The notes below the pieces were generated by a model that did not search any database, was not told where the DNA came from, and was given only the letters and a program-made list of their open reading frames with translations. A stretch of 64,000 nt of DNA, taken from NCBI GenBank assembly GCA_963965975.1, contig OZ014417.1:7498821-7562820 (forward strand), read 5' to 3'. Source of the stretch: Xestospongia bergquistia (lineage: Eukaryota > Porifera > Demospongiae > Haplosclerida > Petrosiidae). Made by a program: the position numbers and the translations under genes. Below are positions 1 through 64,000 of the stretch, one piece after another; positions within the stretch are counted from its first letter, which is position 1, and the number at the start of each line of letters is the position of its first letter.

Positions 1-28
1 AATGACACCAGTAAAGTAGAGAACATAC

Positions 29-849
29 CTCATAGTCCCTGAAAGTCTCTGCCATAAAGATCCTCTTGTCTTTAAGTTCATGTAACTCTTGTACTCTCCT
101 CTTAAACTCAGGGTCAGTCCCTATAAAAATGAGGGGTAATTACAAATAGATTACAATGTGTCATTGTGCATAAGTGTTACCACTAATGAACATTTGGAAT
201 AATTGTATTGTGACAATCTATTACAGTGGAGATATAAATTGAATGAAAGGATAGAGATGGATGAACAAATAAAAATAAGATCTCAATAATAGGGAGTCGA
301 CCTTCTTTGATTTGTTTTAATTGTTCTTTTAATGCTGCTATTTTATCTCTGTAAGATCTATATCAAACAAAAGAGAAACAGAGCATGTGAAAACCATGAC
401 AGCAACATTAATTTTAATATCTATAACTCTCAAGAAGACTGGTCTATTCTCAATTAGTAGTTTCAAGGTGTCTCCATTCACACAAAGTAACAACAATAAC
501 ACATTTTAACACCTGCTAAATTTAAAAACAGATTGTAATACTTACCCACCACCAAGCTCTATATCTTCTTCCTCCATTTTGAACATTTCAGGCTCACTGG
601 CGTCCTCAGTGTCTAGAAATATAGGAAATACCAAACCAGTAGTAACTTTGGGTGGAGGAAGCCTTCAAAAGAAGCGTGGTGGGATAGTTCGACTAATTAA
701 TACGCTAATTAATTTCAACAAAGGCGGGTCAAGAGTAAACAAACATGGCAAGATGGTGTGGATTAGCTATTGTGCCTAAAAATACCTTCGTCAGTAGACG
801 AATGACGTCTCTTTCCAATGCTACGTAGATCATGGCTCTCAGCATCCAT
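29..849 (-). CDS. SUDS3: SUDS3 (Sds3-like Sin3/HDAC corepressor subunit), N-terminal part
   Basis: Four minus-strand exons splice in a continuous frame: 849-786 (ATG at 849), 612-546, 348-302 and 120-29. The donor after 29 is good, so the gene runs off the left edge. The product starts MDAESHDLRSIGKRRHSSTD and continues with EDTEDASEPEMF, matching the acidic DEDTEDASE motif of animal SUDS3. A coiled coil follows (DKIAALKEQLKQIKEGTDPE, then FKRRVQELHELKDKRIFMAE), corresponding to the SUDS3 segment with LKRQLQQLQEG. Family knowledge: Sds3/BRMS1 proteins scaffold the nuclear Sin3-HDAC complex and dimerise through this coiled coil. The start is supported by the human-like N-terminus and consistent phases (G|AC, GG|A, G|GG). 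BRMS1-type paralogues are less likely because of the EDTEDASE motif. The gene is head-to-head with Derlin. Confidence 0.85.
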
Positions 850-994
850 ATTTCTTTACTAATACGATACAATATGCACACTATTGCACAGATGACTTAC
901 AGCTGCATGTGCTGTAAATTAGAGGGTGTGGTAGCTTTCTATTTATGCGTATAAGGAAAATAATTAAAATATTGAAACTATAGAAATATTCAAG
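850..994. promoter_or_regulatory. Bidirectional promoter interval between SUDS3 and Derlin
   Basis: Only 145 bp separate the ATG codons of the divergent SUDS3 (849, minus) and Derlin (995, plus). Both transcripts must therefore start inside or very near this AT-rich stretch, which makes a shared promoter the simplest reading. No clear TATA box or initiator was identified. Confidence 0.55.
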
Positions 995-1574
995 ATGGCC
1001 CAACACATAAGAGATGAATTCTTTCAGATTCCAATAGTTACTCGGGTCTTCACATCAGCTTGTGTACTAACTACTGTAGCTGTGGTAGGTGCTCATCTAT
1101 CTGCTCCATAATATGTGCTATGTATTATATGAAGGATGGTTAATATTATTTGATTGTTATACTCATTGTCTCTTCTTGTTTCCTTCACAGCAACTCAATA
1201 TTGTATCTCCATTACTGTTACTGTATCATCCTCAACTAGTTTTGAAAGGAGAGGTATAATTTATTATTTATTCATTGATTATTGCCATAGAAACATATTG
1301 TGATTATGTCTATTAAAAGAGCCAAGGGTCTTGTAAGTATAGATGCAGTTATTATGAACTGTGTTAATAATTAGAGTTTGAATTATTGTCATTGTATGCA
1401 TGTTTACTGATTATGACCAATCAGAATTGTCCATGTCAATGAATCATGTGATCAATTTAATAGCCAGGTGCATTAATAGCTATATCATTGTATTATTATA
1501 TTAATATTTTTCGTTTTTGTTGTATAATGACTAATAGACAGTTAAATATAACACTTTTTATCGTTATTTTGTCA

Positions 1575-1605
<31 letters not shown>

Positions 1606-3280
1606 ATCTCTTTCTCTCAGATATGGAGACTGTTCACTTGTTTCTTATTTTTTGGATTTATAGGAATTGGTTTTTTCTTTAACATGATTTTTCTGTATCC
1701 ATTATAAAACACTTAATCATCTCTCTCTCTCTCTTTGTACATCCATTAATCATCTATGTCTGTCCATTCTTAACTCCTATATCATAGTTACCGATTTTGT
1801 CGTAAACTTGAAGAAGGATCATTTGCTGGTAAGACAGCTGACTTTCTTGTGATGATTCTTTTTGGAGCCACATTGACACTGGTAATTAACTAGTAATTAT
1901 TAAAAATAGTTATATTATATACTATTAATTAACTAGTAATTAGCCTGACATATTGTTAATTAACTGGATCACTGATATATTTATTCCCATATTAGTACTT
2001 AATTAATAATTAACTAACTGGAATATATTATTCATATTATTAATTAATTGGTAATTAACTGGATCATATGACATATTTCATTTTAAACTCAGTTATTTAT
2101 GATCTTTTGTAGATAGTAGCAACTTTCTTTGTCAATCTTCTTTTCCTGGGTGATGCCCTTACTACAATGATTGTCTATGTTTGGAGTCGACGTAATCCTT
2201 ATGTACGATATACTTTTTTCGGACTCTTTAATTTTCAAGCTCCTTATCTTCCATGGATTTTAGTATTACTCTCTGTTTTGTTCAATGGTTCTATTATAGG
2301 AGATTTAGTAGGTAAGTTAACTTGTATAGTAGAATTGTTCCTTTGGGAGAACTACCATAAGTAATGTCTAACATCAGTACTTACCATAGTGACCTTTTAT
2401 TAGTAAGCTCCTGACTAGTACTGAGTTGGGATATTGTTAATAACTTTATGAACAAATGTACCCAATTACCATTACATCATAATTACCTCAATACTATTAC
2501 CATTATTATCACCATGAAACAATTATTATTACCCATTACTTACAAATGTACCCAATTACCATTACATCATAATTACCTCAATACTATTACCATTATTATC
2601 ACCATGAAACAATTATTATTACCCATTACTTACAAGTGTACCCAATTACCATTACATCATAATTACCTCAATACTATTACCATTATCATCACAATGAAAC
2701 AATTATTATTACCCATTACTTACAAGTGTACCCAATTACCATTACATCATAATTACTGACAACAAAGCAACCTATAGTACTTATTAGAAAGATGACCATC
2801 TCAATGTTAGGAAGAAAATGCATGATCATCATCTAACTTCAACTGTTACTTGTTGTCTTTCTCTAGGAATTGCTATTGGTCACTTGTATTATTTCTTGAT
2901 GGATGTTTTCCCTAACAAACCAGGTGGATTCTATATTATCAAGACACCACAATTCATGTAAGAATACTTACTTGTATCTTCTCAGAAAGACATACTTCAT
3001 ATATGTAACTAACCTAAGTACTATCATTAGATTATATGCTATATTTACAAAGTCAAGTTAACAGAAATGAAAGATATTAATTCAGTCTTTTAAAGTGTTA
3101 TTATAATATATACTTTATTTTCTCGACAAAAGTGAAACTGATTTTTTTTTCATTAGGAAATATTTATTTGACGGTCCTCAACATGATCCTAACTACGCTC
3201 CATTACCAGAGGATAGACCAGGTGGATATGACTGGGGAGATGGCAGACCATTAGGACAACAACAACAACAACAACAATAA
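995..3280 (+). CDS. DERL2: Derlin-2/3-like ERAD membrane protein (complete, 7 exons)
   Basis: Exons are 995-1084, 1191-1253, 1621-1694, 1788-1881, 2113-2311, 2867-2957 and 3157-3280. All have GT-AG borders and joining phases and give 244 aa, close to the length of human Derlin-2. Diagnostic segments are [17 protein letters not shown] near the N-terminus, [12 protein letters not shown] (the WR rhomboid-pseudoprotease motif), [40 protein letters not shown], and C-terminal [20 protein letters not shown]. The tail ends in a polyglutamine run. Family knowledge: Derlins are multi-pass ER proteins that help retrotranslocate misfolded proteins with p97/VCP. The stop codon overlaps an AATAAA hexamer (3277-3282), a possible polyadenylation signal. 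Intron 5 carries a 93-bp tandem repeat and introns 2 and 3 carry TC runs. A disabled partial copy lies at 7536-9560. Confidence 0.95.
2454..2757 (+). repeat. 93-bp tandem repeat in Derlin intron 5
   Basis: A roughly 93-bp unit beginning near CAAATGTACCCAATTACC is repeated about 3.3 times almost without change. The homologous intron of the pseudo-Derlin (around 8883-8970) has a single unit. The array therefore expanded in copy 1 or collapsed in copy 2 after duplication. The open frame through it is a repeat artefact. Confidence 0.85.
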
Positions 3281-3433
3281 ATGATAAGATATTCATAAAT
3301 TTAGTTCCATCTCATCAATTTTATAAGTGAATGTACTGTACTTTTCATACTAATATGGAGCAGGTGTGAAATACACTTAACAAAATATCACAAGTATTCA
3401 TTTCTTATACAATAATTGTAAAAGTACAACACA

Positions 3434-3900
3434 AATGTTAAAACTATTGCTATCTTTGTTTAAAAAGCAAAGTGTCCATTGATTGACAAATAGAAGATAA
3501 CTAACTGTTATAATGTTATTTTTCATAAATCTTTATCGGTCAGGAAATATGGCTATTCTAATCTGGAACAAATTTATAATGTTTTAGGTATTTTTAATGA
3601 GGAAGGTATAAAAGTTTCTATTTCTCGTCCCAAACTTTTAGAACCATTTTTACAACCACTTTTAAAGAGCCAGAATCTAGTTTAGCAGTTGCTTTTGAAA
3701 AATTAAATGGTTTTAAGCCTGAAGTTTTATGTGAATACTGTGACGTCCCTTCTATTCATGAACTAGTAAAGGAGATCCATTCACACAAGTCCTCTCTTCC
3801 TCGTTCATCTACAAAAGCAGCTACATCATCTTGCTCTGGGGGACCCTTTTCTTTATCAGCAACTTCAACTAATACACTGCAGTCTTTACACTATTGAGGG
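3434..3900 (+). pseudogene. Degenerate fragment of the LOTUS-like N-terminal repeat of the NO VEIN-like gene
   Basis: The sequence is clearly homologous to exon 1 of the gene at 10051. Its 5' half (from TTAAAACTATTGCTATC) follows LOTUS-like repeat 1 (10090-10250). Its 3' half, from the GAGGAAGGTATAAAAGT segment through the post-repeat linker, follows repeat 2 (10980-11240). It is broken by small indels (for example the extra bases in AAAAAGCAAAGTGTCC), an in-frame TAG soon after the conserved ATTGACAAA, and frame changes near 3660-3680. There is no start codon or promoter: the segment equivalent to about 9700-10085 is missing. It sits just downstream of intact Derlin, as the intact gene sits downstream of pseudo-Derlin, so both came from one duplicated block. 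Confidence 0.85.
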
Positions 3901-4440
3901 TAGTTTCCATACCATTATTACCATATTACATGTACATGCTAGCTATTTGTGGTAACTTGACTAACCTAACTGGACTTGAATCAGCTAGTGCCAGCTTTCA
4001 CAAATCTGGATTTTAAAATGTACCATTTCTTGCTCTCAATTCAGTTCTAATTTGATAAAATTATACATTAACCATTTAAACATGTTGCTGTATTACATGT
4101 AAATCTATTGCAACTGATAAATAAACTTGAATTTTAACAATTAAACACAAAAATAAAATAAAAATTTAAGAAATAAGTTGATTGAAATAACTGATAGGAC
4201 AACTATAGTCAAATTATAGCCAAATTTTAAGTTTCTAACAAAATACCTCCTATCATTGTTTTGTTTATCGACTGATCAATCATAGCTACATAACATCCAT
4301 AGATATGAAGAGTTCTTTTGACACTCCCTCTTAATACTCTTGTTCTTGACACATTCTATTCTATATTTTTAGTGGAACACTAAAACGGAAAGAGTCAGTC
4401 AAAGGAGGGAGAGAGTCCAGTCAAAGGATCAAAGGTCTCC

Positions 4441-4540
4441 AGCCAATGAGAATTCACATATTGAATAGGCGGGAAAATATGACGAGCACACACCTAGGAA
4501 GGAACAACAAACGCGTGACCACTACTATTTTGGCGGGAAA
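4441..4540. promoter_or_regulatory. Candidate promoter: CCAAT plus two E2F-like sites
   Basis: A CCAAT motif (about 4443) is followed by two exact GGCGGGAAA motifs at 4468-4476 and 4532-4540, which match the core of the E2F consensus (TTTCCCGCC on the other strand). They are separated by 55 bp in an otherwise AT-rich stretch. No gene start was found on either side, so the target is unknown. Confidence 0.3.
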
Positions 4541-4629
4541 TATTACATTGCACACGTAAAGAGAACAGCAAGACATTGATAGATTTTTAATTAATTATTA
4601 AAAAAATAATTAATTAACTGGTATAGCTT

Positions 4630-4945
4630 TTTGCTAAAAACATTAATAATAATATGATACAAATTAATATTAAAGTTCTTTTAATTTAAAAAAAAAAAAA
4701 TTAACAATAATGATAAATGATCTATGCTAAAAACATTAATGATAATTTTAAAAAAAGAATTAACAATAATGATAAATGATCTATGCTAAAAACATTAATG
4801 ATAATATGATACGAACTAAAGAATTAACAATAATGATAAATGATCTATGCTAAAAACATTAATGATAATATGATACGAACTAATATTAATAAAGTTCTTT
4901 TACTTAAAAAAAACAATTAACAATAATGATAAATGATCTATTAGT
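4630..4945 (+). repeat. Irregular AT-rich tandem repeat
   Basis: The blocks GCTAAAAACATTAATGATAA and TTAACAATAATGATAAATGA recur four to five times with spacings of about 60-90 bp. Confidence 0.7.
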
Positions 4946-5227
4946 TGTAAAAAGATTACTAAGATATTCAGTGTCTATTGTAGTTGCAAAAAACTCAATT
5001 CTTAACAATCTCAATTTTTATGAAACAAATTCAAAGTTAAAAAGTTATAGAATGTTTAATTTGAAGATTAATAAATAATTTTAACTGAAGATTGACTTTT
5101 GACAAAGTTTAGATTAAAAAATGTTTTTGAGAACTTCAAAGCAATATCCAAAAATAAAGTATAAAGAAAAACATTGAAAATAACAAAAAAAAAAAGTAAA
5201 AATTAAAATAAGACAGTCTCCATTGTT

Positions 5228-5306
5228 GAAGAGTCCCAAGAGCCTTCCAGTCAGTCCACAAGAGCCCTCCAGTCAGTCCACAAGAGTCTTCCAGTCAGTC
5301 CACAAG
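5228..5306 (+). repeat. Short tandem repeat, unit about 27 bp
   Basis: Three near-identical copies of a unit containing TTCCAGTCAGTCCACAAGAG. Confidence 0.8.
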
Positions 5307-5556
5307 TAGAGAACATAGAGGAAGAAAAATTAAGTTAGCTGGAACAACTGGATTACTAAAGAATGAATGGATGGATGGAGAGGTAGCTCACCTTTTCAAC
5401 TGTGCTGCTCCTGCAGGGAAAGGAAAAGAGTAGTCATAACTGAACTGGTGACAATGAATGGATAGAGAGTGAAGAGAGACAGAGGAAGTGAAAAAGGACT
5501 ACCAACCTACACACACACACACAGCACACACACACGCACTCTAGAAGATCAGAGGT

Positions 5557-5618
5557 TCCCCCCGCCACCTGGCGGCCTTGGATATTAAAAAAATTTTTTT
5601 TGGCCGCCAGGCGGCGAG
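5557..5618. repeat. GC-rich imperfect inverted repeat (hairpin)
   Basis: The arms read CCACCTGGCGGCC and GGCCGCCAGGCGG, with C-rich and G-rich outer ends that also pair. They enclose a loop that is itself an A-run/T-run palindrome. This is strikingly GC-rich for the surroundings and would form a stable cruciform or RNA hairpin. Confidence 0.75.
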
Positions 5619-5776
5619 GGGAATATGATTTTTAGAGATTGTATGAGTGTGTGTATGGTGTAGATAGGCTAGATAGCCCAAAATAAAATTTAAAAAAAAA
5701 ATAAAAGAAGAGGAAAGAAGGCTTGAAGGAAGACAGGAAAGAGTCCAGTGAGTAGGAGAGCGACTCATCTTTTACA

Positions 5777-5905
5777 TCCAGAGAACATCAGAGAAGAGCA
5801 GTCAAGAACATCAGAGAAGAACAGTCAAGACCATCAAAGAAGAACAGTCAAGAACATCAGAGAAGAACAGTCAAGACCATCAAAGAAGAACAGTCAAGAA
5901 CATCA
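5777..5905 (+). repeat. Short tandem repeat, unit about 23 bp
   Basis: Units of the form AACATCAGAGAAGAACAGTC and ACCATCAAAGAAGAACAGTC follow one another five to six times, forming a two-variant array. Confidence 0.8.
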
Positions 5906-6042
5906 AGCCAATCAGTAAGAACATCCAAGTTGAGTCCTGTAGAAACGAAGGGTGAAAATAAAAATCTTTACATAAACAAAGAATTAAAAAATTTAAAAAA
6001 AAAAGAAAATAAATAAATAAAGATGACATAACTAAAAGAAAA

Positions 6043-6170
6043 AGATGATCCAGCGAAGTGACGAGATGATCCAACGATGAGGCGAGTCGATCCAACGAAG
6101 TGATGATCCAACGATGAGGCGAATCGATCCAACGAAGTGACGAGATGATCCAGCGACGAAGCGAGTCGTA
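6043..6170 (+). repeat. Tandem GATGATCCAACGA repeat
   Basis: GATCCA-GCGAAG/ACGATG-GCGAGT modules recur, alternating in two variants, across about 130 bp. Confidence 0.75.
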
Positions 6171-7002
6171 GAGAATATAGAAGCATGAAAAATGGAGTAC
6201 CATTTATATTATCAAGAAGTCTTTCTCACGCTTCAATTTGACAATCAGTCAAGAAAGCTCGTGAAAATTTTGTCACCTCCACCACCACCCACGTGACCAA
6301 CGTTAATTGAATTTTAATTGATCTAATTAACAATTAATTAAAGTCTTCAACAGTACTTCAACTATTCTGCAACTTGTTACTGGAAAGAAATATATTTGTA
6401 ATACAATGTCTATATGTGATATAGGGCACAATATTTCTGTCAGAAAATTCCAAACTAGTCAGTTTAATGGTCTCAAAGTCATTTTCTGTTGCAATATGTG
6501 TATATCAATATATTATTATGAATTAGTGAAACTAGTGCATGAATGTAGGAGACAGCTATCACAGTGTATCCCACTAGTTGTTTGTAGGAACTCAGATCTG
6601 CCAGTGCTATATAGTAGCTTGGAGAGAAATCCTATATTTGTAAAGGTTGTGGGAATGGTTTCGCACAGTGTAGAATTCTTACATTAAAATAATGTGTTGA
6701 GAATTTATAAATCCTACAATAGATATAATAAATACTAACAGAGATTTATAAAAACATAGACTATCAGTACTATAAGCCTATTGATTTAATTATGTATCAA
6801 TATAATAATAATCTTGGTGTTGTTTAAAAAAACATTAACAATAGAAATACATGTAATATAACAGTATGTGTTACTATTAATAGCATGTTACTATTTATAG
6901 CACAAGCACATGGTCTATAAGTACAAATTTTAACCTTATATGGAGGTCAGATGTGTATGTGTTGTTATCGTACATGAAGATGGATATTTGACACTGGAGT
7001 GT

Positions 7003-7526
7003 TTAGACCATATGATCTGTATCCTTTGGAACTGGACAGGGAGAAGGGGAGAGAGAGAGAGAGAGAGAGAGAGATAACATAGGTTAATTTACTAGTCCTC
7101 ATCTTACCATTCGAATATTTCTTTCCATCTTTTAAATGTTCCATCATTGTTCTTTCCTTATACATATTGCCCTGAAAAAAGAAGGTACATATATTAAAAT
7201 ATAAAACGGAATAGATGGTCAATTAATAACAATGGTCAATTAATAACAATAACATGGTAATGGATCTATAAATTTATCAATGGATCTATAATTGTGGTAA
7301 TGGATCTATGATATAGTAATAAAATCTAATTATAATCAATGGATGCTTATTTGAATTATATTGTTTTGATTGTCTTGGCAGATTCATTTTTAACCCTAAA
7401 TTTGCTAGACTGCTTGCTAAATTGTTAATTTTGATAGCAATGGATTTCTTTTATTAGTTCATAAAGTGATAGGTATTTTCCACAAATGGAGGACAGGCCT
7501 AGGCTTACTTGGTACTTCCAACTCAT
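7003..7526 (-). CDS. Possible small spliced ORF (36 aa), unidentified
   Basis: Three minus-strand segments join in frame: 7526-7509 (MSWKYQ, then a GTAAGC donor), 7171-7108 (after a T-rich TTTTTTCAG acceptor; GNMYKERTMMEHLKDGKKYS) and 7031-7003 (after CTGTCCAG; PKDTDHMV then TAA). The middle segment looks coding, with a charged amphipathic composition and clean splice borders. The product is very short and I do not recognise it. It could be the end of a longer transcript or chance. It starts about 10 bp from the breakpoint of the pseudo-Derlin duplication. Confidence 0.2.
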
Positions 7527-7535
7527 CTCCGCACT

Positions 7536-9560
7536 ATAGTTGTGGTAGGTGCTCGTCTATCTGCTGCATAACATGTGCTATGTATTATATGAAGGATGGT
7601 TAATATTATTTGATTGTTATACTCATTGTCTCGTCTTGTTTCCTTCACAGCAACTCAATATTGTATCTCCATTGCTGTTACTGTATCATCCTCAACTAGT
7701 TTTGGAAGGAGAGGTATAATTTATTATTTATTCATTGATTATTGCCATAGAAACATAATTATTGTGATTATGACTATTAAAAGAGCCGAGGGTCTTGTAA
7801 GTATAGATGCAGTTATTATGAACTGTGTTAATAATTAGAGTTTGAATTATTGTCATTGTATACATGTTTACTGATTATGACCAATCAGAATTGTCCATGT
7901 CAACGAATCATGTGATAGCCAGGTGCATTAGTATTTAATAACTATAATTATCATTGTATTATTGTTATTGTTGTTTCCTTTTTGTTGTATAATGACCAAC
8001 AGACAGTTAGAGACCCTTCTTTTGTGAATCTCTCTCTCTCTCTCTCAGATATGGAGACTGTTCACTTGTTTCTTATTTTTGGTTTTATAGAAATTGGTTT
8101 TTTTTTCTTTAACATGATTTTTCTGTATCCATTATAAAACACTTAACCATCTCTCTCTCTCTCTCTGTACATCCATTAATCATCTATGGCTGTCCATTCT
8201 TAACTCCTATATCATAGTTACCGATTTTGTCGTAAACTTGAAGAAGGATCATTTGCTGGTAAGACTGCTGACTTTCTTGTGATGATTCTTTTTGGAGCCA
8301 CATTGACACTGGTAATTAGCTAGTAATTATTAAAAATAAGATACTATTAATTAACTAGTAATTAACCTGACATATTGTTAATTAACTGGATCACTGATAT
8401 ATTCCCTTATTGTTACTTAATTAATAATTAACTAGTTGGAATATATTATTCATATTATTAATTAATTGGTAATTAACTGGATCATATGACATATTTCATT
8501 TTAAACTCAATTATTTATGATCTTTTGTAGATAGTAGCAACTTTCTTTGTCAATCTTCTTTTCCTGGGTGATGCCCTTACTACAATGATTGTCTATGTTT
8601 GGAGTCGACGTAATCCTTATGTACGATATACTTTTTTCGGACTCTTTAATTTTCAAGCTCCTTATCTTCCATGGATTTTAGTATTACTCTCTGTTTTGTT
8701 CAATGGTTCTATTATAGGAGATTTAGTAGGTAAGTTAACTTGTATAGTAGAATTGTTTCTTTGGGAGAACTACCATAAGTAATGTCTAACATCAGTACTT
8801 ACCATAGTGACCTTTTATTAGTAAGCTCCTGCCTGACTAGTACTGAGTTGGGATATTGTTAATGACTTTATGATGTAATGATTGCAATTACCATTACATC
8901 ATAATTACCTCAATACTATTACCATTACCATCACAATGAAACAATTATTATTACCCATTACTTACAAATATATCAATAGTAACAAAAACGTTGTAATTAA
9001 TTACATATTAATTACTCAATTACTGACAATAAAGCAATCTATAGTACTTATTAGAAAGGTGACTATCTCAATATTAGGAAGAAAATGCATGATCATCATC
9101 TAATTTCAGCTATTATTTTTCTAACTTCAAATGTTACTTGTAGCCCTTCACAATATTCAATGAGACTTGTCTTTCTCTAGGAATTGCTGTTGGTCACTTG
9201 TATTATTTCTTGATGGATGTTTTCCCTAACAAACCAGGTGGATTCTATATTATCAAGACACCACAATTCATGTAAGAATACTTACTTGTATCTTCATATA
9301 TGTAACTAACCTAAGTACTATTATTAGATTATATGCTGTATTTACAAAGTCAAGTTACAGAAATGAAACATATTAATTCAGTTTCTTAAAGTATTATTAT
9401 AATATATACTTTATTTTCTCGACGAAAGTGAAACTGATTTTTATTTCATTAGGAAATATTTATTTGACGGTCCTCAACATGATCCTAACTACGCTCCATT
9501 ACCAGAGGATAGACCAGGTGGATATGACTGGGCAGACCATTAGGACAACAACAACAATAA
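7536..9560 (+). pseudogene. Derlin pseudogene (partial tandem copy lacking exon 1)
   Basis: Homology to the Derlin gene starts abruptly at 7536, about 12 bp before the end of exon 1, and runs through introns and exons to past the stop. Exon equivalents are 7651-7713, 8049-8124, 8218-8311, 8531-8729, 9181-9271 and 9453-9560. It is disabled in several ways. There is no first exon or start. In exon 3 one T is lost in the TTATTTTTGG run and three are gained after ATTGG (76 nt instead of 74), giving a frameshift and a TAG. Exon 7 has a 7-nt loss that brings a TAG forward at 9541. Other exons and splice sites are intact, so the decay is fairly recent. Transcription from the upstream side cannot be excluded. 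Confidence 0.9.
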
Positions 9561-10050
9561 CAATAAATGATAAGATATTCATAAATTTAGTTCCATCTCA
9601 TCATTTTTATAAGTGAATGTAATGTACTTTTCATACTAATATTCTTAACAAGATAGTACAAGTATTCATTTCTTATACAATAGTTGTAAAAGTACTATAG
9701 TACAGTAATAACGTGTCATACTAATGCTCTTCTCAGGTAATAGTCATATGCCGTACCAGGTAGTTACCAGGCATTTGATCATGTGATGTAGTTGCTAGGT
9801 AGTGTAGTTATTTTAATGGTTATTATTTTGGGAGGTAACATTGTTAGTAGTCTTGTCAGCAAAAAGTCAGTCAATTCTCAGGATTATCGTTATTGGTTTT
9901 GTTACTTCTGATGAAGTGAACTGTAAGTTCATATTTTTAGTTTTTGATGAATTTTGAGGTTCCAAGAGTAGTTCTTAATATTCATTACTTAGTGACTCGT
10001 GAATAACTTCTCAAGACTCGACTCAATTTCTCTCTTGAGCTGAGCTGTGG
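9561..10050 (+). promoter_or_regulatory. Upstream region of the first NO VEIN-like gene
   Basis: About 490 bp separate the Derlin pseudogene from the ATG at 10051. The first 130 bp are homologous to the 3' flank of intact Derlin (3281-3430). The remainder is unique and should hold the promoter and 5' UTR. No defined element was recognised. Confidence 0.35.
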
Positions 10051-13000
10051 ATGGCGTCTCGAGAACCTAATACGAAAGAAAAGGAAATATTAGAACTATT
10101 GCTGCCTTTGTTTAAAAAGCGTCCATTGATTGACAAATACCAGATAACTAACTGTTATAATGCTGTTTTTCGTAAATCGTTATCTGTCAGGAAATATGGC
10201 TATTCTAGTCTTGAACGAATGTATAATATCTTAGGTATTTTCAACGAGGAAGGCACAAATGTTTCTATTTCTCGTCCCAAACTTTTAAAACTACTTCTAC
10301 AACCACTTCTTCAAGAGCCACGTTCAAATTTAGAAGTCGCCTTTGAGAAGCTAAATGGTTTTAAGTCTACAGTTTTATATGAATACTGTGATGTCTCTTC
10401 TCTTCATGAATTGATTGAGGAGATCCACTCACACAAGTCCACTGTATCATCTACAAAAATGGATACATCATCTTGTTCTGGGGTATCTGTGGGACCCTTT
10501 TCTTTATCAGCCACTTCAACTAATGCACCAAGGTCTTTCCAATCACAACAACAAGAAAAGAGACAATCTCAACCCCTCATAGGTCCTCAAATCCCATCTC
10601 CTAGACCAGAATCTACAATGAGAGTTCCCCTATTAGAATTCCCACCACTTCCAATGCCAAGTAAACCTCTTTCTGTGAGACAGGTGATATCAACTAACAG
10701 AGAGCCTTCTGCTGAAAGAAACCAACCTCCCGTAAAGAAACTTGTAAGCCCAATACCTGAATGTGTTCTGCCTAGCAATCCATCGACAAAAGGATCTCAA
10801 GAACCCAACATAAAACAGAGGATGATAATAAAATCATTGCTACCTCTGTTTAGGGTCCGTCCAGTCATTGATAGATCGACAATTACTAACACTTACGCTG
10901 CTGTCTTTGGTAAAGGGCTATCTGTTAGGAATCATGGCTATTCTAATCTGGAACAAATGTATAATGTTTTAGGTATTTTCAATGAGGAAGGTATAAAAGT
11001 TTCAATTTCTCGTTCCAAACTTTTAGAATTACTACTACAACCACTCCTTCAAGAGCCACGGTCTGGTTTAGCAGTTGCTTTTGAAAAATTAAATGGTTTT
11101 AAGCCTGAAGTTTTATGTGAATACTGTGACGTCCCTTCTATTCATGAACTAGTAAAGGAGATCCATTCACACAAGTCCTCTCTTCCTCATTCATCTACAA
11201 AAGCAGCTACATCATCTTCCTCTGGGGTATCTGGGGGACCCTTCTCTTTATCTGGGACTTCAACTAATGTACCATGGTCTTTTCAGTCACAACAAGAAGA
11301 GAGACAACTTCAACCCTTCATTGGCCTTCATATCCCCTTTCCTAGACCAGAACCTACAATGAGACATCCTTTATTAGAACCACCTTCTATGATGCCATTT
11401 CCAATGCAAAATATCAATAGACCATTGATGCCATATACTGAAGTACCTTCTGCTGTAAGAACTCTAATTTCTATAAAGAATCCTGTTACCCCAACACACA
11501 AACGTATCCTGCCCATTTATCCAGTTTCAAGTGATATCACAACAGAAGAATCTCAAGAGCTCAACATTATTCAAAGAACAATAATAAAATTGTTGCTACC
11601 TCTGTTTAAGGTCCATCCATCAATTAACAAAGACCAGATTACCAACACATTTGGTGCTGTCTTTCGTACTAATAGAGGATTATCTGTTAAAAAGCATGGC
11701 TATTCTAGTTTGGATCATATGTACAATGTATTAGATATTTTCAATGAAGAGGATAAGAACATTTCTATTTCTCGACCTAAACTTTTAAAGTTACTTTTAC
11801 AACCATTAGTTCCAATTCTTCATGAGCCACACTCAAGTTTAGATGCTTCCTTTGAGAAACTAAATGGTTTTAAGCCTACCGTTTTATGTGAATACTACAA
11901 TGTCTCTTCTCTACATGAACTGATGCAGGAGATCCATTCACAACATTACACCAACAGAAACCCATCTCCTTCACATCCCCAAACTCCTTTTCCTCATCAC
12001 CATATCTTGTCTCATCCAGTACCACATTTGGATTCAGCAACAAATATTACAGCAGCAGGAACTAGTCAAGCTCTACATACAGAGAAACCTCCAAGTCATT
12101 ACCCCAACCCACAAATCCATCCTCGAGATGACACCTTTGTCCCACCATTACCCAGCCATCGTCAGCCTCATGTACTCTCTGAAGAAGACATTTGCACACC
12201 TCCTTTTCCCCCACAATTTAAACGTTCTGAAAACTCCACAAGTGTCATAAACAAGATAGAAGAGTACATTAAAAGTTTTGTTAACTACCTTTCAAAACAA
12301 GGCAAGCATTTACCTGCCTATATGGTTGATAAGGAGGTCAAAAGTATCTGTAATAAAGCATCTTCGTTAGTGGGTAGACGGGTTGATTTCAAGAGTATTC
12401 AATTTGGTATTGAGTTTGATAAGCTTCAAAAACGTTTGAATGAATTTATACGAATGTTTTGCTGGAACTGTCCAATCACTTCACTTTTTGAACTCCAACG
12501 TACAATATGTGAATTTGAGAAGGTAGAAGATTTTGAAGAGCTCAAGGTTGGTCCTATTGTCAAACATCCTATAGTGATTAGCTTATTCAAAGTACCAGAA
12601 GATGTTCTGTCTGTACCCGAGATTACAGCTTACGATATTCACATATGTCTGATGAAGTATATCAGTAAAAGCAAGAAAACAAATACTAGAGATGTTGAAG
12701 AATTCATGACATTTTTGGCAGATAAATTCTCAGTATCTTCTCCACTTCATCTGTGTGTTCGTATATCTAGTTTTCCATTAGCTTGTTCAGTGAGTGATCT
12801 TTCTAACTTATTAATAAATACTGATCTCTTTCTTTCAGCTTAATTTTAAATTTCGTACATCACAAAGACAAATTCGTGAACGGATGGAGAAAGAAAGCGA
12901 GAAAAAGATTGGGGAAGAAGTTGACTTTGAAATTAAGCGTTTGGGAAAGTCTCTTAGTCATATGTCAGATAATATTAAGGAGTTAACAGCCAAAGATCCA

Positions 13001-16000
13001 GTCCAACTCATTGAAAGTGTCTTCACTCTATCACTCAGTTTGTTTCAGCCTCATCTTCGCTCAAAACTAACTGTTTTCTTTGACACTATTATGAAGAATG
13101 CTAGTCTACGTCAGTTATTTACTATTGCTCTCTATCAAGGAGTTTATGGTGTCCAGAAAATGATACAAGAACAAGAAACTCAAGCTGCAAGGAGTGGAAC
13201 TTCATCATTTACTGTGGGTCAACGTGGACAATACCATGAGATGATGATACATAAATCACAAAGTAAGTAAACATCATTACTGTGTATATAGATATAATAA
13301 TAGATTACTATTAGTAAAAGTTTATATAAACTTTAACCTTTTTAGAAGAATTAATTGGAGAACTAGTTCATATGCTGAGAACAGTACCATTTCCAATTGA
13401 TCTGGAAACTTTAGCTGAACTTGAAATACAACTGGTAAATATAATGGGAGGTCAAACATTCCATTCTTTTGGACATGGCCCTTTTCTCAAGTTCATTTCT
13501 TGTAAGCCTACAGTGTTAGAGGCACTTGGAGGTAAGACTATTGGTAGCAGTGGGGGAGAACAGAGTAAGGAACTGGAACAGAAACGAACAGAAGTGATAT
13601 CATGTATACAACAACTCAAAGAGTCTTCTAATAAGGTATGTATAAACATAAGTTACTCTAATGTAGTGTTTTTATTTACTATTAGAATGTTGTGTCAGCT
13701 ACTCTCCTACAACAATTCCAGGTAGACTCTATCAGCCAACTAGGTTGTGGTACACTAGAAAAACTCATATCAGATGCTCAAAACATTGCTCTACCTCCTT
13801 CTTCCTCTATATATTACATCACTCCATTACTAATAAACAGTAATGATCATGTCAACTCACCTCATCATGGTGTATTGGGTCCACAAACTCATCAAGATGC
13901 TCTGGACTGTTTACTAGCTGCACCACTTTTAGCTGACTTAGCAGAATGGTCTAACTGGGACTTAGTTTTTAGACCCTCTCTTGGACGTCTCTCTGTCTTT
14001 TTAAACAATCAACTACAGACCACCAGTAGATCTGAAGATGAGAAAGTTTTTGCACTTGATATTGGACCTGGTAGACTTTTAAAAATCAATGCTAACTCAA
14101 CTATACAAGATTTCACAGCTGCTGTTGATCATACCGAACCTGTAACAGCAGCTGGACATTTAGTATCATTGGCTGTTAAAGCTAGTAACATTTCTAATGT
14201 ATCTACACAATTATTAGCTCAACATGTTCATACTAAACTATCTAGAATGTCAACTGCTATGGATTGTGAGGGAGAGATGTCACCTGATAGATTTGTGTTT
14301 AATTGTCTAGTGTCTATGCCATTACAACTTTGTGTGATTTTAGGCAAACAGGTAATTTACCAGCCTACCTGTTCCATTGTATACCTAATAAGGAAATTCC
14401 TCTAGTGCTGTACTCCTTTGTAGATAATAAAATTTATTTTTTGTTATTATATTACAAGGAAGCCTATAGTTCATGATATAACTTGTGGTATTTCTAATAA
14501 CTATAATTATTCATAATTTAATTTCTTACATTTAGGTGTTTTTAGATCCTCTAAGAAATGTGACTAGTTCTACTTTAATTGATGGATTGATAACTTTATG
14601 TAGAACAAATAGTGAAAGAGGATTTTTTCAAGCACTTGGAATGAAGCTAGGTATTAAAGCATGGATTGATGACTTTAAAGAAATGCAGACAACAAGGTTT
14701 ACTGGTAGTGGTATCATAGTTACTAAAAAGTCTACTATGAAATCTACTATTAAGAAGGTTAGTTAAGAAAATGTTTTGAATTCATTTTACTGTGTTCTGT
14801 CTTCATAGATGGAACAGACTACTTACTTGAAACCTGACATCATACCATCTCTCCCAAATAATACCCCACCACTTAAAGAAGAGACAATAGATGAGGTAGC
14901 AACCAGTGATGACATTACACCTTCTCCTGAGATGATGACAGTAAAGGAAGTGACTAAAGTTGAAGAGAAATGTAAGAAGATAATTCTTGATATTTGTCAA
15001 AATGAATTTGGAGTCGGCCTTGAGTTGCAACTTAATCCTCAACAAAAACAAATTGCAGAAAAACAGAAAGAGAGAGAGGGTCGGAGTCTACAACGTCTTT
15101 CAGAAGAGCTTTATAGCAAGGATACTCATTTTGTGTTGGAACTAGTTCAAAATGCTGATGATAACATGTACTCTAGTAATCAACTGGTTCCTACACTTAA
15201 GTTTGTTCTCTCAAAAGACTGTATCACAGTCCTCAACAATGAAACAGGTTTCTTAGAGAATAATATTCGAGCTATTTGTGATGTTGGCAAGAGTACTAAA
15301 GACAAAAATCGTTCAGGATACATTGGACAAAAGGGTATAGGTTTCAAATCAGTTTTTCGAGTCACAGAACACCCTGAGATTCATTCTCGAGGTTTTCATA
15401 TCAAATTTGATACTCAATCTGGTCCAATTGGATACATCTTACCACAGTGGGTGGAGCACTCATTTCGTGAAGGAAAATTATCTGAAGAAGAACTAGCAAA
15501 GTAAGTTATCTGTCTATAATTATATACTTAAATAACATGCACAATAATATTATGTACCATAATATAATATGTACTGAAGTGTACTATATATCAATGTTTT
15601 ATTATATATTGTTCAGTTAATATCTTTAATATCTTCTATTTTATTTAGATGGACTACTAGGATAGTGCTACCTTTAAAATCAGATATTACTGTCTCTCAA
15701 AATACTCAAAATATGATGAGTAAATTTCAAGACATTCAACCATCTTTATTGCTCTTTTTAAATCGTCTGAGATGTATTATCATTGAAGACACAGTTAGTG
15801 AATTATTTAATGTATAGCTATAAATTTTGATTATTTTTCTTTTAAGGAGACACAAAATGTTCGTCTGATGGAACGACATGACAAATCAGCTGGTATAACT
15901 GAAATTAGATATGACATGGGAACTGATTATTGGTTGGTAGTGAGAAAAGTATTAAAAGATGCTAGTCAGGTATGAAGACAAAGAAAATGAAAGAATAGAT

Positions 16001-19000
16001 TCAATGATACCACCTTTGTATTCTCTAGTATAAACCTGATGTAGAAGCCACAGAACTTGCTCTTGCATTTCCTTTACCTAAAGATTTAAAGAACCCACCT
16101 ACAGCCAGAGTGAGTTAAAACTATTATATTTAATAGTTTATGATCAATACATAGTTATCAATGTGACCATAGTAATTTATATAGTGTTAATGTTGTTCTA
16201 TTTTGTAGGAGCTTCAATCACAACAAGTGTTTGCTTTCCTTCCCTTGAGGAGTTATGGTTTTCATTTTATAGTTCAGGGAGATTTTGATCTACCTAGCTC
16301 AAGAGAAGATGTTAACAGTAACAGTGCCTGGAACCAGTGGCTTAGAGAAGAGATACCAGCTTTGTTTTTAAAAGCAATAGAAAATTTTAAAGTAAGCTAT
16401 TATGTCCAATAATACCATATCACTCTAACATGAATGTGTTTTTATTATTCATAGGCTCTGCCAGATGTCTCAGAAATAGAAGCAATGTCCTTGATCTTAC
16501 AGTTTATTCCACTAGAAGGAGAAGTGCATGATTTCTTCCAACCAGTTACTGGAGAGATCGTACGTCTCTTTAAAGGAAAGGAATGCTTACCTACTGACCC
16601 AACACCATCTCATGAAGCATCACCAAAAAATACAATGAGAGATATTGTAGATATCTTTAGACAGACTAGTACAAGAGATGACACAGATATTCAGTGGAAA
16701 CAACCTTCACAATTACTCTCAGTTCATTTGGATATCATCAGAGAATACATCCCTCAATCTTTGTTGACTTCAGCATTAGATTTATACTATCTCAATGGCA
16801 GTTTATCTAGTACACTTAGCAATGATCTATGTTCTCAATTAAATATTGGAGTAATAAATATAGATCATTTACTAGCAGTTGCTGAATATGCTCTTAAAGA
16901 ATACAAGAGTAAGAGAGGAAGTGCATTACAAGATCTATCCTTAGAGGAACCTTTAATAGAAGATGATGATGAAGAATTTGATGAACTTAGTCCTTCAAAA
17001 TATTTTGTGAAGTGGATAGCTCATTGGTTAGCATGTGTACATTCTCTAATGGAGGATACTAGAGATTTTACTACAAGTACTTTAAGTAAACTCAAGAGGT
17101 TACCAATTATTCTTCTCTCTAATGGTGACATGGTGTCAATTGAGAGTGGACCCATCTTCTTTCCTCCTGATTCTGATACAGGTATGAAATGGATAACCCT
17201 GTAATTGTATTATAGTAATTGATATCTTAATCTTCTTCCCTTCCTCTCAGATCTTGAGCAATCTTTTCAAATTATTTACAAAGAACTACATACTATTGAT
17301 AATGAGTTATTAAACAGTGGAGATGAAATGGTTTCAGCTCGTGTCTACAAAATCCTCTCTATTCAACTAGGAGTAAAAGAACTTAACATTGTAGATATTA
17401 TCTATCATCATATTATTCCACAGTTTAAAAAAGACAGTATCAAGGTAATTAAGACAATTATTCTATTAACATATAATAGTTTAATAGATTAATGTGCTTA
17501 TTTTTATATTTCTCTTTCAGAGCAAGAAAGATCAACTCCTTATTTCCTATCTGGCTTTTATTAAACACTCAATTGATAAGGGTATGATTCCTCAACCTCA
17601 ACTAATTGCTGATTTGAAAGATGATGTGGTTCTCATTACAAACAAAGGAAGAAAGAAACCAAGTAAAGAAGTCATCCATTTTAATGCACAGTACAAGAAC
17701 CAGTGGAATCTTTCCAGAATGTTTCCAAGTAAGACTATTCTAATACAAAAAGATAATATTGTAGATAACATTAATATGTGTCTTACTAAATATATTGTAT
17801 ATAGGTGTTAAATGGATTGAAGTTTCTCCAGAGTACCTTAAGATATCAAAACAATTAAAAATTCTTCCCACTAATTGGAAGGAATTCTTCCTTGGGTTGG
17901 GTGTCCAGTCTGGACTAGCTGTGGAAAGAATTAACAGAGAAATCAACCCAACTAAAGAGGTAAGACAAGAGTCACTAAAAAGGTTGGTATTAATATTTGT
18001 TATCTATTATAGGCCAGTCACCATATATGGAATGTACAAAGCTGGAAGAGATCACCAGATGGTAGCTACATAGTACGAGACTACTACTGCAAAGAGTTTA
18101 ATGATATACTAGTCTCTATTAGTAAAAATAGTCCAGGAGATCAGATAGAGCAAATGAAAGCTTTAGCTGAAATGTTAGATCAGTGCTGGGATAGTGTATA
18201 TAAATCATACATGATGGCTACATATTATGATGGTAGCAATTCTCATGAGCTAGGTAATGTTGTGTCTTCATTTGGACACAGTTTAACAAACAAAGCTTGG
18301 TTACCGAGTGTAGACCTTGCTAAAAAACCATATAGCAATGATGGTTCATCTCCTCTTCTTCAGGGAAATCAACTTTATCAAGATGTAGACAAGCTAAAGC
18401 ATTTATTACATTGTCATGTACCATATTTAAGAGCTAATTTGAGAAGCTACGACTTTATACAACATTTACAAGTCAAAGTTGATGTCACTTCTAAAGAGCT
18501 TTTAGAATATCTTTGTAACTGGTCAGAAAAGGCATCAATTAGAACAACAACAGAACACATGAAACATGTTTATATGTTTTTAGCTCAGGCTTATGAAGAG
18601 AAGAATGAAATTGGGAGAGCATTCAGCAACAGGGACTTGATATTTGTTCCATCCATCACTGAATGGAGGAATAATTCTTTAATTGATATTGATGGTACTT
18701 TTGTCTCTGTCCACAAAACATGTTGGGCTGATGAGACAACTGTCTTGTTCAAGTTTCTCAAAAATCATCAGTCATACCCTTTTCATCTTCCTCAAATTTT
18801 GGGTTTCTTTTACAGTGGTTTTGATGAGAATACTAAAGAGAAAATTAAATATGCCTTCAGTTTGCTGGGGGTACGAAAAGATATGAATTTGGAGAACCTC
18901 ATTAGTTTGTTTGAGTTTAATGCCTCTCTCACATCTTCTCCTGAAGATAGTCACATTGATGCATTTCGTTCAATTGCTGAAGTAATTCTAAAAATTATCA

Positions 19001-20871
19001 CAAGTGATGAAGGTATTTCTGAAGTTGAACAAAAGTTTTTTTTAGCTAATGTCAGAAAGAAGGCTATATTTCCAAGTAAAAGTAAAAAATGGGTGTCACT
19101 TGAGAGCCTGTATATTGATGATGACCCCGATATATCGAAACACTTTTCAAAACATGAGAAGGTCCATTTTCTTCATTGGCCTGCTAACAAAAGTGTTAAA
19201 GGCTGGTTAAAAGATGAATTACCAAACCCATTCACTGAGATATGTCTAATACCTCGAATTAGTGAATGTGTGCATACACAGTTAAATCCATCATCAGTAC
19301 GACCTTATTATGACCTTCAGAAGACATTTCATTACATGATTCCTTTAATACAACAATATATTGTCTCTAATGTTGAGCACCCCTCTTCTTTAAACTATTA
19401 CGAAGGAATAGCTGAGCTATTAAAACGCTTGCAGTTTCTTTCAACTATTGAACTCACCTGTACATACTCCATTGATGAACATTTTGCTCATGCTTCTATA
19501 AAGCAATGTCGATTTGATGATGATTCTTCTCAGCCAGTGGTATACGTTGTTGTAAATGAAGATGGTAAAATACTGGAGAAAAGCTCTCTACCACAAGTAG
19601 TCTGTCAGATTATTCTACCTAAGAATGTCAAAATCCTGTCATTTCAACAGTTTGTCCAAGAAATGTTAATGGATGATGTTAGTTCAGAAGAGGATACAAA
19701 AAGATATATTGAGAAGTATGGACTAAAACCAGTTCCAGCTAACTTACCACAGTGGAGTATTGGATTACCATATCTGCCTAAACCTGTACCTACAGAAGAG
19801 CCTGCAGAGTTGGAACCTCTAGATGAACAGACAGATCTGGAGATACTAACTAGCAATAAAGAAAATACCCTGGGTAATACTGAGGGTGGATTAAAGGCAT
19901 GGCCACCCAGAGCACCTGTAAGAATGGAAGAAGGCCATGGTGCAAAGAAATCCACTAGAATTTCCAATAAAGATGGTGAGCGAGAAAGAAAGTTAACAGA
20001 GAGAGATGTTATCACTGTGGAGGATGTACGACGGATGCAACAAGCGGCTGGACAAAAAGAAGAACCTGATGATGATGCTAAAGCCAAAAAAGACAATACC
20101 ACCATAAGGCAACCTAGTTCTAATCAAAGTGATGTCATTCACAAAAATCCTGCTGCTAAGAAGTCTGAAAGTCAGACTCCTAGTCATGCTTTAGTATCAC
20201 AGCAACTTACTCCACCTCAAACTGGTACTACTAAACCTCAACAAATGTTAAAGCAGTCTACATCATCGACCTCCAAAGAAGAAACAACTACTGCAAAAGA
20301 GTCAACAGAGGTAGTACCTAGAAACAAGGCAAACTCAAGTGAGGTTTCTAAATTAAAAAAGCCAAATCCTTATTTTGCTGATGTTAAGTCTATTGATATT
20401 ACTTCATTAATGAAGAGCCTACCAATACAAGTTGACAGAAACTTGTTTACACAATTAGTTCCAAATGAAGATAGAAAAGAAGAAAAACTTGAAGTTGGTA
20501 AATGGGGAGAAGAATTTGTTTTTAATGTTCTCAAACATCATAGAAAATTGCCTAATGGAGTTGAGATTAAAAGTATAATATGGTTGAATGAACATATAGA
20601 GTCTGGTCTACCATATGACATTAAAGTTATCAGTACTCATGATGAAATGGAGTACTATATTGAAGTTAAAAGTACTATATCTGTTGACAGAGCTTTGATT
20701 CCTATCTCATGGAAAGAGCTTCAGTTTGCACAGCAAGTTAAAGAGGCACATCTTTTACTGTGTGTATATGGTGTGAGAAGGAAAGTTGAGGAGGTCGAGA
20801 TAAAGTGGTTGTCAGATGTATTTAGCCTTATTGAAAATAATCCATCAGTAACCCTCTACATAAAAATGTAG
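10051..20871 (+). CDS. NO VEIN-like giant protein A: three LOTUS-like repeats, GHKL ATPase, DUF3883 PD-(D/E)xK-like domain
   Basis: Fifteen exons: 10051-12789, 12839-13262, 13346-13635, 13686-14351, 14536-14757, 14809-15500, 15649-15793, 15847-15969, 16029-16109, 16209-16391, 16455-17181, 17251-17444, 17521-17728, 17805-17959, 18013-20871. All phases join, giving about 3235 aa. Residues 9-130, 254-375 and 504-632 are three copies of a helical domain (Y..VF....LSV..YGYSSL) resembling OST-HTH/LOTUS, separated by Pro/Ser-rich linkers. A related helical domain lies at about 729-830. The ATPase has ELVQNADDN (1558-1566) and GQKGIGFKSVF (about 1620-1630), then LPLRSYGF and DLPSSREDVN, as in NO VEIN and sacsin. 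The last 125 residues match the NO VEIN C-terminal domain, with D3152 and E3167-V-K3169 in a PD-(D/E)xK-like arrangement. A basic, Ser/Thr/Gln-rich linker precedes it. Function in animals is unknown to me; a nucleic-acid-directed ATPase is inference. LOTUS identity needs a profile search. Confidence 0.85.
10075..11945 (+). repeat. Coding tandem repeat: three LOTUS-like modules in exon 1
   Basis: Modules begin near 10075, 10810 and 11560, a period of about 740 bp covering domain plus linker. Shared landmarks are LLLPLF, YGYSSL, ILGIFNEEG, SISRPKLL, LLLQPL, FEKLNGFK and LHEL. The sister gene has one module and the fragment at 3434 has a recombinant one, so copy number changes here, probably by unequal crossing-over. 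Confidence 0.85.
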
Positions 20872-21753
20872 TTGTATAATAGTGTTGTATAAAGTTTTAG
20901 ATTTTGCACTGATAGGTCTAAATTTTGCTTTCGTATTAGTTTTTTCTTTTGTATTTGTAACAATTACTTTTATTTACTTTCTGTATAGTTTCTAAAATAG
21001 AGAATTTTATAATATATGTATGTCACAGGAGAGAACTAGCCACACAAACTAAGCTATTTGCTTGTGACCTTCATAATTATAATTAGAACTGTAATTTTGA
21101 ATTGCCACTTGACACACAGCTGACTTCTCAAGGTGAAAAATGCTATTCGTTAAATCCTCCAAAATGCAAAATTTGAAGTATGTCGAAGGTATGCCATTGA
21201 AAATGTATGGAGTTTTATAATTTGCTACTTTCTCGTATCACTAGACAGCCAAAATTTATGTATAAAATGCGCGTTTGCAAGCTGAATTGATTGGTACAAG
21301 TCCCGTCTGGATAGCGCTTAAAACGGCAAAGTTATTTACATGTCAGGGTAGCTCTTCTCAACTTGGACAGAGTACCGTATAAGTGGTATACCTATTTCGC
21401 GGTTATAAACTTTCGCGATTTTACCCGAAATTCATATTCGCGAACAAAAAAATTTCGCGAGTTAAGATAGATCACACCCAAGGAATATAAATTTTCGCGG
21501 ATTTTTAATTTCGCGAAATTAAATCCCCGCGAAATATACCACCTATACGGTATATAATACTGCACTCTGATAGGCTGGTTTGTTTGTTTAATAATAATTA
21601 TTAAGGTTATTATAATGGGAGGTGACGTGGGTAATTATAAATTATTAACAGTATGATTAGTCAGCAGAGCTAGAAAGTCAAGCTTCAGATTATATATATT
21701 CCAACATCGCTGACCCAGTTTTTTTAAATCACTAATTGTCTCGACACGCAACG
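20872..21753. other. Intergenic region between the two NO VEIN-like genes
   Basis: It contains the 3' end of gene A, a MITE (21375-21550) and the promoter side of gene B. A TTATNATGGGAGGTNAC motif just before gene B (around 21610) resembles the TTATTTTGGGAGGTAAC sequence upstream of gene A (around 9824), so part of the promoter seems to have been duplicated with the gene. Confidence 0.45.
21375..21550. mobile_element. MITE with TA target duplication and TTTCGCG motifs
   Basis: The ends are inverted copies: CCGTATAAGTGGTATACC on the left, and CCGTATAGGTGGTATATTTC as the reverse complement of the right. TA dinucleotides flank both sides (21373-21374, 21551-21552), as for Tc1/mariner-type elements. 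The inside has several TTTCGCG/CGCGAAA copies and no coding capacity. Confidence 0.8.
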
Positions 21754-24700
21754 ATGGCGTCTCAACACGCTCCACCAGAACCTAGTACAGCAAAGAGGAA
21801 AATACTTGAATTACTGCTGCCTCTGTTTAAACAGTATCCACGGATTGACAAATACCAGATCAGCTACGCTTACAATGCTGCTTTTCCGCATGATAAGTTA
21901 TCTGTTAAGAAGAAATTTGGCTATAAGAATCTTGACCATATGTACACCGTGTTAGATGTCTTCAATAATGAAGGCACAAAAGTGTCTATTAGTCGACCCA
22001 AACTTTTAGCCCTACTTCTACAACCACTTCTTCAAGAGCCGCAATCAAATTTAGAAGCTTCCTTTCAGAAGTTAAATGGTTTTAAGTTTTCGATTTTATG
22101 TGAGTACTGTGATGTCTCTTCTCCTCATGACTTGTTAAAGGAGGTTCAATCACAAACATCCAACCATCCTTCTTCATCTGTAAAAGTAGCAAAATCTATG
22201 TCTTCTAATACATTGATGGAATCCTTTCCATTTGATACAACGCCACATATTAGATCACAGCAATCCCAAAAAAGAAAGCCTCATTTATTTCCTCCTACAC
22301 CACAATTCTATTGTTCAGCTCCAATAACAGATAATACAGCAGTAAGAACCAGTCAACCTCAAATTGCACCTGGGGTACAAGTGTTTATACCGCCTCCTCC
22401 AGCATTCATGTCACACGCAGAGCAACTTCCAAGTCATTACCCCGACCCACAAATCCATCCTCGAGATGAAATCTTTATCCCTCCATTACCTGGCTATCAT
22501 CAACCTCATGTACTCTCTGAAAAGGATATTCGCAGACCTCCTGTTCGTCCACAGTTTAAACGTTCTGAAGACCCCCAAAATGTCTTAGACAAGATAGAAA
22601 TGTATATACAGACTTTTGCAAGCTATTTCTCAAAACAAGGCAAGCATTTACCTGCTTACGTGGTTAATCAAGAAGTGAAAAGCATCTGCAGTAATGCTTC
22701 AAAACAAGTGGGTAGACATGTTGATTTTAAGAGTATTAAATTTAGCAATGACTTTGACAAGCTTCAAAAACGTTTGAATGAATTTATGTGCTCATTTTGC
22801 TGGAACTGTCCAATCACTTCACTTTTTGAACTCCAACGTACAATATGTGAACTTGAGAAGGTAGCAGACTTTAAAGAATTCAAGATTGGTCCTATTGTCA
22901 AACACCCTGAGGTGATCCGTTTATTCAAAGTACCGGAAGATGTTCTGACTGTACCTGAAATTACAGCATATGATATTCATACCTGTCTGACAGAGTATAT
23001 CACCAAAAACAAAACTAACAATGTTGAACAATTCATGACTTACATGGCTGAGAAGTTCTCAGTATCTTCTCCACTTCATCTGTGTGTTCGTATATCTAGT
23101 TTTCCATTAGCTTGTTCAGTAAGTGCATATAATTATTAATAATTATTAATTGTTTGCTGCATTTCTTCCTTTCAGATTAATCACTGGTTTCTCACATCAC
23201 AAAACCAAATTCATAAACGAATGGAAAAAGAATGTGAGAAAAAAATTGGAGAAGATATTGACTTTGAAATTAAGCAGTTGAGACGATCTCTGAGTCGTAT
23301 GTCAGATAATATTAAAGAGTTAACAACTAAAGATCCACTTCAACTCATTGAAAGGGTTTTTAATTCATCGCTTCGTTTGTTTCAGCCCTACTATCACTCC
23401 AATTTAACCCTTTTCTTTGACACTATTATGAAGAATGCTAGTCTACGTCAGTTATTTACTATTGCTCTCTATCAAGGAGCTTATGGTGTCCAGAAAATGA
23501 TACAAGAACAAGAAACTCAAGCTGCAAAGAGTGGAACTTCATTATTTACTGTGGGTCAACGTGGACAACATCATGAGATGATGGTATATAAATCACAAAG
23601 TAGGTAGACATCATTATTGTGTGCATAGATATAATAATAGATTACTACCAGTAAAAGTTTATATAAACTTTCACCTTTTTAGGAGAATTAATCAGAGAAC
23701 TAGTTCATATGCTGAGAACAGTACCATTTCCAATTGATCTGGAAACTTTAGCTGAACTTGAAATACAACTGGTAAATACAATGGGAGGTCAAACATTCCA
23801 TTCTTTTGGACATGGCCCTTTTCTCAAGTTCATTTCTTGTAAGCCTACAGTGTTAGAGGCACTTGGAGGTAAGACTATTGGTAGCAGTGGGGGTGAACAG
23901 AGTAAGGAACTGGAACAGAAACGAACAGAAGTGATATCGTGTATAAAACAACTCAAAGAGTCTTCTAATAAGGTATGTATAAACATTGATTAAGTTACTC
24001 TAATGTAGTGCTTTTATTTACTTTTAGAAAGTTGTGTCAGCTACTCTCCTACAACAATTCCAGGTAGACTCTGTCAGCCAACTAGGTTGTGGTACACTAG
24101 AAAAACTCATATCAGATGCTCAAAACATTAATCTACCTCCTTCTTCCTCTATAAATTACATCACTCCATTACTAGTGAACAGTAATGATCATGTCAGCTC
24201 ACTTCATCATGGTGTATTGGGCCCACAAACTCGTCAAGATGCTCTGGATTGTTTACTGGCTGCACCACTTTTAACTGACTTAGCAGAATGGTCTAACTGG
24301 GACTTAGTTTTTAGACCCTCTCTTGGATGTCTCTCTGTCTTTTTAAACAATCAACTACAGACCACCAGTAGATCTGAAGAAGAGAAAGTGTTTGCACTTG
24401 AGATTGGACCTGGAAGACTTTTAAAAATCGATGTTAATTCAACCATACAAGATTTCACAGCTGCTGTTGATCATACCGAACCTGTAACAGCTGCTGGACA
24501 TTTAGTGTCATTGGCTGTTAAAGCTAGTAACATTTCTAATGTATCTACACAATTATTAGCTCAACATGTTCATACTAAACTATCTAGAATGTCAACTGCT
24601 ATGGATTGTGAGGGAGAGATGTCACCTGATAGATTTGTGTTTATATGTCTGGTATCTATGCCATTACAACTTTGTGTGACTTTAGGCAAACAGGTAATTT

Positions 24701-27700
24701 ACCAGCAATATCTATGTGTTCTTTTGTATACCTAATAAGGAAATTCCTCTAGTGCTGTACTCCTTTGTAGATAATAAAATTTATTTTTTAGCTATTATAT
24801 TACAAGGAAGCCTATAGTTCATGATATAACTTGTGGTATTTCAAATAACTATAATTATTCATAATTTAATTTCTTACATTTAGGTGTTTTTAGATCCTCT
24901 AAGAAATGTGACTAGTTCTACTTTAATTGATGGATTGATAACTTTATGTAGAACAAATAGTGAAAGAGCATTTTTTCAAGCACTTGGAATGAAGCTAGGT
25001 ATTAAAGCATGGATTGATGACTTTAAAGAAATGCAGACAACAAGGTTTACTGGTAGTGGTATCATAGTTACTAAAAAATCTACTATGAAATCTACTATTA
25101 AGAAGGTTAGTTAAGAAAATGTTTTGAATTCATTTTACTGTGTACTGTCTTCATAGATGGAACAGACTACTTACTTGAAACCTGACATCATACCATCTCT
25201 CTCAAATACTACCCCACCACTTAAAGAAGAGACAATAGATGAGGTAGCAACCACTGATGACATTACACCTTCTCCTGAGATGATGACAGTAAAGGAAGTG
25301 ACTAAAGTTGAAGAGAAATGTAAGAAGATAATTCTTGATATTCGTCAAAATGAATTTGGAGTCGGCCTTGAGTTGCAACTTAATCCTCAACAAAAACAAA
25401 TTGCAGAAAAACAGAAAGAGAGAGAAGGTCGGAGTCTACAACGTCTTTCAGAAGAGCTTTATAGCAAGGATACTCATTTTGTGTTGGAACTAGTTCAAAA
25501 TGCTGATGATAACATGTACTCTAGTAATCAACTGGTTCCTACACTTAAGTTTGTTCTCTCAAAAGACTGCATTACAGTCCTCAACAATGAAACAGGTTTC
25601 TTAGAGAATAATATTCGAGCTATTTGTGATGTCGGTATTAGTACTAAGGACAGAAGTCGTTTAGGATACATTGGACAAAAGGGTATTGGTTTCAAATCAG
25701 TTTTTCGAGTCACAGAACAGCCTGAGATTCATTCTCGAGGTTTTCATATCAAATTTGATACTCAATCTGGTCCAATTGGATACATCTTACCACATTGGGT
25801 GGAGCACTCATGTAGTGAAGGAAAATTATCTGAAGAAGAACTAGCAAAGTAAGTTATCTGTCTATAATTATATACTTAAATAACATGCACAATAATATAT
25901 GTACCATAATATAATATGTACTGAAGTGTAGAGCATGTACTATAATTATATCAATGTTTTATTATATATTGTTCAGTTAATATCTTCTATTTTATTTAGA
26001 TGGACTACTAGGATAGTGCTACCTTTAAAATCAGATATTACTGTCTCTCAAAATATGATGAGTAAATTTCAAGACATTCAACCATCTTTATTGCTCTTTT
26101 TAAATCGTCTGAGATGTATTATCATCGAAGACACAGTTAGTGAATTATTTAATGTACAGCTGTAAATTTTGAATGTTTTTCTTTTTAAGGAGACGCAAAA
26201 TGTTCGTCTGATGAAACGACATGATAAATCAGCTGGTATAACTGAAATTAGACATGACAGGGAAACTGATCATTGGTTGGTTGTGAGAAAAGTATTAAAA
26301 GATGCTAGTCAGGTATCAAGACATAAAGAAAATGAAAGAATAGATTCAATGATACCATCTTTGTATTCTCTAGTATAAACCTGATGTAGAAGCCACAGAA
26401 CTTGCTCTTGCATTTCCTTTACCTAAAGATTTAAAGAACCCACCTACAGCCAGAGTGAGTTAAAACTATTATATTTAATAGTTTATGATCAATACATAGT
26501 TATCAATGCAACCATAGTAATTTATATAGTGTTAATGTTGTTCTATTTTGTAGGAGCTTCAATCACAACAAGTGTTTGCTTTCCTTCCCTTGAGGAGTTA
26601 TGGTTTTCATTTTATAATTCAGGGAGATTTTGACTTGCCTAGTTCAAGAGAAGATGTTAACAGTAACAGTGCCTGGAACCAGTGGCTTAGAGAAGAGATA
26701 CCAGCTTTGTTTTTAAAAGCAATAGAAAATTTTAAAGTAAGCTATTATGTCCAATAATGCCATATCACTCTAACATGAATGTGTTTTTATTATTCACAGG
26801 CTCTCCCAGATCTCTCAGAAATAGAGGCAATGTCCTTACTCTTACAGTTTATTCCACTAGAAGGAGAAGTGCATGATTTCTTCCAACCAGTTACTGGAGA
26901 GATAATACGTCTCTTTAAAGGAAAGGAATGCTTACCTACTGACCCAACACCATCTCATGAAGCATCACCAAAAAATACAATGAGAGATATTGTAGATATC
27001 TTTAGACAGACTAGTACAAGAGATGACACAGATATTCAGTGGAAACAACCTTCACAATTACTCTCAGTTCACTTGGATATCATCAGAGAATACATCCCTC
27101 AATCTTTGTTGACCTCAGCATTAAATTTATACTATCTCAATGGCAGTTTATCTAGTACAATTAGCAATGATCTATGTTCTCAATTAAATATTGGAGTAAT
27201 AAGTATAGATCATTTACTAGCAGTTGCTGAATATGCTCTTAAAGAATACAAGAGTAAGGGAGGAAGAACATTACAAGATCTATCTTTAGAGGAATCTAAA
27301 TATTTTGTGAAGTGGATAGCTCATTGGTTAGCATGTGTACATTCTCTAATGGAGGATACTAGAGATTTTACTACAAATACTTTAAGTAAACTCAAGAGGT
27401 TACCAATTATTCCTCTCTCTAATGGTGACATGGTGTCAATTGAGAGTGGACCCATCTTCTTTCCTCCTGAATCTGATACAGGTATGAAACAGATAACCCT
27501 GTAATTGTATTATAGTAATTGATATCTTAATCTTCTCTTCCTCTCAGATCTTGAGCAATCTTTTCAAATTATTTACAAAGAATTACATACTATTGATAAA
27601 GAGTTATTAAACAGTGGAGATGAAATGGTTTCAGCTCGTGTCTACAAAATCCTCTCTATTCAATTGGGAGTAAAAGAACTTAACATTGTAGATATTATCT

Positions 27701-30700
27701 ATCATCATATTATTCCACAGTTTAAAAAAGACAGTATCAAGGTAATTAAGACAATTATTCTATTAACATATAATAGTTTAATGGATGAATGTGCTTATTT
27801 TTATATTTCTCTTTCAGAGCAAGAAAGATCAACTCCTTATTTCCTATCTGGCTTTTATTAAACACTCAATTGATAAGGGTATGATTACTCAACCTCAACT
27901 AATTGCTGATTTGAAAGATGATGTGGTCCTCATTACAAACAAAGGAAGAAAGAAACCAAGTAAAGAAGTCATCCATTTTGATGCTCAGTACAAGAACCAG
28001 TGGAATCTTTCCAGAATGTTTCCAAGTAAGACTATTTTATTACAAAAAGATAATATTGTAGATAATATTAATATGTGTCTTACTAAATATATTGTATATA
28101 GGTGTTAAATGGATTGAAGTTTCTCCAGAGTACCTTAAGATGTCAAAACAATTAAAAATTCTTCCCACTAATTGGAAGGAATTCTTCCTTGGGTTGGGTG
28201 TCCAGTCTGGACTAGCTGTGGAAAGAATTAACAGAGAAATCAACCCAACTAAAGAGGTAAGACAAGAGTCACTAAAATAGGTTGGTATTAAATAGTTGTT
28301 ATCTATTATAGGCCAGTTACCATATATGGGATGTACAAAGCTGGAAGAGATCACCAGATGGTAGCTACATAGTACGAGACTATTACTGCAAAGAGTTTAA
28401 TGATATACTGGCTTCCATTAGTAAAAATAGTCCAGGAGATCAGATAGAGCAAATGAGAGATTTAGCTGAAATGTTAGATCAGTGCTGGGATAGTGTATAT
28501 AAATCATACATGATGGCTACATATTATGATGGTAGCAATTCTCATGAGCTAGGTAATGTTGTGTCTTCATTTGGACACAGTTTAACAAACAAAGCTTGGT
28601 TACCGAGTGTAGACCTTGCTAAAAAACCATACAGCAATGATGGTTCATCTCCTCTTCTTCAGGGAAATCAACTTTATCAAGCTGTAGACAAGCTAAAGCA
28701 TTTATTACATTGTCATGTACCATATTTAGGAGCTAATTTGAGGAGCTACGGCTTTATACAACATTTACAAGTGAGAATTCAAATCACTTCCATGGAGCTT
28801 TTAGATTATCTTCATAACTGGTCCAAAATAATACAATTTAGAACAACAATAGAACACATGAAACATGTTTATATGTTTTTAGCTCGAGCTTATGAAGAGA
28901 AATATGAAATCGAAAGAGCATTTAGCGACAGGGACTTGATTTTTGTTCCATCCATCACTGAATGGAGGAATAAATCCTCACTTATGATTGATGGTGCTTT
29001 TGTCTCTGTCCACAAAACATGTTGGGCTGATAAGACAACTGTCTTGTACAAGTGTGTCCTTGATCATCAGTCTTATCCTTCTCATCTTCCTCAAATATTG
29101 AGCTTCTTTTATGGAGGTTTTGATGATAAAACCAATGATCAAATTAAAAATGCCTTCACTCAACTAGGAGTACGAAAAGATATGAATTTAGAAAACCTCA
29201 TTAGTGTGTTTGAGTTTAACGCTTCTCTTGCACCTTCTCCCGAAGATAGTCACATTGATGCATTTCGTTCTATTGCTGAAGTTATTCTAAAAGTTATCAC
29301 AAACGATGAAAGTAGCCCTGAACTTAAGAAACAATTTTTTTTAGCTAAAATAAAGGAGGTGGCTATATTTCCAGGGAAAGGTAAAAAATGGGTACCACTT
29401 GATGGCCTATTCATTGATGATGATCCTGAGATATCAAAATATTTTTTGAAGCATGAGAAGGTTCATTTTCTTCGTTGGCCATCAAAAAGAAATGTCAAAG
29501 GCTGGTTGAATGATGAATTACCAAACAAATTCACTGAGATATGTCTAATACCTCGAATTAGTGAACATGTGCGTATACAATTAAATCCATCATCAATACG
29601 ACCTTATTTAGATATTAAGCAGACATTTCACTACATGATATGTTTAACACAGAAGTACATTTTGTCTAGAGTTAAAGACCTCTCTTCTTTCAACTATCAC
29701 CAAGAAATAGCTGAGCTATTAAAAAGCTTGCAGTTTCAATCCACTATTGAACTCACCTGTACATACTCCATTGATGAAAAGTATTTTGCTCATGCTTCTA
29801 TAAAGCAATGTCGATTTGATGATGATCCTTCTCAACCAGTGGTATACGTTGTTGTAAATAAAGACAGTAAAATACTGGAGAAAAGCTCACTGTCACAAGT
29901 TATCTCTCAGATTGTTCTACCTAACAATATTGAAACTCAAACTTTGATGCAATTTCAACATTTTGTTGAAATGATGTTAATGGATGATGTAAGTTCAGAA
30001 GAGGATGCAGAAAGATTTGTTGAGAGGTATGGACTAAAACCAGTTCCAACTGACTTACCGCAGTGGAGTATTGCATTACCAGATATGCCTAAACCACCAC
30101 AAGAAACAGTGGAATTGGAACCTCTAGTAGAGGAGACAGATCTACAGGTACCTATTGTGAATAAAGGAGTCCCTGTCAATAGTGAGGCTGGCTTAAGAGC
30201 ATGGCCACCTAAAGCACCTGTAAGAATGGATGGAGGTGCAAAGAACTCCACTAGATCTAGAGCTGAACGTGTTGCCTCAAATAAAGATGTTGGACAAGAG
30301 AGAAAGTTAACAGAGAGAGATGTCATCACTGTGGATGAAGTACAACGGATGCAACAAGAGGCTGGACAGGAAATTGATTTAAACATTGAATGCAAACCAG
30401 CAACTAAAAAACAACAACCTAGTCTAAATCAATATGATGCCTTTAATGAAAAACCAGGCACTATTAGTAAGTCACAAAATCAAACCCGCAGTCACTCTTT
30501 AGTATCACAGCAAATTCAACCTTCTCAATTCCAAACCACTGCTTCAAGCCATCAAAAATCTAAACAATCCTCATCATCAACTCTTTCCTTACAACAGACC
30601 CTCCAAGAAGAAAAAGTTACTTCAACAAAATCGACAAAAGTATTAGCTAGTACTAAGGCAGAGAATAAAACAAAACCTTCCAATCAGGTTACTAAATCAA

Positions 30701-31200
30701 ATAAGCAACATACTCATTTCATCGAACTTCAATCCATTGATATTACTTCATTAATGAAGAGCCTACCAATACGAGTTGACAGACAGTTGGAGTTTGTTCT
30801 AAAAAAAGACGGAAAAGAAGAAGTTGGTAAATGGGGAGAAGCATTCATTTATAATGTTCTCAGACATCATAGAAAATTGCCTAATGGAGTTGAGATTAAA
30901 AGTATAATATGGTTGAATGAAGATAAAGAGTCTGGTCTACCATATGACATTAAAGTTATCAGTGCTCATGATGAAATAGAGTACTATATTGAAGTTAAAA
31001 GTACTATATCTGTTGACAGAGCTTTAATTCCTATCTCATGGAAAGAGCTTCAGTTTGCACAGCAAGTTAAAGAGACATATCTATTATTACGTGTCTATGG
31101 TGTAGGTGGTAAAGTCCAAGAGATTGAGATAAAATGGCTGTCAGATGTTTTTAATCACATTGAAAGTAATCCGTCAATAACTCTCTATTTGAAACTGTAG
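21754..31200 (+). CDS. NO VEIN-like giant protein B: one LOTUS-like repeat, GHKL ATPase, DUF3883 PD-(D/E)xK-like domain
   Basis: Fifteen exons: 21754-23118, 23176-23599, 23683-23972, 24028-24693, 24884-25105, 25157-25848, 26000-26135, 26190-26312, 26374-26454, 26554-26736, 26800-27481, 27548-27741, 27818-28025, 28102-28256, 28312-31200. They give about 2769 aa with the same intron positions and phases as gene A. The start ATG at 21754 (MASQHAPPEP) aligns with gene A (MASREPN). Only one LOTUS-like module is present, then a Pro-rich linker and the related helical domain. ATPase motifs: ELVQNADDN (1100-1108) and GQKGIGFKSVF. The nuclease-like domain is complete, with D2686, E2701 and K2703. Compared with A, exon 11 lacks an acidic stretch (PLIEDDDEEFDELSP) and exon 7 lacks three residues. 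An AATAAA lies 12 bp after the stop. Exons and introns 3-14 are almost identical to gene A; the ends are diverged. Both copies look functional. Confidence 0.85.
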
Positions 31201-31235
31201 TGTAGTGTAAGAATAAAGGTGTTATATATTGTGGC

Positions 31236-31268
<33 letters not shown>

Positions 31269-31300
31269 TTATATATATTATATATATATATATAATATAT
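31236..31300. repeat. (TA)n microsatellite
   Basis: An almost pure TA/TATAA run, self-complementary, directly after the 3' end of NO VEIN-like gene B. Confidence 0.9.
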
Positions 31301-31377
31301 ACACATACATACATGTCTTATTTTTTTATCTATTTTCATTTTAAAATTAAAAGTGAAAAATTATCACTTACCTTAAG

Positions 31378-31595
31378 GACACAATTATGAACGAGTACCA
31401 AATTTAGCAATATACTGGTTAATAGACCATTTAACGGGTAATAAATTTAGCGTTTTCAAAAACAAGGCTGCATTGGATAGATTTGAATCACTACTTGCTG
31501 AGCAGTATAAAGAGCCAGTAAATGGGAAGCACGAGGATGTTACTGTCACTATTTTGGAAGAATTGGAATTAGACAGTGGTGATGAAGAACTATGA
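31378..31595 (+). CDS. Orphan terminal exon of an unidentified gene
   Basis: After a plausible acceptor (TTACCTTAAG at 31368-31377) a frame stays open for 72 codons and ends in TGA at 31593. Its composition is protein-like: VPNLAIYWLIDHLTGNKF, then NKAALDRFESLLAEQYKEP, ending ELELDSGDEEL. Upstream is only about 180 bp of AT-rich sequence after gene B, so no partner exon is visible. It may be a read-through terminal exon of gene B, a displaced exon, or the relic of a gene or transposon. I do not recognise the family. Confidence 0.35.
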
Positions 31596-32484
31596 TTTTT
31601 ATTGTTCAATTAATAATATTCATAACAATAATTATTTAACATTTATTAACTTTAACTGGTATTTAATTTAACGAATTACCCAAAACCGCAAACAGTCGCA
31701 AAATTTAGTATCCCTTTAAAAAGTTACCTTAAGGTATGATTAAAGTGGGTGATATGTACATAGATCTTTGTTAATATTATTAAGTAAACCATATGTATTA
31801 TGGCCAGCTGCAACTATTAAAATTTAGGTACATATATAATATTAGGTTTCAGGTATTCTATCTTGTACTTGAAAATTTCTATAGCCACAAATCTCATGTA
31901 TGGAAACCATAATACAGTGCTAACCAGGGCTATATCAAAATTAATCATTGGACAATACATGTATACACAGACAGCACTATGGGCCATTTTGTTACTCACA
32001 AACCAAATGAAGTAATCAATCTGCAGCTGGGCCTGGCTAGCATTTGTTGGCTATAATTGTAATATATAAAGATATCAAGTACAAGTGGATCCACTTACTA
32101 TTCATAAAGTTTGCCAGCTTGAATACTAGTTAATGTAAAGTCAGTTAGGCTCTCTTTCCCTTATCGTAGTCGTCCATCTGTGACTATCACATGATTTCAC
32201 ACACACTATATACTATCTAAAATATATAATTATATACATTATATTATATGATAGATTATATAATAATTTAACTTAATTGATAAATTGGAAGTATCAACTA
32301 AATATTGAAGAATCTTATTTTTGTATTTATCTGCATTTCTTCTTATTTTAAGTTTTGGTCCATGAGCTTTAGTAAAACGTTAATAATAGAAAAAATTAAT
32401 GTTAATAATAGAAAAAAATTAATAATTAGTTAATAATTAGTCACGTGACCCACGTGTTTGCGCGTTCACTTATGGTTTTATGCC
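31596..32484. other. Intergenic region upstream of ZCCHC8
   Basis: AT-rich sequence without a supported gene. It ends in the ZCCHC8 promoter with paired E-boxes. Confidence 0.4.
32442..32456. promoter_or_regulatory. Two CACGTG E-boxes in the ZCCHC8 promoter
   Basis: Perfect CACGTG palindromes at 32442-32447 and 32451-32456 start 9 bp apart, about 30 bp before the ATG. This is the binding core of bHLH-zip factors of the Myc/Max, USF and MITF/TFE type. Confidence 0.45.
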
Positions 32485-44245
<11,761 letters not shown>

Positions 44246-44296
44246 TATTAACTACATGTAACAGATACTAGTTGATTATTGTATTAATACTAAGTA

Positions 44297-44450
44297 ATGA
44301 TAGGGGCTAATATTATGATGATTGTATTAAGATTGTGTGTTGTATTAAGATTGTGTGATAGGGGGCTAATATTATGATGATTGTATTAAGATTGTGTGAT
44401 AGGGGGCTAATATTATGATGATTGTATTAAGATTTTGTGATCAAGGAGGT
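44297..44450 (+). repeat. Tandem repeat, unit about 56 bp
   Basis: Three copies of GGGGCTAATATTATGATGAT plus TGTATTAAGATTGTGTGATA. Confidence 0.85.
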
Positions 44451-45066
44451 ATAGACTGTTGGTATAATATTATTGTTAATTAAAGGAGCTCATATTATTA
44501 TAATCAACTGATTATAATGATTGATAGTCATTGGTATCTGTAATCAATGTTGTCTGTTATTTTCTACTGTTGTTAAAGGGTTTTTATATAACAATTGTCT
44601 CTAACTTAAGCAAACAGACATCATTTCACTATCTATATATGTAATTATAATCAGATTATTATGACTAAAGCTTGTTAAGGGTATCCTACTTAAGGAGATT
44701 CACATACCACAATGTTCATTTTCTCAAGAGAAGTTATTTAGTTACACCTCTTTATATTACATAATACATAATATACTATAATTGGTATGTAATTTGTATA
44801 TGATCTGATAATAGTAACCCAGTTGGTTATGAATGTAAAATTGATGTTGTCATGACAACATTAATGGTTACTATAGTATGACTTGTATGGTTGCAGATCT
44901 TTCTTTACTGATAATGATGTCACTATTAATTGAGGGTGTTACTCATTTTGACACTCATATCATTCGAATGTCATTGCTAAGTCAACTAAGTCTAGTTATG
45001 TCATAGGATGTGTATGAGTTGTGGTTAATGGGAGGCTTTTCTCCTACTCAGACCACATTGACATCA

Positions 45067-45290
45067 GGTCTACATAATCATTACTGTGTAATTACCATGT
45101 GTAATATGAAGCATGGACCGTCGTGTCTACGTAATCATTACTGTGTAATTACTGTGTGTAACATGAAGCATAGACCATCATGCCTACATAATCATTACTG
45201 TGTAATTACCATGAAGCATGGACCATCCTGCCTACATAATCATTACTGTGTAATTACCGTGTGTAATATGAAGCATGAACCATGTATATT
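45067..45290 (+). repeat. Tandem repeat, unit about 57 bp
   Basis: Four copies of a unit with CTACATAATCATTACTGTGT, AATTACCATGTGTAATATGA and AGCATGGACCATC. One copy lacks the GTGTAAT segment. Confidence 0.85.
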
Positions 45291-45656
45291 ATGTTGTGAA
45301 CTATCATGTTTTCATGTACAAAATGTACATGTTACAACATGATTCTGTGTACTTGTTGTTAGTGTAATAACTAGTTCTCCATAAACATGATGTAGTTTCT
45401 CAGACTGGTTTAAAGTCTGAGAAAAGATGTCTCTCTATTGTATCCAAGATAATTCTTTACAGTTAATGGTAATGATGTCTAACCAGATGTTCAGCTGTCA
45501 CTGTTGTTAAGCAACATTGAATAATACTATTAATAATCTTATGATAGGAAATTGACTATAGCGATGTGTGAGTGACACAGTTATAGATCTGTTATTTCAA
45601 GTATCTTGTATGTTTTGTGGATTTTGCAAACACTTACTATGTCATCTCTTGTTCCT

Positions 45657-45840
45657 TAAGTTAAAGGACATTTTAATAATAGAATTAGTCAGTTTCTTAG
45701 GAAGAGAGGTTTTGTGGTGTTTCAGTATCATCTCTAGTAAAGGGCACTTGATCAATTGTTCATTAAGTTAAAGGACACTTAATAGTAGAGTTAGTCGGTT
45801 TCTTTGGAAGAGAGGTTGTGGTGTTTCGGCATCCTCTCTT
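45657..45840 (+). repeat. Diverged tandem duplication, about 110 bp
   Basis: AAGTTAAAGGACA, ATAGAGTTAGTC and GAAGAGAGGTT(TT)GTGGTGTTTC occur twice in the same order. Confidence 0.75.
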
Positions 45841-47789
45841 GTGGTGTGATGCACATAACACAGACATGCATGCCTAAACAGGCCAATAATGTCTATCAAT
45901 ATAGGATGTATATTATAGTGTTATGCCTATAATTATGGAGTACAATAGACACAAGAAAATGTGTACATTACTTATCAGATGTGTTTATGAGGACATCTCA
46001 TTTATACAGTGAAGTGTCAACTGATTTTGAGTGGTAGCTTCTATTACAAGAATGTACAAGAACAATAGAGAAATATCCTAAGATTGTGTTTATGCATCTA
46101 TGTGTGAGTAGTGTGGTGGTAAAATATAACAATAGTGAGTGTTATATACCTTTCTTCATAAATTAAATGTTCTTTGAAATTGATAAAACTCACAAGTGAC
46201 GTGTTATTAGCCAATCACCTTGTTCGTTGATACAGAGGTAGCAAGTCAGTGTTTTTTACTTGTTAGTTGTTACACTTTAATTTAGCTACTGTGAGGTCAT
46301 AACATTATGTCTACCATACCCAAAATTTTTCTCCTTTATTCCCAAGTGCTACATTATTTGATTGCCTACATATTGAGTCCCAAATTTGGATATCACCAAT
46401 GGCTGAATGATTACCACCTGTTATGACAAATATGATCAAAATCCTCCTACCAGATAGCTGCCAATAATTTTTTAACACAATCAATCTAAACTAGTCACAA
46501 CTTCTAATGTCATTAACAATACCTTAACCTGATCTAGCCTATTGGAATAGCTATAAGGACAATATTACTATAAATATAAGTCACTCATCAAATTGAATTA
46601 GTGTCTTTGACAACATGTGCTATGTAGACAATTCTTTTGCCTACATTTGTCACTTGTATATTGTAAGCACCTTATGCCAGTTCTTAATTTCATAATGGTT
46701 GCTGGGAGAGTAGTGGAAGTATGTTGTTTTGATATGCATTGAAAAAGAATGCAATTACATTGTAATCAGCCAAGAGGATCATTTAATTAGTACAAGTTAG
46801 ATATGAAGTTAATTATATATATAATATGTTATATATATAATGTGTTGTAAATGACATATTATTTATATATGTATATATCACTTGTAATGAGAAGAGGATG
46901 CCTATTTGATGACACAGGACACCAAGCTATCAATTAGAGAGTTGAGGTTATTGACCGAACGGACTATAGTTAACTATCCTGGAAGCCCTTGATTGTGTAG
47001 ACTCTCATTAGTACTTAACTATATAGATAGCATCTGTGTTTACTAATCTTAATATCATGATCTCATGTTATTAATTGTTCATTAGCTGCATTCTAAGTAA
47101 CAAATAGTATATAGTTTATTGAATTTACTTCTTGGTATGGTTTACATTGGAACAAAATAGGTCACATTTTGTAACACCAATACAGGATGTAGTAATATTG
47201 GTAAACAATTTATTATAAGTGTTACATATAACAACTTTATACTGAATAATGGACTTGAAAGCTTTGGCACAATAAATATGTCTAGCACTTGGAAGACTCT
47301 TTTATTTGTAACAATATCAACAGTAGTACTATTTATACTATTGTGTGTTCAGTAGTACTATTTATATTATTAATATAGTGTGCACTATGTATTGATGCTG
47401 TATATTTTATATTGTGCACAATTCAGTTGTAGCCACCTCTTATTAGTATTCATTTGATAAGAGAACAATAATCATTTTTTATAAGATAATAGTTGTACAA
47501 CATAATATAGTACATTGATTGTATTGCTGCGTGCTAATGTAATGATTTATAACAATACAACAAGTTGAAGATAACACAAATAAAGTTACCAACTAAAAAC
47601 AAAAACAAAAGAAGTTAAAAGACTTGAAAATGTGATAAGCACAAACTATTAGATGAGAGAAACCAGTGAACAACGTTTTGATGATTAAAATTTAGTTCTG
47701 AAAACATGAGTGAACTCATAAATCAATTTTTATCGAAGATCCAATTTGAACAAGTTTCTATTAAGCATTACATAGTATTAGTTCCTTTA

Positions 47790-50700
47790 TCAAACAACTG
47801 GTGGAACAACCATTGACATAGGAATGAAACCACAGGTATCAGTCCGTGGACAATATGCCCAGATTCTGTCGACACCTGTCTGAGAAAGAACATCAGCAAT
47901 TAAACTCTCAGCAAATTCAACAGATAATTCGTCTTCAGAAACTGCTTCGTAATCCATAAGTACAATTAGTTTAGTGCCTATTCTCTTTATTTCTTCTTTA
48001 TCTGTTGTTGTTGGGTCTTGATTACTACGAATCATGGCAAGCTGCTTAAATCGATCTTTGGCTTGTAGTCGCATGTTTTTGTGATGTGCGTAATGACGTG
48101 AGTAATGATGGGCGGGGTGTTGTCGTCTTGATGATCCATCTACTGGAGGTTGTCTTGATGAGCGTGTTCTGCTTTGAAATTCAGGACTTGAAAGAGCTGT
48201 AGAAAAAGAGAGAAAGATCAAATATAGTCAACAAAGAGAGATAGATGCTCATAAAAGGAAATATTATTGTAGTTGCAGCTGCAATGTTTGTCAGCAATTT
48301 TATAATCATTTCATTTAATTAATCTCAATTCAAAGAGAATAAATTCTATTTACATAACATGTGTAACAACAATATTGGAACTACAATACTATAGTCAATA
48401 GTTATAAACCGGTAACACTAACCAGTAATAGTTATAAACCAGTAATACAAGTTGTACGAACCCATAGACTCTATTGTTTACAGCATATATACTGCACTAT
48501 GCATTAAGATCACTCAGATAAGATGGAGGAGGGATATTTACCCTCTAGACTAAACATTCCCAGACAAAATACATCTATTTGTGTTCAAAAGAAAACTATT
48601 AACTGATCTTTTGAAGCAAAGACATATCAGTCTACTTTTCTACATTATGTTCAAAGAACTAATAAAGTCTCAACACTTTTAAAGTTTGTGACCAAAGGGA
48701 TACAATAAGAATTTATGTATCTTAATCCATTATATATTACGTGCACTAACAAGATGATGACAGTTCACACATAATCACATACTACAATACACACCTATTC
48801 AACACACAAATAAGATAAAAGGTCAACTAGTGATACTTATTTCTCTACAAGTTCTAATATTATGCATCCAATAGAGTAACATTATTAGATTAGAGAGACA
48901 CCAGTTACCACATTAAAGAAAGATATGTCCCTAATTATAGGTTCTAATTGCACAGTAGACTTAATGTCTATATTCTAGACTTGACATTTAGTTACAAGGA
49001 AAAACGGTGACCACAAACAGGGTCAAAGATTTTACGGTATTTTGTGAGGAAATAAACAGTATTGTTACTGGTAGGAGTAATTGTAAAGAATGCTAATAGT
49101 TCAGAAGATCAAGAGAATAGCACTAGAGTACAAGGACAAGTTTGTTGTGTTTAACATGGTCTTGGACTAAAAACAGTGAGTAAGACAGGACATGTTAACA
49201 TCTGTCTCATCACCTCTGTCAAATAACCAAATTATCAACAATGCTATGAATGGCTATCAGAAACTTGTTAGCACAAGGTAGTTAATTGGTCATGTGCAAA
49301 GCTCAGTATTATAAACACCTCCATATCCTCTCACAATATAGATTGCGTTGACTAATATTGAATAGTAAACTGTTAACTAAAAGTTACAGATGGTATCTTT
49401 CTAGTAAAAGCAAATTCTATGGAGGAGTTAACTAACCAGTTTCTTACAAAATGACAAACTGCAGACAAAATTTGTTATATTCAAATATAATTAACTTAAG
49501 ACAGCTTTTCAACACCAGCTGACATAAGATACTGTGGTGATAAACATGTTATCCATGGCAAGAACAACTAATACAAAAATTGATATAATTATAAAGCAAC
49601 ATTTTAAGTAAGCACTCATTGCTCTCAGAAATATGTTTAATGCCAAGGGACATGTAAGGGATCTAATATGTAAGGGTTTAAAACAATATAAGTCCTAGAT
49701 ACAATTGATTTTTGCTTGAGAAGGCAACCAACCATGCACAACATTTTCTGTCAACACAATTGCAGCTGCAGTAATACACAATATAATCTTATCATAAAAT
49801 ACTTACAAGGATGATTTCCAAGTGTGCAACAGGAACGTGGGATGAAACCCTCTTCTCCGGTGTGAGTGGTAACTACCCATAACCAGTTTGGATCATCAGC
49901 ATTTAGAACTTTAACTCTCTCTCCTTTACTAACAAATACCTCGTCTTCTTCTTTGGCAATAAAATCGTGAATAACAACAAGTTCCTCTATGAAATCTTTT
50001 TGAAAAGAGTCGACTGATGGTTTAGTAGATGATGGGCGATATCGACTTGAGGGTACCATGTGATGAGTACTGCGATAGGTAGGCCCTTCAATAGCAGACA
50101 TATATCCTGTATCAAAAACATCTACTTGTGCTTGTATAGGAGAACCACTTCCAACTCTACGACAACCTCCAGTGTTAATGGTGTAAGACTGAGGAGCATC
50201 TGGTCTATAAGTACGAGTGGTTATTGCACGAGACGAGGGAGGATATGGATAACGAGGACTGATCGAGGCCATATCTGTATCATAGCCTGAAATGTAGGGA
50301 TCGTCAATTTTAGCAATTTCTGGTTCACTCTGGTAGCCATTGTATTTTCTTGATGGACGTACATACGAGTAAGGCAAGTAGCCAGACTGGCCATGTTTTG
50401 TTACTGCAAATACCCAGTCGTGATTGCGATACAGGACTTTGACACGTTGACCTTTGCGGACTGCAAGTTCCTCGTTACAACATGGGGAATAATCTCGAAT
50501 GGCCGTCATCCTCAGATTAGCTGGAAACTCTTTAGTAGCTCGGTGTAATAGTTGAGTTTCAAAAGCACCGTCTCCCTCAGTGACATAGCCAGAATGATAG
50601 TCAGATTGATATCCAGAGCTCTGTGTGTGGCGACTTCCAGTGCTCTGTTCATCACCACGAATATGGTAACTGCTTCCATGGGAGACAACAGCTCGAAAAT

Positions 50701-51029
50701 CATGCTGGTTGCTAATGGCCTGTCGTAAAGGTTGATGTGGGCTGCCAGAAGACATTGAACTGCGTGGACTTGTGCTACTAGGTCTCTGTGGCTGAGCCTC
50801 GACAAAAGAGGGAATAAAAGTATCAGGTAAGACATGTTGCAAGTGTGACTCTGGTGATGTGATTTTCTTGTCGTTTTTCCTGTCAGCTGCAGCGAGAAAG
50901 AAATTTTGTATAGTAAATAAATTGTAACAATTGTATCAACTAGTTAGTTTGATAGTACTACAACTTACGTTTCTTTTTTCTATGCTGGAAAGGAGCTGGG
51001 CACAGAGCTATCTTGAGTATACTAGACAT
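47790..51029 (-). CDS. Three-SH3-domain scaffold protein, Dlish-like
   Basis: Three minus-strand exons, 51029-50969, 50886-49807 and 48196-47790, join in phase and give 515 aa. The N-terminus is MSSILKIALCPAPFQHRKKK. SH3-1 covers residues 145-198 (MTAIRDYSPCCNEELAVRKG, then DWVFAVTKHGQSGYLPYSYV). SH3-2 covers 321-375 (VVIHDFIAKEEDEVFVSKGE, then GFIPRSC). SH3-3 covers 455-512 (LIVLMDYEAVSEDELSVEF, then GFIPMSMV). The linkers are Ser/Tyr/Arg-rich, with repeated SGYQSDYHSGY/ISGYDTD tyrosine motifs, and there is no catalytic domain. The architecture, and the short N-terminus with CP before a basic KKK cluster, resemble the fly adaptor Dlish/Vamana (Fat-Dachs signalling). That is recollection, so no symbol is given. 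An intron of about 1.6 kb separates SH3-2 from SH3-3. Confidence 0.85.
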
Positions 51030-51248
51030 GATGTATCTTGTACAAGAGTTGGCACTAGCAGGGCTCGTTTTTAAGCAATACTATACCGAAGTGTCAGGTT
51101 CTTTTAGCTGGAGATGGTGCTAATTCGCAAGTTCCTTTTGAATATAATGCAGTCAACACTAAGCTATGTTACTGAACTGAAGCTCAAGATGCACAGTGCA
51201 CTTGATTTTTATTCACTCAAAAACTTCGCGGCAAATTGCGAAAGTACA

Positions 51249-51256
51249 TGACGTCA
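51249..51256. promoter_or_regulatory. CRE-like palindrome TGACGTCA upstream of the SH3 gene
   Basis: A perfect 8-bp TGACGTCA site lies about 220 bp upstream of the minus-strand ATG at 51029, in a comparatively GC-richer patch. This is the consensus for CREB/ATF factors. Confidence 0.4.
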
Positions 51257-51959
51257 TCAATCTATTTCTACACATCAAAGGCTTTGCGATTAGGTTGGTG
51301 TTGCTTGGCAACAGTCTTTGAAGTTGCCCGACACTGGCAGCTATACAAATAAGCTATTGTGTATTTAGATGTGTTCCTCTGAAAAAATGACGCATTGCAC
51401 AATTGTATATGTACTGAGGATTGATGGAGTGTTTTATGAGTGGTCTATTTGAAATAATTAGATGAGTCTACTTTCTCAGTATCTAGGTGTGAGATTTTTT
51501 TAATTTAAATGTGATAAGCTGAATAATGGTGATGAACAATCAGTCTGTAATACACCCATTATTAACAGCTAATCTAACATTGATACTAAACTGTTAAAGC
51601 TGGACCAGCAAAACGATCTTACACACAGTCATTATATCACAATATAACTATAAATATATAATTATAAACATATATTATTATTAGATATAATATAATTATA
51701 TAATCAAAATGACTATAAAAAAGTACATTTATTATGTCTGTTAAATTAGTATTAAAATCAACTCCACAAGATGTATTACAATGACCATTTATGTTTCACA
51801 AGTCATGTGATGATTATAGTCCACTAATTTCCAAAAAAGGCAGAATTATTGGCAGTATGATGAAATTCCCATTAATACACTCTGTATTGTACTACTATAG
51901 GAAAGTGGAAACCATGACAACCTGATAAATAAGAACCCATACAAACATGATGATAATGT

Positions 51960-52106
51960 TCACATGTGACTGTCTTTTGTCAGCAGTTTTGGTGCTCCTT
52001 TATCAAAACAGCTGTCTATTGATTCTGCTGAGCTCACAGTTACAGTTCTAGAAAAGTGCCTAAGTTGTCTGTACTTGTTCCAGGCTGACATACACATATT
52101 GATTAG
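51960..52106 (-). CDS. Candidate terminal exon of an unidentified minus-strand gene
   Basis: After a CACACACAG acceptor the frame runs 48 codons to a TGA at 51962-51960. It reads LINMCMSAWNKYRQLRHFSR and ends CFDKGAPKLLTKDSHM, a basic, Ser/Thr-containing tail. Its phase (0) fits the candidate exon at 54498-54578, which would place a membrane helix just before this tail. Product not recognised. Confidence 0.35.
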   Translation of the reverse strand, partial: LINMCMSAWNKYRQLRHFSRTVTVSSAESIDSCFDKGAPKLLTKDSHM

Positions 52107-53624
52107 CTGTGTGTGTGTATGAGAGAGAGAGAGAGAGAGAATGAGAGGTTTGTTACTTCCAGTGACATTCCATTCAAAAGCACAAACATTTATACTTTCA
52201 ATTAGCAAGGAGACAAAACAGAAATAAAAAAGTTGTGAAATCACACTTTATCTTTGATAGCTTTCACAATACACATCAAAGACAACACATTAAATGATTG
52301 TCAATATTTTGTCATTATGATATAAAAAATAAGCATGAGTTGTCTAATTAATGCAAGAGAAACATTTAAAGTCTAACAGTTAACAAATTGCTTTCAACTT
52401 TTAACATGTCATAGCTACTTAGAGAGATCACAGACCAGTATTAATCGTGTTATTGTTAGGTAGTTCCTCTCTATACCTAGAAGCACCTTATTGCTGGTTT
52501 TAATTTCATTAACATATCACAATAGATCATTGTTTATTGTATAGTCAGATTTAGGTTTCATTTTATAGATGGGATTTTCCAACAAATTTTGAAACAATTA
52601 TCACAATAAATTTTTCCCTTCATTTCATTTATATTCATGTTTTCCAAATAGTTTTTGATAAAAGCAGAGAGAAAGATCATCATTTCATTTGAACACCTGT
52701 TACCTATTATTGATCGATACGATAGCTGGCTACAATTTCTACTGTCTTATAAAACATATCATATTTTGAGCAGTAACAATAGTAGTTCTAAACTAAATAA
52801 CAAGTCACTTTATAATTAGTAATCTACATGTTATGACTTAAATACAATGGATGTATTAACCTTTTAAACTGAGCTTTCAAGTTAACTAAAAACAATACAA
52901 CAATATTTCCCAAGAGTCCTTAATGCTAGTAACCATTACCAGATCAAACCATTATAAAACTATAAATGTTTCTAATAGCTTTATATAATAAAAACAACAT
53001 TGTTTATTGAAGATTACCATTACTTTTGGTCCATTATTTATATAGTATATATAAATATTAAATGATACAAGTATTGTCTTCTAAAAGTGAACTTATACTC
53101 TCTTTAATGTACAATAATATCATTGATCAAATTTTTCAGCCCTGACTAGCATAGCAATGAATATGTTAATAGTGACCACAAATCTCTAATTCAAAGAGAA
53201 AGATAATAATATTCATTGTTACCAAACACCCCCATTTTAAAAGTATCTTTTATAAATAGCATAAAAGCAATTATTACAGAGGATAGGACTGCAACAGGCA
53301 TAACACAATCTTCTTTATCTGACAATAGCTTATCTCAACAGCTGCATAACAGTCCAAAGATCAAAGAGAATACTTTGAATGTCCATGCATTAAGTGTTAC
53401 TGACACTCATGAATGTGATTGATCTCTTTCAATTGTATATGTCAGTGAATATACCTATTGTGTGCCATCTTAGTGGTTAAAATTGTAAATAGAGCTACAT
53501 TTGTTCTCCCTATTAATTAATATAGTGAGTTCATTCACAGGATACCATTCAAATCAAACTCAACAATCATAATATCATTAAAAATATAATAATGAATTAG
53601 TATCAATAGATAACTCCCAGAATA

Positions 53625-53865
53625 TGGTGTGCTGTTTGTTTCAAAATGTTTTACAATCGATTGATCATGGGGGGCATTTATTGATCGATTGACTTATAAT
53701 AATTGATCGATCGATCAATATCAATTAATCATGGCGGGCATTCATTGATTGATCAATCGACTTGTAACAATTGATCGATCAATTAATATTGATTCTAAAC
53801 TCCATATACTAATTGAGAAAATTGTCAGGATTTAGGATCAAAATTTTGATACAAACAGCACACCA
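53625..53865. mobile_element. MITE with TGGTGTGCTGTTTGT ends and TA target duplication
   Basis: The left end TGGTGTGCTGTTTGTTTCAA and the right end (reverse complement TGGTGTGCTGTTTGTATCAA) are inverted repeats. TA lies on both sides (53623-53624, 53866-53867). The interior holds nested ATTGATCGATCAAT palindromes duplicated as two halves, each with a CATGGNGGGCATT core. Confidence 0.8.
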
Positions 53866-54497
53866 TACCAGACAAGATGTTATTATCAATGATATACTAT
53901 AAATACAAGTGATGATTGTTAGCAAGTGATAAAAACTAACTCAGAGCTGTGAAATGTTACAGTTAATAGACACAATAGCTTACACCTCTGTAAAATTTTG
54001 TTCTACTACCAGAGGACAATTAATCAGAATATTTCTTATGTATAGAATTCAGAGTATTTTAATCCATTCTATTCATCCACCCATTTATTCATAGCATATA
54101 TGTACCAGCAGGTGCACATAGGAGTCAGGTGTTGTTCAACACACCCTTAAACCATGTGACATTTGTTCAAGAGTCCACATTGTATTATCATTTCAAGTGT
54201 TACAGGCTTAATACTATGTCACTTTACAAGTTAATAAAGGATACAATTAAGTCTGAGTGACTCAATGATATTGCAGGTGGTTAATTTCATTTGAATATGG
54301 TATAGTAGTATAATAAAGTAAATAGACGTAATATTTAAAACAAATTGATTATCAAGACAATGTTTATTGTTTAGTTTTACTTCAGACAACACCAAAAAGA
54401 GCTAACTTGGCAGATAAAACAATAATCAGACAATTATGACCACCTGTTGTTAGCATTAGTGCATTACATAAAATATACACAGAACAAAATTACTTAC

Positions 54498-54578
54498 TAT
54501 CTTCAAAGCTTTGAAGACTACTCCACCTAATGTTGCTATCAAAAGAATGACGGACTTAATGTCTATTGGTTCTATATG
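54498..54578 (-). CDS. Candidate internal exon encoding a membrane helix
   Basis: The segment has a TTTGCAG acceptor and a GTAAGT donor and is 81 nt long. It encodes HIEPIDIKSVILLIATLGGV and then VFKALKI: a polar start, a hydrophobic helix and a basic end, typical of a transmembrane segment. Phase 0 at both ends fits the terminal exon at 51960-52106. Just upstream another open frame (CAFNDVKLEVIQQLISDV) ends at a GTAAGT only 16 nt from this acceptor. Identity unknown. Confidence 0.35.
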
Positions 54579-55849
54579 CTGCAAATGTACTTACTACATC
54601 AGATATCAATTGTTGAATGACTTCTAATTTGACATCATTAAAAGCACAGCTTAAAATACAGTGAAACAACAAAATATTACAGCTGCTAGCTAGATACAGC
54701 TCTACACCTAATGTATACCAAGATCTCTCAGGATATCCTGAAACTACAATAGCCAGGATACTTTGGGATGAGTCTTTAAGCATGTAGCATATTTTCAGTG
54801 CATTTTAGCATTTAGGAAGGTTTAGGGGTGTGGTTTCCATATAGCATAAAATTTTACATTAGCGCTACATGTCATATTGTCTGATAGACTCATTTGGTAT
54901 CTCATAAGATACTATTGTTCAGTTCCATAATTATAACATAGTGTATTATTTAGGTACTCTGTGTCTTGTACAATTACCTCTCTGTTGCTAATCAAAGCAC
55001 TATTCATTGTGCTCTATTAACATGTAATTAGACAAAAATGTCCTCTACCACAGTTATCTATAATATACCTGTAGTAAATTATATCATCATATCTAATTAT
55101 CTACTTAAAGCATTCCTGGAATTGTTTTCAACAGAATGTCAAAGCAGATGGCCAATTGTATTATCATTCAGCTTTAAGTACACATTATTTTGTCGGTGTC
55201 TTTAAGACACATGTTACTACACAAACATGAGGTAAGTGACAGTTCATGATTCCATGTACTCCTCTGCATACAGAGACAATGTATATTGATATAAATAAAA
55301 TTGAGTTAGGGTAAAGTCGATGGCTTCCACAACAAGAGATTTTAAATTAATATAATTATTGCAACAAATTCTCTGTTTATATGAATAAAGTTTAAGTCCA
55401 ACTTTAATAATGGTCCCAATTATCAAGGGAGCGTCTCTTTTTAGAGGTGCATTAGACATGTCTGTCATTAATAGAATACTAAAGTGTCTAATCCTTAACG
55501 AGAAAGGTTTCAAGATGTGGTTAATGATAAGCTAGAGAAGCCATACAAATGACAGTACTGTGCCTCACCGTGACTGGTCTTATACAATAGCTATTATGGT
55601 TGGTAAAGGTACTGGTCTGAGGTTTTCTTATCATGGATAAGGTGTAGTAGAGTATACTACTAATCATTGTCTATGGCTTAAATTAGTTAGGTTTGGGTTT
55701 TGTAGCCACACAAGGTTTTGGTTGTGAATGGCTTCAGAACAATGTCCAATCTGTTGTTTTTGCAGCAAGTAAACAAACCTCAAGGTTATGCATATTTTAT
55801 TAGAATATGACCCATAAGACTTAACTAAAACTATACTGTTTACACACCC

Positions 55850-56110
55850 TCGTACCTGAACCTGATGTAACATATACCATTAACATATCCTTATACCCAA
55901 ACCTGATATAACATATACTATTAACATATCCTCATACCCAAACCTGATATAACATATACTATTAACATATCCTTACACCCAAACCTGATGTAACATATAC
56001 TATTAACATACCCTCATACCCAAACCTGATATAACATATACTATTAACATATCCTCATACCCAAACCTAATGTAACATATACTATTAACATACCCTCATA
56101 CCAAAACTGG
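55850..56110 (+). repeat. 48-bp minisatellite
   Basis: About five copies of a unit with AACATATACTATTAACATAT and CCTCATACCCAAACCTGAT. Confidence 0.9.
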
Positions 56111-56574
56111 ATCGGATAACACATCCTCATACTCATACAATATCATGACTCTTAAACTACAACAAGTAATGAGAGATTATGAAAAAAAATTCAAAAAGAC
56201 ATACACAAGAATAATAGACATGTAACACACACCAAAATAAAGATAATGATAAAAACATATCATGCAGTTTTGGACTTTCAACCCTTTTTAATTTCATAAC
56301 ATAACATACTTCAAAGGTTTGTCCTTTATTTTAACATAAGTTTACAATTTATCTGTCTCTCCTCCTTCCTGAAGTCATATTGCAATCAAAAATTAAACAT
56401 ATTATAGATGATATAGTGATAACAGTAATTGGTAATGTTACCTTTGAAGCTATAACAGTTGATAAACTATACAAATAGAGAATGAAATAATTGTCTTTGT
56501 ACTTTCTATAAGTTATGTGGAGATATTTGTACCTGGATATCATTGTTATTAGCTTAGAACTTAGCTATCCTAGA

Positions 56575-57170
56575 TATTCAAAAATCTAGAGCTTACTAAT
56601 GGTAGCTATCCTAGGTCACTGTGGTAAGTACTGATGTTGACTAGTCTAGAGCTTACTAATGGTAGCTATCCTAGGTCACTGTGGTAAGTACTGATGTTGA
56701 CTAGTCTAGAGCTTACTAATGGTAGGTATCCTAAGTCACTATGGTAAGTACTGATGTTGACTAGTCTAGAGCTTACTAATGGTAGGTATCCTAGGTCACT
56801 GTAGTAAGTACTGATGTTTACTAGTCTAGAGCTTACTAATGGTAGCTATCCTAGGTCACTGTAGTAAGTACTGATGTTTGCTAGTCTAGAGCTTACTAAT
56901 GGTAGCTATCCTAGGTCACTGTGGTAAGTACTGATGTTTACTAGTCTAGAGCTTACTAATGGTAGCTATCCTAAGTCACTGTGGTAAGTACTGATGTTTA
57001 CTAGCCTAGAGCTTACTAATGATAGGTATCCTAGGTCACTATGGTAAGTATTGACTAGTCTAGAGCTTATTAATGGTAGCTATCCTAGGTCACTGTGGTA
57101 AGTACTGATGTTTACTAGTCTAGAGCTTACTAATGGTAGGTATCCTAAGTCACTGTAGTAAGTACTGATG
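56575..57170 (+). repeat. 60-bp minisatellite (dispersed-unit family)
   Basis: About ten copies with an exact 60-bp period of CTAGTCTAGAGCTTACTAAT, GGTAGCTATCCTAGGTCACT, GTGGTAAGTACTGATGTTTA. One copy is shortened near 57045. The same unit occurs in reverse orientation at 43676 and singly in the Derlin introns. Confidence 0.95.
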
Positions 57171-57397
57171 ACTCTATATAAGTCAGGCTGGTAAATTTAT
57201 TAGTCCAGTCTAATTTTCATGGTAACTATCCCAAAAAGCCAATGGCTTATAAGTTGCATTATTAATATGATTACAAGGAATTGTTAAGGATTCATACTAA
57301 CACTATTATAGTATAGTGTTAGTATATTAATGTACATAACTGTTCATAGTACATCCTGCTAATACTGAATGATAAACATTACCCATCACACACATAC

Positions 57398-57439
57398 CTT
57401 TTATTCCAATTTTAGACACAATTTCATTATAAACATGGC
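57398..57439 (-). CDS. Candidate small exon, minus strand
   Basis: 42 nt between an ATTAAG acceptor and a GTATGT donor encode HVYNEIVSKIGIK in one open frame. Its phase (1 in, 1 out) does not connect directly to the other candidate exons found, so it is weak support for a gene in this area. Confidence 0.2.
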
Positions 57440-58453
57440 CTTAATGAAGTAAACAAGAAATTATACTATTCCATTAAAGGACATTATGGTATATCATGTG
57501 CATTATGTGTTTATATGTTTAATTGACATATTAGGATAGATCACCAAATGCTAAGTCAATAAAAGGTCATTCTTTACTACAAGAGTCCACATAATCATTT
57601 CCAGTCAAAGCGGAAAGTGTTTAATAACTATAATACCAAAAAGTTACAAAGTGTGAAATTGGAGTTTGTACTCTGTGTGTGCATAGTACAAGTTACAGCT
57701 GTTTAAACTTGTAATGATGTATGTGATGGTATGCTTTGATTATCAGACTAATACTATAATTATATATTGTGTTCCAGCTGCTAAAAACAGCTTATAAATT
57801 TACACAAAAAACAGACAAGAATCTTTCGATTTCTTGCAAATAAAATAATAACAGTTCAGTAAACAAACTTCAATACCAGAGAAACAAATGACCTCACTAA
57901 GAATAATGGCCAGAATATTAAAAAGAAAATCAAGATATATATTACATATAAACTTGTTGACTATACTAAATTGTATAAGTATAGTTGATTATAATATGAT
58001 AACAAGTTAATGTGACATCTATCCTTTTCTTTTCCTTTTAGTACTGATGAGTTACAAACATAATATTTAACTTTGATGACATAACACTTTTAATACTGTA
58101 TTCTTAACACTTGTATCAACAACATGACAACTGATAATGTCCTGTCTGCATTTGATCTCTCTACATCTTCATATAAACAACCTTTAAAATGAATTTACTT
58201 TAATAGAAAATATTAGACAGACCAATGACACGTCACTTTGTAACAATTAAGTAGTTAACTACACACATCAAAATGTTTAAATTGTACAACTAACAATAGT
58301 ATCTTATATTCCAATACATAAACTATTACTAGTATTCACTATTCTACAAGTACAGTAAGGCAAAATGGCTATCTCTTTCTCTGTTTCCTGAAACTCGAAC
58401 ATATATAAGGATTTAAATGCATTTCTAATCGCTCTTCATACTACACATTGACT

Positions 58454-58510
58454 TCAGTGTTTGGGCCAATCTTCGCAATATTCGTAAATACTAGTTTTTA
58501 AATCTGGTTT
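58454..58510 (-). CDS. Candidate terminal exon, minus strand
   Basis: A frame ending in TGA at 58456-58454 reads KPDLKTSIYEYCEDWPKH, preceded in frame by CLSE. It is rich in Cys, Trp and charged residues, unlike the AT-rich background. The acceptor (TCCGAG) is weak and no upstream exon was joined. The nearby sequence is the least AT-biased part of this region. Not recognised. Confidence 0.25.
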   Translation of the reverse strand, partial: KPDLKTSIYEYCEDWPKH

Positions 58511-59927
58511 CTCGGACAAGCAGTGTACACTTTAAATTAAATTATAATATGTGTGAAACCAGCAATATAAACATACGCAATATTGTTATATCCAATGTTA
58601 GTAGTGGATTAATTTAATTAAAAAGCTTTAAATTTGTAAACGTTTCTTCTTAGTATTCAATGGAAAGAAAGCTGTCTAGCAAAGCTGTAAATAGAGTACT
58701 ATACGAACTTGTGTGGTTAAAATGTTTAAGTATTGGTTAGGGAACTTGGATCAGTTCCAGATATGGTATACCAACATACGATACTTGTACATCTTAAGGT
58801 GTGCCCGGAACATGCCATGTACTAGCACCTGCCACGTATTCCTTGGCAACAATTCCTTTCTAGGCTTTGTAAATTCCAGCTGACATGTTACTAAACTTGG
58901 TGCTAATTGTATTCATAACTACAACACAAAACACTCAGCATTTATCCTATATTGATATTTTAGTGTGTTATTTAATCTCTATATTGACAGTCAGTCCTTC
59001 TTCACAATTATTGACTGGTTGTTTTCTTTATTTAAATAGACTGATACAATTTCAAAAATGCTATTCATTTTTTCAGGTAGTCTAGGTAGTAAAAACTAGC
59101 ATACAATTATGACAATCACAAGAACCTCAAAAGCTATAGCTTACCTTTCATCTACTATTGAAGTAGCCTGTGTTTACCAATTGCATTAGATTGATAAGAA
59201 TCATAAGAAAAATGTCTATAGGAAAGTCTCAGTCCCTTTGATTTTATGTCAACAGCATGAAAGGGAGGAACCACTACATAAACTGATAACTATACCAGCA
59301 GGACCAGTCAGTAGCATATGACAATGAATATCATATTATAGTTTATCTAGTTTTAACATCAAAGCAGTAGAGAAAGCAAGAACATTCTTAGTTCATTTCT
59401 TAAAAACAAGGTAATCGTGTTACAAACTAAAAAAAAGCTGAACTATATATCAACATACAATACTGTCCCCTATCTATATACATGTATTGACTAAAATTGT
59501 ACCATTTAAACATCAACTGATATAAAGGAAACTAATTAACATTTGACCACTTCCTCACCACAAAACATTCATTTTACATGTACTGTACAATGCACCAGAC
59601 AACACATATCTATTGAGAAGAAATTACATGAGTAGTAATGGCAAAGCAAAATTAACCTCATTATATAATATCTATTCACATGATGTATAATATATATAAT
59701 TCATTTCTTTAGACTCTAAAATATAATATATTTTATAAATAGTGTGTGTGACCATGGACTGCATCAAATAATGAAAGGTATACTCAATAGAAAGGTTGAA
59801 TAATACAGTATTATAGTAGTATTATAGTGGAACTAGAAACAGACATTAAATAGAATGGGGGATGTGGCCATAATTTGGAATACCTCACCAAAGAATGTTA
59901 TTGGTTATTAATGCACTTAATGTCAAA

Positions 59928-60426
59928 CAGGCATGGGATCAAATACATTGAAAAGTACTTAAATACAAATACAAATACTCTCAAAATATGAAATACAAAA
60001 TACAAATAGAAATACTTCTAGCAGGAATGTATTTCAAATACAAATACAAATACTTTGAAAAGTATTTAAATACTTTCAAAATACGTCTTTGTACTATCAC
60101 AGAACATCCCCATTATTTGCTTTTATATGTAATCAAGTAATCATTACAAATTATTGATTCCATGTAATAAGCACAAGTTCTTCAAATGTTTTGTCAGTTA
60201 GGCAATATCGATGGGGATGAAAAACATTTCCTGACATGCTGAATAGTCTTTCCATAGAAACAAACAATTTTAACAAGAGTATTTGAAGATTTCATGAAGT
60301 ATTTCAAATACAAATACAAATACTTCCTGTTTAAAAACTTCAAAATACAAATACAAATACAAATACTCAAAAAAAGTATTTAAATACAGATAAATACAAA
60401 CACTCATGTATTTGATCCCAAGCCTG
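59928..60426 (-). mobile_element. Non-autonomous hAT-type element
   Basis: The 499-bp element has inverted ends (CAGGCATGGGATCAAATACA on the left; CAGGCTTGGGATCAAATACA as the reverse complement of the right). It is flanked by a perfect 8-bp target duplication, ATGTCAAA, at 59920-59927 and 60427-60434, as expected for the hAT superfamily. Subterminal AAATAC repeats fill both sides. The centre keeps a short transposase 3'-end remnant, so this is a deletion derivative rather than a featureless MITE. Confidence 0.9.
60151..60261 (-). pseudogene. hAT transposase C-terminal (dimerisation) remnant
   Basis: On the minus strand a frame with VSMERLFSMSGNVFHP followed by LTDKTFEELVLITWNQ and TAA matches the conserved C-terminal hAT dimerisation motif (ERLFS..G......R..L....FEELVL). 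The catalytic part of the transposase is absent; only this end survives inside the element. Confidence 0.8.
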
Positions 60427-60499
60427 ATGTCAAATAACCTCTCCTAATTCAAAGTGTATATTATTCCTTTAACAACGATTAGTTAAGAACCAGTTGAAG

Positions 60500-63300
60500 T
60501 GGTATTTCTAATTTTTTTAAAAACATAGCTTCATAAACAAACTTGTAAAGACAGGAAAGGAAAGAGAACAAGAGAAGAGAGAGTCATACACTTAGAAATA
60601 AGGGAGTGACAACCAGACAACAGCAGATGACAGAAAAAGGAGGAGACTAATATCCTTTTATGTCAAAGCTACTAAGACAGGTGTTGTCATAAAAGGGCTG
60701 AACCAAAATTGTTAAATAGATCTTGGGTTCTTGAAACTAGCCACATGTACTCCATGATATCTAAGAGAAGAACTGCTGTCAGCCAAAAGTTATGAGGTAT
60801 CTCAATTAATTTGCACTATACATAAAGCCATGATCCATCCCATGTCCTACTACATAAGTAATGCCAAGAAACTTGTTTTGCATTTAGATAACATAAGAGT
60901 TGTCATAGTAACTTTTGTCATCTAGGTATCCAGATACTCATATAATGTTAAGTAGATCAATAGTATATACTATAGTGACCCAACCTAATAATAACTCAAT
61001 TATCTCTAATTACGACAAGAATAGCTCATTATAATAACATAATAAATTCATAATGACAACAACAATACAGATATATAGTGTATGCTATAATGGATGAATG
61101 GATTGATAGATGGATAACATTCAACCTATCTATCCATCGAACATCTATTGACCTAACTGTTCATCTATTTATTTAGCCATGATCCATCCATCATCCATCC
61201 ATCCATACATCCATACATACATATGTCTGTACACTGTACATAATCAAGTATAAAGGCTTAATAATACCACCTGTAAAGGTATATTAAAGATTAAAAAGAT
61301 CATTCAGTCTCTTCAATTCTATCTACCTTATCACTTGCCACAACTTTTCCTTAACATTGAATAAAAGACAATTAACTATACCCTGTTACAGTTTATCACA
61401 CACTGAAATCATCTCTATAGTAACAACGTCACCATAGTAACCAACCTAGGGCTTCACAAATATCCTACTCCTAATAGTTATTACAAATTGTTATGGTAGC
61501 TTAAAACCACTGGACAAGGGAAAACCTCTTTAACCAGTTTGTTGGACAAGGCACTCCCATTAGTACAAGAACAGAGCCAAAACAAGATAATACATTGATA
61601 ATTTCTATGCTTATCAATATCATAGAGACCTGTATTATGAACTAGTATATTATGTAAAATACCCAGCTATTAATACAGTGACATAAAAGGCTCTGTACTT
61701 TCTAATACAATAATACATTATTATATATAATGTGTTAATAATATATGCTCCATATTATTGGAGTATGCAGATCAAAGGCTAGCCCTGGAAGAACTAAGTG
61801 CCATATATTTGACTAAGTGGTTTCTGTTAGTACTGATATATATCTTCCTTTAAGGATAAGTGTTATGTTATATGAGAAATTATGATAACTGTGTTGCCAT
61901 AGCAATGACTAGTGGGATGATGCAACATATTTTAGGTTAGGTAGCTATGTCCCAAACTCAGGATTATAATAACAATGGATGTTGTTCCCTCTTGAGTGGC
62001 TTATCTAGTTCAGTTAATACTTTCAATACAGAAAATACATTAGCTATACTTGTAAGAAATCAGAATCTGACATTTTATGGAGATGAGTCAATACCAATTA
62101 AATACTAACAAAATACCTACAATATAAACTCAACAAACAACAGCTAATATTTACCTTACAAACCACAGGTAAAATATCATGTTAACTACGACAGGTCAAT
62201 GCCAGGGTTTTTGTCTAGTACATTTGATAACGATCTCACATTTGTTAAATTATTTGTTAATTAATCCAGTTGTTAATTTTTGGATCAAGAGTTACTTTGG
62301 TGTGTACAAAAATTTAGTACTTTTAGTGGTATAACTATATGATTAATGGCTGTTTGTTTTGTTATAACAATACCTTGATCAAATGTCTATACACAATGAC
62401 CCTTTGTTACGTGAGAAAAGGTAAACAAAGAGATAACAATACAGACATGTAAAGATCCCCTTGAAGTGCTATGTTTTATTCTTGTTTAATTCGCATTGGA
62501 AAGGATGTTTTGACTTTAAGAAGCATGTTGTAATAATTGTTATGTATTGTGGTAAGATAGCAAGTCTAAAATATTGGATAAGAAATATAATATAATTAAA
62601 TCAAGTTAATAGAGACTTGTTGCTTTGACCTTCGCTTATAATTTAAATCTGTGTTGGTCAGTATGGTATAAAGTACACAGCAGTAAGAGAGATAGCAATT
62701 AACAATTAATAGACAACAAAGGTAAATGAATTGGACATCAAATTAAATAGAGACCCATTATTTTGATCTTGAGGTTTAGCCTACAAACTTGTAATAGGCT
62801 TCTTAATTACTTATATAAAGAGCTATATTTTACAATATTAACAATGTCATAATATTAGTATAAAGTTAGCAATGACTATACCATAACACTGTCTATTACT
62901 TTGAATCTATTCATTTGTCTATCTATCAATACATCAAAGAGTTTGTTAAAGCTTTGTTAGTTATGTGAAAGTGAAAATATAAAAATTACAGCTGTTACAA
63001 AAACATTCCGAAAGCGGAAATAGAAAATGGACAGAACTACAAACATCAAAGCATATTTTGAAAATAGTCAAAACATAACATTTCAAAGGACAGTAATATA
63101 AATCATTAAAGAACTCTTTGGCCATGAGTTATTTTCTGTCAAAAATAGACCAAAAAAAGCTTTGAAGGTACTTGTATATATAAGCCATGCCTTTTAAAAG
63201 GTTGCCACACCAGGGTCACTAAAGAAGCCATCATTAAGTATCATGTGATCAGCTGATTAGACCACTAAGTCACAAAACAAACCTAAACATGGCTTCCAAG
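60500..63300. other. Non-coding AT-rich stretch
   Basis: Contains degenerate ATCC/GGAT runs (about 61085-61215) and AT-rich sequence. No gene was supported on either strand; it may be intronic to the minus-strand gene entering from the right edge. Confidence 0.4.
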
Positions 63301-63327
63301 ATTTTTCCAAGAAACCACACAAATACT

Positions 63328-63355
63328 TCCCGCCTCACCACTTGTGACCTGGCGC
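63328..63355. promoter_or_regulatory. Pair of E2F-like sites
   Basis: TTCCCGCC and TGGCGCCAAAA lie within 28 bp of each other, both close to the E2F consensus, in a GC-richer patch (63300-63390). This suggests a cell-cycle-type promoter, although the associated start codon is not clear. Confidence 0.35.
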
Positions 63356-63499
63356 CAAAATTGAACTCCACTTGAAAGACCCACCCTTTATAAGGTACAG
63401 CTATATGACTTTCCTGTTTGTATATCAAGTTTAACCACTTGACATGTTTGTCTCTTCGTTATCTTATTAAGTTGTAATACTATCTGCCCTCATGCTTAC

Positions 63500-63534
63500 C
63501 TTGTCTCTTCAGCTAATGATGTTGACCCCTCAAA
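63500..63534 (-). CDS. Candidate exon following the right-edge exon
   Basis: 35 nt between a GCCTAGAG acceptor and a GTAAGC donor read FEGSTSLAEET plus a split codon. Phase 0 entry agrees with the exon at 63907-63955, giving ...MPDIK|FEGSTSL.... Short and unrecognised. Confidence 0.25.
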
Positions 63535-63906
63535 CTCTAGGCCACAAAACCATGGCCTGAATTGTTGCATTTATTAAGGCTAATTGACACACTAGCTATA
63601 AAGTAATTAATTGAGCAGTTTAGCTGTAGCCACAAAACCTTTCTTAACAAAAATACGTACATAATTGGGATGTTACTATAGCTAAACAACTCTATTAACA
63701 AACTATATCCCATTGTGTCAGATGCTATATCAATTAATCTATACTCTACCATTACAAATACAGATACACAACATTTTGTTATACATTACAAGGCAGTTAC
63801 AAACGTGAGCTTCCACATTGTTACATATTATAATAATATCCAATATCTTGTGTTTATGTTAAAGACAAAACATTATATTATATTATATATATTATATCTA
63901 ACTCAC

Positions 63907-63955
63907 CTTAATGTCAGGCATAACTGTTTTCTTAGTAAGATTTTGATACTCTTCT
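63907..63955 (-). CDS. Candidate exon of a minus-strand gene entering from the right
   Basis: 49 nt between a TTATTTTTTCAG acceptor and a GTGAGT donor encode EEYQNLTKKTVMPDIK in one frame. Splice sites and amino-acid composition look real. A second frame is also open, so the frame is not certain. The rest of the gene lies beyond the window edge and possibly to the left. Confidence 0.35.
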
Positions 63956-64000
63956 CTGAAAAAATAAGAAAAGAGAAATACTTACTAAAATAAACAAGAT

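Follow-up and report, generated by a model that had tools for sequence, protein, structure and literature searches.

Organization of the locus

The window, by which we mean the whole 64-kb stretch of DNA that was analysed, corresponds to 7,498,821-7,562,820 of contig C7 in a 146-Mb genome assembled in 21 contigs. It contains two long genes on the forward strand, here called gene A and gene B, and the coordinates of these genes, their domains and their relatives are collected in Table 1. Open frames of 934, 952, 467 and 962 aa, measured between stops, lie at the places where an earlier note on this DNA had claimed them. Splice models for the two genes have 14 introns each, with lengths of 35-190 bp and at matching places in A and B, and all 28 have GT-AG ends; the gene B exon boundaries are those of gene A transferred by alignment. 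The models yield proteins of 3,241 and 2,775 aa, in agreement with the single polypeptides of about 3235 and 2769 aa proposed earlier, and the motifs ELVQNADDN, GQKGIGFKSVF and YD...IEVK are found in both genes as the note had reported.

Table 1. Positions of genes, domains and related copies (window coordinates unless another reference is named)
Feature	Position	Strand	Remarks
Gene A	10051..20871	+	15 exons, 3,241 aa; splice model, without internal stop
Module A1	10075..10434	+	LOTUS-like winged-helix part and helical tail (predicted)
Module A2	10813..11172	+	
Module A3	11569..11943	+	
Gene A, region between modules and ATPase (approximately aa 735-1505)	12253..14982	+	Introns included
Gene A exon 6, GHKL (sacsin/NO VEIN-type) ATPase	14809..15500	+	SACS match 15112-15411
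Gene A NOV_C/DUF3883 tail, PD-(D/E)xK-like	20509..20787	+	Motif YD...IEVK
Gene B	21754..31200	+	15 exons, 2,775 aa; ATG at 21754; splice model
Module B1	21790..22155	+	
Gene B exon 6, GHKL ATPase	25157..25848	+	SACS match 25460-25759
Gene B NOV_C/DUF3883 tail	30838..31116	+	Motif YD...IEVK
Broken single-module copy	3433..3890	+	5' flank 1073-3427 is a diverged copy of the gene A 5' flank 7533-9695
Paralogue C	Contig 7,491,354-7,494,386 (L004 6534-9566)	-	One exon, 1,011 aa from ATG
Terriglobia TmtA-like ATPases L149, L150	G001 contig 114, 6831-7232 and 13809-14159		

The earlier description of a tandem pair holds for genes A and B, but it understated the number of family members, as there is a third, ATPase-less paralogue and there are further copies of the N-terminal module; the observation is confirmed and exceeds a pair. 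Paralogue C starts 14.5 kb upstream of gene A, on the opposite strand and outside the window, and consists of three modules joined straight to a NOV_C domain (49.7 bits, E 4e-13), with neither the middle region nor the ATPase. Its ExK motif reads IKVK, lysine replacing the catalytic glutamate. The NOV_C part is near-identical to that of gene B (dS 0.03, dN 0.03, a ratio of 1.29 on few changes), and the modules are separated from those of A and B by dS of 0.86-1.53. Paralogue C may act as a regulator or adaptor. A genome-wide search with the module gave at least 15 matches, a lower bound in which pieces of single copies are included; all are clustered on contig C7 and several are broken. Ahead of the broken copy listed in Table 1 lies a duplicate of some 2.3 kb from the region upstream of gene A, 82-91% identical to it (1073-3890 and 7533-11942), and a further decayed relative is present at about 7,620,700-7,622,500 of the contig.

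The presence of broken copies nearby raises the question of whether A and B could themselves be artefacts, that is, neighbouring genes merged in the models, decayed copies, or prokaryotic contamination. We consider this extremely unlikely in view of the 28 GT-AG introns, the constraint seen along the frame, and a genome of 146 Mb that has Wnt genes (three loci), the Wnt loci also bearing out the animal origin that the earlier note had assumed. Moreover, paralogue C unites modules and NOV_C in one exon. Together with the splice models, this answers, short of transcripts, the concern that the N- and C-terminal parts belong to separate genes, and both parts most probably form a single gene, as originally read.

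The ATPase and NOV_C domains

In both proteins a GHKL ATPase and, behind it, a C-terminal domain of PD-(D/E)xK type (DUF3883/NOV_C) are separated by a long connecting region, an arrangement that we refer to as the body; ahead of it lies a large extension of one to three modules and a further region. The assignment of the two enzymatic parts of the body, which had been made from motifs, is firmly supported by matches to Pfam, NF047352 and PADLOC profiles. Exon 6 of gene A matches SACS with 47.6 bits (2.4e-12, cut-off 32.8) and NF047352 with 74.8 bits (5.6e-21, cut-off 50), and gene B, in which the ATPase exon is 96% identical to its gene A counterpart over the aligned segment, matches SACS with 38.2 bits. 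Among PDB sequences the ATPase finds mitochondrial HSP75 chains, with a best E of 0.0056. The tails match NOV_C (PF13020; cut-off 22.1) with 49.8 bits in A (E 3.6e-13) and 57.5 bits in B (1.4e-15), and the D ... ExK residues predicted to be catalytic in the PD-(D/E)xK signature are kept in both. DUF3883 is termed a novel REase domain in PMC3710099. A phmmer search of PDB with the last exon of gene A gave three matches, all with E of 0.75 or worse. No Pfam family scored above its cut-off in exons 1-4 of gene A within the region between modules and ATPase, and neither DnaJ nor HEPN was found in the exons scanned with Pfam (1-4, 6, 11, 13 and 15).

Two groups of known proteins resemble this body. 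NO VEIN of plants, with its animal homologues, shares both the sacsin/NO VEIN-type GHKL domain and the NOV_C tail. Sacsin shares the SACS-type GHKL domain but differs in having repeated SACS units, whereas A and B each have one SACS match and a NOV_C C-terminus. Across the genome we found 107 SACS-domain matches, and all except the two in A and B are on contigs C5 and C13 (L030-L049), where giant sacsin-like genes with open frames of up to 4,490 aa are clustered. Many sacsin-like proteins are described in the sponge Amphimedon (PMC3710099). The abundance of such genes here, together with numerous Death-domain matches, the genome size and the Wnt loci, points to a sponge, probably a demosponge.

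Relationship to TmtA

The strongest match of the ATPase exon of gene A is to the PADLOC profile TmtA (PDLC03972), which we take to be the Tiamat system; its E value of 3.4e-49 is far better than that for SACS or NF047352, although PADLOC output carries no curated cut-off. The last exon of gene A also matches TmtA (1.9e-32), with residues 43-943 aligned to positions 738-1291 of the 1302 in the profile, so that the ATPase and the C-terminal region follow each other in gene A in the order of the profile. The last exon of gene B matches in two stretches (7.1e-25). TmtA has the same plan as the body of A and B, with the GHKL ATPase first, a long middle, and a C-terminal domain. PMC12629846 deals with Tiamat as one of the anti-phage systems in genomic-island hotspots, and PMC12926258 describes its mechanism as unknown.

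A search across 84,980 prokaryotic species, each represented by one genome, identified 316 loci related to the ATPase. The set of 99 relatives with which we compared gene A comprises the best 80 of these, 12 loci from viral contigs and seven of 16 plasmid loci; it includes one plasmid gene twice (L050 and L065) and a few further loci that are near-identical. At 94 of the 99 loci an upstream in-frame stop limits the open frame ahead of the ATPase match to at most 117 residues, and the frames of the other five extend to the upstream edge of the contig. BLAST of gene A against the 99 relatives aligned only residues 1506-1908, 2262-2502 and 3097-3228, in this order; the three stretches fall in different relatives, and none of the 14 listed has all three. 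Residues 1-1505 are unmatched in the set, with nothing better than E 1.7 for residues 1-1530. The TmtA relatives therefore begin at the ATPase, and in comparison with these 99 the 1,505-residue N-terminal extension is a feature of gene A. We conclude that the body of A and B (residues ~1506-3241 of A) is, judged by these profile and sequence matches, an animal member of the known NO VEIN/TmtA-like lineage. The arrangement suggests that animals kept a bacterial-style ATPase and nuclease machine and added new recognition heads to it.

Different tails follow the same ATPase in the relatives. A DUF3883/NOV_C-like tail is present in 28 of the 99 and an HNH-like motif, identified by regular expression, in 12, some of the loci being cut; within the tails the D of the nuclease motif is retained in 27/27 (with one gap), the E in 26/28 and the K in 27/28. 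Such an exchange of nucleases in the C-terminal slot would be expected of an effector position. One plasmid relative directly precedes an annotated qatABCD anti-phage operon. The closest ATPase relative among those kept is a protein from a Terriglobia MAG, with 47% identity to gene A over the ATPase, 55% over a shorter stretch and 32% over 412 columns; it begins at the ATPase and, by eye, has an HNH-like region at its C-terminus. A second TmtA-like ATPase gene lies some 7 kb away on the same MAG contig (Table 1).

The N-terminal modules

Gene A carries three copies of a YGY-type module in exon 1 and gene B carries one; this is the module that had been noticed in the sequence by its Y..VF....LSV..YGYSSL pattern. 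Each module is about 120 aa and comprises a helix, the stretch ..F..LSV..YGYSSL..MYN.L.IFNEE....ISR, and a conserved tail ending in LNGFK..LCEYCDVSSLHEL..EIHS; the modules sit on linkers rich in Pro, Ser and Thr. Among the seven intact modules, which come from A, B and paralogue C, pairwise identity is 49-72%, and in all 21 pairs dN/dS is 0.22-0.57 (dS 0.41-1.53), which argues that the modules are selected protein domains. A relationship of the helical tail of the module to the middle region was considered and rejected, as its score of 18.9 hardly exceeds the best of 30 shuffles (18.5).

The modules had been proposed to be LOTUS (OST-HTH) domains. OST-HTH is the best Pfam family for exon 1 of gene A, with 25.2 bits (cut-off 23.8) and a best stretch of 22 residues. 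When single modules are searched, OST-HTH matches two of four, with at best 16 bits, below the cut-off, and one module favours the unrelated Glyco_transf_52 (E 0.0046, itself below the cut-off of that family). No OST-HTH match was found in gene B at E up to 10 or in paralogue C at E up to 1, so that of the Pfam families named in the earlier note NOV_C is above cut-off in both A and B, and OST-HTH in gene A alone. A profile built from four modules found no PDB sequence at E up to 10. With hhalign, the module scores 24.8 against a LOTUS profile, compared with a maximum of 13.1 in 30 column shuffles and 20.2 for a reversed-profile control. This LOTUS profile was made from 15 of the 18 OST-HTH domains found, eight in the genome of the sponge itself and ten in 20 prokaryotic genomes, L027, L029 and L161 having been dropped as short or weak.

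We also compared predicted structures. A template-free model of module A1 (pLDDT 60) has a helical segment past the wing, with four predicted helices, and a conserved segment C-terminal to the wing is present in all seven intact modules. In a Foldseek search of 350,542 chains with this model, the first three ranks are LOTUS entries of TDRD7, at E-values of 0.86 or higher, and LOTUS entries make up 18 of the 50 rows listed, from 81 matches overall. A second model, of exon 1 of gene B (455 aa, pLDDT 49), gave no LOTUS row among 12 Foldseek matches and 50 VIA rows, and its search rows include a few weak winged-helix or TetR-like matches.

These results are consistent with the modules being winged helices, and it is plausible that they are most like LOTUS/OST-HTH, as the Pfam match in A and the TDRD7 rows suggest, while the low scores of single modules, the lack of an OST-HTH match in B and C, the empty PDB profile search and the low pLDDT leave the support weak. 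The modules resemble LOTUS/OST-HTH proteins (TDRD5/7, Oskar, MARF1) in their predicted winged-helix-like form, a YG(F/Y) centre and tandem copies, and differ in the weak match, the conserved helical tail and the fusion to a GHKL ATPase and nuclease. We found no report of LOTUS/OST-HTH fused to NO VEIN/DUF3883 in the open-licence literature, where the DUF3883 passages of a paper that also mentions OST-HTH describe no such fusion, and by term search neither 'ATPase' nor 'HSP90' occurs in the main text of an OST-HTH survey (PMC2848206).

With LOTUS support marginal, the modules could instead represent another winged helix, either cullin/ANAPC2-like or DNA-binding, in which case the protein would act on chromatin or DNA. 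ANAPC2, a winged-helix family, is the second Pfam family for exon 1 of gene A (21.7 bits, cut-off 23). Since OST-HTH ranks first in the same search and LOTUS accounts for so many of the Foldseek rows listed, we regard this alternative as quite improbable.

Divergence of genes A and B

Comparison of A with B indicates constraint along the frame. The dN/dS ratio is 0-0.5 in all 13 exons where it is defined, of 15 in total; exon 9 shows no difference between the genes, the only change in exon 14 is a nonsynonymous one, and the linker stretch at aa 640-735 has a ratio of 0.9. Synonymous divergence is unevenly distributed, with dS of 0.61 in exon 1, 0.36 in exon 2, 0.33 in exon 15, and 0-0.13 in exons 3-14. 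Identity between the introns is 63% for intron 1 and 89-98% for introns 3-14. A near-identical core that includes both exons and introns extends over 13263-18012 and its gene B counterpart, with both ends diverged. The low dS and near-identical introns of the core, as compared with the diverged ends, point to recent conversion of the core, and the patchwork is most simply read as an old duplication in which gene conversion has recently made the ATPase core uniform. A recent exchange of both ends would instead be expected to produce a similar pattern.

Proposed function

Our preferred interpretation, to which we give about even credence, is that A and B are NO VEIN/TmtA-like ATPase-nucleases with LOTUS-like N-terminal modules, gated by ATP and acting in defence or silencing. 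The modules would guide the protein to RNA or, in the manner of eLOTUS domains, to an RNA-helicase partner such as Vasa; engagement of a target would lead to ATP-dependent clamping by the GHKL domain; and clamping would free the nuclease to act on invading or selfish nucleic acid, or on transcripts thereof. A role in defence or silencing had already been suggested for this DNA, and the TmtA match improves the basis for it, although such a role is still proposed by analogy. Whether LOTUS domains bind RNA is in dispute: binding to G-quadruplex RNA is reported, as cited in PMC12247748, and one group detected no RNA binding of the Oskar eLOTUS (PMC5458760). Tying an animal family to bacterial TmtA provides the hypothesis of an ATP-gated nuclease directed at foreign or selfish nucleic acid, and LOTUS-like heads would tie the same family to RNA recognition or to Vasa.

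A different possibility is that the proteins are animal NO VEINs with a housekeeping or developmental role, in which a chaperone-like GHKL scaffold is combined with modules serving as protein-protein adaptors. According to PMC12289216, NO VEIN of Arabidopsis is a nuclear factor in cell-fate decisions, so a NO VEIN body does not necessarily indicate defence, and an acanthocephalan NO VEIN homologue is reported to be female-biased and size-correlated in PMC12690905, a text according to which no metazoan NO VEIN homologue has been characterised. The purifying selection on A and B, and modules that show no sign of positive selection, are also in keeping with such a role. On the other hand, A and B keep the nuclease residues, the numbers of gene copies and of modules vary, and anti-phage TmtA models are the profiles that the body matches best; on balance we find a developmental role somewhat unlikely.

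Silencing in the germline deserves separate consideration. Here, modules similar to extended LOTUS domains would recruit Vasa, and the nuclease-ATPase would cut transposon RNA in germ granules. The Oskar eLOTUS binds and stimulates Vasa through a C-terminal helix that eLOTUS domains need (PMC5458760), and the conserved segment that follows the wing in the seven intact modules, helical in the A1 model, could be a counterpart; the female bias of the acanthocephalan homologue (PMC12690905) would also fit. The module tail, however, is predicted to form four helices and not one, and we think this germline role unlikely. The plant and acanthocephalan reports keep both the developmental and the germline explanations alive.

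Returning to the defence or silencing interpretation, we can extend it, at a level of confidence at which it is rather doubtful, to the history of the family. A bacterial immune ATPase-nuclease of the Tiamat type may have become a modular, nucleic-acid-sensing animal family. On this view the genes differ in how many LOTUS-derived heads they carry and in the sequences of these heads, the ATPase core is held uniform by gene conversion, and the ATPase-less paralogue with its altered catalytic residue serves as a regulator or decoy. The ATPase-less, one-module and three-module genes constitute natural variants for dissecting the parts.

Other features of the window

A scan of the 64-kb window with Rfam gave zero matches at gathering scores, and the four stretches searched against PHROGs gave none at E up to 0.01. 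An open frame of 394 aa on the reverse strand (49751-50935) appears by eye to encode a multi-SH3-domain protein. Long minisatellite arrays are present at 33600-33975 (23-bp units), 38109-38820 (40-bp), 41292-41866 (102-bp units) and 56585-57170 (60-bp).
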